NCBI RefSeq assembly: GCF_000175935.2
Contig: NC_014840.1
Coordinates: 248,001-312,000, forward strand
Reading direction: 5' to 3'
DNA length: 64,000 bases
Source: Pantoea sp. At-9b
GTDB taxonomy: Bacteria > Pseudomonadota > Gammaproteobacteria > Enterobacterales > Enterobacteriaceae
In this document: positions 1-64,000 of the stretch, in pieces
Position numbering within the stretch: the stretch's first letter is position 1
Layout: each line of letters starts with the position of its first letter
Notes under the pieces: model-generated
The model's database searches: none
The model's input: the letters and a program-made list of their open reading frames with translations, nothing else
What the model was told of the DNA's origin: nothing
Position numbers and translations under genes: made by a program

Positions 1-159
1 ATACCCAGGGACCGTGCTGCTTCTACAAAGCTCAGGGCTTCGGCTGTGCGAACAAAAGAAGTCAGTGAAGTAAAACTGTCCATTGATTATTAACTTTATG
101 TCAGTTCAGAAGGTATTTTCAGTCTATTTATCTCCTTAAATATCCGCAATAGGATGACT

Positions 160-188
160 GGATATTGTTTTCCCCTCTTTCAATATCC
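160..188. promoter_or_regulatory. Inverted repeat upstream of the MFS exporter gene
   Basis: GGATATTG at 160-167 and CAATATCC at 181-188 form a perfect 8-bp inverted repeat with a 13-base spacer. It ends about 20 bases before the chosen start codon of the exporter. The position suits a repressor operator or a leader hairpin. No adjacent regulator gene is visible inside the window, so the binding protein is unknown. Confidence 0.35.
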
Positions 189-209
189 TGAATGCAAAAG
201 GGTCATCAG

Positions 210-1721
210 ATGTCTTTAGTCATCGTATCCTCTTCACGCCATGCCAGAACTGCCGCAGCGATATCGGTTTTCATGGCTGCTATGTTGTTGCCACTCAGCT
301 TTACCGGCGGTGTGGTCACCACGCCTGCGATCAGCCATATGCTGGGAGGCACGCCTGCTGCCCTCGCATGGCTAACCAATGGATTTATGCTGACGTTTGG
401 CAGTTTCCTGCTGGCTGCTGGCATTGTCGCCGACAGTAAAGGCAGCAAGCGCGTATTTACAGCAGGTTCAGTCATTTTTTGCTTAAGCAGCCTGCTGATT
501 TATCTTGCTACCAGTACCGCGGTAATCGGGGCGCTCAGAGCGCTTCAGGGCGTTGCAGCAGCGATGACCCTTGCCGGAGGAAGCACAGCGCTGGCCCGGC
601 TTTATGACGGTAATGCACGCACCCGGGCGTTCAGCATGCTTGGCACGATGTTCGGCACCGGATTAGCGTTTGGCCCGCTGCTTATTGGATTGATTACCGA
701 CGCGTTGGGCTGGCGCTGGGTTTATGCTGTGATGGCAATGCTATCCGGTTTCGTCATGCTGACCGGTACAGCATTTCTGCCCGCTTCAGAAAAGCAGTTG
801 GCACAGAAATCCGATGCAGCGGGTATCGTTCTGTTTACTGCGGCGCTCATCCTGTTTACCCTGGGAGTGATGCTGGTGCCTGAGTCAGGATTCTTATCCA
901 TTCCCGTTCTGGCGTTATTTATTCTTTCCTTGCTGCTTATCCGAGGGTTTGTCATTCACTGTCGGAAATCACAACACCCGGTTTTTGATCTGGCTCTTTT
1001 ACGTTATCCGCGCTTTGTTGGCGTGCTGTTACTGCCGGTTGCCACCTGTTATTGCTACGTTGTACTGCTGATTATCCTGCCGCTGCACTTTATGGGAGGG
1101 GAGGGCTTCAGCGAGACACAGAGCGCGTTCTATCTGTTGGCACTGACAGCTCCAATGCTGATATTCCCCTCGTTCGCCGCCTTCCTGACCCGATGGTTTA
1201 AACCGGGTTCTGTTTCAGCCGTTGGCTTGATCTTCGCTGCCGCTGGTTTGCTTGTTCTGGGACAGGCGTTGCAGGGCAACAACAGCGTTCTGCTGGTGGT
1301 CTCCATGATGGTCATTGGTGCCGGAGCGGCGCTCCCATGGGGACTGATGGACGGGTTGGCCGTTTCATCTGTACCTGTGGAAAAAGCGGGTATGGCGGCA
1401 GGTTTATTTAATACCGTGCGCGTTGCCGGTGAGGGGATTGCACTGGCGATGGTCACGGCATTTCTGGTCGGGATCAACGATCTGAACCTCGCCGGAATGA
1501 CGTCGGGTTATACGGCAGATGAAATAAAAAGGGCAGCTACCTGGCTGGGAGCAGGCAATCCCGGTCAGGCTGCAGATAGTCTCCCGGGGGTTGCGATGGC
1601 GCTGCTTCGCAGCAGCTATGACTCGGCCTATGCAATTTTATTTCAGGTTCTGGCTGGACTGACTCTGCTGTGTGCTTTTGCGGTCTGGAAAATGTTAAGT
1701 AGCAACAAATCAATACGCTAA
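210..1721 (+). CDS. MFS transporter, DHA2 (EmrB/QacA-like) drug exporter
   Basis: A 503-residue inner-membrane protein with the 14-helix pattern of proton-driven multidrug exporters of the DHA2 family. The N-terminal half has the loop-2/3 signature region (DSKGSKRVF, near residues 75-85) and the helix-5 antiporter-type stretch TGLAFGPLLIGLI around residue 150. I chose the ATG at 210 because AAAAGGG ends 7 bases before it; an ATG at 192 would add six residues and has no ribosome site. The gene stands alone, with an inverted repeat just upstream. Substrate cannot be deduced. Export is well supported by family; specificity is unknown. Confidence 0.85.
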   Translation: MSLVIVSSSRHARTAAAISVFMAAMLLPLSFTGGVVTTPAISHMLGGTPAALAWLTNGFMLTFGSFLLAAGIVADSKGSKRVFTAGSVIFCLSSLLIYLATSTAVIGALRALQGVAAAMTLAGGSTALARLYDGNARTRAFSMLGTMFGTGLAFGPLLIGLITDALGWRWVYAVMAMLSGFVMLTGTAFLPASEKQLAQKSDAAGIVLFTAALILFTLGVMLVPESGFLSIPVLALFILSLLLIRGFVIHCRKSQHPVFDLALLRYPRFVGVLLLPVATCYCYVVLLIILPLHFMGGEGFSETQSAFYLLALTAPMLIFPSFAAFLTRWFKPGSVSAVGLIFAAAGLLVLGQALQGNNSVLLVVSMMVIGAGAALPWGLMDGLAVSSVPVEKAGMAAGLFNTVRVAGEGIALAMVTAFLVGINDLNLAGMTSGYTADEIKRAATWLGAGNPGQAADSLPGVAMALLRSSYDSAYAILFQVLAGLTLLCAFAVWKMLSSNKSIR

Positions 1722-2240
1722 GGCTGTTCAACAGCTCAGAGGGGTGCGCGCGTGCACCGTGTTTATCCGAGGCGTCACCACAAACCCGAAAGGGCAAAGA
1801 CGACGAGACAAGAGGGTTGATTGCGGGAGGTTAGGGCCATCACATCATCTTGTCTCGTGTACGAAGCTCTGTTCACGCTGGTATTGTTTTTCCTGGGTAT
1901 TTCAGTGAACTCAAAACAAATTTAATCAATGCCATAACAACGTATGTAACTGATAAAGAAATGATTATTATCACTGCCACCCTCTGTTACGATGCATATA
2001 TCGATGTGCCATTCTGCTATTACCTCAGATAAAACCGATAATTATTATTCCAGTTATTTCTATTATTTTTTATAAAACTAAAATTAAAAATGGATTTATT
2101 ATTAATGCATATTTGCAACTAGTCTGATTAATTAAAAAAGCCTTCACTATTGTTATATAAAACGGCACACTACCAACCAAAAGTGAGGGAGTTAAATAAT
2201 GAGTGAAAGGGTGATTGGTGAGATAAGAATAATTGATTAA
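1722..2240. other. Intergenic stretch, no gene seen
   Basis: About 520 bases without a convincing reading frame. Base composition shifts sharply from mixed GC before 1900 to very AT-rich after about 2000, which marks the left edge of the low-GC polysaccharide gene pair. I see no T-run terminator or recognisable promoter. Confidence 0.5.
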
Positions 2241-3545
2241 GTGAAAGTGCCTTTCATTCATAAAGAAAAAACAAAAAACCATGTATATGTGAGACATGAA
2301 ATGTACACTAACGCATTTTGGATCATGCTGGAGAAGTCAGTTAGTATCATCGGCCTGATATATATTAACTCACTCATGGCAAAGTACATTGGCCCTGATA
2401 ATTTTGGCAAGATAAATATCTCCACTTCGCTCTTTATATTTGTGCAAACATTATCATGGTTTGGTGGCCAGAATATTCTGTTTAAGCGCATGAGCGAAAA
2501 CACGAAGTCCGGCATCGCGATGGCGATGCATACGCAGAATCAACGGCGTATTTTGTTTCTTCTATCATCAGGATCAATTTTAGCCTATCTGTATTTCTAT
2601 ACTGATTGGGTTGTGTTTCTGTTTGGCGTGGCCAACTGCATTGCTACATATTATATTGTGATGGACTTCTTCTCCATTTACAACAACACACAGTTGAAGT
2701 CAAAAATAAACACAATAACCAATGTGGTTGGGCTGTCTTTGGCGCTCGTGATCAGATTTTACATCTCATACTTCAAGCTGCCAGTTTACTACTTCACGAT
2801 ACCCATCATCATCATTCCTTTTATACCTTATGTCATGCGTCTCGTTTATTTTAAATATACAACAAGGCCAAAAGAAAGCAGTAAGGGTGCCGGATTATAT
2901 AATCGGCACATGCTTTACGCTGGCGGGGCGTTAATCTTATCAAGCCTGTCAGTGGATATTTATACTCAGATATCTAATATTTTCCTGGCAAAAATCCTTT
3001 CTTACTCAAACCTGGGGGTCTATAGCGTAGCCTTATCAACGGGAAGTGCGTGGTCATTTATCGTGTTGGCATTGATAACCAGTTTCTTCTCAAAGATATA
3101 TAGTGAGAAAAGCCCAATAGCTGTTGAGAAGCTACTGATTAAAATTAATCGAATTGTAATCCTGTTTTCTCTTGTTGCTTTAGGCGGGTTCTATATGTTT
3201 GGTGATTTTTTTATACATGTACTGTATGGCGATAAATACAGGGATGCAGTTAATATCGTTCCAGTGATAATTATTGCCACAATGTTCTCTGCATTGGGGA
3301 CGATTTGCTACAGATATATGATAAAAGAATCAGGATACGGTTACCTGGCTAAAAAAATGTTTTTATGTTGTGTATTAACGATACCATTGTCTTGGGTGAT
3401 GATTAGCTCATTCGGGATTAATGGTGCTGCATATTGTTTCTTGATTGTGGAAGTTTTGTCCTGCACGTTACTTAATTATTTTTTCAGGAACAAAACAATC
3501 ATTAAAATGCACCTTAATATTTTTAAACCGGGGTTGTTGAAATGA
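2241..3545 (+). CDS. Wzx-like polysaccharide flippase (MATE/MOP superfamily)
   Basis: A protein of 414-434 residues made mostly of hydrophobic helices, with an N-terminal NAFWIMLEKSVSIIGLIYINS segment typical of the polysaccharide-synthase/Wzx group of lipid-linked oligosaccharide flippases. It should move a lipid-linked sugar unit across the inner membrane. The start is uncertain: a GTG at 2241 has no good ribosome site, and an ATG at 2301 is preceded by GTGAGAC. The gene is AT-rich compared with its neighbours, as surface-polysaccharide genes often are. It overlaps the next gene by 4 bases (ATGA), so the two are translationally coupled. No glycosyltransferase or polymerase gene accompanies it here. 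Confidence 0.75.
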   Translation: MKVPFIHKEKTKNHVYVRHEMYTNAFWIMLEKSVSIIGLIYINSLMAKYIGPDNFGKINISTSLFIFVQTLSWFGGQNILFKRMSENTKSGIAMAMHTQNQRRILFLLSSGSILAYLYFYTDWVVFLFGVANCIATYYIVMDFFSIYNNTQLKSKINTITNVVGLSLALVIRFYISYFKLPVYYFTIPIIIIPFIPYVMRLVYFKYTTRPKESSKGAGLYNRHMLYAGGALILSSLSVDIYTQISNIFLAKILSYSNLGVYSVALSTGSAWSFIVLALITSFFSKIYSEKSPIAVEKLLIKINRIVILFSLVALGGFYMFGDFFIHVLYGDKYRDAVNIVPVIIIATMFSALGTICYRYMIKESGYGYLAKKMFLCCVLTIPLSWVMISSFGINGAAYCFLIVEVLSCTLLNYFFRNKTIIKMHLNIFKPGLLK

Positions 3546-4411
3546 AAATGATAAAACAAACAGTTAGATCGGCTCTAAAGGTTAGTGCTAACATCTTCCC
3601 TGAATTCTACGCTAAAACTCACTATCTGATTCGGTTTAAGAAAAAGTTAAACTTACGGAATCCCGCAAGTTTTAATGAAAAAATACAGTGGCTGAAGTTC
3701 AATGAGCTAAATGATGACATTTACACGCTGTGCGCTGATAAATATAAGGTTAGGGAATATGTATCCGCTAAAGGATGTGGCGAAATTCTTAATGATCTGT
3801 ACGGAGTATATGATAACCCGCAAGAAATCGACTATGATGCATTGCCCAAAAAGTTCGCACTTAAATGTAATCATGGTGCGGGTTATAATGTCATATGTGA
3901 TGATAAATCATCATTGGATATCGAGAAGACGAACAAAAAACTCAATGAATGGTTAAAGCAGGATTACTCTGCAAATTTCGTTGAGCCGCAGTATAAAAAA
4001 ATAGAAAGAAAAATTTTGTGTGAAAAGTACATTGAAAATGAACGCGGCGGCTTTCCTGATGACTATAAGTTTTACTGTTTTAATGGTAAACCCTACGCAG
4101 TAATGGTTTGCGTGGGACGAGAGAAAGGAACGCCCAAGTTTTATTATTTTGATATGAACTGGAACCCTCTTCCTTTTGAGGACACCATTGAGCTGATTAA
4201 AGAGAAGCATTGTCTGAAGATGCCAGAGGGTTTTAATAAAATGAAAGCTTATGCCATTAAGTTAGCGTCTGATTTCAAATTCGTTCGAGCTGACTTCTAT
4301 CTCCTGAACAATGAGGTGATTTTTGGCGAGCTGACATTTACCCCTTCAGCGGGATTGGATGTCACCTTACAGGAAGCCGATATCTTTCTGGGAAGCCAGC
4401 TGAAATTGTAG
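3542..4411 (+). CDS. TupA-like ATP-grasp protein
   Basis: A 289-residue protein with the layout of the TupA-like ATP-grasp family found in cell-surface polysaccharide and teichuronopeptide loci. Visible motifs are NPASFNEKIQWLKF near residue 40, KCNHGAGYNVI near 110, KILCEKYIE near 155 (the ATP-grasp lysine/glutamate strand) and DYKFYCFNGKPYAVM near 175. Late acidic motifs VRADFYL and GELTFTPSAG are where metal-ATP is held in this fold. The family is thought to join an amino acid or similar group to a surface sugar; the substrate here is unknown. It is coupled to the flippase by the ATGA overlap and shares its low GC content. Confidence 0.75.
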   Translation: MKMIKQTVRSALKVSANIFPEFYAKTHYLIRFKKKLNLRNPASFNEKIQWLKFNELNDDIYTLCADKYKVREYVSAKGCGEILNDLYGVYDNPQEIDYDALPKKFALKCNHGAGYNVICDDKSSLDIEKTNKKLNEWLKQDYSANFVEPQYKKIERKILCEKYIENERGGFPDDYKFYCFNGKPYAVMVCVGREKGTPKFYYFDMNWNPLPFEDTIELIKEKHCLKMPEGFNKMKAYAIKLASDFKFVRADFYLLNNEVIFGELTFTPSAGLDVTLQEADIFLGSQLKL

Positions 4412-4458
4412 TTTTAGCCGGATCTGGTTTGACTCTGTCTGGCCATTTTCATGCATTT

Positions 4459-4487
4459 GGATGTCTGCCTGATGTGGGCAGGCATCC
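4459..4487. terminator. Hairpin between convergent genes
   Basis: An 11-bp stem (GGATGTCTGCC with GGCAGGCATCC, one G-T pair) with a 7-base loop lies between the convergent ends of the ATP-grasp gene and yajD. There is no strong T-run, so intrinsic termination is only possible; it may act mainly as an mRNA 3' end stabiliser. Confidence 0.4.
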
Positions 4488-4512
4488 ACTTGTCACCCAT
4501 AACTGCCCGGCT

Positions 4513-4860
4513 CTATTTCTTCTTGTTGAGCATCGACTTCAAATCGGCAAAGGGGTTGTAGGTCGCAGCAGCGACATCTTTTTGCGCATCCTCACCGGCC
4601 ACAACACGGGTACCGTACTGGTCAGCTTCAGTGTACTTCGAGTGTTCGTGATCATGGCAATACAGGCACAATAGCTCCCAGTTGCTGCCATCTTCAGGGT
4701 TATTGGTATGATCGTGATCGATATGGTGAACCGTTAGTTCGCGGAGATTGGAATACACAAACTCACGTGCACAGCGTCCACACACCCATGGATAGATTTT
4801 TAGTGCTTTCTCGCGGTAGCCGCTTTCCAGCCGCGCGTAGTTTTTCGGGATCAGAGCCAT
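4513..4860 (-). CDS. yajD: YajD, HNH nuclease family protein
   Basis: A 115-residue protein nearly identical in layout to E. coli YajD. It has two zinc-type pairs, CGRC near residue 27 and CLYC near 66, around the HNH core VHHIDHDHTNNP (residues 44-55) and the final HDHEH. The fold predicts a metal-dependent nuclease; the cellular role of YajD is not established. The length matches the E. coli protein. It is single, on the minus strand, convergent with the polysaccharide pair, and is one of the few core genes in the window, so it helps identify the host as enterobacterial. Confidence 0.93.
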   Translation of the reverse strand: MALIPKNYARLESGYREKALKIYPWVCGRCAREFVYSNLRELTVHHIDHDHTNNPEDGSNWELLCLYCHDHEHSKYTEADQYGTRVVAGEDAQKDVAAATYNPFADLKSMLNKKK

Positions 4861-4895
4861 TGTTGATACTACCTGTCATAAAGTGATATTCCTCC

Positions 4896-4901
4896 ATTAT
4901 A
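4896..4901 (-). promoter_or_regulatory. Candidate -10 box for yajD
   Basis: On the minus strand a perfect TATAAT lies about 35 bases upstream of the yajD start codon. A convincing -35 hexamer is not visible at 16-18 bases. A 10-bp hairpin (about 4903-4930) sits just upstream. Confidence 0.35.
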
Positions 4902-5711
4902 TCCCAAACCAGCCTCGAAAGAGACTGGCTCCCACAGTCCGCTTGAAGCCGTAAGATGACAGATGGAGGCTTAGCATCCTGACAAGGATACTTTGCAGTG
5001 ATTCAGGGAATGCGATAACGGCTACCTTATCGTCAGACACCCGGCGTGTTATTTCCCTTTATTTAAATCCCCCATCATAAATGTAGAAGGATTTCCGTAC
5101 TGTGCATCACATAATTAATAAACAAAATTACCTGTGATTGATTCTGCACGGCCTGGAGTTGACTGGAGTCCGAACAGCAGGAAGTTGAAAAAGGCCCGCG
5201 ACAGCGGGCAAACGGACTTTAGATGATAGATTTTTTATATTAAGCAACACTTTTGCTGTGTGTCGCCTGGCGATCATAACCTATTGATAGATGGTTATGT
5301 TTAATGTTTTCAGGGTTTTTATCTGAAAAAATAGATCGCTTGCGTAGGCGAAGAGTGCGTATTTGATGTGACAGATACAGAATATGATTTCGTCCTGCAA
5401 TGATGTTTGTGATGTTCTCCGTTTCAGACGGCCCACTTTATAAATCATCATACAGTTATCTTCTGGCTATCTAAAAAACAGGCAATTAAAGAAGCTATAA
5501 AATCTTAATCTAAGGTAATCCGATTTACAGGTCAGGGTATTCTGATAGCGTTGGAAATCTGAGTCGCGGGGTGCGCGGCAATACGTATTGCGCGGCTATT
5601 GAGAGGGCGTTAGCGAATCGGGCTCGAATGGACAAGTCGAACAACCCATTCAGTGTATGCTGAGCAATATTTAGCTGCCCGTCCAGGCAGGCTTAACCAC
5701 AGGAGTACCGG
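4902..5711. other. Long intergenic region with a palindrome, no gene seen
   Basis: About 800 bases with no supported reading frame. It contains a short GC hairpin (GCCCGC/GCGGGC near 5192-5210) and a perfect 14-base palindrome, GCAATACGTATTGC, at 5578-5591 flanked on both sides by GCGCG-like repeats. The palindrome lies 120 bases before the VOC gene and could be an operator. I see no tRNA or known riboswitch. Confidence 0.4.
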
Positions 5712-6098
5712 ATGTTTTCACATATGCGCATAGCCAAACCCGTAACGGATCTTGAGCGATCTTTCCTGATGTACCGAAAAGGGTTAGGTTTTAAAAGAAT
5801 TGCTGATTTCACCGATCACGACGGTTTCAGCGGGATTATGTTAGGTATCGAGGGTTTACCATGGCATATAGAGTTAACGTTATGCCGTAATCACCCGGTG
5901 AAGCCTTTGCCGACGGAAGAAGACCTGTTCGTGCTGTATTACCCCGACGAGAAAGAATGGGGACAGGTCTGCGCAAACATGCTCGATGCTGGATTCGTCA
6001 GGGTCAACTCGTTTAATCCGTATTGGGACGCTAATGGCCGCACCTTTCGTGATATCGACGGATATAGAGTGGTTATTCAGAATCAGGCATGGGGATGA
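5712..6098 (+). CDS. VOC (glyoxalase/bleomycin-resistance fold) protein
   Basis: A 128-residue single-domain member of the vicinal oxygen chelate superfamily. The N-terminal half carries the usual RIAKPVTDLERSFLMYRKGLGFK pattern (beta strand then helix with paired-domain ligand positions), and the C-terminal half ends with the strand R-DIDGYRVVIQN. VOC proteins act as glyoxalases, dioxygenases or drug-binding proteins; nothing here specifies which. The start is well set by AGGAG seven bases upstream. It lies upstream of the ene-reductase gene in the same direction, but 260 bases separate them. Confidence 0.8.
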   Translation: MFSHMRIAKPVTDLERSFLMYRKGLGFKRIADFTDHDGFSGIMLGIEGLPWHIELTLCRNHPVKPLPTEEDLFVLYYPDEKEWGQVCANMLDAGFVRVNSFNPYWDANGRTFRDIDGYRVVIQNQAWG

Positions 6099-6357
6099 TT
6101 AAGCACCGCCCTGATGAGGGTGCTTAATTTAACTACCGATGCCATTTGCTGTCTCTGTCAGACACAGCCAGCCCAAAAATCAAATGCGGGTCAATACATA
6201 AGTGAGCGATGCGTTGCGCATTTTTATTATCCTTTAAGTAAGCAACATCACATCCTGGTGATATTCCTGACAGGCATAGAGGTTATGCGCCAGCGTGTAT
6301 TTCTGACGGTAGCTCGTCATTTTATGCTTTTCTCATCATCCATTGAGAGAGCGACAA

Positions 6358-7470
6358 ATGAACACATTATTCACCCCCATTACCGCAGGAAAACTGCGTC
6401 TTCAGCATCGGGTTGTTATGGCACCGGCCACACGTATGCGCAGCGAAACGGGTGGCGTACCGGGTGAGCTGATGGTTGAGTATTACCGTCAGCGCGCCAG
6501 TGAGGGGGGGCTGCTGATCGCCGAGGCTACGGCGATTTCCCCCTATGCCAATGCCTATGCAGATGCACCGGGTATCTTCACTCACGAGCAGCAGGCTGGC
6601 TGGAAACGTGTGGTGGATGCTGTTCATGGTCGTGGGGGGCAGATTGTGTTGCAGTTGTGGCATCCGGGACGCCAGTCCCTGCCAGAGCTGTCTGATGGCC
6701 ATCAGCCTGTCGCGCCTTCTGCACTGACAGCGCGTGAAACATACGGCGTGAGCAAAAACAGCGACGGCAGCTATGAGGGGAAATTATTCCCTGAGCCACG
6801 TGAGCTTGATGAACAGGAGATAGCAAGCCTGATCGAGGAATTTCGTCAGGCGGCTATGCGGGCTAAAGCTGCGGGGTTTGACGGTGTGGAGCTTCATGCG
6901 GCCAATGGATATCTGCCAGAACAGTTCTTGCTGGACGGCAGCAACCGTCGGCAGGATGATTGGGGCGGAAGTCTGCCCAAACGCGCGCGCTTTTTGCTGC
7001 AAACGGTAACAGCATTGACGGATGTATGGGGGGCAGGACGCGTGGCGGTGCGTATCTCTCCAAGCGGGATTTACGGTGATATGTATGACAGTGACCCGGC
7101 GGCCACTTTCAGCTATCTGGTTGAAAAACTGAACGATGCCGGGCTGGCTTATTTGCATATCATCGAGCCACGTATCGTCGGGCCAGATGACCGGGAAAGT
7201 GGTTACTATGCAGAGCCGGTTGCCAGTCGTCAGTTACGTGAGTTCTACCACGGGATCATTATTGCCGCTGGTGGCTTTACGCCTGGAGCGGGTGAAGCAA
7301 TGTTGGCAGCCGGGGACGCGGATTTGATCGCGTTTGGCCGACTTTTTACCTCCAACCCTGACCTGCCGGAACGCATTCAACAAGGCTACCCTTTGGCACA
7401 ATATCAGCGTGAAACGTTCTTTGGTGGTGATGCCCGTGGCTATACTGACTTTCCCGCATACACCCTGTAA
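6358..7470 (+). CDS. Old Yellow Enzyme family alkene reductase (NemA-like)
   Basis: A 370-residue FMN-dependent NAD(P)H oxidoreductase of the Old Yellow Enzyme family, similar in layout to E. coli NemA. It has the N-terminal FTPITAGKLRLQHRVVMAP strand, the active-site pair H-x-x-N in ELHAANGYLPEQFL near residue 175-187 and the phosphate-binding IIAAGGF and AFGRLFTSNPDL segments near 295 and 325. Such enzymes reduce activated C=C bonds, nitro groups and N-ethylmaleimide. The ATG at 6358 is chosen over an upstream TTG because it fits the family N terminus and follows GAGAG. It is convergent with the SDR gene and shares a terminator hairpin with it. Confidence 0.88.
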   Translation: MNTLFTPITAGKLRLQHRVVMAPATRMRSETGGVPGELMVEYYRQRASEGGLLIAEATAISPYANAYADAPGIFTHEQQAGWKRVVDAVHGRGGQIVLQLWHPGRQSLPELSDGHQPVAPSALTARETYGVSKNSDGSYEGKLFPEPRELDEQEIASLIEEFRQAAMRAKAAGFDGVELHAANGYLPEQFLLDGSNRRQDDWGGSLPKRARFLLQTVTALTDVWGAGRVAVRISPSGIYGDMYDSDPAATFSYLVEKLNDAGLAYLHIIEPRIVGPDDRESGYYAEPVASRQLREFYHGIIIAAGGFTPGAGEAMLAAGDADLIAFGRLFTSNPDLPERIQQGYPLAQYQRETFFGGDARGYTDFPAYTL

Positions 7471-7483
7471 ACCTTAAACTTAC

Positions 7484-7525
7484 AAAGCAGTACGGGCAGC
7501 TTTCGAGCCGCCCGTACTGCTTTTC
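7484..7525. terminator. Bidirectional intrinsic terminator
   Basis: A perfect 11-bp stem (GCAGTACGGGC / GCCCGTACTGC) is flanked by A-rich bases on the left and TTTTC on the right. It lies between the convergent ene-reductase and SDR genes and can serve both strands. Confidence 0.75.
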
Positions 7526-7546
7526 TGGCGTTGAAATCATGGCTCT

Positions 7547-8272
7547 CTAAATCCGAGAGACCCCAACCGAAGCGCCGCCATCAACATATAATGTCTGTCC
7601 GGTAATAAATCCTGCATCTTCTGAAAGCAGGAAGCTGATAGCGGCCGCTATCTCTTCAGGTTTGCCCAAGCGTTTCATCGGTACACTCTCGAGGTAACGT
7701 TGTTCCCCCTCACTGCCTGGCGCGTTACTCGCGCGGAACAGCTCGGTTTCAGTCGGGCCGGGAGCAACGGCATTCACCGTAATACCCTGCGTAGCCAGCT
7801 CAAGCGCCCAACTGCGGGTGAAGCTCACCAGTGCGGCTTTTGCGGCTGCGTAGGACGTTCGTTGAGGCACACCAAGTACCGTCAAGCTGGCGATATTGAT
7901 AATTCTGCCCCAGCCGCGGCTTTTCATTCCCGGTAATGCCGCCTGTGCCGCCAGCAGGGCAGGATGCAAATTAACGCGCAATACGTCATCCAGCGCCTCT
8001 GTCGTCACCTCCGGCAGCCACTGTGGGCGTACCAGCCCGACGTTATTGATCACGCCATCCAAATTAAATTCAGCATTAATCTCGCTCAATGCGCGCTGAA
8101 CCGCTGGGGTATCTGCCAGGTTGAGGGTAATAAAATGGCCCGGATAGTCCCGTGCCGGTGCATTTCGGGCAATGCCGATCACCGTATGTCCTGCCAAAGC
8201 TAACTTTTCAGATAAGGCGTAACCAATGCCTTTACTTGCGCCAGTGATGAGGAAAGTTCTTTTCTGATCCAT
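7547..8272 (-). CDS. SDR family oxidoreductase
   Basis: A 241-residue short-chain dehydrogenase/reductase. It has the NAD(P) motif TGASKGIG at residues 9-16, the NNVG structural motif near 80, a catalytic serine in INIASL and the catalytic SYAAAK (Tyr and Lys four apart) near 145. The C terminus FITGQTLYVDGG is standard for the classical subfamily. I chose the ATG at 8272, preceded by GGAGA; a longer reading frame starts at 8299 without a ribosome site. A strong minus-strand terminator lies between this gene and the upstream crotonase gene, so it may have its own promoter or be expressed by read-through. Substrate unknown. Confidence 0.87.
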   Translation of the reverse strand: MDQKRTFLITGASKGIGYALSEKLALAGHTVIGIARNAPARDYPGHFITLNLADTPAVQRALSEINAEFNLDGVINNVGLVRPQWLPEVTTEALDDVLRVNLHPALLAAQAALPGMKSRGWGRIINIASLTVLGVPQRTSYAAAKAALVSFTRSWALELATQGITVNAVAPGPTETELFRASNAPGSEGEQRYLESVPMKRLGKPEEIAAAISFLLSEDAGFITGQTLYVDGGASVGVSRI

Positions 8273-8295
8273 AGGATTCTCCGCTAAACGGAACG

Positions 8296-8326
8296 ACAAA
8301 AACCGGCGCAGTACGCTGCGCCGGAT
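8296..8326 (-). terminator. Intrinsic terminator between crotonase and SDR genes
   Basis: On the minus strand CCGGCGCAG, a 4-base loop and CTGCGCCGG are followed by TTTTTGTC. The stem is 9 bp and perfect. It would end the GST-crotonase transcript about 25 bases before the SDR start codon, separating or attenuating SDR expression. Confidence 0.75.
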
Positions 8327-8348
8327 GAATGATTATTGCAAAGATGAA

Positions 8349-9119
8349 TTAAGATGCTGAGGCCGCCTGCAATGCCACGTCGGCTGCGCTGATGCCTTCC
8401 AGCGCCAGGCCATAACCTGCGCCCTCGTCAATAAGGCGACGGAGTCTCTGCGTTAGCGCAATGCGTGTATAGCGACTCGTCAGCGGCGGCAATGCGGCGA
8501 GCGACTCTGCCAGTTCATGGGCACGCATCAGCAATGATTCGCGGGGAACGATTTCATTTACCGCTCCCCAATCTTTAGCCGTTGTGGCATCCAGTTCCTG
8601 ACGTGTCAGCAGGAAATAGCGACCACGTATGCTGCCGATTACTTCAGGCCACAGCAGGTTGACGCCGTCTCCCGGAACGATGCCGAACTCAAAGTGTGGC
8701 TTGTCCTGGAATACCGTATCAGGCGTTGCCAGTACGATATCTGACAACAATACATATTCTGAATGCAGGCGGACCGGTCCGTTCAACGCCGTTATTACAG
8801 GTACTTCGATGTCCAGCAGGTTCATCAGCACCTTTTTGCCTTCACGATAAATTTTGTCGTAGCCGCGAGGGGTGAAGAAATCAAAGCCATCCGGGCTGAT
8901 GTTTTCCATAAATGCGTCACCTGCGCCGGTCAGGATAACCACACGGTTATCCGGGTCCGCACCAATCTGGTGAAAGAGTTCGACAAACTCCTCGTGCGTA
9001 TGGCCGTTAAACAGCAGCGATCCGCCGTCGGTATGCAACATCACTTCGAGCACACCGCTGGCTGAGCGGTTGAGGCGGGCATGGTTAAAGCTGTTACGGT
9101 AATTTTCGAAACGGGACAT
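8349..9119 (-). CDS. Enoyl-CoA hydratase/isomerase (crotonase) family protein
   Basis: A 256-residue crotonase-fold protein. The oxyanion-hole region reads VVILTGAGDAFMENISPDGFDFF near residue 60-80 and PVITALNGPVRLHSEYVLLSDIVLAT near 107-132. The usual catalytic glutamates of true hydratases are not clearly placed, so it may act on a non-CoA or unusual substrate. The ATG at 9119 is preferred to the one at 9125 because GAGG lies 8 bases before it. The gene is 20 bases downstream of the GST gene and probably co-transcribed with it. Confidence 0.8.
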   Translation of the reverse strand: MSRFENYRNSFNHARLNRSASGVLEVMLHTDGGSLLFNGHTHEEFVELFHQIGADPDNRVVILTGAGDAFMENISPDGFDFFTPRGYDKIYREGKKVLMNLLDIEVPVITALNGPVRLHSEYVLLSDIVLATPDTVFQDKPHFEFGIVPGDGVNLLWPEVIGSIRGRYFLLTRQELDATTAKDWGAVNEIVPRESLLMRAHELAESLAALPPLTSRYTRIALTQRLRRLIDEGAGYGLALEGISAADVALQAASAS

Positions 9120-9139
9120 GGTCATTTCCTCTTAGTTGA

Positions 9140-9757
9140 TCAGGATTCAATTAGGGCATGCAGTTTTGCGACTGCACGCATGACAGCAGGGCGTGCGGAT
9201 ACGGTGGCAAACCAGCGGGTAAGGTTGGGCAATCCCTCCAGGCTGACGCCTGCGAATTCACGTCGCCACATCCAGCCGTAATGCGCGATATCAGCGATGG
9301 AGTACTCATCGCCAGCAATCCAGGGGGTCTCCCCAAGTTGGCGTTCCAGCAGACCGGTAACTCTGCGGGCTTCCGCGCTGAACCGCTGCTGCGCCAGCGG
9401 TTGCGGCTCGGTGGCCAGGCGGGTGAAAAATCCAGCCTGTCCGAATGCAGGGCTGAGCGCGGAGGCGTGGAAAAAGAGCTGTTCAAATACCCGAGCGCGG
9501 GAAGCTCCGGAGGCGGGCAGGAGTCTGCCGTGCTTTTCCGCCAGATAAACCAGAATCGCTGCTGACTCGCTCAGCACACTATCGTTGTCACGCAGCACGG
9601 GTACCTTGCCGTTCGGATTGAGCGTCAGGAAGTCATCACGCTTTTGCTCTCCCTCGCGGACGTTAACGGCGTGCAGCTGCCAGGGTTGCTCCAGTTCTTC
9701 CAGCATGATGGCTGGCTTGATGCTATTGGGGGTGGCGAAGGCGTAAAGTTCATACAT
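9140..9757 (-). CDS. Glutathione S-transferase family protein
   Basis: A 205-residue GST. The N-terminal thioredoxin-like domain (about residues 1-78) has the cis-proline NPNGKVPVLRD and the glutathione-binding SESAAILVYLAEKHG. The all-alpha C-terminal domain has the conserved SIADIAHYGWMW N-capping box near residue 150. It resembles the bacterial Gst/YfcG/YghU group, which conjugates glutathione to electrophiles or has disulfide-reductase activity. It leads the GST-crotonase transcript and is divergent from a LysR regulator 131 bases away, the usual arrangement for LysR control of a neighbouring operon. Confidence 0.87.
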   Translation of the reverse strand: MYELYAFATPNSIKPAIMLEELEQPWQLHAVNVREGEQKRDDFLTLNPNGKVPVLRDNDSVLSESAAILVYLAEKHGRLLPASGASRARVFEQLFFHASALSPAFGQAGFFTRLATEPQPLAQQRFSAEARRVTGLLERQLGETPWIAGDEYSIADIAHYGWMWRREFAGVSLEGLPNLTRWFATVSARPAVMRAVAKLHALIES

Positions 9758-9888
9758 GGTCAGGCTCCACTTCAGGTTTAAACAGGCGATGACTGTTGCC
9801 CGTTGTCGTTGATGTGAAGTATCTGCTAATGTCCGGGGGTAATGGCAGACAGCTAAAAACCATAATTGCTATTCCCAGGAGGAATGAC

Positions 9889-10767
9889 ATGGATCGCTTT
9901 CAGGCAATGCAGATGTATGTTCAGGTGGTGGATGCGGGATCATTTTCTGCGGCGGCACGTATCCTTAATATCGGTCAGCCCGCGGTGTCCAAGACCATCG
10001 CTCAGCTGGAAAAGCATCTGGACGTGCGTTTATTGCTGCGGACCACTCATGGATTAACGCCGACAGAGGCGGGGCAGCGATTCTATGAGCGGGTGCGGAT
10101 CACCCTGCAGCAGGCTGAAGAAGCCGAAATCGCTGCAAGGGGGGCGGATAAGGGGCTGACAGGGATTCTTCGGGTTGCTGCGGCACCGACCTTCGCCAGA
10201 TTGCATGTCATTCCGCACCTGGCAACGTTTATGGCACAACATCCAGAGCTGCAGGTAGATATCATGCTCGACGATCGCCCCATTGATCTTATCTCCGAAG
10301 GTATTGATATCTGCCTGCGCATGGGCACTTTGCAGGATTCAGGTGCGGTCGCGCGTAAGCTCGCCACTTCACGCCGCTCTGCTCTGGCTACGTCAGAGTA
10401 TTTGTCCCGGTACGGGTATCCTCAACATCCTCGTGAGCTGAGTCAGCATGAGGCACTTATTTTCAGCCCGTTAAACGATACATGGCAGTTCAGTCGTAAA
10501 GACGAAGTCGAAAATGTCAGTTTACAAGGGCGACTTCATCTCAGCGCAGCGGAAGGTATTCGCTCAGCCGTTCTTGCGCACATGGGGATTACCGTCGCGT
10601 CAGACTGGATGTTTTCCGAGGAGATTACTGACGGAACCGTTGAGCGTCTGGTGAGTGACTGGACTTTACCCGATATTGATCTGTGGGCGGTTTTTCCCGG
10701 CGGACGAATGGCCACAGCAAAAGCGCGTCAGTTTGCCGCGTTTGTTGAATCCCTGTTCGAAGCATGA
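9889..10767 (+). CDS. LysR family transcriptional regulator
   Basis: A 292-residue regulator. The N-terminal winged helix-turn-helix spans residues 1-60 (MDRFQAMQMYVQVVDAGSFS, then QPAVSKTIAQLEKHL as recognition region), followed by a periplasmic-binding-like effector domain. It belongs to the CrgA/DmlR-like group by its short start and LRVAAAPTFARLHVIPHL strand. The ATG at 9889 has an ideal AGGAGG site 6 bases upstream; a longer frame starts at 9796 without one. It is divergent from the GST-crotonase operon and most likely controls it; the effector could be an electrophilic or aromatic compound, which is inference. Confidence 0.9.
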   Translation: MDRFQAMQMYVQVVDAGSFSAAARILNIGQPAVSKTIAQLEKHLDVRLLLRTTHGLTPTEAGQRFYERVRITLQQAEEAEIAARGADKGLTGILRVAAAPTFARLHVIPHLATFMAQHPELQVDIMLDDRPIDLISEGIDICLRMGTLQDSGAVARKLATSRRSALATSEYLSRYGYPQHPRELSQHEALIFSPLNDTWQFSRKDEVENVSLQGRLHLSAAEGIRSAVLAHMGITVASDWMFSEEITDGTVERLVSDWTLPDIDLWAVFPGGRMATAKARQFAAFVESLFEA

Positions 10768-11057
10768 TGTTTCCCTGAACTCACCGTGGTCACTTTGGTC
10801 TGTTGAACGTTATTTAACCGGCGTTGCCACAGGCAGCCTTTCATGCGGATATCAGGCTTTTATTCACAGGCTATTGAGCCGGATATGCACGCTGATTGTG
10901 GATAACTGCCATGAAATGTTTAACGCGTCGCTCAGGGGCTGAAGCGGACATAACGGTGACAGATGCGGACAAAAGAGGGTAACCGTCTTGAGTCTGACTA
11001 TCCCGTTAGGTCACCCTGTATTGACGAAGTGAGTCCACTTTTATCAAAGGGAAAAAG

Positions 11058-11369
11058 ATGAGGTTTTATAGCAGCAAGGAATTTACCGGCTCTAAAGCCT
11101 GGGAATCATTACCTGTAGCGAGTTTTGATAATACCAGTGTGAAGCTGCACTGGACGGATCAACCTTACAAGTGGCATATCAACGACGGACATGAAGTCTT
11201 TGCGGTGATGGATGGCTGCGTTGAGATGTTTTATAAAGAAAATGGCCAGGTAAAAAGTAAGATGCTGCATACGGGTGATATTTTCTACGCCAGTGAAGGG
11301 ACAGAACACGTCGCGCATCCACAAGGCGCAGCGCGGGTGTTGGTTATCGAAAAAGAGGGATCTGTTTAG
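11058..11369 (+). CDS. Cupin domain protein
   Basis: A 103-residue single-domain cupin. The first cupin motif is degenerate (WHINDGHEVFAVMDGCVEMFY, residues 34-54), with one histidine and one glutamate placed as metal ligands, and the second motif is GDIFYASEGTEHVAHPQG. Small cupins of this type bind metals or act as isomerases or sensors. AAAGGG 8 bases upstream supports the start. It stands alone on the plus strand and 290 bases after the LysR gene. Function unknown beyond fold. Confidence 0.8.
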   Translation: MRFYSSKEFTGSKAWESLPVASFDNTSVKLHWTDQPYKWHINDGHEVFAVMDGCVEMFYKENGQVKSKMLHTGDIFYASEGTEHVAHPQGAARVLVIEKEGSV

Positions 11370-11693
11370 ACACATCACAAATGATGTTCCACAGCGGATT
11401 CATACCCAGACTCTGAAGAGGGTATGCTGGTGGACAAGGCCCCAATGTCAGGGATTTATCCTGCTCGCCGTTTTCTGGCAACCTCACTTACACCCCCTCG
11501 ATAAATCCATAATTGTTTTCAACAGAGAGTGATGACCAAATCATTGCCATAGTGGCGGGTTGAATTCTCCATACAACCAGTTAGCGTATGAATTTTATTG
11601 AGATGTTGCGTTGCCAGGAGAAGATTGCGTGAAGCGAATCAAAGAACAAATCAGGGAATTGCTTCACATAGTGAAGCAATGCCCGGTGCCGGT
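11370..11693. other. Intergenic region with a 10-bp hairpin
   Basis: About 320 bases between convergent genes. Its only marked feature is a perfect inverted repeat, ATTGCTTCAC / GTGAAGCAAT, at 11658-11680 with a 3-base spacer and no T-run on either side. It could be a protein-binding palindrome or an mRNA end structure. I see no supported gene. Confidence 0.4.
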
Positions 11694-12245
11694 TCAGTCA
11701 GTTTCTGCTATTGCGCTCTCAATGTTGCGCCATAGGTCGGCCAGCCTTTGGCATACCTCTGCATTTTCGATTAATGAAAATTCTGTGGATTCAGGTAGCA
11801 CATAAGGCGTAGCAAGCGTCGCTCTGGGACAACATTGGTCAGGCAATAGCGCGCCCATTACGGTTAATGTTTCAGCAAGCTGTGAGTGGGCCAGATGCGC
11901 TCTCACAGACAAGTTAGGCAATGCCAATGGCTTATCCAGCAATTCACCGCTGCTCACGATCCAGTCGAGTGCATTTTTAATCACCCCGGTAACACCGTGT
12001 GCGTATTCCGGGCTGGCTAATAAGATCAGATCTGCTCTGGAAAGTGCTCGTCTCCAGTGGTCCACCGCCAGGTTCTCGGTGTTTTCATTATCGACGTTAA
12101 AAAGCGGAATTTTATCCAGTGAATCATATATTTCGAACGTGATACCCGCAGGGCAGAGAAGGGACATAGCCCGTAAAAAAGCGCTATTGAGAGAAGCAGA
12201 ACGAAGACTGCCAGAAATGCCTAAGACATATTTTCCATCACGCAT
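11694..12245 (-). CDS. NADPH-dependent FMN reductase family protein
   Basis: A 183-residue flavodoxin-fold reductase. It opens with the FMN-phosphate loop GISGSLRSASLNSAFLRAM (residues 9-27) and has the second flavin segment ASPEYAHGVTGVIKNALDW near 78-96, both typical of the NADPH-dependent FMN reductase / azoreductase / chromate reductase group. It should reduce FMN or quinone-like compounds in the cytoplasm. GGGAG lies 9 bases before the ATG. No operon partner is adjacent; it is convergent with the cupin side and divergent from the LysE exporter gene. Confidence 0.87.
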   Translation of the reverse strand: MRDGKYVLGISGSLRSASLNSAFLRAMSLLCPAGITFEIYDSLDKIPLFNVDNENTENLAVDHWRRALSRADLILLASPEYAHGVTGVIKNALDWIVSSGELLDKPLALPNLSVRAHLAHSQLAETLTVMGALLPDQCCPRATLATPYVLPESTEFSLIENAEVCQRLADLWRNIESAIAETD

Positions 12246-12460
12246 TGAAGTCGCTCCCTGAAATTTTATCTTATTTAATATTGAACACCACTTAGGCTAC
12301 AAGTGAAAACCGTAACATCTCCCTGGTTCTGTCCGCTAATGGCACAGAGTAAACGGGGTTAACGGCTGCTATGAGCGAGGAGCAGATCTTTAAAAATGAT
12401 ATTTAATGGATTGATTGCAGAGAACTAAATGATTAGCATCTTCTCTTTCGGACAAAGAAA

Positions 12461-13081
12461 ATGACTGTTAACGATTCCCTCTTCGCATTCTCTCTCGCAG
12501 CACTGTTACTTACCCTGACTCCCGGCCTCGATACGGCACTTATTCTGCGCACCGCTTGTGCTGAGGGCGGTAAAAAGGCTTTTCACGCTGCACTTGGCAT
12601 TGATGCTGGCTGTTTTATATGGGGCGCGCTGGTCGCGTTAGGTCTTGGCGCTCTTCTGGCGGTTTCAGAGATGGCTTACACTGTGCTCAAAGTTTGTGGC
12701 GCTGTCTACCTGAGCTGGCTGGGCTTACAACTCCTGATACGTCCCCGAGCCTCTTTCAGTGATGGCGATGACAACAACGGTTCTCAGAGGAACTGGTTTA
12801 TGAGAGGAATGCTGGGCAATGTGCTCAATCCCAAAATGGGCATTTTCTATGTCTCTTTTTTGCCGCAGTTCATACCTGTCGGTCACTCACCTTTGATATG
12901 GACTTTTATTCTGGTCAGCATCCACGTGGCGATTGGGACTATATGGTCAGTCACGCTCATTTTATCCACGCATTTTGCGTCAGCATTATTGAAGAAAAGC
13001 CGCGTTGTCCAGGTGATGGACAGAGCAACAGGGGGCTTATTTTTATGCTTCGCGGCTAAACTTGCTATAAGCACGAGATAG
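12461..13081 (+). CDS. LysE family amino-acid or homoserine-lactone exporter
   Basis: A 206-residue inner-membrane protein with six helices. The family signature TPGLDTALILRTACAEGGKKAF lies at residues 20-41, and LGNVLNPKMGIFYVSFLPQF near 115-134 is the second conserved block of LysE/RhtB exporters. These export amino acids or related metabolites by proton exchange; the substrate is not evident. The start follows GGACAAAG. It is divergent from the FMN reductase and stands alone. Confidence 0.87.
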   Translation: MTVNDSLFAFSLAALLLTLTPGLDTALILRTACAEGGKKAFHAALGIDAGCFIWGALVALGLGALLAVSEMAYTVLKVCGAVYLSWLGLQLLIRPRASFSDGDDNNGSQRNWFMRGMLGNVLNPKMGIFYVSFLPQFIPVGHSPLIWTFILVSIHVAIGTIWSVTLILSTHFASALLKKSRVVQVMDRATGGLFLCFAAKLAISTR

Positions 13082-13195
13082 CCTTGGGTTAGCTGTAAAC
13101 GTCCGCTCTTGGCACGAAGCTGCCAGAAGTAGGGCCTTGGTCAGCTATGAGCGAAAAGCGGATCTTTCCATTACTTTCTCCAGTTCACCAAATCA

Positions 13196-13846
13196 TCAGG
13201 ATATAACAATTCCCCGTGCTCTCAGGCTACGTCTGCTTGAATTGATGACCTCCAGCAGGCGTGAGTGGCTTTCGCGTAGATGCCCGGAAAGTAATTCCGC
13301 CGCTTTTTCAATGTCCTGCGATCGAAGCGCAGCGATTATTGCATGATGATCATCCCAGGCGGGGTTGGATGGCGCGTTGTCGAGCCATCGGGCCCGTGAG
13401 AGGCGGCGCAGGGCATCACTTACCCCCTCGATAATAAATGCATTCTGACAAAGGCGGGCCAACTGGAGATGGAATTGTGTTCCGGCATCATGCATCGCCT
13501 CTTCAGAGGTATCACTGGCCTCCACTTCGAATAGGGCTTCCAGGCCATTTAGTTGTTCTTCCGTGATCCTGCTGGCTGAAAGTTTTAACGCGGCCACTTC
13601 CAGCACTTCCCGATATATACACAATTGTTCCACTTCACTGACATCGATCGGTGCCACCGTCCAGCGTATTCCATCACGGCATACCAGCCCCTCGGACTCC
13701 AGCTTTTGTAATGCAGCACGTACCGGCGTTCGTGACGCGTTAAACGTCGCTTCAGCCCAGCGTTCCGTAAGTCTTTCTCCCGGGCCCAGCTCCATGTTGA
13801 GTATCAGTTTTCTTAATTGGTTTTCAACGTCTGATGCCTGGCTCAT
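13196..13846 (-). CDS. GntR family regulator, FadR/FCD subfamily
   Basis: A 216-residue regulator with an N-terminal winged helix (ENQLRKLILNMELGPGERLTERWAEATF, then SRTPVRAALQKLESEGLV as the recognition region, residues 5-60) and an all-helical FCD effector domain. FCD metal-ligand histidines are seen in GTQFHLQLARL and in GHLRESHSRLLEV. I chose the ATG at 13846, which follows AGGAGG by 11 bases; the frame remains open upstream to 13915 but that would run through the operators. It is divergent from the MFS gene and almost surely controls the MFS / isochorismatase-like pair through the two GTATAC palindromes between them. Confidence 0.87.
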   Translation of the reverse strand: MSQASDVENQLRKLILNMELGPGERLTERWAEATFNASRTPVRAALQKLESEGLVCRDGIRWTVAPIDVSEVEQLCIYREVLEVAALKLSASRITEEQLNGLEALFEVEASDTSEEAMHDAGTQFHLQLARLCQNAFIIEGVSDALRRLSRARWLDNAPSNPAWDDHHAIIAALRSQDIEKAAELLSGHLRESHSRLLEVINSSRRSLRARGIVIS

Positions 13847-13890
13847 GACGACAATGTCCTCCTGGATTGACAGTAAATTGCGCAATCGAT

Positions 13891-13915
13891 ATTGTATACC
13901 AGTTTGGTATACCAA
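13891..13915. promoter_or_regulatory. Tandem GTATAC palindromes, candidate GntR operators
   Basis: A perfect 12-base palindrome TTGGTATACCAA at 13904-13915 is preceded by a related half-match ATTGTATACCAG at 13891-13902. Their centres are 13 bases apart. TNGTATACNA-type sequences suit FCD-family GntR proteins. The sites lie between the regulator start (13846) and the MFS start (13930), so binding should repress one or both genes. Confidence 0.65.
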
Positions 13916-13929
13916 AAAAGAGTGCTTTT

Positions 13930-15132
13930 ATGACCCAAATTTATAACAGGTTTTGGCTGCGAAACCTGATCGTTTGCTTTATTGGCTCGTTCTCAACCGT
14001 CTTTGCTATGACCCTGATGCTGCCGTTTTTGCCCTTGTATGTCGAAGAGCTTGGTGTTCGTGGACATGCAGCTGTTGTCCAGTGGTCTGGTGTGGCATTT
14101 AGCGCAACTTTTATCACTGCCGGGTTGATCGCGCCCGTCTGGGGGCGACTGGGTGACAAGTTTGGACGCAAGTCGATGCTTGTCAGAGCCAGCCTGGGGA
14201 TGGCGATGACTGTTTCGCTTATGGGGGTGGTGACAAATATCTGGCAACTCGTCGGACTGAGGTTGTTAGTTGGTCTGGCCGGGGGCTATTCATCCGGAGC
14301 GACCATTCTCATCGCAGTCCAGGCTCCCAGAGAACGTGCCGCGTGGGCGCTGGGGATTGTTTCATCCGGCGTAATGGCTGGTAATCTTGCGGGCCCACTT
14401 GCCGGGGGATGGCTGCCGGGGCTGATTGGTATCCGCTCCACGTTTCTTTGCGCCGGTGCACTGATATTTCTGGCTTTTATCATGACCCTCTCTTTCATCC
14501 GCGAAGAGGTGCCAAAACCCGTGGATACTGCAGCCAAAACGCGAGTGAGCTGGTCGGAACTGCCTGCCCGCTCAGTGATTATCTGCATGCTTTGCACGGG
14601 CCTGTTACTGATGCTGGCCAATATGTCGATAGAACCCATTATTACAGTCTATGTACGCACCTTAGTCAGCGATGCCTCTCAGGTGACAAAAGTAGCGGGA
14701 TATGTGATGGCTGCAGCGGCCCTGGGAAGCATTATTTCCGCCTCCTGGCTTGGGAAACTGGCAGACAGAAAAGGACATATGTTCATTATCACGCTGGCAC
14801 TGGCTGCGGCTGGTTTGTTGCTGATCCCACAGGCATTTGTCTCATCAGGCTGGCAGTTGATTGCTCTGCGCTTCCTTATGGGGCTGGCGCTGGGTGGGTT
14901 ACTGCCCTGTATTGCGGCGGTGATACGTCATCGCGTACCAGAAGGAATGGTAGGCAGCATCCTCGGCTATTCGGTTGCCGCGCAGTTCGCAGGCCAGTTC
15001 ATCGGGCCGCTGCTCGGAGGGGTGGTCGGCGGTCATATAGGAATGCGAGCTGTGTTTCTGGCAACCAGCTGCATCCTGCTGCTGGGCGCGGCCTGGAATC
15101 TCAAAATACATCGCCAGTCAGTTCCACACTGA
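13930..15132 (+). CDS. MFS transporter
   Basis: A 400-residue inner-membrane protein with about 12 helices. Loop 2-3 has the MFS signature GRLGDKFGRKSML near residue 75, and its repeat LGKLADRKGHMF lies near 277. The split into two six-helix halves is clear. The ATG at 13930 is chosen because the longer frame would start upstream of the operator pair. Together with the downstream isochorismatase-like gene and the divergent GntR regulator it looks like an uptake-and-catabolism or export module for a small carboxylate or aromatic compound; that role is inference. Confidence 0.87.
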   Translation: MTQIYNRFWLRNLIVCFIGSFSTVFAMTLMLPFLPLYVEELGVRGHAAVVQWSGVAFSATFITAGLIAPVWGRLGDKFGRKSMLVRASLGMAMTVSLMGVVTNIWQLVGLRLLVGLAGGYSSGATILIAVQAPRERAAWALGIVSSGVMAGNLAGPLAGGWLPGLIGIRSTFLCAGALIFLAFIMTLSFIREEVPKPVDTAAKTRVSWSELPARSVIICMLCTGLLLMLANMSIEPIITVYVRTLVSDASQVTKVAGYVMAAAALGSIISASWLGKLADRKGHMFIITLALAAAGLLLIPQAFVSSGWQLIALRFLMGLALGGLLPCIAAVIRHRVPEGMVGSILGYSVAAQFAGQFIGPLLGGVVGGHIGMRAVFLATSCILLLGAAWNLKIHRQSVPH

Positions 15133-15172
15133 CTGACTGCTCTATCTTTCACCTGTAAATTGCGGAGATCTC

Positions 15173-15763
15173 ATGACAACTCAACTCAATAATATCCATA
15201 AAAACAGCGCATTGCTGGTAATGGACTTTCAGGCGGTGATTCTTAATCACTTTCTCCCGCAAGATCGCGCTGGTGACGTTATTCGTAATACTGCATCGCT
15301 GATAGCCTCTGCACGCGCCGCAGGCGTACCCGTCATCTACATCAGTGTTGGATTTCGTCAGGGCTATCCTGAGGTCAGCCAAAACAACACGATTTTCTCG
15401 GCGATCAAAAACAATGGAATTTTCATAACCGGCAGCGAGGGTGCGGCCATTCACACTGCTGTTGCACCGGCAGAAAATGAGGTCGTCATCATTAAACGCC
15501 GAATTGGTGCTTTTTCATTTACCGATCTCGAGATGATTCTTCGCGCGCAAGGCATCGAAACCTTGATCCTTGCTGGTGTCACTACCAGTGGCGTGGTGCT
15601 TTCTACAGTCGGGCAAGCTTTTGATCTGGATTACCGTCTGGTGGTTGCGAGTGATTGCTGTGCCGATCCGGACCATGACATCAACTTGTTTTTACTCGAA
15701 AAAATCCTACCTCAACACGCTATTGTGGCCCGTTCATCTGCAATATCAGACGCCTGGGCATAA
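15173..15763 (+). CDS. Isochorismatase-like hydrolase lacking the catalytic cysteine
   Basis: A 196-residue protein of the isochorismatase-like superfamily. The catalytic Asp is seen in LLVMDFQAV (residue about 17) and the Lys in VIIKRRIGAF (about 109). The block that normally carries the nucleophile reads AGVTTSGVVLSTV: the position of the usual Cys is Val. Cysteine-less members include true isochorismatases such as EntB and PhzD, which use no covalent thiol, so this may be active on a vinyl ether or be a binding protein. GGAG precedes the ATG. It is 40 bases after the MFS gene and likely in the same GntR-controlled operon. Confidence 0.8.
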   Translation: MTTQLNNIHKNSALLVMDFQAVILNHFLPQDRAGDVIRNTASLIASARAAGVPVIYISVGFRQGYPEVSQNNTIFSAIKNNGIFITGSEGAAIHTAVAPAENEVVIIKRRIGAFSFTDLEMILRAQGIETLILAGVTTSGVVLSTVGQAFDLDYRLVVASDCCADPDHDINLFLLEKILPQHAIVARSSAISDAWA

Positions 15764-15827
15764 AAATCTGAGTATTTGGCCGTCGCAATAACCACAGGTT
15801 ACCAGTGATATCTGACCAGGAACGAGC

Positions 15828-16400
15828 TTAGTTCAGCAGACCCAGGTGCTCGACAAGGATTGAACTACCGATGGCAATCAGTACCACGCCGCCGAGGATT
15901 TCTGCCCATTTGCCGAACTTCGCGCCGAGAAAACGGCCCAGCAGCATGCCGCTGGCGGCCATCACCGTGGTTGCGGCACCGATTGCCAGTGCCGTCACCA
16001 CGATGTTCACCTGCAAAAATGCCAGGCCAACGCCCACGGCCATCGCATCAAGGCTGGTGGCAATGGCGGTCGTCACCAGCAACCAGAATCCATGGCGGCG
16101 CGGTGCCTCTTGCGGCTCGTCAGTTTCTTTGCGGATGCCTTCAACGATCATACGAGCGCCCAGCACAAACAGGAGCGTAAATGCGACCCAATGATCCCAG
16201 CTCATGATGAATTGGCTGGCAGCAAGACCGATTCCCCAACCGATAACGGGTGTAATGGCTTCAATAACGCCGAAGATCAGGCCGGTGCGCAGCACCTCTT
16301 TGAAAGGAGGGCGGTGCAGTGAGGCACCTTTACCAATGGCGGCGGCAAAGGCATCCATCGACATGCCAAAGGCCAGAATGATCACAGCATAAAAGCTCAT
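15828..16400 (-). CDS. mntP: Manganese efflux pump MntP
   Basis: A 190-residue, six-helix inner-membrane protein with the two internal repeats of MntP. Each repeat has the acidic motif for Mn binding: [15 protein letters not shown] near residues 11-25 and [15 protein letters not shown] near 114-128. It exports excess manganese. Length matches the E. coli protein. The upstream region has two MntR-box-like palindromes, consistent with the known MntR activation of mntP. I looked for the yybP-ykoY Mn riboswitch core GGGGAGTAG on the minus strand upstream and did not find it. Confidence 0.95.
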
Positions 16401-16508
16401 AACTGATTCCCGGGTGTGCTTTCAAATCGGGGAAAGCGTGAAGTTTTTTAAGAGGTCGCTATCGTGCCACAAAACAAGAAATAAAAAAACCTTAAAATTC
16501 AAGATGTT

Positions 16509-16541
16509 ATAGCTATGGCTAAGTTTGATAGCCAAGGCTAT
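16509..16541. promoter_or_regulatory. Two MntR-box-like palindromes upstream of mntP
   Basis: ATAGCCAAGGCTAT (16528-16541) is a perfect palindrome matching the core of the E. coli MntR box (ATAGC-N-AAGGCTAT as I recall it). A second, weaker copy, ATAGCTATGGCTA, lies at 16509-16521. Centres are about 20 bases apart, two helical turns, and 110-140 bases before the mntP start codon. Confidence 0.55.
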
Positions 16542-16787
16542 AGCTGCTGTCGAATTAACCTTATCGATAGTGACACTGCATAGAAGGACGGATGCAGCTA
16601 AAACCTTAATAAACGCATAAGCCATTGCTGCTTTTCACTCACGCGGTGAGGTAGAGTGGTATTTCCCATTATCCGCATCTCTTGCTTCTTCGCAGATAAG
16701 GTTGCTGCCGGGTTAAACGTGTTCCAGTTAAAGGCAAAAGGACTCGCATGATCTACTGTGCGGGCAGAAATGATAAGTGAGGGAATG

Positions 16788-16967
16788 ATGAGAGACTTAC
16801 TTGAGCTGATTGCTGACTTTTTTATCTACTGGCCAACAGGAAAGAAAGGAAAAACGTTAAAGAAGAAGAGGTCCTCAGATCTGCAATATCGGCCTGTTTG
16901 TAAGATTGTACAGACGGAGCTGACGCGTGAGAACGTCAAGACGCGGGGCGAAACGTCCAAAAATTGA
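16788..16967 (+). CDS. Possible small protein, unknown
   Basis: A 59-residue reading frame with a hydrophobic N-terminal stretch (LLELIADFFIYWP, residues 4-16) followed by a very basic segment (GKKGKTLKKKRSS) and a polar tail. GAGGG lies 5-8 bases before two adjacent ATG codons. It has the look of a small amphipathic or membrane-anchored peptide, but there is no family I recognise and it could be chance. No partner gene is adjacent; DUF1471 cassette copy A starts 140 bases downstream. Confidence 0.3.
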   Translation: MRDLLELIADFFIYWPTGKKGKTLKKKRSSDLQYRPVCKIVQTELTRENVKTRGETSKN

Positions 16968-17226
16968 TGCTCCGTTGCTTATCGACAAAGGTCCGGGAAG
17001 CCTGTCATGCGTACCTGTGCTATACCGGATTATCAACCCTGATTGACATTTTCCTTCTCCTTCGGAGAGGGAAAATGGGGTCAAGATCTTCAGATTAATC
17101 CATATTCAATTTTTTTGAATTATATCAGCAAATCCCTCAGCTTTTCCTCGCCGCCCGACAGGTCTATTCTCTCTCACATCGAGGCACAACGCCTCACCGA
17201 CTAAACAAACTTCTGAGGAAATGACC

Positions 17227-17436
17227 ATGAAATCTATCAAAACTTTCGTTGCAGTTGCGGCCCTGTCACTGGTTTCTTTCGGCAGCTTTGCCCAGAGCAT
17301 TACCGCTTCCGCTTCAACCCTGGACGGCGCAGAAGCCAAAATCGCCGCGCAGGCAAAACAGGCAGGTGCTTCCTACAAAATCACCGGCGCACGCGTAGAC
17401 AACGGTGCTTACCTGTCAGCGGAACTGACTAAATAA
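17227..17436 (+). CDS. DUF1471 (YhcN/BhsA-type) periplasmic peptide, gene 1 copy A
   Basis: A 69-residue precursor with a clean signal peptide (MKSIKTFVAVAALSLVSFG, cleavage after SFA-Q) and one DUF1471 domain covering the mature part: ASTLDGAEAKIAAQA, then ASYKITGARVDNGAYLSAELTK. Family members (BhsA, McbA, YhcN, YdgH) are periplasmic or outer-membrane-linked stress and biofilm proteins. I prefer ATG 17227 to ATG 17221 because GAGG lies 8 bases before it. The leader contains CCTCAG (17135-17140) complementary to the ribosome site CTGAGG (17213-17218), so translation may be structure-controlled. Confidence 0.88.
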   Translation: MKSIKTFVAVAALSLVSFGSFAQSITASASTLDGAEAKIAAQAKQAGASYKITGARVDNGAYLSAELTK

Positions 17437-17437
17437 G

Positions 17438-17508
17438 GTAATAATTAGCAAGATCACAGTTATCGCACTAATTATCAATAATGAAACGATAACTGTAGTT
17501 ATTATTAC
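17438..17508 (+). promoter_or_regulatory. Intercistronic stem-loop between the DUF1471 genes (copy A)
   Basis: ACAGTTATCG (17456-17465) pairs perfectly with CGATAACTGT (17487-17496), and the flanks GTAATAA (17438-17444) and TTATTAC (17502-17508) extend the stem. It starts at the stop codon of gene 1. The arms are conserved in copy B (28383-28453). It may stabilise gene 1 mRNA or mark a processing site so that the two peptides are made at different levels. Confidence 0.55.
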
Positions 17509-17559
17509 TTTCATCGAAGGCGCACAGCCTTCCAACCAGACAAATTAAGGATTAAGACC

Positions 17560-17775
17560 ATGAAAACTATCAAAGCACTGTCAATCGCCGCTGTAGCCGC
17601 TCTTTCCCTGATGTCAGCAGCCAGCTTCGCGCAGAGCATCTCTGTGACCTCTTCAACGCTGGACGGTGCGGAAGCGAAAATCGCTGCACAGGCAGCTCAG
17701 CAGGGTGCACAGTACAAAATCACTGAAGCGAACACCAATAACCGTGTTCACATGACCGCAGAACTGTACAAATAA
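17560..17775 (+). CDS. DUF1471 periplasmic peptide, gene 2 copy A
   Basis: A 71-residue precursor: signal peptide MKTIKALSIAAVAALSLM to about SFA-Q, then a DUF1471 domain (STLDGAEAKIAAQAAQQGAQYKITEANTNNRVHMTAELYK). It shares the central DGAEAKIAAQA with gene 1 but has a different leader and tail. AAGGATTAAGACC precedes the ATG, and a GAAGGC/GCCTTC hairpin lies 30 bases before that. It is followed by a terminator. Probably a periplasmic stress-response peptide; the pairing with gene 1 suggests related or heteromeric roles. Confidence 0.88.
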   Translation: MKTIKALSIAAVAALSLMSAASFAQSISVTSSTLDGAEAKIAAQAAQQGAQYKITEANTNNRVHMTAELYK

Positions 17776-17802
17776 CGGATAGTCGTACAGTGAAGTGCCG
17801 GG

Positions 17803-17835
17803 AAAGGTCGCCATAGAGCGGCCTTTCTTGTTTTT
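17803..17835 (+). terminator. Terminator of DUF1471 cassette A
   Basis: AAAGGTCGC and GCGGCCTTT form a 9-bp stem with one G-T pair and a 6-base loop, followed by CTTGTTTTT. Confidence 0.7.
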
Positions 17836-18021
17836 GTATGCCGCTCAACGGCAAATCAACAGTTCCTCCACACCAGCAATCAGCGCAACTTCTGCCGTGT
17901 TTCCCCAAGCATACTGAAACAGCAGGGAGTTGAAGCCAATTGACCCGTTACATTATGCTGGCAACATTGCCAGCGTACCCGACTCAGGGCCGCCTAACCT
18001 CCATTGTATAAAAAGGTCCTT

Positions 18022-18699
18022 ATGAACAAAGGAATGCTTATTTCACGCACCACCCTGCACAGTGAAATAGCAGATGCTATCCGGGAGATGATCGTCAGTG
18101 GTGAACTGGAACCCGGTGACAGAATCCCGGAAAAAGATCTCTGTGAACGGTTCGGGATATCCCGCACGCCGTTGCGGGAAGCACTTAAGGTGCTGGCGAC
18201 TGAGGGCATGCTGGTGTTGCTGCCACAGCGCGGTGCGCGCGTAGCGACCCTGACCGATGAAGAACTGAGTGAACTGTTTCCCATCATCGCCAGCCTGGAA
18301 GGACTGGCGTGTGAACTGGCCTGCGTGCAGATAACTGACGAAGAAATGGCGCATATTGAACAGCTGCATGCCGATATGCTGCGAAGCTACCAACAGCAGG
18401 ACAAGCTGGAATACGCACGCTTAAATCGGGAAATCCATCTCGCCTTATTCGATGCCGCACGCAATCAATCGTTGGTGACCTTCTACCGCAATCTGGAACA
18501 ACGTATCCGTAATATCCGCCACACCGTGCGTCAACTGCCTGATGACTGGCGGCTGGCGGTGCAGGAGCATGAGGAAATCATGGTTTGCCTGCGCGCCCGT
18601 GAATCCGCTCGTCTGGCGCAAACCATGCGTCAGCACGTGATGAATACCGCCAACGCGGTCCGTAATGCTGTAAACGCCAGCCGACTCACTTCCGAGTAA
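18022..18699 (+). CDS. GntR family regulator, FCD subfamily
   Basis: A 225-residue regulator. The N-terminal winged helix has REMIVSGELEPGDRIPEKDLCERFGISRTPLREALKVLATEGML (residues 17-60). The FCD domain has the metal-ligand pattern with an Asp/His helix at ARLNREIHLALFDAARN and EHEEIMVCLRARES. ATG 18022 is chosen because AAAAAGG lies 5 bases upstream. It sits in the same direction ahead of the ABC importer / SHMT-like operon, 240 bases away. A palindrome TTTTCGT-TG-ACGAAAA in that gap is the likely operator. Effector probably the importer's substrate; inference. Confidence 0.88.
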   Translation: MNKGMLISRTTLHSEIADAIREMIVSGELEPGDRIPEKDLCERFGISRTPLREALKVLATEGMLVLLPQRGARVATLTDEELSELFPIIASLEGLACELACVQITDEEMAHIEQLHADMLRSYQQQDKLEYARLNREIHLALFDAARNQSLVTFYRNLEQRIRNIRHTVRQLPDDWRLAVQEHEEIMVCLRARESARLAQTMRQHVMNTANAVRNAVNASRLTSE

Positions 18700-18810
18700 A
18701 GATTGACGGCGGGGTCGCTCGCCGTCAGCACATCTCTACGACTTTCCCTGACTTTGCCGCCTGGGCATGCTGCTGCCTTTTGGCAATATGAATTCATTAT
18801 ACATTATTAA

Positions 18811-18826
18811 TTTTCGTTGACGAAAA
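18811..18826. promoter_or_regulatory. Palindromic operator candidate before the ABC importer operon
   Basis: TTTTCGT-TG-ACGAAAA is a perfect 7+7 inverted repeat 114 bases before the binding-protein start. It lies next to an AT-rich stretch (TTCATTATACATTATTAA) that could hold the promoter. The neighbouring GntR protein is the obvious candidate binder. Confidence 0.45.
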
Positions 18827-18939
18827 CTTCACCAACGATTCATTCTGACGTCCAGCGCTTACGTCATCTGTTCCCGTTGGTGCATGGGAACAGCCAAATT
18901 CACATTTGATTGCAACATTTGGCCTGGCACGGAGAAACC

Positions 18940-19848
18940 ATGAAACCCTATCTGCCCCTGTTCACCGTATTCACCCTGGGAATGCTCGCTTTGCCGGTTG
19001 CGGGCGAGGAACTTAACGGAACACTGAAGAAGATTGCCGATAGCGGAGAAATCGCCGTCGGGCATCGCGATGGCGCAGTGCCTTTTTCCTATTACGATGA
19101 CAAGCAGCAGCCAATCGGCTACGCGATGGATATCTGCGGGGCAGTGGTGGATGCAGTCAAAGCCAAGCTGAACAAACCCGATCTGAAGGTTGATACGATG
19201 GCCGTGACCGGTGCTACGCGTATCCCGTTGCTGGCCAATGGCACCATAGACATGGAATGCGGCACCACAACGAACAACGCGGAACGGCAAAAACAGGTCA
19301 CTTTCTCCACGACGTATTTCGTTGCGGCGGTTCGCATCATGTCCAAAAAATCGGCTCCGGTGTCGGATATGGCCGAACTGAAAGGCAAAGCGGTGGTGAC
19401 GTTGGCTGGCACTACCAGCGTCAAGATCATCAACGATGCTAACAATGCTCAACATCTGGGGATGCGCATTCTATTGGCGAAAGATCTGGCTGAAGGGATG
19501 CTGACGCTGGAAACCGGTCGTGCTGCGGCTTTCATTTTCGACGATGTCTCCCTGGCGGGCGCTCGCGCTACAGCCAAATCTCCCGACGACTACCAGATCT
19601 CTGAGCAGCCGTTATCAGTAGAACCCTATGGCATCATGCTGCGCCGCGACGATCCGCAGTTCAAAGCGTTGGTGAATGCTGCTATTGAGGGGCTGTATAA
19701 AAGCGGCGCTATCAACGCCATCTATGACAAATGGTTTACCCAGCCGATTGCCCCGATGAATGTAAACATGAACTTCCCCATATCGGCACAGTTGCAGAAA
19801 GCCATCGCTAACCCGACCGACGATCCAAACCCCGAGCTGTATCGTTAA
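18940..19848 (+). CDS. Amino-acid ABC transporter substrate-binding protein (GltI-like)
   Basis: A 302-residue periplasmic binding protein with a signal peptide (about residues 1-22, ending VAG-EE). The mature part starts GTLKKIADSGEIAVGHRDGAVPFSYYDD, the classic opening of the glutamate/aspartate group (SBP family 3), with the hinge at PIGYAMDICGAVVDAVK and the second lobe at ELKGKAVVTLAGTTSVKIIND. ATG 18940 follows GGAG. It leads an operon with two permease genes and a PLP enzyme. Likely ligand is an acidic or hydroxy amino acid; the exact one cannot be read. Confidence 0.9.
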   Translation: MKPYLPLFTVFTLGMLALPVAGEELNGTLKKIADSGEIAVGHRDGAVPFSYYDDKQQPIGYAMDICGAVVDAVKAKLNKPDLKVDTMAVTGATRIPLLANGTIDMECGTTTNNAERQKQVTFSTTYFVAAVRIMSKKSAPVSDMAELKGKAVVTLAGTTSVKIINDANNAQHLGMRILLAKDLAEGMLTLETGRAAAFIFDDVSLAGARATAKSPDDYQISEQPLSVEPYGIMLRRDDPQFKALVNAAIEGLYKSGAINAIYDKWFTQPIAPMNVNMNFPISAQLQKAIANPTDDPNPELYR

Positions 19849-19875
19849 GCCGTAAAGTGTGGGAAGGAAATACAC

Positions 19876-20607
19876 ATGAACTACCACTGGAACTGGGCTG
19901 CCTTCTTTGATGTGTCACTGGACGGTGCACATAGCTGGTGGGAAACGCTGGTCATGGGGTTGGGCTGGACCGCTGCCACCGCGGTCGGTGCTTTCGCCAT
20001 TGCGTTGCTGCTTGGCTCGCTGGCTGGTGTCCTGCGGAACTTACCATCACGCGGGCTGAACGGCATGGGCAGTGCCTTCGTCGAAGTGTTCCGTAATATC
20101 CCACTGCTGATGCAGATGTTCCTGTGGTACTTCGTGTTGCCGGAAGCATTGCCCCGTGCGGCTGGGGATTGGCTGAAGCAATTGCCAAATGCCCAGTTCT
20201 ACACCGCGGTATTATGCCTCGGTTGTTATCACGGTGCGCGCATGGCGGAAGTGGTGCGCGCCGGGCTGGAGAGTTTGTCTAAAGGCCAGCGCATGGCCGG
20301 GCAGGCGTTGGGGCTGACGCTGCCTCAAACCTATCGCTATGTCCTGCTGCCGGTGGCGTATCGCATTGTAACCCCCGCCATTACCTCAGAATTTCTCAGC
20401 TGTACCAAAAATACCTCAGTGGCGCTGGCGATCGGCCTGATCGAGCTGACCGGCAGCGCCCGTGCCATGCAGGAAAACACATTTCAGGTCTTCGAGGCGT
20501 TCAGCGTCGCTACGGTGTTGTATCTGCTGCTCAATATGGCGATCGTCTTCGCGATGCGCGGCATCGAAAAGCGGGCGGCGCTGCCGGGCTTTGGAAAAAA
20601 AGGATAG
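19876..20607 (+). CDS. Amino-acid ABC transporter permease (GltJ-like)
   Basis: A 243-residue inner-membrane permease of the His/Glu/Gln/Arg/opine subfamily. It has the N-terminal AFVEVFRNIPLLMQMFLWYFVLPE block near residues 68-91 and the EAA loop that contacts the ATPase, GLESLSKGQRMAGQALGLTLPQTYRYVLLPVAYRIVTP near 132-168. The N-terminal WNWAAFF and the length match GltJ. It lies 27 bases after the binding-protein gene and 3 bases before the second permease. Confidence 0.9.
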   Translation: MNYHWNWAAFFDVSLDGAHSWWETLVMGLGWTAATAVGAFAIALLLGSLAGVLRNLPSRGLNGMGSAFVEVFRNIPLLMQMFLWYFVLPEALPRAAGDWLKQLPNAQFYTAVLCLGCYHGARMAEVVRAGLESLSKGQRMAGQALGLTLPQTYRYVLLPVAYRIVTPAITSEFLSCTKNTSVALAIGLIELTGSARAMQENTFQVFEAFSVATVLYLLLNMAIVFAMRGIEKRAALPGFGKKG

Positions 20608-20610
20608 GTT

Positions 20611-21303
20611 ATGCTGTCGGGATTTGACATTCAAAGCATCGTTAGCGCGCTGCCCTATCTGTTTATGACAGGTATGCGCTTCACCCTCAGCCTGACACTT
20701 TGTGCCACGGTAATTGGCATTGTGTTCGGTACTGCTCTGGCCATCATGCGTCTGTCCCGCTTCCCACTGCTGGTGATGCTGGCTTCCAGTTACGTCAATC
20801 TGATGCGTTCATTGCCGCTGGTGCTGGTGATTTTCTGGTTCTACTTCCTGGTGCCTTACCTGCTTCAGTGGCTCACCGGTTCCTCGTTTCCGGTCCGGGT
20901 AGATCCGTTCTGGTCATCGGTGATTACCTTTACCTTGTTCGAAGCCTGCTATTTCTGCGAAATCGTTCGCTCGGGAATCCAGTCGTTGCCGCGAGGCCAG
21001 AGCAGTGCCGCGCTGGCACTGGGTCTCACCCCCGCGCAGTCTCTGCTTTACGTGATATTGCCGCAGGCGATGCGCAACATGCTGCCGCTGTTCCTGACGC
21101 AAACCATCATTCTTTTTCAGGACACCTCGCTGGTCTATGTCCTCTCGATCACTGATTTCCTCGGCGCTGCCGCCAAAGTAGCCCAGCGCGACGGCCGTCT
21201 GCTGGAGATGTACCTGTTTGCGGCGGCGGTCTATTTCCTGATCTCTTACGGCGCTTCGTGCGGCGTGCGCTATCTGCAAAAGCGCATCTCCATCGTGCGC
21301 TAA
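20611..21303 (+). CDS. Amino-acid ABC transporter permease (GltK-like)
   Basis: A 230-residue permease, partner of the preceding gene. It has SYVNLMRSLPLVLVIFWFYFLVPY near residues 60-80 and the EAA loop GIQSLPRGQSSAALALGLTPAQSLLYVILPQAMRN near 121-155. The end QDTSLVYVLSITDFLGAA is typical of GltK. The start follows AAAAAAGGATAGG. No ATPase gene follows; the next gene is an SHMT-like enzyme, so the importer must borrow an ATPase encoded elsewhere. Confidence 0.9.
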   Translation: MLSGFDIQSIVSALPYLFMTGMRFTLSLTLCATVIGIVFGTALAIMRLSRFPLLVMLASSYVNLMRSLPLVLVIFWFYFLVPYLLQWLTGSSFPVRVDPFWSSVITFTLFEACYFCEIVRSGIQSLPRGQSSAALALGLTPAQSLLYVILPQAMRNMLPLFLTQTIILFQDTSLVYVLSITDFLGAAAKVAQRDGRLLEMYLFAAAVYFLISYGASCGVRYLQKRISIVR

Positions 21304-21332
21304 CGCGATATTTCAACCTGACGGATGTTTCG

Positions 21333-22556
21333 ATGACTGTACCCCACAATAATGATTACGCCCTGCATGCTAACGATCCTGACGCTCTGCTGCGCGAGTC
21401 GGCGGCACGAACGGAAACGTTGTTAAATGGCCGTATTGTGCTTTATGCCGGGGCGAACCTGCCCAGTCCGGCAGCGATGGCCGCCTATGCTCCAGGGTTA
21501 AGCGCTTATCCGGCGATGGGGCCCGCTTTCAGCAAGGAGCAGCCAGATACCGGGCTGGTTTCAACACTGGAAGTCGCACTGGAGCAAGAAATCAATGGGT
21601 TGCTTGGTTCTGCATGGGCGGAAACCCGATTGCCCAATTGCACTACCGCTAATCTGGCGGTATTCCACGCTTTCAGCCAGCCGGGCGATTTGCTGCTGGC
21701 CCCGGATGCGGCCCATGGCGGACACCTGAGCCAACGCCGCAACGGTACGCCTGCTCTGGCTGGCTTGCGGGTGGAGGAATTGCCGTTCGACGCGTCAAAC
21801 TGTTGTCTCGATGCGGTAGCGGCAGCGGAACAGGTCCGTCAACGACGACCCGCCATGGTGATGTTGGGGCGCTCTGTCATGATCACACCCGACGATGTGG
21901 AGCCAGTAGTAGAGGCGGCCCGTGCAGTCGGTGCCATCACGGTGTTCGATGCATCTCATGTGCTGGGCCTGATTATCGGCGGCGTATTTCCCAATCCGCT
22001 GGCAATGGGCGTCGATATTCTGACCAGCTCCACCTACAAAACGCTGCCAGGTCGACCGCACAGCATCATCGCCGGACGTGATGCCGCACAGGGGAAACAC
22101 TTAGCACAACTCATCGGACAGCGGTTGATTGCCAACGCCGATGCAGGCTGTCTGCCGTCATTGCTGGTCACGTTGCAAGAAGCCCGTCAGGAAGGTGTCG
22201 GTTACGCTCAGCAAATCTGCCGCAATACAACAGCCATGGCTGAGGCATTGCAGGGGTTTGCTGTGACGGTCACCGCGGCGAAACCCGGGCAAACGGCTAC
22301 CCACCAATTGCTGATACCCATGAGCGATGTAATGCCAGCCAGCGCGGTGATTGACCATCTGGCCCGTCAGGGTGTGCTGGTGGGTACCTGCAATGATCCC
22401 CTGGCTCCCGGTAGATTCGCCCTGCGAGTGGGCACCCAGTTTATGACCAGACAGGGATGTGACGAAAAGGATTTCGAGGTATTTGCCCGTCGCCTGGCGG
22501 CGTTATTGGTGCGCGACCCGGATGGGCGTATGGCTTGTCTTCCTGAAAACGGATAA
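21333..22556 (+). CDS. Serine hydroxymethyltransferase-like PLP enzyme
   Basis: A 407-residue fold-type I PLP enzyme related to serine hydroxymethyltransferase. The PLP lysine lies in SSTYKTLPGRPHSIIAG near residue 235, the cofactor Asp/His in VFDASHVLGLI near 207, and the substrate region YPAMGPAFSKEQPDTGLVSTLE near 50-70. It differs from housekeeping GlyA: the core block TTHKTLRGPRGG is altered and the N terminus is divergent, so another hydroxy- or alpha-methyl amino acid, or an aldolase-type reaction, is possible. I chose ATG 21333, the first start after the permease stop; its ribosome site is weak. Catabolic partner of the importer by position. Confidence 0.8.
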   Translation: MTVPHNNDYALHANDPDALLRESAARTETLLNGRIVLYAGANLPSPAAMAAYAPGLSAYPAMGPAFSKEQPDTGLVSTLEVALEQEINGLLGSAWAETRLPNCTTANLAVFHAFSQPGDLLLAPDAAHGGHLSQRRNGTPALAGLRVEELPFDASNCCLDAVAAAEQVRQRRPAMVMLGRSVMITPDDVEPVVEAARAVGAITVFDASHVLGLIIGGVFPNPLAMGVDILTSSTYKTLPGRPHSIIAGRDAAQGKHLAQLIGQRLIANADAGCLPSLLVTLQEARQEGVGYAQQICRNTTAMAEALQGFAVTVTAAKPGQTATHQLLIPMSDVMPASAVIDHLARQGVLVGTCNDPLAPGRFALRVGTQFMTRQGCDEKDFEVFARRLAALLVRDPDGRMACLPENG

Positions 22557-22692
22557 ACGGCGTCCCTTCGTTGGTTGTGAACCTCCGGTGAGAACAACAT
22601 GGTGGTTTATCACCGGAATACACAAATACTCATTTACTCAAAAACTCATGGAGACAGGCATTTAGCGGTAGAGGTAGCTGCCAATCCCCACT

Positions 22693-22714
22693 AAAGTGAC
22701 GATGTCACTTTTTG
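22693..22714 (+). terminator. Intrinsic terminator after the importer operon
   Basis: AAAGTGAC, loop GAT, GTCACTTT followed by TTG: an 8-bp perfect stem with a T-run. It lies 136 bases after the SHMT-like gene. A second structure, CCGGTGA/TCACCGG, lies nearer the gene at about 22588-22619. Confidence 0.7.
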
Positions 22715-22829
22715 TTGCGGTCACTGTTGGCCGATTAGCCGTATTCATTGTCCATATACGGATACTTTGCACCATCCGGCTTTCTGTATTCTGTGACGAC
22801 GAGACCTTGTCTGTGTCAAAGGAAAATAC

Positions 22830-23222
22830 ATGAAAACGCATCGTCAGATTGTCGTTGACGCCTTAACGGAAATTGTCAGCAACCCAATACATGATGAAGT
22901 GAAAATCGCGTCATATTTTTCGCCTGCCTATCAGCAATATGTTGATGGCAAGCATATGGATTACCGCGATTTCATCAAACATATGGCAGTGCTGAAAACG
23001 TTGACGCATCAGATGCAGGTAACAATGCTAAGCATTGTTTCTGAAGGAAACAGGGTCTGCACGCATCATCGCGTTAAGGTTGAAAAACACAATGGTGCAC
23101 GCAGCGAAGTGGAGGTGATGGCACACTTCACGTTGGCAGCAGATCGGATTGTCCGATGTGATGAATTAACCCGTCAGATATCCGGTGATAAGCGTGATCA
23201 TGATTTGGGCAGCAGGATCTAA
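22830..23222 (+). CDS. SnoaL-like / NTF2-fold protein
   Basis: A 130-residue single-domain protein of the SnoaL/NTF2-like fold: an N-terminal helix pair (HRQIVVDALTEIVSNP), the FSPAYQQYVDGKHMDYRDFIKHM cone helix block, and long curved strands from residue 65 on. Such proteins are small polyketide cyclases, isomerases or binding proteins. AAAGGAAAAT supports the start. It is convergent with a LysR gene, with a hairpin between them. Function not assignable. Confidence 0.72.
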   Translation: MKTHRQIVVDALTEIVSNPIHDEVKIASYFSPAYQQYVDGKHMDYRDFIKHMAVLKTLTHQMQVTMLSIVSEGNRVCTHHRVKVEKHNGARSEVEVMAHFTLAADRIVRCDELTRQISGDKRDHDLGSRI

Positions 23223-23240
23223 GCTGTCAACGAAGCCTTG

Positions 23241-23268
23241 CCCATCATTTCATCATTGCAATGATGGG
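23241..23268. terminator. Hairpin between convergent SnoaL-like and LysR genes
   Basis: CCCATCATT and AATGATGGG form a perfect 9-bp stem with a 10-base loop; one more G-C pair extends each end. No T-run on either strand, so termination is plausible but not certain. Confidence 0.5.
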
Positions 23269-23288
23269 GCGGCGGAATGAAACATTAG

Positions 23289-24206
23289 TCAGTCCTGCCA
23301 GCGCCATTCAGGCTGACTGAGATGTTTGGCAAAAAAGTCCGACAGTGCTTTTACCTTAAGCGGGCGGCTGCGCGATGTCGGGGTAACAAAGTAGAGCCCT
23401 CCCTGGGTCATCGACCACTCATCAAGCAGATGCACCAGTCTCCCGTCTTTCAGATACTCAGCGGCAATAAATTCAGGCAGTTCGGCGATACCCAACCCCG
23501 CCAACAGCGGCGGCAGCAGCGCGTCGGAGTTGGTTACCCGCAACGGGCCGTTCGGCACAATATCTTCCTGCAAACCAGACGAGTGGCTAAACCGCCACAC
23601 CTGGCTTCGTGCCCTGTAGGCATAGCTGAAGCACTGCCGGGCAGACAACTCACGCGGATGCTGCGGCATACCGTGTTGTGCGAGGTAAGCCGGTGACGCC
23701 ACCAGATACTGCGTCACCGCACACAGCCGGCGTGCGACCAGTGAGGAATCCGGCAGCGACGCAATACGCAATGCGGCGTCAAAGCCCTCCGCGATCAGAT
23801 CGACTGACGCATCGGACAGATGCAGATCCACGCTCAGTTCCGGGAACTGGCGAATAAGTTCTGGCATCAGGGGGGCAACCCACCGCAGTCCAAATGACAT
23901 CGGGACGGCCAGCCGTACCTGACCGCGTGGTTGTACTGCCAGATCGTGCGCTTCGCTTTCCATTTCTTCCGCCTGGCGATACATCTCCGAGGCCTTGGTA
24001 ACCATGCTCTGACCAAACTCCGTCAGAGCCAGCTGGCGTGACGTTCGGTTAAACAGCCTGCCGCCCAGTCGCTCCTCAAGCCGTGCCACAGCGCGGGAAA
24101 CGGTCGGTACGGATACGCCCATCACTCTGGCCGCAGCAGCAAAAGAACCTTCCTCTGCCACCTTTGCGAACATCGCGAGTCCTTCAAAATCGGGAAATTT
24201 GTTCAT
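23289..24206 (-). CDS. LysR family transcriptional regulator
   Basis: A 305-residue regulator. The winged helix-turn-helix occupies residues 1-62 (FPDFEGLAMFAKVAEEGSFAAAARVMGVSVPTVSRAVARLEERLGG), followed by the effector domain with VRLAVPMSFGLRWVAPLMPEL. It belongs to the CrgA/DmlR-like group. It is divergent from the secreted VOC gene; the 137-base gap holds repeated TTTCAAA sequences that overlap its own start codon, suggesting self-repression. It probably controls the VOC / SnoaL / SDR / hydrolase series to its right. Confidence 0.9.
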   Translation of the reverse strand: MNKFPDFEGLAMFAKVAEEGSFAAAARVMGVSVPTVSRAVARLEERLGGRLFNRTSRQLALTEFGQSMVTKASEMYRQAEEMESEAHDLAVQPRGQVRLAVPMSFGLRWVAPLMPELIRQFPELSVDLHLSDASVDLIAEGFDAALRIASLPDSSLVARRLCAVTQYLVASPAYLAQHGMPQHPRELSARQCFSYAYRARSQVWRFSHSSGLQEDIVPNGPLRVTNSDALLPPLLAGLGIAELPEFIAAEYLKDGRLVHLLDEWSMTQGGLYFVTPTSRSRPLKVKALSDFFAKHLSQPEWRWQD

Positions 24207-24249
24207 TTCAAATTTGCAATGATGAGTTTCAAATCATTCTATTTTGAAA
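24206..24249. promoter_or_regulatory. Repeated TTTCAAA sites in the LysR-VOC divergent region
   Basis: TTTCAAA occurs at 24206-24212 and 24227-24233, 21 bases apart, and its inverse TTTGAAA at 24243-24249 makes a 7-N9-7 inverted repeat. The spacing and the place next to the LysR start fit LysR-type binding sites. Confidence 0.45.
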
Positions 24250-24343
24250 ATCACCTTTCGTCGATATGCTTTTCACATCGCGATGACAACCGTTGTCGCC
24301 CGGGACTCAGATTCGGGTCATTAACGCATTACAGGGATAAAAA

Positions 24344-24898
24344 ATGAAAACCAACCGCATCGCTTCAACACTGTTTGCTTCCTCTCTGTTACTGGGAGCG
24401 GCCAGCGTCGCTGCACCGGCCTTCAGCGCCAGCCAGCCGCCGCTGGTCACGATTTCCGGCGTGGATCATGCCGGGATTAACGTCCCGGATTTGGATAAAG
24501 CCATCGCATTTTTCCAGACCACTTTCGGCGCGACACTGGAATCAGACATCACCCCGGGAGCCATCCCGGATGCGTGGAAAGCGGCTTTTAACTGGCATCA
24601 GTCCAGTGAACTTAAGCGTTTTGTCATGATGCGCCTGCCGGATGGCACCGGTGTGGAACTCTTCCAGTATCGGGGTGAGTTAATCGGTCATGAGCGTCCT
24701 CATCAGGATGATGACGCCGCGACGCACATCGCGCTGAAAACGCATGACGTACAGACCAGCTATGCAGCCATCAAGCAAGCCGGGCTGAAAACCCTGAACG
24801 AGCCAGTGACAAACGCCGATGGCACCCAGTGGTTTTACTTCCTGACGCCGTGGGGCTCGCAGATTGAGCTGGTTGGCAAAGTGAAAACATCAAACTGA
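24344..24898 (+). CDS. Exported VOC-fold protein
   Basis: A 184-residue protein with a signal peptide (residues 1-29, ending AFSA) and one VOC domain. Domain landmarks are VDHAGINVPDLDKAIAFFQTTFGA (residues 40-63, metal-ligand His at HAG) and DGTGVELFQYRGE, with a last strand WGSQIELVGK carrying the glutamate ligand. VOC enzymes are usually cytoplasmic, so export is notable. The start has AGGG 10 bases upstream. A second exported small protein follows 12 bases later, suggesting an operon whose products act in the periplasm. Confidence 0.82.
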   Translation: MKTNRIASTLFASSLLLGAASVAAPAFSASQPPLVTISGVDHAGINVPDLDKAIAFFQTTFGATLESDITPGAIPDAWKAAFNWHQSSELKRFVMMRLPDGTGVELFQYRGELIGHERPHQDDDAATHIALKTHDVQTSYAAIKQAGLKTLNEPVTNADGTQWFYFLTPWGSQIELVGKVKTSN

Positions 24899-24910
24899 CA
24901 GGACACTGAG

Positions 24911-25366
24911 ATGAAAAAGATATTTACCCAAGGCTTACTCCTGACCGCTTTGCTGGCAGGCACCTATAACGTATTTGCGGAGAACACCACCATGAACATC
25001 ACCACCACTGAGACGGTTCCTGCGGGTTTGCAGCAGCTGATTGATCGCCACTTTGCCATCTGGAACAACACCGATGCCACTGAGCGGGCGAAAGGTTTTG
25101 CCGGTGTCTATACATCTGATTTTTTCGTTGCCGATTACGACGGACTGAATAAGGGGGCGGAACGCGTGAATGCCGCCATCAGCCGAGTGCAGTCAAAACA
25201 CCCTGGTTTTATCTTTACCCCGGCTCCCGTCGAGTGGAATCACGGCATTGCCCGTGTGACATGGGGCTATGGCCCGAAAGATAACCCTTACCTGGTGCGG
25301 GGGGAAGATGTCATTACCGTCAGCGGCGACAGGCTGTCGAGCGCCCGTGTTTTTCTCAGCAAATGA
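24911..25366 (+). CDS. Exported SnoaL/NTF2-like protein
   Basis: A 151-residue protein with a signal peptide (about 1-23, ending VFA-E). The mature part looks like a SnoaL/DUF4440-type domain: LQQLIDRHFAIWNNTDATERAKGFAGVYTSDFFVADYDG, then VNAAISRVQSKHPGFIF and strands with WGYGPKDNPYLVRGEDVITV. The family covers hydratases, isomerases and binding proteins. It follows the exported VOC gene by 12 bases with its own weak ribosome site (ACACTGAG), so the two are likely co-expressed. Exact function unknown. Confidence 0.72.
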   Translation: MKKIFTQGLLLTALLAGTYNVFAENTTMNITTTETVPAGLQQLIDRHFAIWNNTDATERAKGFAGVYTSDFFVADYDGLNKGAERVNAAISRVQSKHPGFIFTPAPVEWNHGIARVTWGYGPKDNPYLVRGEDVITVSGDRLSSARVFLSK

Positions 25367-25530
25367 TGCAGTACGGGCAATCATTATCAATTATCCACCT
25401 GTGTGAAGAGTGTTTTTCTGATTAGTGCGTTTTTCCGCACTGATTAAAGACGTTACAGTGCTTGCCGGACGTAATAGCCGGGTTTTCACTGTAATTCATT
25501 GATTAAAAATTAATATTAAGGGGTTACACC

Positions 25531-26280
25531 ATGAGTAAAAAACTTTCGGACAAAATCGCGTTAGTCACAGGCGGCAGCTCAGGTATCGGCTTGGCGTCAG
25601 CGCAGGAGCTGGCAGAGCAGGGCGCGACAGTGTATATCACGGGCCGCCGCCAGGAAGAACTCGATGCCGCAGTGGCCTTAATCGGGCCGTCAGCAAGAGG
25701 GATTCGTGCTGATGCCTCGGTATTAAGCGACCTCGATACTGTGTTTTCGACCATCGCCAGCGCGTCAGGCAAACTGGACATACTGTTCGCCAATGCGGGT
25801 GGCGGCGACATGATGCCGCTGGGCAGCATCACTGAAGAACACTTTGACCGTATTTTCGGCACTAACGTGCGTGGCGTGCTGTTCACCGTTCAGAAGGCGC
25901 TACCGCTGCTGACAAATGGTGCTTCCGTGATTCTTACCGGTTCAACAGCCGCGACGAAAGGCACCGCCAACTTCAGCGTTTACAGCGCAAGTAAGGCTGC
26001 GGTGCGTAACCTGGCCCGTTCCTGGGCGCTTGATCTGAAAGACCGTGGTATTCGCATCAATGTGGTCAGCCCTGGACCGATCCGCACGCCAGGCCTGGGA
26101 GGGCTTGTCCCGGAAGAACATCGTCAGGGGCTGTTTGACATGCTGGCCGCTGGCGTACCGCTGGGTCGCCTTGGTGAACCAGAAGAAATTGGTAAAACGG
26201 TCGCGTTTCTGGCGTCTGACGATGCGAGTTTTATTAACGCGTCTGAAATCTTCGTTGACGGCGGACTCGCTCAAATTTAA
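25531..26280 (+). CDS. SDR family oxidoreductase
   Basis: A 249-residue classical short-chain dehydrogenase. It has TGGSSGIG (residues 13-20), NAGGGD near 88, the catalytic Ser in [11 protein letters not shown], the catalytic YSASK near 151 and the end [13 protein letters not shown]. The residue after the second strand is RRQEE, an arginine pattern favouring NADP. AAGGGG lies 9 bases upstream of the ATG. It lies between the exported VOC/SnoaL pair and the hydrolase, with 160 bases on each side; co-regulation by the LysR protein is possible. Substrate unknown. Confidence 0.9.
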
Positions 26281-26459
26281 CTCGTACACCCGCTATTTAA
26301 TTACTGCTCCGAAGCAATTTATACGCTTATCGGCCGCATAGCCTTGCGTCATAAATGCCAGAATGAATGTTCGATGTACGTTAACCAATTACGGTCGGAA
26401 TTTATTTATGGCATGACGTCAGGCGGGAATAACCTGCACATCATTAATGGAGAATGACC

Positions 26460-27287
26460 ATGAGCTTTATTACTACATCTGACAAAACCCGTATCTTTTA
26501 TAAAGACTGGGGTGACAAAAATGCCCAGCCAGTTATTTTCTCACACGGATGGCCACTCAGTTCTGATGCATGGGACGGGCAAATGCTCTTTCTGTTGCAG
26601 CAAGGTTACCGGGTAATTGCACACGATCGTCGCGGACACGGTCGCTCAGATCAGCCAGCTTACGGCAATAATATGGACACCTACGCCGATGACCTGGCAG
26701 CCCTGCTGGATGAGCTGGATATTAAAAATGCGGTGCTGGTGGGTCACTCGACCGGGGGCGGTGAAGTTGCTCACTACATCGGTCGCCATGGTGTAGGCCG
26801 AGTGGCTAAAGCCGTACTGGTGGGGGCGGTGCCACCGGTCATGGTTTCAACGGCACAGTGGCCGGAAGGGACTGATATCTCGGTATTTGATAACATTCGT
26901 CAGAGCGTGATGGATAACCGTTCAGACTTTTATCTCAACCTGGCGATTCCTTTCTATGGCATGAACCGGGAGGGTGTGGCGATCAACGAAGGTCTGCGCC
27001 TGAGCTTCTGGAATCAGGGGATGGCGGGATCGATTGTCGGCCAGTACGCCTGTATCAAAGAGTTCTCTGAAGTGGACTACACGGAAGACCTGAAAAAGAT
27101 TACCGTTCCGGCGCTGGTTATTCATGGTGATGACGACCAGATTGTCCCCATCGCTCATTCAGGCATCCTTGCGGCAGATATTATTCCCAATGCTGAGTTG
27201 AAGATTTATGTCGGTGCGTCACATGGCCTGGCAGCAACGCATCAGAACCAGCTTAATAATGATCTTCTGGCATTTATTAAATCCTGA
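26460..27287 (+). CDS. Alpha/beta hydrolase, non-heme chloroperoxidase-like
   Basis: A 275-residue hydrolase close to bacterial non-heme haloperoxidases and perhydrolases. It opens with the beta hairpin [16 protein letters not shown], has the oxyanion motif [16 protein letters not shown] near 28-43, the nucleophile elbow GHSTGGGE near residue 95, the acid in [10 protein letters not shown] near 223 and the histidine in [10 protein letters not shown] near 250. Such enzymes hydrolyse esters or make peracids. ATG 26460 is chosen over 26454 from GGAGA spacing. A strong 15-bp terminator hairpin follows. Confidence 0.9.
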
Positions 27288-27297
27288 ATCAGGAATG

Positions 27298-27340
27298 CTT
27301 ACTACCTTATCCATCGATAGGGTGGTAAGCGTATTTATTT
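27298..27340 (+). terminator. Terminator after the hydrolase gene
   Basis: A 15-bp stem (27298-27312 with 27317-27331, three G-T pairs) and a CATC loop, followed by GTATTTATTT. It begins 10 bases after the stop codon. Confidence 0.7.
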
Positions 27341-27494
27341 AAATGCATTTGATTTGCTATCCCCACAGGTTACAAGCCCCGCTATAAACGACTTAAAAAT
27401 TCGAGACAGAACTACGAACCATGGTTAAAATGGACGCGCTTACATCATTTAAAAGCAAAATTTTATCGGGATGATAACCTGGCAGGGTATAAAA

Positions 27495-27968
27495 ATGAGA
27501 ACCGCTTCCATTCTTTTCGCTTCAGCTTTGCTATGCCTTTCAGCTACACAAGTACAGGCAGAGACCGGCTCCGGACTTCCAATGAATCAAGTTTATCTGG
27601 GAGCAATCCATCTCCCGGATTTCAATGGAAGAGACAGTCAATACGCCAGATTTAAAACAAGAATTACCAACGAAATGAAGACCGGACCAAATTTTGCGGG
27701 CCACTATGCCATCGTGACTGTTGGGTGCGGCACCAGTTGTAACTTTTCCTTTGTGGGGGACGTAGCGACAGGTCAGGTCTACACCTTTCCTTATGGCGGG
27801 GAACAATACTACATGCTTCAGTTGCGATACGGGGTTAAAGATAACTCTGTATCGGTAAGATGGGTAGAAAACGAAGTATGTAATTCTGACTACATTAGCT
27901 GGAATGGTCATGAGTTCACTTCTACTGGCAAAACTGTCCTCGGGGCAAGAGAAAAGTGTGACTATTAA
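27495..27968 (+). CDS. Exported protein of unknown function
   Basis: A 157-residue precursor. MRTASILFASALLCLSATQVQA is a good signal peptide. The mature part has four cysteines (VGCGTSC, EVCN and REKC), which could form two disulfides in the periplasm, and the blocks MKTGPNFAGHYAIVTVGCGTSCNFSFVGD and YYMLQLRYGVKDNSVSVRW. I recognise the general type, common in enterobacteria, but not a function. ATG 27495 follows AGGGTATAA; an upstream start at 27471 would spoil the signal peptide. It lies just before DUF1471 cassette B. Confidence 0.72.
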   Translation: MRTASILFASALLCLSATQVQAETGSGLPMNQVYLGAIHLPDFNGRDSQYARFKTRITNEMKTGPNFAGHYAIVTVGCGTSCNFSFVGDVATGQVYTFPYGGEQYYMLQLRYGVKDNSVSVRWVENEVCNSDYISWNGHEFTSTGKTVLGAREKCDY

Positions 27969-28171
27969 CGCGTAGTGATCACTCCCCTCTCCGTATCCCT
28001 GTTCAGAGAGGGGGAAACTTTTCTGCTCCCTTCTGTCGCATAATATTCATTCAATATTTTTGAACTCTATCAGCAAAACCCTCAGCTTTTCCTCACCGCT
28101 CGACAGGTCTATTCTCTCTCACATCGAGGCACAACGCCTCACCGACTAAACAAACTTCTGAGGAAATGACC

Positions 28172-28381
28172 ATGAAATCTATCAAAACTTTCGTTGCAGT
28201 TGCGGCCCTGTCACTGGTTTCTTTCGGCAGCTTTGCCCAGAGCATTACCGCTTCCGCTTCAACCCTGGACGGTGCAGAAGCCAAAATCGCCGCGCAGGCA
28301 AAACAGGCAGGTGCTTCCTACAAAATCACCGGCGCACGCGTAGACAACGGAGCTTACCTGTCAGCGGAACTGACTAAATAA
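28172..28381 (+). CDS. DUF1471 periplasmic peptide, gene 1 copy B
   Basis: A 69-residue precursor identical in protein sequence to gene 1 of copy A; only silent base changes are seen (for example GGC to GGT in the LDGAE codons). It has the same signal peptide, DUF1471 domain, preferred ATG 8 bases after GAGG, and the leader pair CCTCAG / CTGAGG that can hide the ribosome site. Perfect protein conservation with silent changes argues for selection or gene conversion, not a fresh duplication. Confidence 0.88.
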   Translation: MKSIKTFVAVAALSLVSFGSFAQSITASASTLDGAEAKIAAQAKQAGASYKITGARVDNGAYLSAELTK

Positions 28382-28382
28382 G

Positions 28383-28453
28383 GTAATAATTAGCAAGATC
28401 ACAGTTATCGCACTAATTATCAATTATGAAACGATAACTGTAGTTATTATTAC
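28383..28453 (+). promoter_or_regulatory. Intercistronic stem-loop between the DUF1471 genes (copy B)
   Basis: Same 10-bp ACAGTTATCG / CGATAACTGT stem and outer GTAATAA / TTATTAC arms as in copy A. The only change noticed, A to T, lies in the loop, which supports a structural role for the stem. Confidence 0.55.
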
Positions 28454-28504
28454 TTTCATCGAAGGCGCACAGCCTTCCAACCAGACAAATTAAGGATTAA
28501 GACC

Positions 28505-28720
28505 ATGAAAACTATCAAAGCACTGTCAATCGCCGCTGTAGCCGCTCTTTCCCTGATGTCAGCAGCCAGCTTCGCGCAAAGCATCTCTGTGACCTCTTCA
28601 ACGCTGGACGGTGCAGAAGCGAAAATCGCTGCACAGGCAGCCCAGCAGGGTGCACAGTACAAAATTACCGAAGCGAACACCAATAACCGTGTTCACATGA
28701 CCGCAGAACTGTACAAATAA
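28505..28720 (+). CDS. DUF1471 periplasmic peptide, gene 2 copy B
   Basis: A 71-residue precursor with the same protein sequence as gene 2 of copy A. Silent changes include GCT to GCC in the AAQQ codons, a variant shared with copy C. Same ribosome site AAGGATTAAGACC. It is followed by the strong GGTCGCC-GCAA-GGCGGCC terminator. The iron-linked TonB operon begins 400 bases downstream. Confidence 0.88.
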   Translation: MKTIKALSIAAVAALSLMSAASFAQSISVTSSTLDGAEAKIAAQAAQQGAQYKITEANTNNRVHMTAELYK

Positions 28721-28750
28721 CGGATGGTCGTACAGGGACGTGCCGGAAGA

Positions 28751-28774
28751 GGTCGCCGCAAGGCGGCCTTTTTC
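28751..28774 (+). terminator. Terminator of DUF1471 cassette B
   Basis: GGTCGCC-GCAA-GGCGGCC with one G-T pair, followed by TTTTTC. Confidence 0.8.
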
Positions 28775-29014
28775 GTGTTGCCTGTACGGCAGTGATGAAT
28801 TTTCCCACCATCAACCTTGCCTACCCACTACTCGATCCTCGTTCAGTTTTCTCGCGGCCACCACTTACCAGGGCTGAATACCGGTGAGATCCGTCGCTAC
28901 CCTGCCTGTGCAATGAGGGCGGGTATCCGCTCAGGTTTTGAAGCCGCAGTCCTCGCTCATGGCGCATACGCGAACCCCCGCAAATCGTAAGGATCAGAGA
29001 TTTTTTACGCTTTA

Positions 29015-29052
29015 TTGATAATGAAATTGTAAATCACTCTCATTATTGTTAG
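29015..29052. promoter_or_regulatory. Overlapping Fur-box-like sites
   Basis: GATAATGAAATTGTAAATC at 29017-29035 matches 13 of 19 positions of the classic Fur box, including the first eight. A second, overlapping 19-mer ending CTCATTATT matches 12 of 19. They lie about 90-110 bases before the TonB gene, where an iron-repressed promoter is expected. Scores were counted by eye. Confidence 0.5.
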
Positions 29053-29127
29053 TGTTCGTATCAAATTCTTACAACTCTTATCTGACATAACAGATCCTGG
29101 ATACAGGTCACGGGTTTTGACAGTCAT

Positions 29128-30036
29128 GTGCCAGTAAAACTCGCCAGAGGCAGATATTGGGCAGTGCATTTAGGGGCAGGGAAGGTTTTGCTGACATCTG
29201 ATTATTCTGTGAAGTCGTCAGGTACGGCTGGGTTTTTGACTCAGTCGCCTTGGTTCTCGCATCGCAAAGCCCTCTCAGTTTGTTCCTCGGTTGCGGCACA
29301 TCTCTTGCTTTTGGTGTTACTGGCGAGCTTCCGTAACGCACCCTTGCCGATAAAGAACGAGGCGGGTCATGCCGGTAATCAAATCTCCGTCGTAAATTTG
29401 AATCAGGCGATGTTGCCGGTTGTTGAGCCGCAGCCTTCTTTACCAGAACCGCAGGTGACGTTGCCCAAAACCGTTGTCGTCAGCAAGGCAGAGATTGTCG
29501 TTGAAAGGCAAAAGCCCGCCACGCAACATCCGCCGGTAAAAAAAGCCATGACGACAGAAAACCAACCTGTCAGGCCGCGCCCGGTGGTGAAACCCGTGTT
29601 ACAGCCAGTAACCACGGATATGCAACGGCAAGCGGAACCCGCACCACAGAAAGCAATATCTGAGTCGACGACCGCCACGGTTACCTCTGGCAGTGGTGGC
29701 GATGCCGCACCGGGTGGTGAAAGCACCTCCGGCCATGCCGCGAAGGGGGCTGGCAATGCAACTACGTCCAGGGTTCGGGTGCTGAACCGTCGGGTCAATT
29801 ATCCTGCCCGCGCTCGCTCAATGGGCGTAGAAGGCCGGGTGAAGGTGCAGTTCGATATCAGTGCGTCTGGAACAATAAAAAATATTCAAATTCTTGCTGA
29901 AGATCCTGCGGGTGTATTTAGCGGCGATCTGCGGCGGGATATTACACGCTGGCGCTATGACATTACTGGTGAAGTTAAAAACCAGATTGTTACCGTTATT
30001 TATAAGTTAGATGGGCGTATTCAGGTCATAAACTGA
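29128..30036 (+). CDS. Energy transducer TonB, FusB-like
   Basis: A TonB-family protein of up to 302 residues. One membrane anchor (VCSSVAAHLLLLVLLASF, about residues 51-68) is followed by a proline/lysine/glutamate-rich periplasmic spacer and a C-terminal TonB domain: NYPARARSMGVEGRVKVQFDISASGTIKNIQIL through TVIYKLDGRIQVIN. It couples the proton-motive force to an outer-membrane receptor. The start is uncertain: GTG 29128 gives an unusually long cytoplasmic N terminus of about 50 residues, and no later ATG fits. A dedicated TonB directly before its receptor gene (20 bases) is a feature of the Fus system. Confidence 0.82.
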   Translation: MPVKLARGRYWAVHLGAGKVLLTSDYSVKSSGTAGFLTQSPWFSHRKALSVCSSVAAHLLLLVLLASFRNAPLPIKNEAGHAGNQISVVNLNQAMLPVVEPQPSLPEPQVTLPKTVVVSKAEIVVERQKPATQHPPVKKAMTTENQPVRPRPVVKPVLQPVTTDMQRQAEPAPQKAISESTTATVTSGSGGDAAPGGESTSGHAAKGAGNATTSRVRVLNRRVNYPARARSMGVEGRVKVQFDISASGTIKNIQILAEDPAGVFSGDLRRDITRWRYDITGEVKNQIVTVIYKLDGRIQVIN

Positions 30037-30056
30037 GTTTCACTTCTGGGAAAATC

Positions 30057-32627
30057 ATGAAAATAGCAGGTTGTATTATTATACCGCTTAGCATGTTTGC
30101 TATGCCATCGGTAGCGGAAACGCATGCCGCAATTCAGGACGTAAATACCACCACCGAAGAATCTGGCACTGAACAGCCGGAGGATTCCGGTGATACCATT
30201 ATTGTTCGCTCTGCGCCAACCAGCCAGACCATGGGCACGCAGGTGATTAACGCCGAACAAATCGCGCGTTATCCGACCGGTAATGGCACCATTACCGAAT
30301 TGCTGAAACACAATCCAAATGTGCGTTTTGCAAACAATACCGACTCCAGCAATAACCCGGGTGAGATTGCGCCGGAGAATGTCTCGTTTCACGGTGAGAA
30401 GTTTTATAACAACAACTTTATGATTGACGGTCTGTCGAACAATAATACTGTCAATCCGGGCAGTAATAATGGTGATTTGACCGCTGATCCCGATGGTTAC
30501 AGCCCGACAGACCTCCCCGCAGGGGGTACGCAGTCGTTCTGGATAAACTCTGAACTGCTTGACAAGCTAGAAGTTTTTGACAGCAATGTCTCTGCAAAAT
30601 ATGGTGATTTCACTGGTGGCGTAGTTGATGCACGTCTGAAAGACCCCTCCCTTGATCGTGCTTCCGGCAGAGTTTCATGGCGTACTACGCGTGACAGCTG
30701 GACGAAATATCATATTGATGAATCAAAGCGTGAAAGTTTTGAAGAGGCGACTGACCTGTCAAATCAACCAAGATTCACTAAAAATTTCTACTCGGTCAGT
30801 GTTAACCAACCTTTAAATGACAGTGCGGGTCTCATCTTCTCGTATAACAGGCAGGAATCGAAGATCCCTTTTTATAACCCCAATATGAATATGTGGACCA
30901 ATCAGGAACGCATTGCCGAAACTTATTTATTGAAGGGAACATGGTTTGCGGAAAATGGGGATATTTTCCGACTGACCGGTATGTACGCGCCACATGAATC
31001 GACTTATTACAAAAAGGAGATGATGAATGGCGGTTTTACCAATAAGGGTGGCGGCTATAGGGCAAATATTGAATGGGAACATTTCGCTCCTTGGGGCAAA
31101 GTGACCAGCCTTGCAGGCTATCAATACGAGCAAAACAAGATCGAGCATGCAGCAGATTCTTACCAGTTATGGTATCGCTACAATACGAGTCGGAACTTCA
31201 CGTCGGATGCAATCACCTGGGGAAGCACCGCTGCTGGCTCTAATGCGCAGTACGGTTACATCGGCGGATACGGTACGTTTGGTACCGACAAGTCCACCAC
31301 CACATTAAAGCAGGACGCAGAATTTAATCCTTTCTCTGCATGGGGCATCACCCATCAACTGGACGCGGGCTGGCAGACAGACTTTTATCAGGCGCGGTAT
31401 CGCCGATTCAGTGATGTTTCCACCAGTACCGGCACCCCGACCATTGACACCAGCGTTGTTTGTACATCTGGAGATGTCTACTGCATTGACGGTGAGCAGT
31501 ATATTAAAAACCGCAGGGTGTATCCGGCACGCAGTGTTGAGGGTAACTACACCAATTACGCCCTCTACCTCCAGGACAGCATGCTTTATAAGCGTCTTGA
31601 AATCACGCCGGGAGTTCGTCTCCAGTACGATGATTTTATGAAGAACCTGACGTTAGCTCCCCGTTTTGCTACATCGCTGGATGTCTTCGGTGACCGTTCA
31701 ACACGTCTGTTTGGCGGTGCCAACCGCTACTACGGGCAGAACCTGCTGGCCTACAAATTGCGTTCGGGGATTAGCGAGTACATTGCTCAGACACGTACCA
31801 GCGCGAACAGTGCCTGGGTCGGAGATACGTCCAAATACAATTCATACGATTACGATATCTCCGATTTGAAAACCCCTTACAGCGATGAACTGTCTCTGGG
31901 GCTGTCCCAGCGAGTGATGGACACCGTCTGGACCCTCAAATGGGTTAACCGTAAAGGCCGCGACCAGTTCGGCCGGGACAGCTACACCGACTCAAGTGGG
32001 CAGAAATATTACATCCTGAACAATAACGCGAAAACGGAAGGGAATACCTGGTCGCTGACAGCGCAACCTATCAGCCCGTATCACTTTAGTGTGGCAGATA
32101 TCAGTTGGGAACTGGGGGCCAGCATCGTCAGGAATAAGTCCAGCTCACAGACGTATTACGATCAGTCGGACAGTGATGACAATATGGTCATCATTGATGG
32201 GAAGTTGATGGAAAAAGGAGACATGAAGGCGCTCGATTACAACACGCCTTGGACCGCCTTTATCAATGTGAATACCTTCTTCCCGGCGATCAATCTGAAC
32301 TGGAGCCAAAACATCGGTTACACCGCGGGGTACACCGGTTATACCACCTCGTCTATTGCCTGCCCTTCGGGTAACAGTGCCTGCGGCAGTTATGAAGGCA
32401 ATGCCAGCCTGTACCAGAAAACCAAATATGACGACTACTTCACCTATGACTGGCGCTTCGCCTGGTCGCAGCCCACTTTCCAGAATCAATCTGTAGAGCT
32501 GACGCTGGACGTGTTGAATGTGTTTGATACCGCTATCGAAGCCAGTCAGACCACCGGCAGCTCTGCCAAAACCGTGACCTACAAAACCGGACGGCAGTTC
32601 TGGTTTGGTGTCGCTTATAACTGGTAA
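30057..32627 (+). CDS. TonB-dependent outer-membrane receptor, FusA/YddB-like
   Basis: An 856-residue outer-membrane receptor. A signal peptide (about 1-20, SVA-ET) is followed by a TonB-box-like DTIIVRSAP near residue 46, a plug domain with ITELLKHNPNVRFAN and FHGEKFYNNNFMIDGLSNNN, and a 22-strand barrel ending in aromatic W. The plug motifs (LEVFDSNVSAKYGDFTGGVVDARLKDP) and the genes around it match the YddB/FusA group. In Pectobacterium FusA imports ferredoxin as an iron source; E. coli YddB partners PqqL. Here import of an iron protein or peptide is likely by context. The start has CTGGGAAAATC upstream. Confidence 0.85.
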   Translation: MKIAGCIIIPLSMFAMPSVAETHAAIQDVNTTTEESGTEQPEDSGDTIIVRSAPTSQTMGTQVINAEQIARYPTGNGTITELLKHNPNVRFANNTDSSNNPGEIAPENVSFHGEKFYNNNFMIDGLSNNNTVNPGSNNGDLTADPDGYSPTDLPAGGTQSFWINSELLDKLEVFDSNVSAKYGDFTGGVVDARLKDPSLDRASGRVSWRTTRDSWTKYHIDESKRESFEEATDLSNQPRFTKNFYSVSVNQPLNDSAGLIFSYNRQESKIPFYNPNMNMWTNQERIAETYLLKGTWFAENGDIFRLTGMYAPHESTYYKKEMMNGGFTNKGGGYRANIEWEHFAPWGKVTSLAGYQYEQNKIEHAADSYQLWYRYNTSRNFTSDAITWGSTAAGSNAQYGYIGGYGTFGTDKSTTTLKQDAEFNPFSAWGITHQLDAGWQTDFYQARYRRFSDVSTSTGTPTIDTSVVCTSGDVYCIDGEQYIKNRRVYPARSVEGNYTNYALYLQDSMLYKRLEITPGVRLQYDDFMKNLTLAPRFATSLDVFGDRSTRLFGGANRYYGQNLLAYKLRSGISEYIAQTRTSANSAWVGDTSKYNSYDYDISDLKTPYSDELSLGLSQRVMDTVWTLKWVNRKGRDQFGRDSYTDSSGQKYYILNNNAKTEGNTWSLTAQPISPYHFSVADISWELGASIVRNKSSSQTYYDQSDSDDNMVIIDGKLMEKGDMKALDYNTPWTAFINVNTFFPAINLNWSQNIGYTAGYTGYTTSSIACPSGNSACGSYEGNASLYQKTKYDDYFTYDWRFAWSQPTFQNQSVELTLDVLNVFDTAIEASQTTGSSAKTVTYKTGRQFWFGVAYNW

Positions 32628-32639
32628 CCCTCCACGTTG

Positions 32640-32684
32640 CCTCCGGCGGAATGCCGGAGGATTTGTGCTGCGCGCTTGCAGCAC
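32640..32684 (+). promoter_or_regulatory. Two GC-rich hairpins between receptor and protease genes
   Basis: CCTCCGGC-GGAAT-GCCGGAGG (32640-32660) and GTGCTGC-GCGCTT-GCAGCAC (32665-32684) are perfect 8- and 7-bp stems. Neither is followed by a T-run. They lie between the receptor stop and the protease ribosome site and may set differential mRNA stability, leaving more receptor than protease message. Confidence 0.5.
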
Positions 32685-32705
32685 CCGATCTTATAAGGAA
32701 GAAAC

Positions 32706-35477
32706 ATGTGTAAACGCAGACGTTTTGCCGGGGTTACACTCTTGCTGCTGGCCTTATCTCAGCCAGCATTGGGTGAAGAAGTGAAAACAACGCTGCCGGT
32801 TGTAACAGAAGGCGTATTGGCTAATGGGCTTCAATACACCCTGGCACCGATCAAATCCGATGCCGGACGCATTGATGTCCGACTGAGCGTGGAGGCCGGA
32901 TCGCTTGATGAAACCAACGATCAGTCAGGTGTGGCGCATATGGTTGAGCATATGGTGTTTCGCGCCAGCGACGCCTGGCCGGAGGGGGTGTCGACGGCGC
33001 TTGCGCAGCAGGGGTGGTCGCGCGGTGCAAATTATAATGCGGTAACCAATTACGAACGCACCCAGTTCATGATGAGCCCGCCTGATGGGGTAAAAGGGTT
33101 AGGTTTAGCCTTACAGGCACTGGCGCAGATGACGGCGCATGCACGTATTACTCAACCTGATCTGGATGATGAACGCAAAGTCATCCTCGAAGAGTGGCGG
33201 GGAAAGCTGGGTGTTGCAGCCCGGATGAACCAGCAGCGCATTGCGGCCCTGCGTGAGGGTTCCCGCTATCCTGACCGACCGACCATCGGGCAAGTTGCAT
33301 CCATTGAGCATACCCCGGCAACCACGCTGCAAGCGTTTTATCAGCGCTGGTATCACCCGGCCAATATGCGTCTCCTGATCATCGGTGATTTCGAGCCAGA
33401 GAAAGTGAAAGCGCTGATTACCCAAAATTTTGCCGGATTACCAGCCATCACTGTTCCGTTGCGGCAGGACAGCGATTACAACCAGCAACTGAAAAAGCAG
33501 CTGCGGGTGATCCATCTGCAGGATTCGGAAAGCGGCGGCAGTCAGGTTTCGTGGGTAAACCGCTTTGATGAAAAACAGATGCAGGGCACCGCAGGTTATC
33601 GGGATCGGTTGATCAACCAAATCACCCTCAGCGTGCTTACCCGTCAGCTCAAACGTCAGCAAAATGCCCTGCCAGACTCGATTGGCAACATCGTCGCGCG
33701 GAAATCTGAAACCGGCCGCTCTACCGTGGCGTTTGGACTGTTTGTTGATGTGATGCCGGGTGACTATAAGTTGGGCCTGGAAACGCTGATCCGTGAGCGC
33801 GAACGGCTGATACGTTTTGGTCTGGATGCAGACGAAGTTGCAGATGTGAAAAGTGATTTATTGGATGCGGCAACGCGTTTGGCGGGCAAACCGGAAAACC
33901 GGACGTTCACTGACTGGGTCCAGACGCTGGCGATTGCCTGGCAGCAACAACAGCCATACGTCGACTCTCAGCAGCGTGGTGTCCGTGCGCTGGCTGAGCT
34001 CAAGACCATCACCAGCGCGGATATTAACGCACGTCTGAAAAAGTGGTTACAGGCACCGGATCAAGTGGTGCAGTTCAGCGTTCCCGGACGGGTTGTCTAC
34101 AGTGTGCCATTGCCTTCCGAGATTCAGCGGATGGTCACGCAAATTTCCACTGAGTCATTAACGCCTACAGTGATGGTAAAGACATCTGCTTTGGCACCCT
34201 TGCCGGATCACGATACTTCGGGTAAACGCACCTCCGTGAAAAATTACCCGGCAGAATCAGTGCAGGAGTGGCAGCTCAGTAACGGCGATCGTGTGGTCTG
34301 GATGAAAACAGCACCGGCAAAAGGCCGTCTGTGGTTCGAAGCGCAGAGTAATGCTGGCTATCTTGGTTATGGGCTGAGTGCCTGGCAGGCGCAATTAGCG
34401 ACTCAATTGTTGAGGTATGGTGCCCCGACGGGTTGGAACGAAGATGACTATCGACGCTGGAAGCAGGACAAGGATCTTTCGCTGAGTGTCAGTCAGCAGG
34501 AGTACAACCTGGAGATCCTCGGAAATGCGCCTGCCAGTGAGCTCAATACACTCCTGCATGCTTATCAATTGCTGCACACTGATAATCATATCGATCCTGC
34601 TTCAATCAAAAACAGCATCCTGACGTTTGCTCGCCAACAGGTCATGCAGGACAGCTCTCTTTCTTCTCAACGTCAGAAAGAAGTGACCAATCTGCGTTAC
34701 GGCAGAGCGTCGTTCGCGATGCCGGATGAAGCCCAGCTTTCGACTCTCAGCGCTGCAACGCTGGCTGAACAGTGGAAAAAAATCAGCGCTGCGCCTGTGA
34801 CCTTCTTTGTGATGGCCGACCTGCCTGAAAATACGCTCCGGGAGGCGGTTGAACGCTATCTGGCAGGTATTAAACGTGGCGTTCCCTTACCCGCCGCACC
34901 GTATGTCGCGTTGCCTGGGCATCGTGAAAAAGTCAGTCAGCTAAACAGTGAACCGAAAGCTGATGTGACGTTATGGAGCTACAGCGATGAAGTCTGGTCG
35001 CCGGAACGCGCAGTACAGGTCAGCATCGCCGAAAATCTGGTTACCCGGCATCTTAAAAAGGTACTGCGCGATGACGCCCGGGGTATCTATAACCTGAGAT
35101 TTAGCACGGTGCTTAATGACAGAACTAACAGGATTGAAACCGAACTACGGTTCAGCACCTCTCCTGAGCGTGCCAGGGAGTTGGCGTTACTCGCCCGGCA
35201 GGCATTTGAACATGCTCAGAGCCAGATCAATGATCGCACCGTGAAAGAGATGAAAGCTTCATTCCGACGTTCACAAGCCTTATGGCAAACCTACGACTTT
35301 ATGACTCAGCGCCGGCTGATACTCAGCTACCGCCATTTCAATAATCCAGGTTATCTCTCCCGCGTTTCATCACTGGATAACGCCATTACCACTGACGGCG
35401 TTCGTGCGATGGCATCGCGTATCTACAACCCGAAAAATCTGGTGATTTACACGGTTCTGCCGCAAGAGAAGAAATAA
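32706..35477 (+). CDS. M16 (insulinase) metalloprotease, PqqL/FusC-like
   Basis: A 923-residue periplasmic zinc protease. A signal peptide (1-24, LG-EE) precedes four M16 domains in tandem. The first carries the inverted zinc motif H-x-x-E-H in AHMVEHMVF (near residue 80) and the distal glutamate in DDERKVILEEW (near 155). The third and fourth domains lack the motif, as usual for this family. PqqL and FusC have this size; FusC cleaves imported ferredoxin in the periplasm to free its iron-sulfur cluster. AAGGA supports the ATG. The stop codon overlaps the next start (TAATG), so it is coupled to the ABC gene. Confidence 0.87.
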   Translation: MCKRRRFAGVTLLLLALSQPALGEEVKTTLPVVTEGVLANGLQYTLAPIKSDAGRIDVRLSVEAGSLDETNDQSGVAHMVEHMVFRASDAWPEGVSTALAQQGWSRGANYNAVTNYERTQFMMSPPDGVKGLGLALQALAQMTAHARITQPDLDDERKVILEEWRGKLGVAARMNQQRIAALREGSRYPDRPTIGQVASIEHTPATTLQAFYQRWYHPANMRLLIIGDFEPEKVKALITQNFAGLPAITVPLRQDSDYNQQLKKQLRVIHLQDSESGGSQVSWVNRFDEKQMQGTAGYRDRLINQITLSVLTRQLKRQQNALPDSIGNIVARKSETGRSTVAFGLFVDVMPGDYKLGLETLIRERERLIRFGLDADEVADVKSDLLDAATRLAGKPENRTFTDWVQTLAIAWQQQQPYVDSQQRGVRALAELKTITSADINARLKKWLQAPDQVVQFSVPGRVVYSVPLPSEIQRMVTQISTESLTPTVMVKTSALAPLPDHDTSGKRTSVKNYPAESVQEWQLSNGDRVVWMKTAPAKGRLWFEAQSNAGYLGYGLSAWQAQLATQLLRYGAPTGWNEDDYRRWKQDKDLSLSVSQQEYNLEILGNAPASELNTLLHAYQLLHTDNHIDPASIKNSILTFARQQVMQDSSLSSQRQKEVTNLRYGRASFAMPDEAQLSTLSAATLAEQWKKISAAPVTFFVMADLPENTLREAVERYLAGIKRGVPLPAAPYVALPGHREKVSQLNSEPKADVTLWSYSDEVWSPERAVQVSIAENLVTRHLKKVLRDDARGIYNLRFSTVLNDRTNRIETELRFSTSPERARELALLARQAFEHAQSQINDRTVKEMKASFRRSQALWQTYDFMTQRRLILSYRHFNNPGYLSRVSSLDNAITTDGVRAMASRIYNPKNLVIYTVLPQEKK

Positions 35478-37147
35478 TGAATAAGAAACTGGCCACGGTG
35501 TGGCAACTGAGCCGGGCGTTCTGGGGCGGCAAGCAGAGCTGGAGTGCGTGGTTAATTCTGGCGGTGATCCTGGGTCTGGGGGGATCGATCGTCTGGCTGA
35601 ACGTATTGATCAACGACTGGAGCAAATCCTTCTATGACGCGTTAGGAGAGTTTAATGGCTCAAAGGTCTACAGCCTGGTGAAGGAGTATTGTGTCTTCAT
35701 CCTGATCTATATCGGCGTGTTCGTTTATCAGGACTGGTTTACCCGGCTGCTGATTATTCGCTGGCGTAAATCGCTGACGGCTCAGCTGGTGGACAGCTGG
35801 CTGGCGAAACAGGCTTACTATCATCTGTCCCTCACCGGAAAGGTTGATAACCCGGATCAGCGTATTGCCGAAGACATCAACTTCTTTGTCGATAAGACTA
35901 TCAGCCTGCTGGTGTCGTTCCTGATCACCAGCGCTCAGTTGTTCTCGTTTGTCTGGATTCTGTGGAAGCTGTCGGGCGTTCAGACCTTCACCCTGTTTGG
36001 ACAGGAGTGGGTGATTAAAGGCTACCTGGTCTGGGTCGCGGTGCTTTACACCCTGGTGGGCAGTCTGGTGACGCACCTGATAGGTAAGAAGTTGCATGGG
36101 CTAAACTATCAGAAACAACGGGCCGAAGCTGACTTCCGCGCAGCCTTGTTACGTAAGCACGATAACGCTGAGCAGATCGCGCTGTATCAGGGGGAATCCT
36201 GGGAGAAACAGCATCTGAATCGTGCCTTTAGCGCTATCGCACAAAACTGGCGCGCATTGATGAACGGCGAACGTAACCTGGGCTTCTTCACTACCGGTTA
36301 CACCCGGATCAGCCTGATTGTACCGGTGTTTGCTGCGCTGCCATTGTTTATGGCGAAAACGATCACCCTCGGTGGTCTGATGCAGGTGCGTTCTGCCTTT
36401 GGTCAGGTTCATGGCGCTTTGAGCTGGTTTATTCGTGTTTACAAAGCGCTGGTGGAGCTGTCGGCCAGTATCTCGCGTCTGGAGCAGTTCTGCCAGGCGA
36501 TCGCGGCATGTCAGAACGGCAAGAATGCCAATCCGGCTGGCGAAATCGTCGAGGTTGATAAACTGACGGTAACCACTCCGCAAGGGAAGGCGTTGCTGTC
36601 AGATATGCAATTCCGTTTTCCCGTCGGAAGCTGGAGCAAACTTTCTGGTCGCAGCGGTATCGGCAAATCAACCTTGCTGAGAACGCTGGTCGGTGTCTGG
36701 CCCTGGTTTGAAGGCCATTGGCAGAGCCAGCAGGGCAAAAGCCTTTTGCTTCCCCAGAGGGCTTATATCGGACAGGGTACATTGCGTGAGGTGCTGTGCT
36801 ATCCGCAGCAGCCTGACCCTGATTCGGAGAAACTGGCCCGCTATCTGGCAGATACTGGCCTTGGGGAGTGGAGTGGGGCGCTTGATAAGCAACTTAACTG
36901 GGAACAGGTTTTGTCAGGCGGTCAGAAACAGAGGCTGGCATTTGCCCGGGCATTGCGACTGAAACCAGACGTACTGTGGCTGGATGAAGCGACCAGCAGC
37001 CTGGATGCTCAGTCGGCGCGTGAGATGTTGCTACTGCTGAAAACCCGGCTGCCAGATTGTACAGTCATTGCAATAACACACCAGACCGATATCGACGGAC
37101 ACTTTGGTCAGCATCTCAATCTTGATAGCGTAGCGGCAGGGAAATAG
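35477..37147 (+). CDS. ABC transporter permease/ATPase fusion, YddA/FusD-like
   Basis: A 556-residue half-transporter. An N-terminal membrane domain of the SbmA/BacA type (about 1-330, four to six helices) is fused to an ATPase domain with Walker A GRSGIGKSTLL near residue 396, signature LSGGQKQRLAFARAL near 475 and Walker B VLWLDEATSSLD near 500. The SbmA-like region with VQTFTLFGQEWVIKGYLVWVAVLYT marks it as the YddA/FusD group. In Fus systems it is proposed to move protease products across the inner membrane. Last gene of the operon; an imperfect hairpin follows at 37162-37195. Confidence 0.87.
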   Translation: MNKKLATVWQLSRAFWGGKQSWSAWLILAVILGLGGSIVWLNVLINDWSKSFYDALGEFNGSKVYSLVKEYCVFILIYIGVFVYQDWFTRLLIIRWRKSLTAQLVDSWLAKQAYYHLSLTGKVDNPDQRIAEDINFFVDKTISLLVSFLITSAQLFSFVWILWKLSGVQTFTLFGQEWVIKGYLVWVAVLYTLVGSLVTHLIGKKLHGLNYQKQRAEADFRAALLRKHDNAEQIALYQGESWEKQHLNRAFSAIAQNWRALMNGERNLGFFTTGYTRISLIVPVFAALPLFMAKTITLGGLMQVRSAFGQVHGALSWFIRVYKALVELSASISRLEQFCQAIAACQNGKNANPAGEIVEVDKLTVTTPQGKALLSDMQFRFPVGSWSKLSGRSGIGKSTLLRTLVGVWPWFEGHWQSQQGKSLLLPQRAYIGQGTLREVLCYPQQPDPDSEKLARYLADTGLGEWSGALDKQLNWEQVLSGGQKQRLAFARALRLKPDVLWLDEATSSLDAQSAREMLLLLKTRLPDCTVIAITHQTDIDGHFGQHLNLDSVAAGK

Positions 37148-37520
37148 CACTGCGTCACCGCCAGGTGGAGTGGATTAAAACATGCTCCGCCTGGTTCGCT
37201 ACCAGAAATACCAGCGCCATTCAGCAGCCTTATACGGTGGTTATACGTTTTTACTGGGTTATTCAAAAGGGTCAGGCTGCGTTAAGCCTGTGAGTTATTG
37301 AAGCAGAGTCGTGTTTGTCAGCGAAAAGATGGCACGCCATACTCAGTGCCCTCTTTGAAAGGGAACTTATGTTGTCACTGTTCACAGCTTAACATTTATT
37401 CAGTTTTTTTGAACTCTATCAGCAAAACCCTCAGCTTTTCCTCAGCGCTCGACAGGTCTATTCTCTCTCACATCGAGGCACAACGCCTCACCGACTAAAC
37501 AAACTTCTGAGGAAATGACC

Positions 37521-37730
37521 ATGAAATCTATCAAAACTTTCGTTGCAGTTGCGGCCCTGTCACTGGTTTCTTTCGGCAGCTTTGCGCAGAGCATAACCGC
37601 TTCCGCTTCAACCCTGGACGGCGCAGAAGCCAAAATCGCCGCGCAGGCAGCCCAGCAGGGTGCACAGTACAAAATCACCGAAGCGAACACCAATAACCGT
37701 GTTCACATGACCGCAGAACTGTACAAATAA
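37521..37730 (+). CDS. Hybrid DUF1471 periplasmic peptide (gene 1 / gene 2 fusion)
   Basis: A 69-residue precursor. Residues 1-42 are those of gene 1 (MKSIKTFVAVAALSLVSFG to EAKIAAQ) and residues 43-69 those of gene 2 (AAQQGAQYKITEANTNN to AELYK). The junction lies in the CAGGCA shared by both genes at the base level. The frame and the domain length are kept, so the product is probably functional, with the expression signals of gene 1 and the surface of gene 2. It keeps the leader CCTCAG/CTGAGG pairing. A clear case of unequal crossing-over between tandem paralogues. Confidence 0.88.
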   Translation: MKSIKTFVAVAALSLVSFGSFAQSITASASTLDGAEAKIAAQAAQQGAQYKITEANTNNRVHMTAELYK

Positions 37731-37760
37731 CGGATGGTCGTACAGGGAAGTGCCGGAAAA

Positions 37761-37784
37761 GGTCGCCGCAAGGCGGCCTTTTTC
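37761..37784 (+). terminator. Terminator of DUF1471 cassette C
   Basis: GGTCGCC-GCAA-GGCGGCC followed by TTTTTC, as in copy B. Confidence 0.8.
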
Positions 37785-37857
37785 GTATTCACAGCGACTG
37801 TCTACGGGAACAGGAACACTCCACTGCCATTTTCGAGCATTAATCGCTTATGGATTT

Positions 37858-38631
37858 TCAGGTCAAAAAGTCACGTGGTGTCGAGCCCAGTATCGAACGA
37901 AAAGCCGCAGTAAAAGCAGCCGGACATGAAAAGCCGAGTTGGTAGGCAACCTGTTTAATGGGAATACCAGCGGAAAGCAAATCCAGGGATACACAGATCC
38001 GTGCCCGCTGTTTCCAGGTTCTGAAGCTGAAGCCAGTATCCTGGATAAACAGTCGAGAGAAGGTACGCTCCGACATGGCTGCAATGTCCGCGAGGTCGCT
38101 CATTGAGGCTGCCCAATGATGATGAATAAGTAACTCTGAGGCGGCATGCGACAGACGCTCGTCCTGCGGCATCGGAAGCTCGGCTGCGAGATGGTCTGTT
38201 TCACTCAGGATCTCCATTAACAATAGAGCCATCGCCCTCTGACTCGTGCTCCGATATTCGGGACTGAACAATCCGGCGATAAGCTCTTTCACCAGTGGTG
38301 TCGCCGTGATGACATGCACATCGTTGCTCTTGATAAAACTTGTGCATGCTTCAATAAGATTGCGGCTGAAGTAAAGCGTGCGAAGTTCAGTATGCGAAAG
38401 CAAGCTGTAACTGTGCTCCTGAAGTGGTGGGAGCCAGAGGGCACGCTGAGGAGGGATTACCCATCGCTTCTCTTCCGTTTCAACCAACATAACACCCCGG
38501 GTCGCAAACAGGAGCTGCCCCTCGATATGATAATGCGGGGGATCCACCTCTCCTCGTTTATAACTTTTGGCGAGTGTTGACCAGCCTATCGCTTCATCAT
38601 GTCTTGGCGCTTTAGCTACATTGTTTGGCAT
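37858..38631 (-). CDS. AraC family regulator with cupin N terminus (NimR-like)
   Basis: A 257-residue regulator. An N-terminal cupin-type sensor (HYHIEGQLLFATRGVMLVETEEKRWVIPPQRALWLPP, residues 33-69) is followed by a C-terminal double helix-turn-helix with MSDLADIAAMSERTFSRLFIQDTGFSFRTWKQRARI and IKQVAYQLGFSCPAAFTAAFRSILGSTPRDF. This is the NimR/YeaM arrangement. It is divergent from the Fsr-like exporter gene across 135 bases and most likely regulates it. Confidence 0.9.
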   Translation of the reverse strand: MPNNVAKAPRHDEAIGWSTLAKSYKRGEVDPPHYHIEGQLLFATRGVMLVETEEKRWVIPPQRALWLPPLQEHSYSLLSHTELRTLYFSRNLIEACTSFIKSNDVHVITATPLVKELIAGLFSPEYRSTSQRAMALLLMEILSETDHLAAELPMPQDERLSHAASELLIHHHWAASMSDLADIAAMSERTFSRLFIQDTGFSFRTWKQRARICVSLDLLSAGIPIKQVAYQLGFSCPAAFTAAFRSILGSTPRDFLT

Positions 38632-38766
38632 TTCAGATTACAACCCTGCATTTATGATTATCCTGCTCACGATGTCCAGATCGGTTGAACACCGATATTA
38701 CGGACAACTTAAGCAACGAACGCAACCTCCAAATTGATTCATCTTCATCTGCAAAGAGATAAAAAT

Positions 38767-39999
38767 ATGGCTTCGCTTTCTACTGACTCCGATAATTCTT
38801 CAGCGATAACGCCCGTCAAAACGTCAGAGCCAGTCCAGGGGTTTTTAATCACTATTGTGGGAGCAACAGCCCTCGCACATGGCTGTAATGACATGATCCA
38901 GGCTGTACTGCCCTCGATCTATCCCATGCTAAAAGCGAGTTTCACGCTCACTTATGCGCAGATCGGACTGATATCGTTGGTGTATCAGATTACGGCTTCT
39001 TTGCTGCAACCCTGGATAGGACTCTACACCGACAAACATCCCCAACCATTTCTGTTGCCGGCGGGAATGGGGGTCACTCTGTTGGGGATTGGGTTACTCG
39101 CTATTGCCAGTAATTTCATGATGATTTTGACTGCCGCCGCGTTAGTTGGGGTCGGGTCCTCCATCTTCCATCCTGAAGCATCCCGCATTGCTCGTATGGC
39201 TTCAGGTGGGCGATTTGGAACCGCTCAGTCTGCTTTCCAGGTCGGTGGGAACGCGGGATCTGCATTCGGACCATTACTGGCGGCATTGTTGATAATCCCT
39301 CACGGCCAGTTGTCCGTGGCCTGGCTGATGCTTTGCGCGCTGGTTGCCATTGTTATTCTGACGAAACTCAGTCAGTGGTCAGCCCGTCATGGTCATGCGC
39401 ATATGAAACGGCATGGTAGTGCCGCACTGCAAAAACTGCCAAAAGTGAAAGTGTTACAGGCCCTGGTAGTCGTCAGTATTCTGATGTTCGCTAAATTTAC
39501 CTACATCGCTTCACTGAGCAACTATTTCACATTTTATCTTGTCCATCGTTTTAGTTTGCCTTTAGAGCAGGCCCAGATGTGCTTGTTTGCATTTCTTGCC
39601 GCCGTGGCAGTTGGAACATTCGTAGGAGGGCCGGTCGGTGACCGTATAGGCCGTAAGGCCGTTGTCTGGGTTTCATTTTTGGGGGTCATTCCGTTTTCCC
39701 TGCTTTTGCCCCACGTGGATCTTATCTGGACGATCGTCTTAACAATCCTTATTGGTCTGATTCTGTCTTCTGCTTTCTCAGCGCTTGTTGTTTACGCTCA
39801 GGAAATCGTCCCCGGCCGTGCCGGTATGGTTGCCGGAATCATGTTTGGTACGATGTTTGGTATCGGTGGACTTGCCGCAGCAGGTCTTGGAAAGTTGGCA
39901 GATATGTATGGCATTAACTGGGTATATAGCTTATGCGCCTTCCTGCCGTTGCTGGGATTCGCCACTCTCTTTATGCCGAATACAAAACAAAAGCGTTAA
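38767..39999 (+). CDS. MFS exporter, Fsr-like (fosmidomycin resistance type)
   Basis: A 410-residue, 12-helix MFS protein aligning by eye with E. coli Fsr from end to end: ALAHGCNDMIQAVLPSIYPMLK near residue 40, SSIFHPEASRIARMASGGRFGTAQSAFQVGGNAGSA near 130-165, FVGGPVGDRIGRKAVVWVSFLGVIPFSLLLP near 280-310 and VVYAQEIVPGRAGMVAGIMFG near 335. Fsr exports fosmidomycin. ATG 38767 is chosen because the longer frame (38734) lacks a ribosome site. It pairs with the divergent AraC-type regulator and ends before a perfect 12-bp terminator. Confidence 0.87.
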   Translation: MASLSTDSDNSSAITPVKTSEPVQGFLITIVGATALAHGCNDMIQAVLPSIYPMLKASFTLTYAQIGLISLVYQITASLLQPWIGLYTDKHPQPFLLPAGMGVTLLGIGLLAIASNFMMILTAAALVGVGSSIFHPEASRIARMASGGRFGTAQSAFQVGGNAGSAFGPLLAALLIIPHGQLSVAWLMLCALVAIVILTKLSQWSARHGHAHMKRHGSAALQKLPKVKVLQALVVVSILMFAKFTYIASLSNYFTFYLVHRFSLPLEQAQMCLFAFLAAVAVGTFVGGPVGDRIGRKAVVWVSFLGVIPFSLLLPHVDLIWTIVLTILIGLILSSAFSALVVYAQEIVPGRAGMVAGIMFGTMFGIGGLAAAGLGKLADMYGINWVYSLCAFLPLLGFATLFMPNTKQKR

Positions 40000-40083
40000 T
40001 TCAGACCGCGCTCCTGCAAGGTATCTAAACATCATGTCGAAGCGATCGCGGTGGATTAACGGCAGCGCGTAATCTTCGGGCTT

Positions 40084-40117
40084 AAAGAGGTCGCCGTGAG
40101 GCGACCTCTTTCTTTTT
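40084..40117 (+). terminator. Strong terminator between Fsr-like and autotransporter genes
   Basis: AAAGAGGTCGCC, loop GTGA, GGCGACCTCTTT: a perfect 12-bp stem with TTTCTTTTT. It lies between convergent genes; the minus-strand direction lacks a long U-run. Confidence 0.85.
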
Positions 40118-40179
40118 GCCTGCACCTCTTTCGTCACCGAGCACAGGCATTCGCAGCAACGTAAATGCTATGCCTGAAC

Positions 40180-43100
40180 CTAAAACCCGATATTCACGCG
40201 CACCATAATCATCTGTGAACGTGTTTGCTGCTCATCCAGCCCGAGCGTGCCCTGGTAGGCGATGCCTGGCGTGATATCGTGCGGCAGCAGAAAATCAAGG
40301 CCAACACCCAAAGCCAACGTCTGCGTGCTCTGTTGATAGAGCGACATGCTCCAGGTATCGTTGCCCACATCGGCATAGCCGACACGTGCTTTGCCGTTGT
40401 CATTCATCAGCTGCGAATACTCAAGGCGGCTCTGGAGTTTCACAAAGCCCCAACTGGTCGGTACGCTGTGTTCGCCGCGCAGACCGGCGGTCGTCACAAC
40501 TTGAGCAAACGTTTGAGGTGCGAAAGCCAGGTTGAATAGCCCGGCATCGGATTCGGCATAGCCATCCAGCCAGGTACGGTAGTACTGAATGCGTGCGTAA
40601 GGTGAAATGAGGCTGCTGACCGTGCGGAACTCATAACCTGAGGTTAGCGAACTGAACACCTGGCGACCTGAACGGCTGCCACGTGCAAAAGCATCCGATT
40701 CACTCACATAACGTTTGCTGTCGAACTCAAGACTGCTATAGCCCAGCAGCCCATCAATGAAGAACGCATCCGGGTGCCAGCTGCCATAAAGGGCGGAGCT
40801 GATTGACCGTCCGTTTTCCCGTGAACCGGCGTCACCAACGTCACTCACGTCGCGGCCAAAACCAATCCCCATCCCCGCAGTAAATGAGGGGGTGAATCGA
40901 TAATCGCTACCGGTGGTGATACCCACCAGGGTATGGCTGAAACGCACCGCATCGTCTTTATCACTGCCAAAATCGATATAACCGCCGGTCCACCAGGACA
41001 GGCGATTGTCCTCGTTGCGCGCGGTGAATGGGTTTACCGGAGATTGCGGTTGTGGGTGCTCTTCCTGATATTTACGCTGCTGCTGCCAGGCACTGGCCCA
41101 CAGGTCTTTATCTGTTTCGCGTTCAGAGCGACTGGTGGGCATATTGAAATGGATGCCATTGTGACCGGAAGGGAGACTGACACCGCTGTGCAGTTGTTCC
41201 AGCCGGTCATTAAAGTTGCGTATCTGTGCTTTAGCAAAGTTCTGCGCTGCCTGTACCTGTGCGCTGATCAGACCAATCACATCGGCATCGGTAGCAGGGT
41301 TGGGTCTCGCAGCAATGGTCAGCGTCACGGTCGCTGGCTGGGTCGTTCCTGTGGAGCTGGTCAGTTCATAGCGCAGTGCAACGGTGCCGCTCGCCTGGGC
41401 TGCGGCGGTAAACAGTAACTGATACGTTGCCCCCGAAGACTGGATAGTCGCTGAACCGAGGCTGCTTTGTGGTTGATCGAGCAAACGCGCACCCGTGAAA
41501 GGCCCGCCTGTTGCACCCTCGACAAGATTTACCTTCACTGACTGCCCGGCATATAACGAGGCACTGTGATCAGCAGCCACAGGTGCCGCGGCGTTAATGG
41601 TCAGCGTATAGGCTGACTGCACGCTAGCGGCGTTTGCATCCGTTGCGATGAGGGTAAAGGGGGCCGTGCCTGCAGCGGTTGGGGTACCTTTCAGTTCGCC
41701 ATTCGCAAAAGTCAGTCCCTGAGGTAATGAACCGTTTAGTTGCCAGCTGTATGGAGTGGTTCCGCCCGAAACGCTGAAGGTCTGACGGTAGGCGGTTCCC
41801 ACCGTCGCTGTTGGCAATGTACCGCTGGCAGGTGACATTGTCAGGCTGGTGGCCGTCACCGTCAGCGATACCGTCGCTTCCTGGGAGGTTCCCCAGGCGT
41901 TGGTTGCACTGTAGGTAAAATTGTCGCTACCGGAATAACCACTCACCGGGGTGTAACGGATGCTGGTGCCAGAAACCAGCGCCGTACCGTGACTGGCCTG
42001 ACGGACAATCTTCAGGCTGGTGACGGCACCGGCGATTGCCAGGGTGATGCTGTTGTCGTTACTGCCTGAATCCACTGTTGCCGTGACGTCGTTTGCAACC
42101 GGCGCAGTGCTGCCTGCGGTGACATTCAGCGTGTAGTTAACCGTGCTGCTGGCACTGTTACTGTCTGTTGCTGTGACCTGGATGCTGAAGCTGCCGGTCT
42201 GAGTCGGCGTGCCAGAGATAACCCCGGTACTGCTGTTCAGTGTTAATCCTGTTGGCAATCCCGTCGCGCTCCAGCTGTAGGGGGCGGTGCCGCCCGTGGC
42301 CGTTAATGTCTGAGACCATGCGCTGTCTGTTGTGGCAGCGGGAAGAGCACCGGCCGCAGGGGAGAACGTAAATGTGGGTGCCGTGACAGTCAAGTCAACG
42401 GTGGCATTCGCGGAAGTCCCCGCGCTGTTGGTCGCATTCCAGCTGAAACTGTCGCTGCCCGAATATCCTGCTGTTGGTGTGTAGGTAATGCTGGTGCCCG
42501 AAGCCGTGGCTGTGCCATGTGCGGGTGCCGAGGCGACCGAAACAGAGCTTGCCGTGCCGCCACTGGTGGAGAGGCTTATCACGTTATCTGAGCTGTTAGC
42601 CGCGACATTGGCGGTACTGTTGTTTGCCACCACAGCAGCTTCCGCGCGCGTGACATTCAGCGTATAGGATTTGGTTGTGGCGTCTTCAGCCGTAACCACG
42701 ATGGCAATGGCAGTTGAGGCCCCTGCCGTCAGGCTAATTGCAGGGGAAGCTGAACCTGAAGTCACAGTGGTGCCATTCACCGTGACCGTTGCATTGGCAT
42801 CGGTGGTGGTCGGGGTAACGGTGATGGTGGATACGCTGTTGGCTACCGATGCGCTATAGCTGGTGGTGCCGGCACTGAAGGAGGGAGAAAGTGTACCATC
42901 CGAAAGTGACAGGCTGCTTAATGTTGCATCGCTGGAGGGGATTGCTGCCGTACCGTTGCAGGTAACAGCAAAATTGCTTAATTGACCATATGATGAGGTC
43001 AGCCTGAGACGAACACCATCGGTTGAGAGCGTACCCACTGTATAACTCAACGTCACGGTATGCGCAGAGTTGCTGGTTGACTGTGAAGCCGAGTAGACCT

Positions 43101-43395
43101 GGAAAACGGTTTCCTCGTAATCAGTCAGACCAAAACCATCGAAGAATAATTCGTCGCTGTCATATGCGCTGCCGCTATCGGTGACTGAGACTGTGAGTGT
43201 ATCGCCAGCATCAAACGCTGATGCAGGATAAGCATTGGTGTTGAAATTCAGTGACGTCGAACCGGAAAGCGCATTCAGAGCGATACAGCCGCTGGAAAGC
43301 GCAAAAGCAGAGGAGAGCGTGGACAGGAACAGGATGAGAAAAGCAAATACACCCCCAACCGCCCGCTGCAGTATGTAAAAGTAACGCATCATCAT
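40180..43395 (-). CDS. Autotransporter with Ig-like and cadherin-like repeats
   Basis: A 1071-residue type Va secreted protein. A signal peptide (about 1-33, SAFA-LS) precedes an N-terminal beta domain, a cadherin-like sandwich (near 155-250, ATLSSLSLSDGTLSPSFSAG), alternating cadherin/Big-type modules (YTPTAGYSGSDSFSWNATN, YTPVSGYSGSDNFTYSATN) and putative-Ig modules with SGTPTQTGSF and KGTPTAAGTAPF. A helical linker with FAKAQIRNFNDRLEQLHSG (near 715) leads to a beta-barrel from about 800 that ends in NIGF. It should be displayed or released outside the cell, perhaps as an adhesin. Three ATG codons at 43395, 43392 and 43389 are all possible starts (AGGG upstream). Confidence 0.87.
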   Translation of the reverse strand: MMMRYFYILQRAVGGVFAFLILFLSTLSSAFALSSGCIALNALSGSTSLNFNTNAYPASAFDAGDTLTVSVTDSGSAYDSDELFFDGFGLTDYEETVFQVYSASQSTSNSAHTVTLSYTVGTLSTDGVRLRLTSSYGQLSNFAVTCNGTAAIPSSDATLSSLSLSDGTLSPSFSAGTTSYSASVANSVSTITVTPTTTDANATVTVNGTTVTSGSASPAISLTAGASTAIAIVVTAEDATTKSYTLNVTRAEAAVVANNSTANVAANSSDNVISLSTSGGTASSVSVASAPAHGTATASGTSITYTPTAGYSGSDSFSWNATNSAGTSANATVDLTVTAPTFTFSPAAGALPAATTDSAWSQTLTATGGTAPYSWSATGLPTGLTLNSSTGVISGTPTQTGSFSIQVTATDSNSASSTVNYTLNVTAGSTAPVANDVTATVDSGSNDNSITLAIAGAVTSLKIVRQASHGTALVSGTSIRYTPVSGYSGSDNFTYSATNAWGTSQEATVSLTVTATSLTMSPASGTLPTATVGTAYRQTFSVSGGTTPYSWQLNGSLPQGLTFANGELKGTPTAAGTAPFTLIATDANAASVQSAYTLTINAAAPVAADHSASLYAGQSVKVNLVEGATGGPFTGARLLDQPQSSLGSATIQSSGATYQLLFTAAAQASGTVALRYELTSSTGTTQPATVTLTIAARPNPATDADVIGLISAQVQAAQNFAKAQIRNFNDRLEQLHSGVSLPSGHNGIHFNMPTSRSERETDKDLWASAWQQQRKYQEEHPQPQSPVNPFTARNEDNRLSWWTGGYIDFGSDKDDAVRFSHTLVGITTGSDYRFTPSFTAGMGIGFGRDVSDVGDAGSRENGRSISSALYGSWHPDAFFIDGLLGYSSLEFDSKRYVSESDAFARGSRSGRQVFSSLTSGYEFRTVSSLISPYARIQYYRTWLDGYAESDAGLFNLAFAPQTFAQVVTTAGLRGEHSVPTSWGFVKLQSRLEYSQLMNDNGKARVGYADVGNDTWSMSLYQQSTQTLALGVGLDFLLPHDITPGIAYQGTLGLDEQQTRSQMIMVRVNIGF

Positions 43396-43802
43396 TTACC
43401 CTGATAGGTTAATATTTATTATATTAAATAAGATTAATCTTATTTGATGACGCTACCATGGATGAGGGTGATCTGATAGATGGGTGTGGCGCTTTTTTAG
43501 GGTTTATTTCATGGGATTGCAGAAGGTGGCATGCCTTGCTGGCAGGCATGAAATAACTGTGGTTAATTATTTTGTCTTATGTTTTTGGCCGATTATGCAG
43601 TTGTAAATTTTATCAGTTAACTTGAGTCTGGAAATCTATTGCTGCTTATCCGCTTTTAGTTGGATGTTATCACTGCTAATCAGGGTGAATGCAGTGGGTT
43701 TTTATGAACAATAAAAACCATCAACAATGGAATAAGGTTTCAATTTGGAAGGGAAATTATATTCCCCACCTTAACTGACCAATATTTATTCAATTTCGGC
43801 TC
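43396..43802. other. Intergenic stretch upstream of the autotransporter
   Basis: About 400 AT-rich bases that must hold the autotransporter promoter on the minus strand. A small hairpin CATGCCT/AGGCATG lies at 43530-43550. No gene or known RNA is recognised in it. Confidence 0.4.
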
Positions 43803-43970
43803 GCAGGTATGGGCGGCTCGTCAGCTCCACTCCGCACACCTGCAAAGCCGGTCATCTCCACCGAAACGCAATAACGCGTTTTGGGTCTACCGGCCAGGGC
43901 TGATAGCGCCTCATGCCTGGCGCTTCAGCAACAGTGCATAAGTCTTTTATCAGCGCCCTTTTTATGTTTT
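43803..43970 (+). ncRNA. Candidate structured leader RNA with alternative hairpins
   Basis: Successive pairings can be read: GCAGGT/ACCTGC (43803/43843); GCCGGT/ACCGGC (43847/43894) enclosing a 9-bp stem CCGAAACGC/GCGTTTTGG; and GCTGA-t-AGCGCC/GGCGCTTCAGC (43899-43929). The GGCGCT arm (43919-43924) can instead pair with AGCGCC at 43952-43957, which is followed by CTTTTT. The two pairings exclude each other, as in an attenuator. It lies 35-200 bases before two small membrane-protein genes. It matches no riboswitch core I know. Could be a regulatory leader or a small RNA. Confidence 0.45.
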
Positions 43971-44003
43971 CCTATTCGTATTCATCGCAATAAGGACATC
44001 TGC

Positions 44004-44285
44004 ATGAAAATCTACTGGACACTCAGAAGTATCCCCGAGCTATCACAACTCTCATCAAAAGAGTGTGGCAAACGCTGGAACGACATCTATACCTCAACCT
44101 TTCGGCACTGGGAAACATGGACCGGGCTGTTACTCTGTGCACTCTTATCCGGCGCAGGCGTCAAATTATTTGGTTTCCCGGGTGTTATCGCCATGGGAGC
44201 GATTGGCGGTTTTGTTTACGGTCAAATTGTCATTCACGTTGCCCGCAAATATTACAGACAACGTTTGCTGGGTGAACCAGGCTGA
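44004..44285 (+). CDS. Small membrane protein, unknown
   Basis: A 93-residue protein with a polar N-terminal half (MKIYWTLRSIPELSQLSSKECGKRWNDIYTSTFRHWETW) and two adjacent membrane helices (TGLLLCALLSGAGVKLFGFPGVIAMGAIGGFVYGQIVIHVA). AAGGACATCTGC precedes the ATG. It follows the structured leader and is followed 58 bases later by a second small membrane protein, suggesting a pair. I recognise no family with a known function. Confidence 0.65.
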   Translation: MKIYWTLRSIPELSQLSSKECGKRWNDIYTSTFRHWETWTGLLLCALLSGAGVKLFGFPGVIAMGAIGGFVYGQIVIHVARKYYRQRLLGEPG

Positions 44286-44343
44286 GCCTTTTAGTAAATG
44301 GTCAAAATCCGACAGGAACAACAGCCAGAATCAGGGAACTGAT

Positions 44344-44535
44344 ATGAAGCATTATGTGATTGAATTCGTCTTTAGCGCCGTATGCTTTTCCGTGTTTTGG
44401 GGTGCGGCCATGTGGTTTGCGCAGTGGAAAAAAGCAGGGATTTCATCCCGAAAAGCGCTTTGCATATCGGTAATCTCAGGTCCGCTTTTCGCATCCGGAG
44501 TTTTTCTTCTGAGGTATATCAGGCACCTTTTTTAA
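44344..44535 (+). CDS. Small membrane protein, unknown
   Basis: A 63-residue protein with two membrane helices, one at residues 3-24 (YVIEFVFSAVCFSVFWGAAMWF) and one at 37-57, joined by a short basic loop (QWKKAGISSRKAL). AGGGAACTGAT precedes the ATG. It lies 58 bases after the other small membrane protein and probably shares its transcript. A GCCCGA/TCGGGC hairpin follows at 44563-44580. No function is evident. Confidence 0.6.
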   Translation: MKHYVIEFVFSAVCFSVFWGAAMWFAQWKKAGISSRKALCISVISGPLFASGVFLLRYIRHLF

Positions 44536-44750
44536 CACAAAAGTGCTACCGTCACCCTCTACGCCCGACCCGTTTCGGGCTATATCGTAAAAAATTGCTC
44601 TTTGCTGGTGTCGTCAGGTGCTTTATGATTTATGAATCTTTAAACAATACACCATGTATCGTAGGCATTTAATTATTGAGTCATTTTATATATGGATGTT
44701 TACCGTGTCTGGCTGAGAATGTTGACCAGAAGGTGAGTAGGGAGAGAAAA

Positions 44751-45317
44751 GTGAAAATAAATTATAATCCACCGGCGCTTGAAAGTTTAGATATCTTAGG
44801 AATCAACCTGAATCCATCTTTGATGAAGATGTTAGGTATTCATTTCGAAAAGATAAAGATCAGTAGCGACCTATACAGAAAGGTATATGAATTTTATCAT
44901 GTGAATGATTTTTTTTGGAAGTCGATCTATAACGGCATGTATAGTGATCCTTTAAACGCTAGTGGTGAGTTAAAGAAAGAAGAACATTATGGCTTAAGGT
45001 TTTCTATTGTAAAAATAAAGGGTGGTGATTGCAAACACGAATACTGGATAAAGCAGTTTTCAGAAAGGCGTGCTCACGAAAATTTAAGAGGAAAATATCA
45101 TTGTAATGAAGAGCAAAAGAAAAAAGTAGAAGATTTAAGAGGGAAAGGTGATGAATACTATGATTGCTTTGATATTGTTTGTTATTTGATTGACAATCAC
45201 AAAAAAGACATTATTGAAATAGAGGTTTGGGATAATGATGAGAATTGTCAGGAATTCTACTTTCAAAAGGCTTTAGATACACCAATAATATTTCGTAAGT
45301 CTACTGGGGCAGATTGA
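44751..45317 (+). CDS. Hypothetical protein, AT-rich gene
   Basis: A 188-residue protein rich in Lys, Glu, Tyr and Asp, with no signal peptide or membrane helix. A GTG at 44751 is chosen because AGGGAG lies 7 bases upstream; the frame is open further up to 44676 without a ribosome site. Landmarks are PSLMKMLGIHFEKIKISSDLYRKVYEFYHV and, near the end, DCFDIVCYLIDNHKKDIIEIEVWDND. Base composition is far more AT-rich than the core genes, a sign of transfer. I do not recognise the family. It could be an effector-immunity or phage-type protein; no evidence favours one. Confidence 0.55.
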   Translation: MKINYNPPALESLDILGINLNPSLMKMLGIHFEKIKISSDLYRKVYEFYHVNDFFWKSIYNGMYSDPLNASGELKKEEHYGLRFSIVKIKGGDCKHEYWIKQFSERRAHENLRGKYHCNEEQKKKVEDLRGKGDEYYDCFDIVCYLIDNHKKDIIEIEVWDNDENCQEFYFQKALDTPIIFRKSTGAD

Positions 45318-45441
45318 TTTGATGATTATTTTTTGGGTGTAAAGCAATCAATGCAGGAGCATCAGCATGAGCACCGAGAATATCTCCGACATAATTGGTG
45401 TATGTTGAACGACAGGGGGCAATTCTCGTTTGTTAACTTTC

Positions 45442-46695
45442 TCAATGAGAATTCCAGTTGATTATACGAATTGGACCCGGGTCTCCTTCATCTAACATGA
45501 CCAATGTACTGACTAAAACATTGGCACGAGCACGAGGGCCAAGCCGTTCCTCCCGCTCCCATCCATTAATTTCTAATACGTTAATGATGCGAGACACATC
45601 AACCAGACATCTTATTTTATATTCAATTCCATCCATGCCGTAGGCTTTAGTCAATTCATTAAATCTGGTTACAGCCGCGTTATACCCTCTTGGTGGTGTT
45701 AAACCTGCCAGAGCGAAGAGAGATTTAACTTCAGGAAAAGAGATGTTGCGTAACAGTTCAGACGTGGGCATTTCTGGCCCCCATTTTATCAGGCCGATGC
45801 CCATCAGTTCTTCAATAATCGCTGTGTCCACAAAGTCTTCATGCAACACCGTACTTCCCGTATGCTGTGTCAGATACCAATGAGCAGCCTCCTGAGAAAC
45901 ACTATTCATTATATCCGCAAGTGGGTCACGACGTGCCAGTGAGCCTCTGAGACCGAACTCCTCATTGACAAATTCTCTGGGAAGCCAGGGTTCCTCTACT
46001 TTTTCAAGGTATTGGTCCAAAAGTGGCCAGCGGATACCGCATCGGATGGCTTCGAGAATAGCTGGCCAGCGTGAGGAAAAACCGGACTCATAAAGAAAGG
46101 ACGAAAGTGCCTCTTTAAAGAAGGTGATACCTTCCTGATAGCGAGCGAAAAGCTCAATTTCGTGATCAGCCAGGTTTATACAGAATGGCGTTAACGAGGG
46201 TGCTGGGCGAGTAGGCAAGGGTATCTTCTTCACAAAAGAGTGAGCCTGATATGGGGTCTCACGGAAAATAAAATTTTTCTGGGGCGGCCAGTTTTCAGGC
46301 CACGGATTGCAACGTAAAACGGGCGGACAGGACTTCAAAACGTTTGCTATTTCAGGAGAGGGAGTGTGTGTTTTCGCGGAAAGAATCATCTCCTCCACTT
46401 CTTCAAGAGATTTTAACGCGTCAGCATATTTAATAAGGCGATCATCTATTTCGATTTTATAGCGAGCTAACTTATCACACTCATTATGTATTCGTGTCTG
46501 AACCGGATGGGACTGTATATCCCACCCTGAGTATTCTTGAGCCGCGATAGTGGCGGTATCATTAAGCCAGCGCTGAACCAGACGTTCCTGAAGAGGAATG
46601 CTGGCTAACCTGTGTTCGACAGCTTCACGTGCTGCCATTGCCCGGTCATATGCAAGACTCAGCGCAATAACGAACGGATCTTTTGATTTTGACAT
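45442..46695 (-). CDS. Hypothetical protein, 417 residues
   Basis: A soluble, mostly helical protein. Residues 1-110 look like a long helix-rich or coiled region (LSLAYDRAMAAREAVEHRLASIPLQERLVQRW, then LIKYADALKSLEEVEEMILSAK); the rest contains Trp/Pro-rich segments (CNPWPENWPPQKNFIF). No catalytic motif is recognised. Upstream on the same strand lies a small membrane-protein gene, 140 bases away. GC content is below that of the nif genes. The pair could be an islet of unknown role; family unknown to me. Confidence 0.55.
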   Translation of the reverse strand: MSKSKDPFVIALSLAYDRAMAAREAVEHRLASIPLQERLVQRWLNDTATIAAQEYSGWDIQSHPVQTRIHNECDKLARYKIEIDDRLIKYADALKSLEEVEEMILSAKTHTPSPEIANVLKSCPPVLRCNPWPENWPPQKNFIFRETPYQAHSFVKKIPLPTRPAPSLTPFCINLADHEIELFARYQEGITFFKEALSSFLYESGFSSRWPAILEAIRCGIRWPLLDQYLEKVEEPWLPREFVNEEFGLRGSLARRDPLADIMNSVSQEAAHWYLTQHTGSTVLHEDFVDTAIIEELMGIGLIKWGPEMPTSELLRNISFPEVKSLFALAGLTPPRGYNAAVTRFNELTKAYGMDGIEYKIRCLVDVSRIINVLEINGWEREERLGPRARANVLVSTLVMLDEGDPGPIRIINWNSH

Positions 46696-46834
46696 GACGT
46701 TCTTTCCCTCCCTGACGGACCGACTTACTCCTCGTTGGTGAGTGTAATCTGATCTCTCGTAAAGTGCCTGTCGTGATACTGTATATCAATCAAATGATCA
46801 CCTTTCTTCGCTCGAACTAAAATGAATAGGTATG

Positions 46835-47281
46835 TTAAACCGGTGGGCCAGCAAACCAGGACACGACCAGAAATAGCAACAGGAGCGCACAGATAAGCCC
46901 GACATACAGCAAGATCGCGTAGAACGCCAACGTACTTCCACCAAACAGCATGGCACCACTGACACTCCATGCGTTCTCCTTTCGAATGCCACCGATAAAA
47001 GCGCAGAGCAGGGCAATAATTGCCATACCAATCCCTGCATTGTCGAGCAGAGCATCAATATCAGGAGCGCGTTTTTTGGCAGTTGCGGGTGGTTCTTCTC
47101 CCTTCAGGCCAGCAATAATCCCCGTTTTAACGGCAGAGACTTTGTCTGCAACGATGTGTTCAAGTGACTGTGTGGGTGAAGTGAAAGGGCCTGTGGTGAA
47201 ATGGAAAACGCTGAGCATCAAAGCCACGGCACCTAAAAGCATGCCCGCTGAACTCCATTTATTTTGCGATAACGTGCTCAT
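46835..47281 (-). CDS. Small multi-pass membrane protein, unknown
   Basis: A 148-residue protein with an N-terminal helix (SAGMLLGAVALMLSVFHF), a polar middle (about residues 35-80, with HIVADKVSAVKTGIIAGLKG) and three C-terminal helices ending in ALLLLFLVVSWFAGPPV. This order, with a TxPTQSLE-type motif after helix 1, resembles YidI-like enterobacterial inner-membrane proteins, but I am not sure. ATG 47281 follows GGGAGGG. It lies upstream of the 417-residue gene on the same strand. Confidence 0.6.
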   Translation of the reverse strand: MSTLSQNKWSSAGMLLGAVALMLSVFHFTTGPFTSPTQSLEHIVADKVSAVKTGIIAGLKGEEPPATAKKRAPDIDALLDNAGIGMAIIALLCAFIGGIRKENAWSVSGAMLFGGSTLAFYAILLYVGLICALLLLFLVVSWFAGPPV

Positions 47282-47634
47282 TAACCCTCCCTGTCATTCC
47301 AATAGGTTTTGTCGTTAAATCAGAATCTTTCATTAGCCTGTCGCATATTAATCCAAGCATGTTGATATCATACCGTACTCACCTGTGGGATTTTAGAAAG
47401 TTTGTCCTGATTATTAATATGCGAAACAAGTATCGGAGGTGAATTATATGCCTGGACAATAATATGTTTCCGGTATTGTGGATTTTGTCCGCATTTTTCT
47501 ATATCAGATGATTCCCATAGACAGGTTTCTATCATTGGTCTATCCATTCAGTTCACCCTATTTTTCCTTTTAGAGAAAAAGGCTTTTCCGCATTTATGCA
47601 ATAACATCGTGATTCAGGAACAGGACGTTTACTC

Positions 47635-49656
47635 ATGAAATCTCTCGTCGAAGTATATGACTTACAACAGCAAGTAAAGCGTAATTTAAGTCAAAAGAAT
47701 TACCAAAACCTTGAGCGGCTGTTTGCACCGTTGGTGGGGCCGGATCTGCATAAAGTGTTGCAAATTCAGTTCCTGTTTAACCCTCAGGTTGAAGAGGCGA
47801 ATGAAATACTGCAACAACTTCATGCCTGGCAGCAGGAAATGCCGCAGAGTTATTATCCTTATGTCTTTATTGCCGGCTTTTGGTATATGACCGCTGCCAA
47901 TGAGCGTGGGATACAAACTATGGACCGCGTAACTCTCGCGCAACGCCTGCGATTCAGCATTGCCAACGACCAGTTTTTTTACTGGGCGTTGAAAACTCTT
48001 GAATTCAATCCTGAAAGTGTTGTGACCCTCAACAAGTTATTAGAGGCATCAGGCCGATTTGGTATACCTGACTGGCTTGAGTTGCCAGTCAATCAGCCGA
48101 TTAGCTTCACCTGCGCGCATTACGATGGGGAGGCCAGAGAATATATATCTTCATTTGCAGGATATAGCCTTCCAGAGGGAGCGATTAACATAACGCTTTC
48201 GACACCAACTGCTGATGAAATGAGCTTCATTCCACTCTATTGGTTGAGGCACATTCTGATAACGGCACCTGAACATATTGAGTCAAGAAAAACGATTATC
48301 AGGTTTCTGTCGCCAAGATGGTATGGTGATGAAAAGTATGAAAAAGTAGATCAATTCCTGGCAAGCGATTACTGCTCAGGTTTATCTGCTTTCCAGATAA
48401 AAATATTGCATCGCGAGAAAGAATATGACCGGCTAACGGCATATAACACGCTGCCATCAATCAATCTTCGAAAAGCGCTGGAAAAGAGTGAGAAGCATTT
48501 CGCAGAACTGGTTAATGACCACCTCAGTGACGAAGAAGACTCTCTGACCCGGTTCGAATATATTGATTTCTGTTACCATATTCTGACGACTATGCCTGAC
48601 GATCGTCAGAATTCGAGAGATGCATTGGTACAAAGTATTTATCAATCATTGCATGACATTGTCAGACTGGCTTCACCCTGGATTATTTTCTATCGGGCCA
48701 CTGAGGTTTTCAATGTCCTGTTCTCAATGATGAAGATTTATGAGTTTGAAGATAAGTTGAATGTCTTTGACAACCTCTCCAGACAAACGCGTTATCGCAA
48801 TCTTACATCCCCGTTGGAAGTTTTATACAGCGCCCTGGCGGCAAACTTTCCCTTATCTGACGTTTTCCTTGAAACTCAACGCGAAAGTATTGAGCGTTAT
48901 TACATTTCCGCAGAACGCAATCTTGATTACGGTATGTTCAGATTGCACATTTTCATCCTGAGTAAGATGGGCTATGCTGCTTCGATAAAGCCTGTAATTG
49001 AAAAATTTGCCACTGAATATCGTGGGGTTAACGCATCCATACTGTGTTATGAAATTTATCACGGTAACACCCCGGGTCTTGCACAAATGTTTTCGGTTAA
49101 TACGAATATCGATAAATCCAATATGTTCCTTGATATTGCCGTGCAGCGAAGATCTTCACAGGCGATGTTGATTAAATCGCGTGATTTAGAGACTTTGATA
49201 GAAGGTAACGATAATCCCTCAGTGAAGGCAGAATTAGCCATTGAAAGAGAGAGATTGTTAAAACTCAATATCCAGTCGGGGGATGCATTATCACAGTATG
49301 ATTATGCATGTAGTTTAATTGCATCCAGTGATGAGAAGCAGATTCGCCAGGGGTTGTTTATTGAGGCCCCCAAAGTATTGCTGCAAGCGCGTGTAAGGTT
49401 GGATCAGTTGGCCTATATCGCCTATCTGTATGCTTTTTGCGCATTTAATGCTCGGGGTATGGATAAAAATCTATTTGTTATGGATTTCTGGATCAAACAG
49501 GCGATGCAATGGGATGCAGATCCCAACTACTGGAATTTCCTTCAGAAGGTCAAAGAAGGGGTTGCCTTAAGACCTTTGTATAATTACTACGTAAAAAGGT
49601 CTAAAAGTAAGATTTCTGAGGAAATGAAAAACATTATGGAACATGTGATTCAATAA
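47635..49656 (+). CDS. Large helical protein, DUF4034-like, unknown function
   Basis: A 673-residue cytoplasmic protein with a helical-repeat look. The N terminus (LVEVYDLQQQVKRNLSQKNYQNLERLFAPLV, then QSYYPYVFIAGFWYMTAANERG) resembles the DUF4034 group found in proteobacteria, which is only a recollection. The middle has hydrophobic helices without signal peptide. Cysteines are few. GGAACAGGACG lies before the ATG at moderate distance. A 37-residue membrane peptide gene follows by 13 bases, suggesting co-expression. Function is not known to me. Confidence 0.6.
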   Translation: MKSLVEVYDLQQQVKRNLSQKNYQNLERLFAPLVGPDLHKVLQIQFLFNPQVEEANEILQQLHAWQQEMPQSYYPYVFIAGFWYMTAANERGIQTMDRVTLAQRLRFSIANDQFFYWALKTLEFNPESVVTLNKLLEASGRFGIPDWLELPVNQPISFTCAHYDGEAREYISSFAGYSLPEGAINITLSTPTADEMSFIPLYWLRHILITAPEHIESRKTIIRFLSPRWYGDEKYEKVDQFLASDYCSGLSAFQIKILHREKEYDRLTAYNTLPSINLRKALEKSEKHFAELVNDHLSDEEDSLTRFEYIDFCYHILTTMPDDRQNSRDALVQSIYQSLHDIVRLASPWIIFYRATEVFNVLFSMMKIYEFEDKLNVFDNLSRQTRYRNLTSPLEVLYSALAANFPLSDVFLETQRESIERYYISAERNLDYGMFRLHIFILSKMGYAASIKPVIEKFATEYRGVNASILCYEIYHGNTPGLAQMFSVNTNIDKSNMFLDIAVQRRSSQAMLIKSRDLETLIEGNDNPSVKAELAIERERLLKLNIQSGDALSQYDYACSLIASSDEKQIRQGLFIEAPKVLLQARVRLDQLAYIAYLYAFCAFNARGMDKNLFVMDFWIKQAMQWDADPNYWNFLQKVKEGVALRPLYNYYVKRSKSKISEEMKNIMEHVIQ

Positions 49657-49669
49657 AGGGGATTAGCCG

Positions 49670-49783
49670 ATGTCAGTCGTTTTCTTTGTTATTTTCGTAG
49701 CAGTAATGTTCTTCTTCGTCAGGCCAAGGCTCCTGAAGGCACAAAAACAGGCTACCACGGTTATGTTACCAAGAAAGAAATAG
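49670..49783 (+). CDS. 37-residue single-helix membrane peptide
   Basis: A short frame: one hydrophobic helix (SVVFFVIFVAVMFFFV, residues 2-17) followed by a strongly basic tail (RPRLLKAQKQATTVMLPRKK). AAGGGG lies 8 bases before the ATG, and the frame starts 13 bases after the stop of the 673-residue gene. The architecture, a hydrophobic anchor with a positive cytoplasmic tail, is seen in small regulatory membrane peptides and in type I toxins. A long hairpin follows at 49831-49869. Too short for confident gene calling. Confidence 0.45.
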   Translation: MSVVFFVIFVAVMFFFVRPRLLKAQKQATTVMLPRKK

Positions 49784-49830
49784 TCCCTGACCGTAGCCAT
49801 CGTATCACAGGCATCCGGGTAGTTACTGTT

Positions 49831-49869
49831 AACTGGCGGGCCCTTTATTGGTAAGGGGGCTTGCTGGTT
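49831..49869. repeat. Long imperfect hairpin downstream of the small peptide gene
   Basis: Arms at about 49831-49845 and 49854-49869 pair through roughly 14 positions including several G-T pairs. No T-run follows. It may be a REP-like element or an mRNA 3' end structure. Confidence 0.4.
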
Positions 49870-50163
49870 ACTTTACTGACGGATGCTGCTGACCACGTTC
49901 GGCCAGAAACTGATTGAACGTCTGGCATGATGAAGCGCTGTCTGGAGATTTTTTTAAATCACTGACGCTCGACAGTTGTCGTGCCACAACATGAGTTCCT
50001 GGTATTGGCCACTCTCTGGCTGACCGGTAAAACCGTTAAGTGGTTTTGGATACGGCTGGTGAATTTTCGTAAGTTGACAGCAGTGATGCCTGTAGCTCCC
50101 CACTAAGTTCGGAAAAAATCAGAATCATTTTCGCAAGATTCGGGTCAGCAGCATAAAAACAGG

Positions 50164-50316
50164 CAAGGGGAAAATTACCTGATCAGCGTTCGGCAAATGA
50201 TGCCATGATTGCCGCAACTGCATACCGACATGACATGACTGTCGTTACCTGGAATGTGAAAGATTTCGAAGAATTAGGCGTTAAGTTGCTTAATCCGTGG
50301 GAGTGGCATCCGTAAA
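50164..50316 (+). pseudogene. Remnant of a VapC/FitB-type PIN-domain toxin
   Basis: The frame reads SANDAMIAATAYRHDMTVVT, then WNVKDFEELGVKLLNPW and a stop, which is the C-terminal third of VapC-family PIN ribonucleases: the D-x-x-IAATA helix with the third acidic residue, then T-V-V-T-x-N-x-x-DF. No N-terminal PIN domain with the first acidic residue and no antitoxin gene are present upstream, and a stop codon occurs 60 bases before. This is a decayed toxin-antitoxin module and could not cut RNA. Confidence 0.75.
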
Positions 50317-50439
50317 GCCTTTGCAGTGTTCTGTATTTAAGGTTAATTAAAAGAATTGTATCAATTTCCCCCACACTTTGGCATGCTGTCCGGTTGGGTT
50401 GTTCCCGGCCGCTCACGCGCTTATCGGTTGGGGATTTCT

Positions 50440-51093
50440 ATGCCATATCAACGTAAACATCGTCCTTTTACTTCCTTATCCCGACGCAGTCGTCGTCGGA
50501 AAGTTATTCAGCTTAAAAATCGCATCCATCAGGAACGCCATCGCTGTGGCGGAGTATTCTACGACGAGTGTGATTTCTCCCGTTATGGAGAAGGTTCGGC
50601 ATATGTCTGGGAATGGAGTGACATCTTTTTCGTCGGGTTAGCGCCTGATGTTTTCTGGAATGCCGAGATCATCACTGCTGAACTGGCTTTAAGAGATGCG
50701 ATAGAGTCTCGTACTTTTGAGAAAGCTTCTTCTCTGTTGAATGAACAGGAGCGTCAGCAGGAATTTAGAATGGAGACTCGACCCAATTTCAATGCGAAAG
50801 GGAAAATTGTCAGTCACACACTGATTAGGCAGCAAGAGCAAGAATATTCGATCTTCGATGGTCTTACATTTTCGCAGTATGTCCAAAAGTGTGAAGGGGA
50901 AATGACTCGCGATGTTCCCATTATCTGCCGGGGATATCAGTACTTACCCGGATATGTGTATGGGCGGGGGCTTCGTATCATTGTTGATGCTCCTTCATTA
51001 AGCCTGCAGGTTATTGAAGCAGCGATAGCTGATTTTCGTGCACGAGGTGAGGTCGAATGGTGTTCTGCAGAACCCGTAGTATTTAAACCATAG
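50440..51093 (+). CDS. Hypothetical protein with basic N terminus
   Basis: A 217-residue soluble protein. The first 40 residues are very basic (MPYQRKHRPFTSLSRRSRRRKVIQLKNRI), which suggests binding to nucleic acid or membrane; the rest is mixed, with WEWSDIFFVGLAPDVFWNAEIITAELALRDAIE and YQYLPGYVYGRGLRIIVDAPSLSLQVIEAAIADF. GGGG lies before the ATG at 50440; the frame extends upstream to 50356 without a ribosome site. It lies between the VapC remnant and the IS3 remnant. I do not recognise the family. Confidence 0.5.
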   Translation: MPYQRKHRPFTSLSRRSRRRKVIQLKNRIHQERHRCGGVFYDECDFSRYGEGSAYVWEWSDIFFVGLAPDVFWNAEIITAELALRDAIESRTFEKASSLLNEQERQQEFRMETRPNFNAKGKIVSHTLIRQQEQEYSIFDGLTFSQYVQKCEGEMTRDVPIICRGYQYLPGYVYGRGLRIIVDAPSLSLQVIEAAIADFRARGEVEWCSAEPVVFKP

Positions 51094-51251
51094 CTGCTGA
51101 GCTCGGTGTTCAGGCATATATGCCGTTAAAAACGCAGGGACTCGCATGATTTGCCTTGCTGGGTGCTAACCATATTGCCAGACAGCTGTTGAACCAGTAT
51201 GACTCCAGTCCCAGTCTATCACCGACATTAATTCTGGCTCAGTTCCGGAAG

Positions 51252-51527
51252 GGCAGTCAGTACGGCAGCGATGACTGGCAGCGGTTCTGCCGGGCCCATA
51301 ACCTGTCGCCGAGCATGAGCCGTCGCGGCAACTGCTGGGATAATGCGGTAGCAGAATCGTTCTTCAGCTCGCTTAAAAAGGAGCGCATCAGAAAGCGGAT
51401 ATACAAAACCCGGGACATGGCCCGGGCGGATATCTTCGATTACATTGAAACGTTCTACAACCGGACCCGGCGGCACAGCCATCTGGGTGGCGTCAGTCCG
51501 GGGGCCTTCGAAAAGGCCTCGTCGTGA
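51252..51527 (+). pseudogene. IS3-family transposase (OrfB) C-terminal remnant
   Basis: The frame reads GSQYGSDDWQRFCRAHNLSP, then SMSRRGNCWDNAVAESFFSS, then LKKERIRKRIYKTRDMARAD up to SHLGGVSPGAFEKASS: the C-terminal half of an IS3-group DDE integrase with the last catalytic Glu in NAVAESFF. The first two catalytic Asp residues, OrfA and the left end are missing, and the reading frame before 51252 is unrelated. The remnant marks an old insertion at the border of the AbiE module and nif cluster; it cannot transpose by itself. Confidence 0.85.
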
Positions 51528-51682
51528 GGACAGAGACTGTCTGTGGAAACGGGGTCACTCCAGCTAAGCCCGGAAGATGCTGAAGGGAATGTGGTTAATG
51601 AAGCACGGGTAGAGCTATCGCGTCTGCTGCCTTTAATGAAAGTCATGTTTGTAGCGTCAAACGTCAACCTTGCAATAAGGTT

Positions 51683-51776
51683 ACATGAATACTACTAATT
51701 GGTGGTATTCATGTGTATTTGACGGGTTTTGCGAATTCAGGTATACATGAATACTAAACTTATGTGGTATTCACGG
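51683..51776. promoter_or_regulatory. AbiEi operator pair around the abiE promoter
   Basis: Two 32-base inverted repeats: ACATGAATAC-N12-GTATTCATGT at 51683-51714 (perfect) and ACATGAATAC-N12-GTATTCACGG at 51745-51776 (nearly perfect). Between them lies a good sigma-70 promoter: TTGACG at 51719-51724, a 17-base spacer and TATACA at 51742-51747. The second repeat overlaps the -10 box. Binding of AbiEi to two such repeats is the known autoregulation scheme of AbiE systems. Confidence 0.8.
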
Positions 51777-51786
51777 GAACTTATCG

Positions 51787-52332
51787 ATGGACAGAATGAC
51801 TGCTATTGAACGCTTTAACGCCTTCGATAAGAAAGGGCGTTATGTCTTCACTACTCGTGATCTGGCCAAAATTTTCCATGAAGACAGTCCTAAGACATTG
51901 AATGCAGGACTGAATCGTCTGGTTAAGGATGGCATCCTTTCTCGAGCCATTCGTGGTGTATATGTTTACGCCCATGCCAGAAGTAAAGATGCCTACACAC
52001 TTGAGCGCATTGTTCTGGCACTGCGCCGGGGAGAGTATAACTATCTCAGCCTCGAATCAGCGTTATCAGCGTATGGTGTCATCTCCCAAATCCCCATTGG
52101 CCGCATCACGGTGATGACAACCGGACGCTCAGAAGAACATAAAACCCCTTTCGGGGTGATTGAGTTCACCCATACTAAACGTTCTCCTGAACAGATTTTA
52201 CGGGATACTTATATGGGGGACTCGCCGCTGCGGCAGGCGACGATGGCAGCTGCAGCAAGGGATTTGCGCCGTGTCGGGCGTAACACGCATCTGATCGATG
52301 AATCGGAGTTGAACCGTGAATCAGAAAGTTAA
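51787..52332 (+). CDS. AbiEi antitoxin, type IV toxin-antitoxin system
   Basis: A 181-residue protein: an N-terminal winged helix (MTAIERFNAFDKKGRYVFTTRDLAKIF, then LNAGLNRLVKDGILSRAIRGVYVY, residues 4-56) and a C-terminal antitoxin domain (LSLESALSAYGVISQIPIGRITVMTTGRSEEHKTPFG). AbiEi represses its own operon and counteracts AbiEii without direct contact. The ATG lies 11 bases after the second inverted repeat. The gene overlaps abiEii by 17 bases. Confidence 0.88.
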   Translation: MDRMTAIERFNAFDKKGRYVFTTRDLAKIFHEDSPKTLNAGLNRLVKDGILSRAIRGVYVYAHARSKDAYTLERIVLALRRGEYNYLSLESALSAYGVISQIPIGRITVMTTGRSEEHKTPFGVIEFTHTKRSPEQILRDTYMGDSPLRQATMAAAARDLRRVGRNTHLIDESELNRESES

Positions 52333-53233
52333 TTTTGCCGTACTGGTCAGTCAGGCGATGGAGTCCGCTGAGCTTGAAGGTCTACGGAGCGTGGTGGAAA
52401 AAGAACTTTTGCACTACGACATTCTCTACTGCCTGGATAATGCCGGTTTATTACAGGATCTGACTTTCCAGGGAGGGACCTCATTAAGGCTCTGTTATGG
52501 TGGTAACCGATTCAGTGAGGATCTGGATTTTGCGGGTGGAACTGAGTTTTCCGGTTCACATCTCAAGAACATGAAAACCTGCATTGAAGATTATCTGGGA
52601 ACGCGTTACGGATTAGAGGTCAGCGTAAAAGAGCCAAATGAGTTACGGCGGGAGCCGGGCTATGAGGATATTCGTATTGATAAATGGCAGGTATCCGTCA
52701 CCACCTCCCCTGAAAGGCGTGATATGCCAAAGCAGCGTATCAAGATTGAGATTGCAAATATTCCCGCCTACACGAGAGTGCCGATGGGACTATCACGTAA
52801 CTATACGGTTCTACCTGATGGCTATGCTGACACGCTTGTGATGTGTGAAACGCTTGATGAAGTGATGAGTGACAAACTCATTTCCCTGGTCGCCACAACA
52901 AAATATGTCCGCTATCGCGATATCTGGGATCTGCCGTGGTTACTCCAGCAGAACGCGGCCTATGATATTGAACTGATTCGCAGGAAAATTCAGGACTATC
53001 GGATCCCAAACTACAGGGAACTTTTAAAGCTTCGCCTGGAGAGCATTGACCAGACGGTCAGCGATGGACGGTTTGAAGCAGAAATGCGGCGTTTTTTACC
53101 GCAGACAGTTTTTGACAGAACGCTGGGGCGTGCTGAATTTACCGGTTATCTAAGTAACAGGCTCAAAACTCTGTTAAGTTCCTTACAAAAGGAGCTGGAA
53201 GGGGAGGGAAGAGGGAATCCATTTCTGATGTGA
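52316..53233 (+). CDS. AbiEii nucleotidyltransferase toxin
   Basis: A 305-residue protein of the AbiEii/AbiGii nucleotidyltransferase family. The catalytic block LTFQGGTSLRLCYGGNRFSE-DLDFAGG (residues 49-75) has the GGTSL motif and the D-L-D metal pair of polymerase-beta-like enzymes. Downstream motifs are KIEIANIPAY (third acidic strand), LDEVMSDKLISLVAT and RYRDIWDLPWLL, all typical. AbiEii transfers nucleotides to cellular RNA and acts bacteriostatically; AbiE systems limit some phages and stabilise elements. A GTG start overlaps abiEi by 17 bases, so the two are translationally coupled. Confidence 0.88.
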   Translation: MNQKVNFAVLVSQAMESAELEGLRSVVEKELLHYDILYCLDNAGLLQDLTFQGGTSLRLCYGGNRFSEDLDFAGGTEFSGSHLKNMKTCIEDYLGTRYGLEVSVKEPNELRREPGYEDIRIDKWQVSVTTSPERRDMPKQRIKIEIANIPAYTRVPMGLSRNYTVLPDGYADTLVMCETLDEVMSDKLISLVATTKYVRYRDIWDLPWLLQQNAAYDIELIRRKIQDYRIPNYRELLKLRLESIDQTVSDGRFEAEMRRFLPQTVFDRTLGRAEFTGYLSNRLKTLLSSLQKELEGEGRGNPFLM

Positions 53234-53556
53234 AAAATTTACTCTGAATACTGTGGAAACCGCCGACTGATTCGCATATTCAATTCCAGCAAAGAGTGGC
53301 TCTCTACTTTGTAATTAGTTACAACAAACAGAATGATTATGATCAACTACAGGCGCGCTACCTAACCGCTGATGCCCCTCTCCACCAAAAGTCAGTGCAA
53401 ACCTCGTACATAATTCACTGTTAAGCGAATTCGGCTGGGTGTCTGGGCAGGGATTTATTGGTTGTGTAATGTATGCTGTAACTATACCCATGTTAATTAC
53501 AGTTTGAATTTCCCCCGCTAAAGGTCAGCAGTTACCTGCCGTCTTTGTCCCGGAAA
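53234..53556. other. Intergenic region between AbiE and nifQ
   Basis: About 320 bases between convergent genes. I see no gene, no recognisable attachment site and no tRNA. This is the junction between the toxin-antitoxin module and the nif cluster. Confidence 0.45.
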
Positions 53557-54063
53557 TCACGAATTATCAAAGCACACTTGCCTTTCACAACACTCATCAC
53601 AACTTGGTGAACGACAAATTAATTCACCCTGTGCATGCAAACAACGCTGGCGGTAGAAAAACTTTTTCCAGCGCATGTTTTTATCATTCATCACTACCAG
53701 CTCAGGAAAGCAGTCACTCATCAGTTGCCGCAGCTCGGCTCTGGAACTCAGACCCAGATCTTCCCAAAGATGGTTAAAAGCCAGCGAGACGCTGGCAATA
53801 ATACAGTGCATCGGCTCTGCGTCTGGCTGCATATATTCCGCCAGCCATAACGTCAGTTGTTGCTGCTCATCGCTGCGCGTGGCGATCAGTTCACTCATGA
53901 GTTGATGGCGCATCTGCGTATCTGCTGGAATTAACGGTTGCCGGGCTGGTAGTGGCAACTGCACCCACTGATGCGGAGAAAGTCCCATTCTCTTTGGATA
54001 ACTACCGCATCCCTGAAGATAGAGAGATACCAACCGACGTAACCAGTCTTGTTGTGCCGTCAT
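53557..54063 (-). CDS. nifQ: NifQ, molybdenum-sulfur donor for FeMo-cofactor
   Basis: A 168-residue cytoplasmic protein matching Klebsiella NifQ in length and ends. It carries the C-terminal cysteine motif C-x4-C-x2-C-x5-C in CRSPSCDECCERQVCF (near residues 150-165), which binds a Mo-Fe-S cluster. It supplies molybdenum to NifEN/NifH during FeMo-co synthesis. The start overlaps the nifB stop (ATGA), so the pair is translationally coupled. It is the last gene of the cluster at this end. Confidence 0.95.
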   Translation of the reverse strand: MTAQQDWLRRLVSLYLQGCGSYPKRMGLSPHQWVQLPLPARQPLIPADTQMRHQLMSELIATRSDEQQQLTLWLAEYMQPDAEPMHCIIASVSLAFNHLWEDLGLSSRAELRQLMSDCFPELVVMNDKNMRWKKFFYRQRCLHAQGELICRSPSCDECCERQVCFDNS

Positions 54064-55463
54064 GCAACCCCCTTATTACGCAAGCTCAGGGATGTTGTCC
54101 GCGCACGATAATCCTGCCACCAGCGATCCAGGGCTTCCGTTACCGGTTGCCAGGCATCATCTACGCAAGGTTGAATACCGCGCGCTTCGAGTTTTTGCCA
54201 GGGCGTATACCCCATCCGTACACAAAAAACTGCCTTTACATCGGCCAGTAGGTCAAAAATCGCCGCCATGCGCGCTTCGCTGTCCGGTTCAGGTTCACAG
54301 CTGTCGCTGCCGTGACAGTATTTTGGCGTGAAACGCTGATTCACCAAGACCACCCCAGCCGCAGAAAGGCTGTAGATATAAAACCGCTCGGCATGACCAA
54401 AATGGTTGTCGATCACATCCCCGCGTTGCGAGGCGACAGCCACCAGGCAAGCCTCTTCCTCATCCGATTCTCCCCGGGTCGCAATGCTGGCATGCAACTT
54501 CGCCCGCTGAAACAACACAGGCAGCCAGGGTTGCGAAGCGGATTCGGGTTCCGGAATCGCGGCAAACTGCTGGCTACGATCTTCTCCCAGCATACCAATC
54601 GCATCCGCCCGGCACTGATGACAGTGCGTCATCTGCGGGATGATCTCGCCACAGCGTTGCCTGACTGCGGCGACCATCGCCGCATCAGGTTCCGGTTGCC
54701 CGTTCAGGCCAAATACCGTGCCATGTTCGGGGCGTGCAATCAGCGGCATGATGTTATGGATAAATGCGCCACTGGTTTGCAGCAACTGGCTGACATCGGG
54801 TAATGCATGCTCGTTAATACCGGGGATCAACACCGAGTTGATTTTCACCAATACGCCTTGCGATGTCAGGCGGCGCACACCTTCCAGTTGTCGGGCGATC
54901 AGAATTTCACCTGCTTCACGCCCGCTGTAACGCTCGCCATCCAGCCACAGCCAGGCATAAATTTGCGCCGCAATGTCGGGGTCAAGCGTGTTAATGGTGA
55001 CCGTGACATGATCAACACCCAGTGCCACCAGTCGATCAGCCGCATCAGGCAGCATCAGGCCATTGGTGGAGAGGCATAATTTCAGGTCCGGAAACGCTTC
55101 ACGCACTTGTACAAGGGTGCTAAAGGTACGATGGATATTCGCCAGCGGATCGCCAGGTCCAGCGATACCCACCACCGATAATTGTGGGATCGCGGTCGCC
55201 ACTTGACGAACTTTAGCAACCGCCTGTTCAGGCGTGAGCAGGGTAGAGGAGACGCCCGGTCGCGATTCGTTACTGCAATCAAACTTGCGATTGCAGTAAT
55301 TACATTGCAGGTTACAGGCAGGCGCGACCGGCAGATGCATTCGCGCGAAACGATGGTGCCCACTGCGTGAGTAACAGGGATGTGACGCAACTTTACCCGC
55401 GACCAGATCGGTCAGCGTCTCACGGGTCGGTGCCTGGCAGGCGGTAGAGGAGCAGGAAGTCAT
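54060..55463 (-). CDS. nifB: NifB, radical SAM FeMo-cofactor precursor synthase
   Basis: A 467-residue protein. The radical-SAM motif C-x3-C-x2-C is CNLQCNYC near residue 48, with GIAGPGDPLAN near 105 as SAM-binding block; extra conserved cysteines occur in KFDCSNESRPG and TPKYCHGSDSC. A C-terminal NifX-like domain starts near 345 (CLVAVASQRGDVIDNHFGHAERF). It makes the carbide-centred NifB-co. ATG 55463 fits the MTSCSS N terminus of Klebsiella NifB and follows AAGG; the frame continues upstream to 55523 through the leader. It is coupled to nifQ. Confidence 0.97.
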   Translation of the reverse strand: MTSCSSTACQAPTRETLTDLVAGKVASHPCYSRSGHHRFARMHLPVAPACNLQCNYCNRKFDCSNESRPGVSSTLLTPEQAVAKVRQVATAIPQLSVVGIAGPGDPLANIHRTFSTLVQVREAFPDLKLCLSTNGLMLPDAADRLVALGVDHVTVTINTLDPDIAAQIYAWLWLDGERYSGREAGEILIARQLEGVRRLTSQGVLVKINSVLIPGINEHALPDVSQLLQTSGAFIHNIMPLIARPEHGTVFGLNGQPEPDAAMVAAVRQRCGEIIPQMTHCHQCRADAIGMLGEDRSQQFAAIPEPESASQPWLPVLFQRAKLHASIATRGESDEEEACLVAVASQRGDVIDNHFGHAERFYIYSLSAAGVVLVNQRFTPKYCHGSDSCEPEPDSEARMAAIFDLLADVKAVFCVRMGYTPWQKLEARGIQPCVDDAWQPVTEALDRWWQDYRARTTSLSLRNKGVA

Positions 55464-55499
55464 GGCGTTACCTTGATGATGTAGTCTTAAACTGCCTGC

Positions 55500-55516
55500 T
55501 GCAATATATGTACCGT
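55500..55516 (-). promoter_or_regulatory. Sigma-54 promoter of nifBQ
   Basis: On the minus strand ACGGTACATATATTGCA has GG and GC separated by 10 bases and fits YGGYAC-N5-TTGCA. The predicted start lies near 55489, 25 bases before the nifB ATG. Confidence 0.8.
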
Positions 55517-55604
55517 TTGCCACCTGGTTAATACGATGAAATTAAAGCACTTTATTCAGCGAGCCGCGCCAGGCTTTGTTATATTCGCCACCTGTAGCTG
55601 ACAA

Positions 55605-55620
55605 TGTGCAGATCATCACA
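55605..55620. promoter_or_regulatory. NifA upstream activator site for nifBQ
   Basis: TGTGCAGATCATCACA is a perfect TGT-N10-ACA NifA site (it reads the same pattern on both strands). It is centred about 123 bases before the predicted nifB transcription start and begins 8 bases beyond the nifA stop codon. Confidence 0.8.
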
Positions 55621-55627
55621 ATGTGGA

Positions 55628-57199
55628 TCAGATGCGTGGCATGGTGATATCCATCGTCTGGATGCGATAGGCAACCTGACGTGGTGTCATCCCCAATAAA
55701 CGCGCCGCTTTGGCCTGCACCCACCCGGCTTTTTCCAGCGCAGCGATCAGCCGCTGGCGTTCATCAAGATTCTGATCAAGCCAACTGTCCTCGCGTGGTG
55801 CGCTGACCGCCAGCGGTTTCGGTACTGTTTCCCGGTGATTGAACAGGATCACCTCACGATCAATTAACCCGCTATCCGACATCACCGCCGAACGTTCCAG
55901 ACAGTTTTCCAGTTCGCGCACATTACCCGGCCAGTTGTAACTCAGCAGCAGGCGAATTGCCCCTTCACTGATCCGCAGAGTGCGGTGCTGGTGTTGCCCG
56001 ATTTTGCGTACCAGAAAGTGTGCCAGTTCAGGAATATCATCCTGCCGTTCACGCAGCGGAGGAAGAGAGACCGGCATCACGTTCAGGCGGTAATACAGGT
56101 CTTCGCGGAAATTCCCGTTGCGTACCTCTTCCTCCAGGTTGCGGTTGGTCGCGGCGATGATCCGTACATTGACCTGAAGGGTTTCATCACCACCGACCCG
56201 TTCCATTTCTCCTTCCTGTAATATCCGCAACAATTTAGCCTGAAAAGAGGCGCTGCTTTCACCAATTTCATCAAGGAAAAGCGTGCCACCATCTGCCAGT
56301 TCAAAACGTCCTTTTCGCTGACGCACTGCCCCGGTAAACGCGCCTTTCTCATGACCAAAAAGTTCACTCTCAAGCAGGGTGTCGGGCAAAGCCGCACAGT
56401 TAAACTTCACAAAAGGGAAGGTGGACCGCGGGGAATTATGATGAATGGCGTTGGCAATTAATTCCTTACCAGTCCCACTTTCACCCCGCACCAACACCGT
56501 GGTATCCCAGCGTGAGACCTGCCGAATAATGTCCAGTGTCTGCTGCATCGCCGGGCTCTTTCCCACCATATTTTCGAAGCCGAAGTTGTGGGCAGGAACA
56601 CAGTTGCGCCCCTTGGCGGCGGCTATCACTGCCGGACGTGGAACGGAAGGAAGTGGTGATGACAGCAGGCGCACCGTCTGCGCTACCAGATTGGCGACAG
56701 TTTCAAGAAAGCGGGTACAGGAGGTGAGCCGTGATTCAGCCTGCGCCATCGGTTGGGCGGCCAAAACCCCAATCGGTTTTGAGTCTGGCCCCATCAGCGG
56801 CACGGCAATGAAGGGCAGGTTGTAGTCGTACAATCCCAGGCGATCAAGGAAACGTGGGTCATCTGCCAGTCGCGGCAAAACCAACGATTGCCCCTGAGAC
56901 ACCACCGTACCAACCAGCCCCTCTCCGATACGATAACGGACTTTCAGGCCATCGGTCAGTTGTTGCACGTCGGCCTCCGGTAGCGCCGCGATGGTCAGCA
57001 GGTCCTGTTGACTGTCGCTCAGGCAAATCATGCCATGCTGCATAAATGCATCATTATGCAGTACGTACAACACGTCCTGTAATGTCCGATCTCGCTCCGT
57101 CGAGCGACTCAACACCACGCTAAGGCGTTGCATCGCGGTAAACTGTTGGGACAGATCAAAACGCCAAACCCGGTTGTCGGATTCAAATTGCTGGGTCAT
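55628..57199 (-). CDS. nifA: NifA, sigma-54-dependent activator of nif operons
   Basis: A 523-residue bacterial enhancer-binding protein. An N-terminal GAF domain (about 20-185) senses NifL/GlnK state. The AAA+ domain has Walker A GESGTGKE near residue 243, the sigma-54 loop GAFTGA near 303 and Walker [12 protein letters not shown] near 325. A C-terminal Fis-type helix-turn-helix ([21 protein letters not shown], near 495-515) binds TGT-N10-ACA sites. The cysteine-rich linker of oxygen-sensing NifA is absent, as expected when NifL is present. Its start overlaps the nifL stop (ATGA). Confidence 0.97.
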
Positions 57200-58680
57200 T
57201 TGGCACCTCCGGTCAGTGAGGCAAATAACGGGAAACGCAAGGTCAGGCAGGACCCACCTTCAGGCGGAGAAGTGAGCTCAATCGCCCCACGATGATGGGC
57301 GACCAGAGTCTGAATCAGCCGCAGCTCCATCCCTTTACCCGGGGCGTTTAATGCATCAGCGCTATGGTTGTAGCGCACATGCTTCAGCGGGACGTTGTCG
57401 CATAAGTAAAATGCCAGCCAGCCCTCTTCTTCGTGGGCATACAACTGCGTTTCCAGCACGAAATTCGGCACTTCAGCGGCCAGATCTAAAGTGCGATCCA
57501 GCCATAAACTGAGACAGGCGAGTACCTGTGTTCGCTGGCCGAAACACACCAGCTCAGGGGCACCCTGAGTCACCTGCAAGCTTCCCCCTGGCTGGTAACG
57601 CGTGTGATAAAGGGCGCGCAGGTCGGCAAAAAAATCCCTAAGAGGCCACATGGTCGCTGGCTCAAGATCCAGAGAAGGGCGACAGCGTTGCAGACGCGCC
57701 ATCGCTTCTTCACCTTCATGCCAGGCCGAATTGAGCGCTACATTGCTGTTGTCACCATTTAAACGACGAGCAGCTGCTAACATATTGATGGGGCAATTCA
57801 GCTGAATTAATGCGGCATCAAGGGAATCACGGATCGCCGCCAGCAATTTACCGGTGGTCATATGTTGTTTGAGTCGATCGAGCCGCCCCTGTTCCTGCTG
57901 TTGCTGCTGCTGGGTGTGATCGGTGATCACCACCAGCGTTCGGGCGAGGCCGTTATCAATAAAATAACGGCTGACTTCCTCGCTGACACCCGGCAGGGTC
58001 CAGCACGTCACCCGGAGCCAGCGCACAGTGCCACACAGCACCACCGGAGTCACTGCTCCCTCGGCAAACGCCTTTTTCCGCGCAGAAAAATCCAGTTCAG
58101 TCAGCAACTCTTTGCCACCACAATCGGCGCATAATGTCTTATAAGTCAGGTTATCCATAATCACCTGATCCTGTTCGTCCACCACGACGACAGCGGCTGG
58201 AATATTATTCAGCACGGCTTCGGTTAACGTCATTTGATTGCGCAGGCGTTGTTCCAGCGCATAGCCCGTGCTGATATCACGCTGCATCGCCAGATAATGT
58301 TCCAGCTCCCCACAGGCATTGACGACCGGGGTGATATCAATTTCCACTAAAAACAAGCTTCCATCGCGACGGCGGTTAATCAATTGCCCACGCCAGGGTT
58401 GCCGCAGATGCAGGCAACGCCACATATCCTCATAAATTATCCGTGGGGTTTGTTTACTGGCCAGCAGCCGTGGGTTTTGTTGCAACAGCTCTTCCAGCGG
58501 ATAGCCCGTCTGACGGCAGAACGCCGGATTGGCGTAAATGATACGGGCCTCAGCATCCGTTAGTGAGATAGCAACAGGTGCCTCTTCAACAATGGTCAGA
58601 AACAGCCCGGGATGTTGCTGAGAAAGCCCTCGTGCAATGGCTTGCGGTTCAGCGGCATCCATCATCATATTCTCAGTCAT
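57196..58680 (-). CDS. nifL: NifL, redox- and nitrogen-sensing anti-activator of NifA
   Basis: A 494-residue protein. PAS1 (about 25-140, FAD-binding, with [22 protein letters not shown]) senses oxygen/redox. PAS2 follows ([19 protein letters not shown] near 160). The C-terminal half has an H-region-like helix and a histidine-kinase-like ATPase domain ([22 protein letters not shown] near 450). It binds NifA to stop nif transcription under oxygen or fixed nitrogen. ATG 58680 is chosen with GGAGG 5 bases upstream; a GTG codon just before (58683) is too close. Coupled to nifA. Confidence 0.97.
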
Positions 58681-58707
58681 CACATCCTCCGGAACTCAGG
58701 TTATTTG

Positions 58708-58723
58708 TGTCGCAGTTATGACA
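58708..58723. promoter_or_regulatory. NifA activator site (TGT-N10-ACA), likely for nifF
   Basis: TGTCGCAGTTATGACA is a perfect NifA site lying inside the nifL leader, downstream of the nifL start and about 270 bases upstream of the predicted nifF start. It is the only perfect TGT-N10-ACA I found in the divergent region. A far-upstream site of this kind has, as I recall, been described for Klebsiella nifF. Confidence 0.65.
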
Positions 58724-58776
58724 ATTTGTGCCACCTGTCGACATTTGCCGCAGCGGTGGCGACCTGTCGAATAACC

Positions 58777-58793
58777 ATGCAAACACTAAGCCT
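58777..58793 (-). promoter_or_regulatory. Sigma-54 promoter of nifLA
   Basis: On the minus strand AAGGCTTAGTGTTTGCA has GG and GC separated by 10 bases. The following TGGTTAT resembles the Klebsiella nifL promoter. The start would be near 58767, giving a leader of about 87 bases. Confidence 0.75.
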
Positions 58794-58911
58794 TAAGCGG
58801 TAGCAACTCGCCCTAACCTTGATCCAGATCGGTTTTAGCCGCACATCCCTCATGAAATTGCCAAAAAAGCTTCCTGCCGCGACAGAAAGCGCGCCTGAGA
58901 TGCGTCTCAGC

Positions 58912-58949
58912 TGGTGCGTGACGGTGCAAAATTGTGCAACGTTTGTGCA
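58912..58949. promoter_or_regulatory. Two NtrC-like sites for nifLA
   Basis: TGGTGCGTGACGGTGCA (58912-58928) and TGTGCAACGTTTGTGCA (58933-58949) each keep the right half-site GGTGCA or TTGTGCA of NtrC sites. They are 21 bases apart, two helical turns, and centred about 150 and 170 bases upstream of the nifLA start, the arrangement known for Klebsiella. Left halves are degenerate. Confidence 0.6.
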
Positions 58950-58960
58950 GCCAGGATAGC

Positions 58961-58976
58961 TGGCACAGCATTCGCA
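58961..58976 (+). promoter_or_regulatory. Sigma-54 promoter of nifF
   Basis: TGGCACAGCATTCGCA matches TGGCAC-N5-TTGCA with one change (T to C next to the GC). The start is predicted near 58987, about 30 bases before the nifF ATG. Confidence 0.8.
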
Positions 58977-59018
58977 ACAGTAAAGAGGACCGATTCTTTT
59001 ATTTCACAGGAGCGCGAC

Positions 59019-59549
59019 ATGGCGAACGTTGGTATTTTTTTTGGCACTGATACGGGTAAAACCCGCAAGATCGCTAAGATGATCCACAAAAAGCTGGGAG
59101 AAGCGGCAGATACGCCGGTGAATATCAATCGCATCTCTCTTGAAACTTTCCTTTCGTACCCGGTATTGGTACTCGGCACGCCAACGCTTGGTGATGGACA
59201 ATTGCCGGGAATCGATGCGGGCTGTGAAGAAGCATCGTGGGGAGAGTTTATGGCACAGCTTGATGGGGCAAGTCTGAACGGTAAAACCGTTGCGTTGTTC
59301 GGTCTGGGCGATCAAAAAGGCTACCCCGATAATTTTGTCAGTGGCATGCGCCCGCTGTATGACGCACTAAAAAACTGTGGCGCACAAATCATCGGGCAAT
59401 GGCCCAATCAGGGGTATGAGTTCACTACTTCAGCGTCGCTGGAACAGGGCGATTTTGTCGGATTGGTGCTGGATCAGGACAATCAGTATGACCTCACTGA
59501 GGAGCGACTTGACGCCTGGCTGGAGAGCATCAGACCGGTAATTATGTAG
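59019..59549 (+). CDS. nifF: NifF, flavodoxin electron donor to nitrogenase
   Basis: A 176-residue long-chain flavodoxin. The FMN phosphate loop FFGTDTGKTRKIAKMI lies at residues 6-21, the isoalloxazine loops are TPTLGDGQLPG near 58 and GLGDQKGYPDNFVSGM near 100, with the extra loop of long-chain flavodoxins between. It carries electrons from NifJ to NifH. ATG 59019 follows AGGAG. It is the only nif gene here on the plus strand, divergent from nifLA and convergent with nifM. Confidence 0.96.
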   Translation: MANVGIFFGTDTGKTRKIAKMIHKKLGEAADTPVNINRISLETFLSYPVLVLGTPTLGDGQLPGIDAGCEEASWGEFMAQLDGASLNGKTVALFGLGDQKGYPDNFVSGMRPLYDALKNCGAQIIGQWPNQGYEFTTSASLEQGDFVGLVLDQDNQYDLTEERLDAWLESIRPVIM

Positions 59550-59583
59550 CCAGACCGTGCAATAAATCTCCACGTAGCCCTGA

Positions 59584-59615
59584 AGCCATTATCCTCTGCG
59601 ATAATGGCTTTTTTT
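59584..59615 (+). terminator. Intrinsic terminator of nifF
   Basis: AGCCATTATC and GATAATGGCT form a perfect 10-bp stem with a 6-base loop, followed by TTTTTTG. On the minus strand the hairpin has no U-run, so it serves nifF and only weakly the nifUSVWZM transcript. Confidence 0.87.
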
Positions 59616-59619
59616 GTCG

Positions 59620-60405
59620 TCATTTTTCCAATAGCTGCTTCAGCCATTGCCGCTGCCATTGCTGTTGGTTTTGGCGAGTTAACAGCGAGCGCACTCGCGT
59701 CAATGCAGCTTCCTGTTCCATCGGGGCAGGCGGGCGAATCATTTCACACCACAACAAATGCCAGCCAAGCTGAGTTGCAATCGGCTGGCTGACGGCATTG
59801 GGTTTCATCGCAAATAACACCTCTTCCAGCTCAGGATAGAGTAAGCCCCGACCAATCCAGCCCATACGGCCGCCCTCAAGTGCACTGGGACAATGCGACC
59901 AGCGTTGCGCCAGCGAGCTGAAAGCCTGCCGGTTGTTTGTTATCTGTAGCCGCAACTGCTGCATCTGACGATGCACTGCCGGACCATCCTGATCTGTGGT
60001 CAGTAACAAATGCCAGCACAGTCGCTGCTCCGGGCGCATAAACTGCCCCTGATGCCGCCGGTACCAAGCCAGCACCTGCAAATCATCCGGCACCGGTGCC
60101 TGTTCCGCCACCCGTGCCAGTTGGATTTCCATCCGTGTGTGATGCTGAATAATCGATAGCCGCTCGGCAGCAGAAAAATCATGCGTTGAAAGGAGAGGAG
60201 AAAGTGACGTTGTCATGTTGGCAAGACAAGTCTCAGGAATGAGCTCCTCACCCGTCGCCCCCGCCACTGCATATTCCATCTGTCGCTGGCGTTGCCACAG
60301 CCGATTAAACTCCGCCAGTTGGCTGACGGATAAGGAATCCGGTTGGCACTGCCAGCGAGTTTGCGCCAGTTGCATCCGCGAGAAGCGTTCCCATAGCTCG
60401 GACAT
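59620..60405 (-). CDS. nifM: NifM, peptidyl-prolyl isomerase for NifH maturation
   Basis: A 261-residue protein. The C-terminal half is a parvulin-type PPIase domain (RLCWHLLLTTDQDGPAVHRQM near residue 125, FSSLAQRWSHCPSALEGGRMGWIGRG near 160-185, VSQPIATQLGWHLLWCEMI near 205-223). The N-terminal half is a helical chaperone-like domain. NifM is needed for active, correctly folded Fe protein (NifH). It is the last gene of the nifUSVWZM run, 5 bases after nifZ. Length is close to the Klebsiella protein. Confidence 0.95.
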   Translation of the reverse strand: MSELWERFSRMQLAQTRWQCQPDSLSVSQLAEFNRLWQRQRQMEYAVAGATGEELIPETCLANMTTSLSPLLSTHDFSAAERLSIIQHHTRMEIQLARVAEQAPVPDDLQVLAWYRRHQGQFMRPEQRLCWHLLLTTDQDGPAVHRQMQQLRLQITNNRQAFSSLAQRWSHCPSALEGGRMGWIGRGLLYPELEEVLFAMKPNAVSQPIATQLGWHLLWCEMIRPPAPMEQEAALTRVRSLLTRQNQQQWQRQWLKQLLEK

Positions 60406-60410
60406 GACGA

Positions 60411-60848
60411 TTATTCCTCCAACAATTTGATCGCGCTGGCAGGAACCTGAAACCAGCGTTCACCAAACATCACGGTATAGATCTCACCATGCTCCCCCTG
60501 GTCTGTGCGTTCAATGCGGCCCCGCGCGCCGGACCGCACGGCAACTTTCCCCTCCACCGTCAGGGTATGGCGACAGATCACACTGTCGCCATACTGAAAA
60601 TGCCCGGCATGCCAGGCTGCTGTTGCGCTGATGATTTCCTGCTCGCGACAACCGACAATCATGTCGCTATTGAGGAAGTGGACCTGATAGATAATCTGAT
60701 CCAGCAAGAAAGTCCCGCATGAACGCACAAAACCGGTACTGCCGCGCCGTACCAGTAGCTCTCCCGTGGCGTAACCGTACATGGTGCCGTCATTACGGAT
60801 GGCACGGATCACCCTGACTTCATCGCCTAATGCGAATTTTGTTCTCAT
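60411..60848 (-). CDS. nifZ: NifZ, P-cluster maturation factor
   Basis: A 145-residue protein of two short repeats with SH3-like NifZ domains: FALGDEVRVIRAIRNDGTMYGYATGELLVRRGSTGFVRSCGTFL (residues 5-48) and FQYGDSVICRHTLTVEGKVAVRSGARGRIERT (near 84-115), each with GxxGxV turns. It assists formation of the second P-cluster in NifDK. Its start overlaps the nifW stop (ATGA), so translation is coupled. Confidence 0.95.
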   Translation of the reverse strand: MRTKFALGDEVRVIRAIRNDGTMYGYATGELLVRRGSTGFVRSCGTFLLDQIIYQVHFLNSDMIVGCREQEIISATAAWHAGHFQYGDSVICRHTLTVEGKVAVRSGARGRIERTDQGEHGEIYTVMFGERWFQVPASAIKLLEE

Positions 60849-61102
60849 GGCTGGCCTCCTTGCGTGTAATGCTGATAACTCTCTGTCAGTAAACGTCGGG
60901 CCAGCAGCCAGGGTGCACGCGGTTCGTCTTCCAGATGATTTTGTAGAGGTACGTTGTCGCGTATCTTACGGTGAAATTCACGCAACACCGGCAGGCAACA
61001 GGGTTTCAGCAAGGTGGCATCATAATCAACGGCAAAAAACACAAAAAAGGATTCCGCCGTGTCCAGCGTATCAACGCCGGGTATCTGATAAAACCATTGC
61101 AT
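60845..61102 (-). CDS. nifW: NifW, nitrogenase-stabilising protein
   Basis: An 85-residue helical protein matching Klebsiella NifW in length and motifs: DTAESFFVFFAVDYDATLLKPCCLPVLREFHRKI (residues 13-46) and HLEDEPRAPWLLARRLLTESYQHY. It binds NifDK and protects or matures the MoFe protein. The start codon lies one base after the nifV stop, and the nifV 3' end (CTAAGGATC) supplies its ribosome site. Confidence 0.95.
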   Translation of the reverse strand: MQWFYQIPGVDTLDTAESFFVFFAVDYDATLLKPCCLPVLREFHRKIRDNVPLQNHLEDEPRAPWLLARRLLTESYQHYTQGGQP

Positions 61103-61103
61103 A

Positions 61104-62246
61104 TTAGATCCTTAGCGTTGGCACTGTTTCACCGCATAACTGATCATAAATGGCGATCAACTCGTAATCCTGCGGAATACGTTTCCAGCTTTCGGCAAAA
61201 CGGCGGATCGCCGGTAGCAACAAATCTATTTGCAGTGTGTCGAGGGTATATCCCATTTTGCTGAACACGCCATCCACTGCCTGCCGCCCGGAGTGCTTAC
61301 CCAGCACCAGTCGATATTCACGTCCTACCAGCGCCGGGTCGATAGCCTGATAACTCTCCCGATCGCGCAGTAAGGCAGCGACATGCACGCCGGATTCATG
61401 GGTGAAAACTTGATCGCCCACCAACGGATGCTGAACATCGATGGTACGTTGTGCCGCTTCAGCGACCTGCTGACATAGCGCCGGGAGCAGACGAAAATCG
61501 ACGCCGCAGTCCTGCTCCAGACAGCGGCTGAGACCGAGTGCGACCGTCTCCAGCGCCGCATTGCCTGCCCGTTCACCTAATCCCAACACGGTCGTGTTCA
61601 CGCTGGTTGCACCGGCCTGGACAGCGGCCAGCGTGTTGGCGGTTGCCAGACCTAAATCATCGTGCGCATGCATTTCAATCTCGAATGGCCAAATGTTACG
61701 CAGCGCGGTAATACGGGCAGCGGTGGTAAAGGGATCAAGCACTCCCAGGGTATCGGCAAAGCGCAGCCGTTGCGCACCAGCTTCCTGTGCCGCCTGCGCC
61801 ACCAGGCGTAGATCGCGATCGCTGGAGCGGGAAGCATCTTCACATCCCACGCAAACCTTCATCCCCAACGATCGTGACAACGCAATGAGATCGGCAAGCC
61901 GCTCCAGTAAGACCGGCAGTGCCTCACGTAACTTGTACTGCCGCAGCTTTTCGGAAGTGGGCAGCGAGATATCGACCCAGTCCATCCCCAACTCCGCACT
62001 CTGGCGGATCTCATCAGCGTTCATGCGACACCAGGTCATTAAGGTGGCATCAGGCAGATGGCGGCGAACCAGTTGGATGCGTGCGCGCTCCTCTTCACCC
62101 ATGGCCGGGGTTCCTACTTCCAGCGCTGTGATACCGGCATCGTATAACGCTTCTGCGATGGCGATTTTTTCACTGGCGCGAAACGCTACGCCAGGACTCT
62201 GTTCACCGTCCCGCAGGGTGGTATCGTTAATCAAAACTGTAGACAT
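61104..62246 (-). CDS. nifV: NifV, homocitrate synthase
   Basis: A 380-residue enzyme of the DRE-TIM metallolyase family. It has [18 protein letters not shown] (residues 5-22, metal Asp and catalytic Arg), [37 protein letters not shown] near 197-233 (metal-ligand His pair) and HESGVHV near 290. It makes R-homocitrate, the organic ligand of FeMo-co, from acetyl-CoA and 2-oxoglutarate. ATG 62246 has GGAGG 8 bases upstream; the longer frame starting at 62345 overlaps nifS and lacks the family start. Confidence 0.96.
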
Positions 62247-62259
62247 CGCCGTATCCTCC

Positions 62260-63462
62260 TCAGCCGTAGGTGGGCATAAATGCGGCCTGTTCCGGCGCAG
62301 GTTTGCCATCCTGCCAGTAAGGCGACAGCAGGCGGAGACGGGCAATAATGGCGGGCAACGTCTGAATGACGTACTCGATCTCTTTTTCCCGGGTATAACG
62401 CGACAGTGAAAAACGAATGCTGCCGTGCGCTGCCGTGTAGGGAATATTCATCGCCCGCATGACATGTGAGGGTTCAAGCGATCCTGAAGTGCAGGCACTG
62501 CCGCTGGAAGCCGCAATCCCGGCCTGGTTCAACAGCAATAAAATGGCTTCCCCTTCGATATACTCAAACGCCAGATTGACGGTGCCTGGAACACGCGGCT
62601 GTTCACCTCCCATCACCCGGACGGAAGGAATTTGGGCAATCACGCTTTGCTGGAGTCTGTCCCGCAACTGTCCGAGGGTACTCATTCCCGGCAGATGCAC
62701 CTGCGCCAGTTCACACGCCATCCCCATACCGACGATACCAGCGATATTTTCCGTACCGGCGCGACGTCCCCGTTCCTGGTGACCGCCGCGCAGCAAGGGA
62801 CGAAAACGGGTTCCGCGCCGGAGATAGAGACAGCCCACACCTTTAGGTCCGTGCAGTTTATGGGCGGAACAGGAGAGCATATCGATCTTAGTCTGCCCCA
62901 CATGGAGGGGAATCTTGCCTGTCACCTGTACCGCATCACAGTGGAATAACGCGCCATACTCATGGGCCAGCGCTGCCATGTCCTCCACCGGAAACATCAC
63001 CCCGGTTTCGTTGTTGGCCCACATCACACTGACCACCGCCACCCGCTGGCTCAACGCCTGGCGATACTGCGCCATATCCAGTGCACCTTCACTATCGACT
63101 GCCAGTCGATGAATCAGGTAGCCATGGCGTTCCAGATACTCGCAAACCTCCAGTGTCGCCGGATGTTCGACCGCGGTGGTGATGATTTCCCGTCTTTCCG
63201 GCTGTGCCTCCACCGCACTGTGCAGCGCGGTGGAGGTGGCTTCGGTGGCGCAGGAGGTAAAGATAATTTCACTGCTGTGTTCCGCGCCGAGTAGCGCCGC
63301 CACCTGCTGATGGGCGCGTTCTAACGCAGCGCGGGATGGCGTACCAAAATCGTGGATCGAGGAGGGATTACCGTAATGCTCGGTTAAAAACGGCATCATC
63401 GCTTCAAGCACCATCGGGTCAATACGGGTGGTAGCGTTGTTATCCAGATAAACCTGCTTCAT
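62260..63462 (-). CDS. nifS: NifS, cysteine desulfurase
   Basis: A 400-residue PLP enzyme. It has the N-terminal [13 protein letters not shown], the PLP lysine in [11 protein letters not shown] (near residue 204) and the persulfide cysteine in [17 protein letters not shown] (near 325). It supplies sulfur to NifU for the clusters of nitrogenase. Length equals the Klebsiella protein. It lies 29 bases after nifU with AAAGGGG upstream of the start. Confidence 0.97.
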
Positions 63463-63491
63463 ATGCGTGTTCCCCTTTGATTAACGACGGT

Positions 63492-64000
63492 TTAAACCGC
63501 CACCACTTCCATATAACAACCGGTGCGTTCCATCAGTTTTTGCTGCAACCAGGCGAGGGTCATATCGGTCATCATGCAACCGCTGCAACTGCCGGTCAGG
63601 CTGACAGTCACGGTGTGATTGGCGACATTCACCAGCGACATATCGCCGCCATCGGCCTGGATATGCGGCCGCAGTTCGGTGATGGTTTCCATCACGTCTT
63701 GCCAGTGGGGATCTTTGGCAGGGCTGACCGGGGCAGTCATCTCGGGAGCGCTGGCGAGAATAGCCGCGAGTGCCAGCTCGATTTTTTCATGACAGGAGGT
63801 GCAGCCACCGCCCGCTTTGGTGTAGTTGATCACTTCCTCAAGTGTGGTAAGTCCGTTACTGAGCACGGCACGGCGGATGTGCCCCTCATCCACACCAAAG
63901 CATTTGCAAATCAACGCTCCTTCTTCGTGGTCATCGTCGAGGCTGAGCCCGCGATAGTTGGCAATTGCCGCATGCAGCGCTTCCTGGCCCATCACTGAAC
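63492..64000 (-). CDS. nifU: NifU, Fe-S cluster scaffold (5' part beyond the window)
   Basis: The reading frame runs off the window edge; about 168 C-terminal residues are visible of an expected total near 275. Present are the central [2Fe-2S] domain ([15 protein letters not shown] with [12 protein letters not shown]) and the C-terminal Nfu domain with the cluster cysteines in [20 protein letters not shown]. The N-terminal IscU-like domain lies outside. The SVMGQEAL before the first internal ATG agrees with Klebsiella NifU, so this is truncation by the window only. It is the first gene of nifUSVWZM. Confidence 0.95.

Follow-up and report, generated by a model that had tools for sequence, protein, structure and literature searches.

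The four plus-strand genes fusB-fusA-fusC-fusD at 29128-37147 of the window (the whole stretch of DNA analysed, 64,000 bases, corresponding to 248001-312000 of plasmid C4 of Pantoea sp. At-9b) very probably encode a complete Fus ferredoxin uptake system that would work as in Pectobacterium, putatively under Fur control; we put the probability of this reading at about 0.87. The gene set, its order, the family identity of the products, their key residues, a Fur-like array in front of the operon and the plasmid location are observed directly, and ferredoxin is a well-supported candidate for the substrate.

Operon layout and family identity

The operon starts with fusB (29128..30036; 302 aa from a GTG, the start codon being uncertain), a TonB homologue specific for FusA and ferredoxin, with a Pfam TonB_C match of 47.9 bits. 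It continues with fusA (30057..32627; 856 aa; Plug, 29.3 bits), the TonB-dependent ferredoxin receptor, with fusC (32706..35477; 923 aa; Peptidase_M16, 62.1 bits, and M16_C, 75.4 bits), an M16 zinc protease of the ferredoxin-cutting family, and with fusD (35477..37147; 556 aa; SbmA_BacA, 127.2 bits, and ABC_tran, 61.1 bits), an SbmA-fold ABC transporter to which its own ATPase domain is fused. All four frames are open and of full length. Open reading frames and Pfam domains agree with the original prediction of four co-directional genes for a TonB protein, a receptor, an M16 protease and an SbmA-type ABC protein, and the spacing given there (20, 78 and -1 bases for fusB-fusA, fusA-fusC and fusC-fusD, respectively) is exact. 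By gene set, strand and spacing, fusB, fusA, fusC and fusD thus lie together in one operon, which is the definition of a Fus operon (PMC5095587).

Among PDB sequences, FusA matched the FusA structure 4zgv with 1168 bits and YddB with 288 bits, with no further sequence at E 1e-3, and it is 60-62 % identical to the former and 24-26 % to the latter. FusC scored 954 bits against the solved FusC 6b03 and 176 against PqqL, the best match of FusB was the solved FusB 7zc8 (101 bits, with 66 for the best non-FusB TonB), and FusD shares 61-64 % of its residues with the FusDs encoded in Pectobacterium operons. With the predicted FusA model, which is of middling quality (pLDDT 70, plug region below 50), Foldseek returned 4zgv as the best and YddB as the second match (TMq 0.71), while VIA-align gave 4zgv a Z of 38.5 over 767 residues and siderophore, colicin and cobalamin receptors a Z of at most 36.2, with just 509-541 residues aligned in the next few rows. 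Identity as a siderophore receptor was rejected on the PDB sequence search together with the fold searches. As receptor, protease and TonB protein all side with Fus by bit scores and residues, the assignment is stronger than the "Fus-like" operon originally claimed.

We give almost no weight to a YddA-YddB-PqqL type system that merely resembles Fus. Escherichia coli yddA-yddB-pqqL does have an overlapping parts list (receptor, M16 protease and SbmA-type ABC protein), and YddB is the second-best fold, but the 288 bits to YddB and 176 to PqqL stand against 1168 and 954 bits to FusA and FusC, so that membership is already refuted by sequence. Furthermore, the At-9b operon contains a dedicated FusB, whereas the excerpts describing yddA-yddB-pqqL name none in that operon (PMC5095587, PMC6793856), and its gene order differs from that of Fus (PMC5095587). 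The fusBACD operon of Pectobacterium atrosepticum and P. carotovorum, in contrast, has the same gene order in the Pectobacterium loci compared. The likeness extends to the proteins (62 % to 4zgv for FusA, ~50 % for FusC and ~63 % for FusD) and to the RRxxYP motif, the FusA box, the zinc site and a hairpin between fusA and fusC, whereas the At-9b operon differs in being plasmid-borne and nif-linked, in an Asn in place of D322 of FusB, in its Fur-like triple array and in a fusC-fusD overlap of 1 base instead of 4.

Receptor, protease and release switch

Every transport and cleavage step that we propose for At-9b is carried over from work on Pectobacterium (PMC5095587, PMC6071955, PMC7593965, PMC13253070), where deletion of fusA or fusB abolished ferredoxin-dependent growth and import (PMC7593965). 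Iron shortage would remove Fur from the operator at 29017-29047, and the plug loop and long extracellular loops of FusA would bind a plant-type [2Fe-2S] ferredoxin at the cell surface. FusB, driven by the proton-motive force via ExbBD, would then bind the FusA box DTIIVRS and remove the plug, after which its double-arginine motif would grip the ferredoxin and draw it into the periplasm. There, FusC would open the protein at its zinc site and liberate the cluster iron, and FusD may carry a product over the inner membrane in either direction. The suggestion that ferredoxin of rivals might serve as an iron source is unsupported: the substrates of the Fus systems characterised so far are plant-type [2Fe-2S] ferredoxins and bacteriocins bearing such a domain (PMC5095587, PMC7593965).

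The FusA box of At-9b reads DTIIVRSA, including its Asp, compared with DTILVRST in P. carotovorum FusA. The HxxEH motif predicted for the protease is present as HMVEH at FusC residues 78-82, and equivalents of the zinc site H80, E83, H84 and E165 were found in 21 of 21 sequences, At-9b included (the set is without Pectobacterium PL152 and Moraxella). Within the FusC substrate pocket, Y298, M392 and A428 correspond to Y, L and A, with L at position 392 in At-9b and its two Pantoea relatives and M in the other 18 of the 21. FusB carries the characteristic double-arginine motif RRxxYP (PMC13253070) as RRVNYP, as do in some form all 18 FusBs compared, and it keeps the equivalents of R242 and N244, with K250 replaced by R. 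At the ferredoxin interface, H317 is R and R319 is Q.

The receptor surface is less alike. At the ferredoxin-docking positions taken from PMC5095587, At-9b FusA is 41 % identical to 4zgv, vs 65 % elsewhere in the receptor (FusA comparisons are without Klebsiella BIGb0407 and Pectobacterium PL152, whose frames are broken). This divergence, the alteration of the FusB interface and switch residues H317, R319 and D322, and the M392L exchange in FusC would fit the same machine with another cargo, its receptor loops having adapted to another small iron protein, e.g. from the bacterium's own habitat, with plant ferredoxin as a poor substrate. We nevertheless regard this as improbable. Six other Pectobacterium FusAs and that of Samsonia are themselves only 44-49 % identical to 4zgv at these positions, just above At-9b, so that even closely related Fus receptors ordinarily diverge to this extent; Erwinia reaches 48 %, other first-class FusAs 33-41 %, Moraxella 29 % and a second class of FusA (see below) 21-23 %. 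Moreover, the RR motif and FusA box are retained in At-9b, and so is the plug loop (residues 144-162), which at 68 % identity to 4zgv lies within the 58-68 % of Pectobacterium.

A departure from the published mechanism concerns the release of FusA by FusB. At-9b FusB ends in ...IQVIN, with Asn at the place of D322, and lies outside the R241-D322 switch variant, which requires a C-terminal Asp and is a variant of Fus, not a Fus-defining feature. Among the 18 FusBs, position 322 is D in eight (seven Pectobacterium and Samsonia), N in eight, K in Erwinia and S in Siccibacter. This distribution fits the statement that D322 is limited to Pectobacterium and Samsonia and absent from virtually all other FusBs (PMC13253070). 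The same work reported that P. carotovorum D322N bound ferredoxin normally in vitro, but that ferredoxin then failed to displace FusA (PMC13253070). At-9b FusA retains the Asp by which R241 is held (DTIIVRS), and release of FusA would therefore have to proceed otherwise, or poorly. As the natural Asn322 corresponds to the release-blocked state of P. carotovorum, the published switch either lacks generality or is replaced by another way of working in these systems, and FusBs with a natural Asn322 offer a ready test of its generality. This challenge to the switch in these genera did not come up in the literature searched.

Promoter region and the fusA-fusC hairpin

Scored against the Fur consensus, three overlapping 19-mers in 6-bp steps (29017, 29023 and 29029, together 29017..29047 on the plus strand) match at 13, 13 and 12 of 19 positions. 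As single sites they are weak, since 13/19 was reached by 10 of 200 shuffles of the At-9b upstream region. The triple array, however, is the sole one in the 64-kb window, and when the 250 bp upstream were shuffled with dinucleotides preserved, just 3 of 5000 shuffles contained one; the Fur-box-like sequence predicted before the operon is thus real as an array. Klebsiella indica, Erwinia, Cedecea, Klebsiella BIGb0407, Enterobacter and Siccibacter each have a single site of 14-16/19 before fusB, a score that no more than 1 of 200 shuffles attained in any of them, and 13/19 was found in At-9b and its two Pantoea relatives (9-18 of 200) as well as in Tatumella (17 of 200). In contrast, the eight fus promoters of Pectobacterium and Samsonia match at 11-12/19, no better than shuffles (66-147 of 200), so that Fur control of fus need not be universal. 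Before fusA of Moraxella and of the second FusA class, the best matches are 10-13/19 (3-126 of 200 shuffles). By this simple consensus test, Fur control is indicated for the At-9b branch and not for Pectobacterium.

We also scanned for regulation of the nif type, using the NifA (TGT-N10-ACA) and sigma-54 (-24/-12) motifs. No NifA site was found in 28627-29127, the 500 bases before fusB, vs 17 across the window, and the best plus-strand sigma-54 match in 28828-29127 was 7/11. Sites of at least 9/11 number 31 in the window; one of these falls within fusB (29294) and another, at 29133, is on the minus strand. Nif-type control of fus is not borne out by the stretches scanned before fusB. Sigma-70-like sites in 28800-37700 number 4 vs 7.8 in shuffles, none of them upstream of fusB.

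The 78-base gap between fusA and fusC folds into a terminator-like hairpin (32640..32660, plus strand) with a second one next to it (~32665-32684), the folding z of the gap being -2.8 (3 of 300 shuffles as low). Leaving the second FusA class aside, 13 of the 17 operons measured (At-9b included, without the gaps of Klebsiella BIGb0407 and Pectobacterium PL152) have a folding energy at this place that no more than 5 of 300 shuffles reach; many of the 17 are close kin and hence not 17 independent cases, and the operons without a significant fold were those of K. indica, Tatumella, Siccibacter and the Pantoea relative G029. As a control, fusB-fusA gaps other than At-9b's own, half of them 20-36 bases long, stood out in 0 of 16, and the four operons of the second FusA class have unstructured fusA-fusC gaps of 11-26 bases. 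A terminator-like scan of 28800-37700 as a whole, with 11 sites vs 9.0 ± 3.0 in shuffles, gave no evidence for the hairpin. Stems and loops vary in sequence between genera while their position is constant, and because the place is kept despite differing sequences, the hairpin may hold the receptor level above that of the protease, via an attenuator or RNA-end protection. It did not come up in our literature searches, which were directed at other questions.

The plasmid, the nif genes and the history of the operon

The At-9b genome comprises 6,312,783 bases in 6 contigs, including those of 4,368,708, 793,953, 394,054, 321,080 (C4) and 318,111 bases. The 793,953-base plasmid makes up 12.6 % of it and all contigs but the longest 30.8 %, in agreement with the published description of Pantoea sp. 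At-9b, whose largest plasmid measures 793.9 kb (12.6 %) and whose five large plasmids add up to ~31 % (PMC3505739). The strain was obtained from fungus gardens of Atta cephalotes, and the title of a supplement calls it a nitrogen-fixing symbiont (PMC2944797). Relative to a related plasmid, the nif block spans the ends of C4, so that C4 (321 kb) is circular. As predicted, nif genes share the 64 kb with fus: nifQ (53557-54063; 143 bits with the NifQ profile), nifB (641), nifA (717) and nifL (257) on the minus strand and a nifF-type flavodoxin (225) on the plus strand together occupy 53557..59549, the last four matching above cut-off at 54060-59549, and nifH lies on C4 ~8 kb past the window end, 39 kb from fus. 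Two neighbours deserve mention: a likely adhesin at 40180-43395 near fus, which is a large autotransporter containing Ig-like and cadherin-like repeats, and an AbiEii-like nucleotidyltransferase, known as the toxin of type IV toxin-antitoxin systems, at 52316-53233 beside nif. The At-9b genome gave no match to the ParB_N profile, for which control genomes were positive, and none to Colicin_M, for which no control genome matched either.

Among 61 Pantoea genomes, fusA occurs in three (At-9b, G029 and G456) and nifH in six, which include all three with fusA (p 6e-4, or 0.006 without At-9b, genomes being counted singly). In all three, fusA and nifH share one contig, at distances of 39 (At-9b), ~151 and ~113 kb. 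The FusAs of G029 and G456 are each 85 % identical to that of At-9b, the G456 fus locus is 97.5 % identical to that of G029, and C4 is colinear in many blocks with its G029 counterpart (matches of at least 800 bases cover 141 of its 321 kb), with Fus at the corresponding place. This near-identity and colinearity indicate one plasmid lineage rather than three events. Across 392 genomes of the family (fusA at E 1e-100, nifH over its cut-off with up to six search candidates scored per genome), fusA was found in 23, nifH in 34 and both in 9 where 2.0 are expected (Fisher p 3e-5). The excess persisted without At-9b (8 of 22, p 1.5e-4), in the first FusA class without At-9b (6 of 18 with nifH, p 0.002) and when counted by genus (5 of 14, p 0.0025), but the Fisher test ignores kinship, and fus and nif both cluster in plant-associated clades.

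No close fus-nifH linkage was seen in the eight other family genomes with both: four pairs lie on different draft contigs, where closeness is possible, and four share a contig but are more than 1.4 Mb apart, also by the shorter way round. Conserved linkage of fus and nif as a general rule is thus not borne out beyond the Pantoea plasmid lineage. Of the proposed link to nitrogenase, what stands is that both gene sets share this lineage; as close linkage was seen nowhere else and fusB is preceded by neither a NifA nor a sigma-54 site, the nitrogenase-iron account stays hypothetical, and ferredoxin iron serving nitrogenase is an attractive but unproven idea. A doubtful, though not far-fetched, extension is a plasmid trait package of a symbiont living on plant biomass, in which chloroplast ferredoxin set free by fresh leaves in leaf-cutter gardens would pass through Fus to supply iron to the nitrogenase encoded on the same plasmid, FusB releasing FusA without the R241-D322 switch. 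Fus protein piracy has so far been studied in crop pathogens, and finding it complete in what is probably a leaf-cutter garden symbiont would shift it from virulence to symbiosis, joining the question of the iron source in a leaf-fed fungus garden to that of a diazotroph's nitrogenase demand. In the literature, FusA has already been stated to occur in Dickeya and Pantoea (PMC5095587), and none of the matches listed (in part 15 out of over 2,000 that fitted loosely) treated Fus and nitrogen fixation together. We have not seen a fus-nif plasmid in the literature searched, although At-9b may figure in the supplementary tables of PMC6793856.

Trees of FusA, FusC and FusD (the last without Tatumella, which has no adjacent match, and Moraxella, where the match is on the opposite strand) agree in grouping At-9b and its two Pantoea relatives, then K. 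indica, Enterobacter and Siccibacter. Erwinia rhapontici groups with Cedecea in the FusA and FusC trees and falls outside that clade in the FusD tree. As Erwinia, which belongs to the Erwiniaceae like Pantoea, stands apart from Pantoea in these trees, horizontal movement of the whole operon appears probable. FusAs of the nearest clade outside Pantoea are 75 (K. indica), 69 (Enterobacter BIGb0383) and 70 % (Siccibacter colletis) identical to that of At-9b, and their fusB-fusA gaps measure 21-23 bases. K. indica and Enterobacter BIGb0383 also have Asn at the D322 place. K. indica has nifH on a contig other than that of fus, and no nifH was found in Enterobacter BIGb0383 or S. colletis.

A ydgH/BhsA/McbA-like gene, so named after the annotation of matching Pantoea plasmids, occurs in three direct copies (17104-17834, 28049-28779 and 37398-37789), the latter two of which bracket the operon on its 5' and 3' sides, so that recombination between them could delete it. 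The two similar copies beside the G029 operon both lie upstream, and the bracket itself is therefore not conserved. These repeats, the sporadic occurrence in 3 of 61 congeners and broken relatives elsewhere might suggest a plasmid passenger in decay, out of use and near nif by chance. Such decay is very hard to credit, as all four frames are intact, catalytic and motif residues are kept, and the operon holds its corresponding place on a plasmid so diverged that Fus DNA is 79.7 % and the proteins 76-93 % identical. The broken relatives are FusA in Klebsiella BIGb0407 and FusA and FusC in Pectobacterium PL152, in both of which the neighbouring fus genes are open; the breaks may reflect disuse or mistakes in the assemblies. 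Pieces resembling FusA, which together cover 31 % of the query, adjoin aerobactin iucABC on plasmid II of Klebsiella pneumoniae Kp52.145 (locus L137, 6001-6761), and similar partial matches occur in 16 Klebsiella plasmids, with intact relatives elsewhere.

Farther afield, Moraxella lacunata, an eye-associated species, encodes a FusA relative 47 % identical to that of At-9b, with an M16 protease match behind it (locus L014, 9001-11562). The second FusA class, found in Pectobacterium carotovorum, P. brasiliense, P. fontis and Symbiopectobacterium, has fusA linked to fusC and fusD as in At-9b, but differs in a FusA of 44-45 % identity, in the box DVI(M/L/T)V and in leaving no room for a fusA-fusC hairpin; tblastn found no FusB in these loci. 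In the three Pectobacterium, FusC and FusD fall among their first-class counterparts, as would be expected had receptor and protease exchanged partners.
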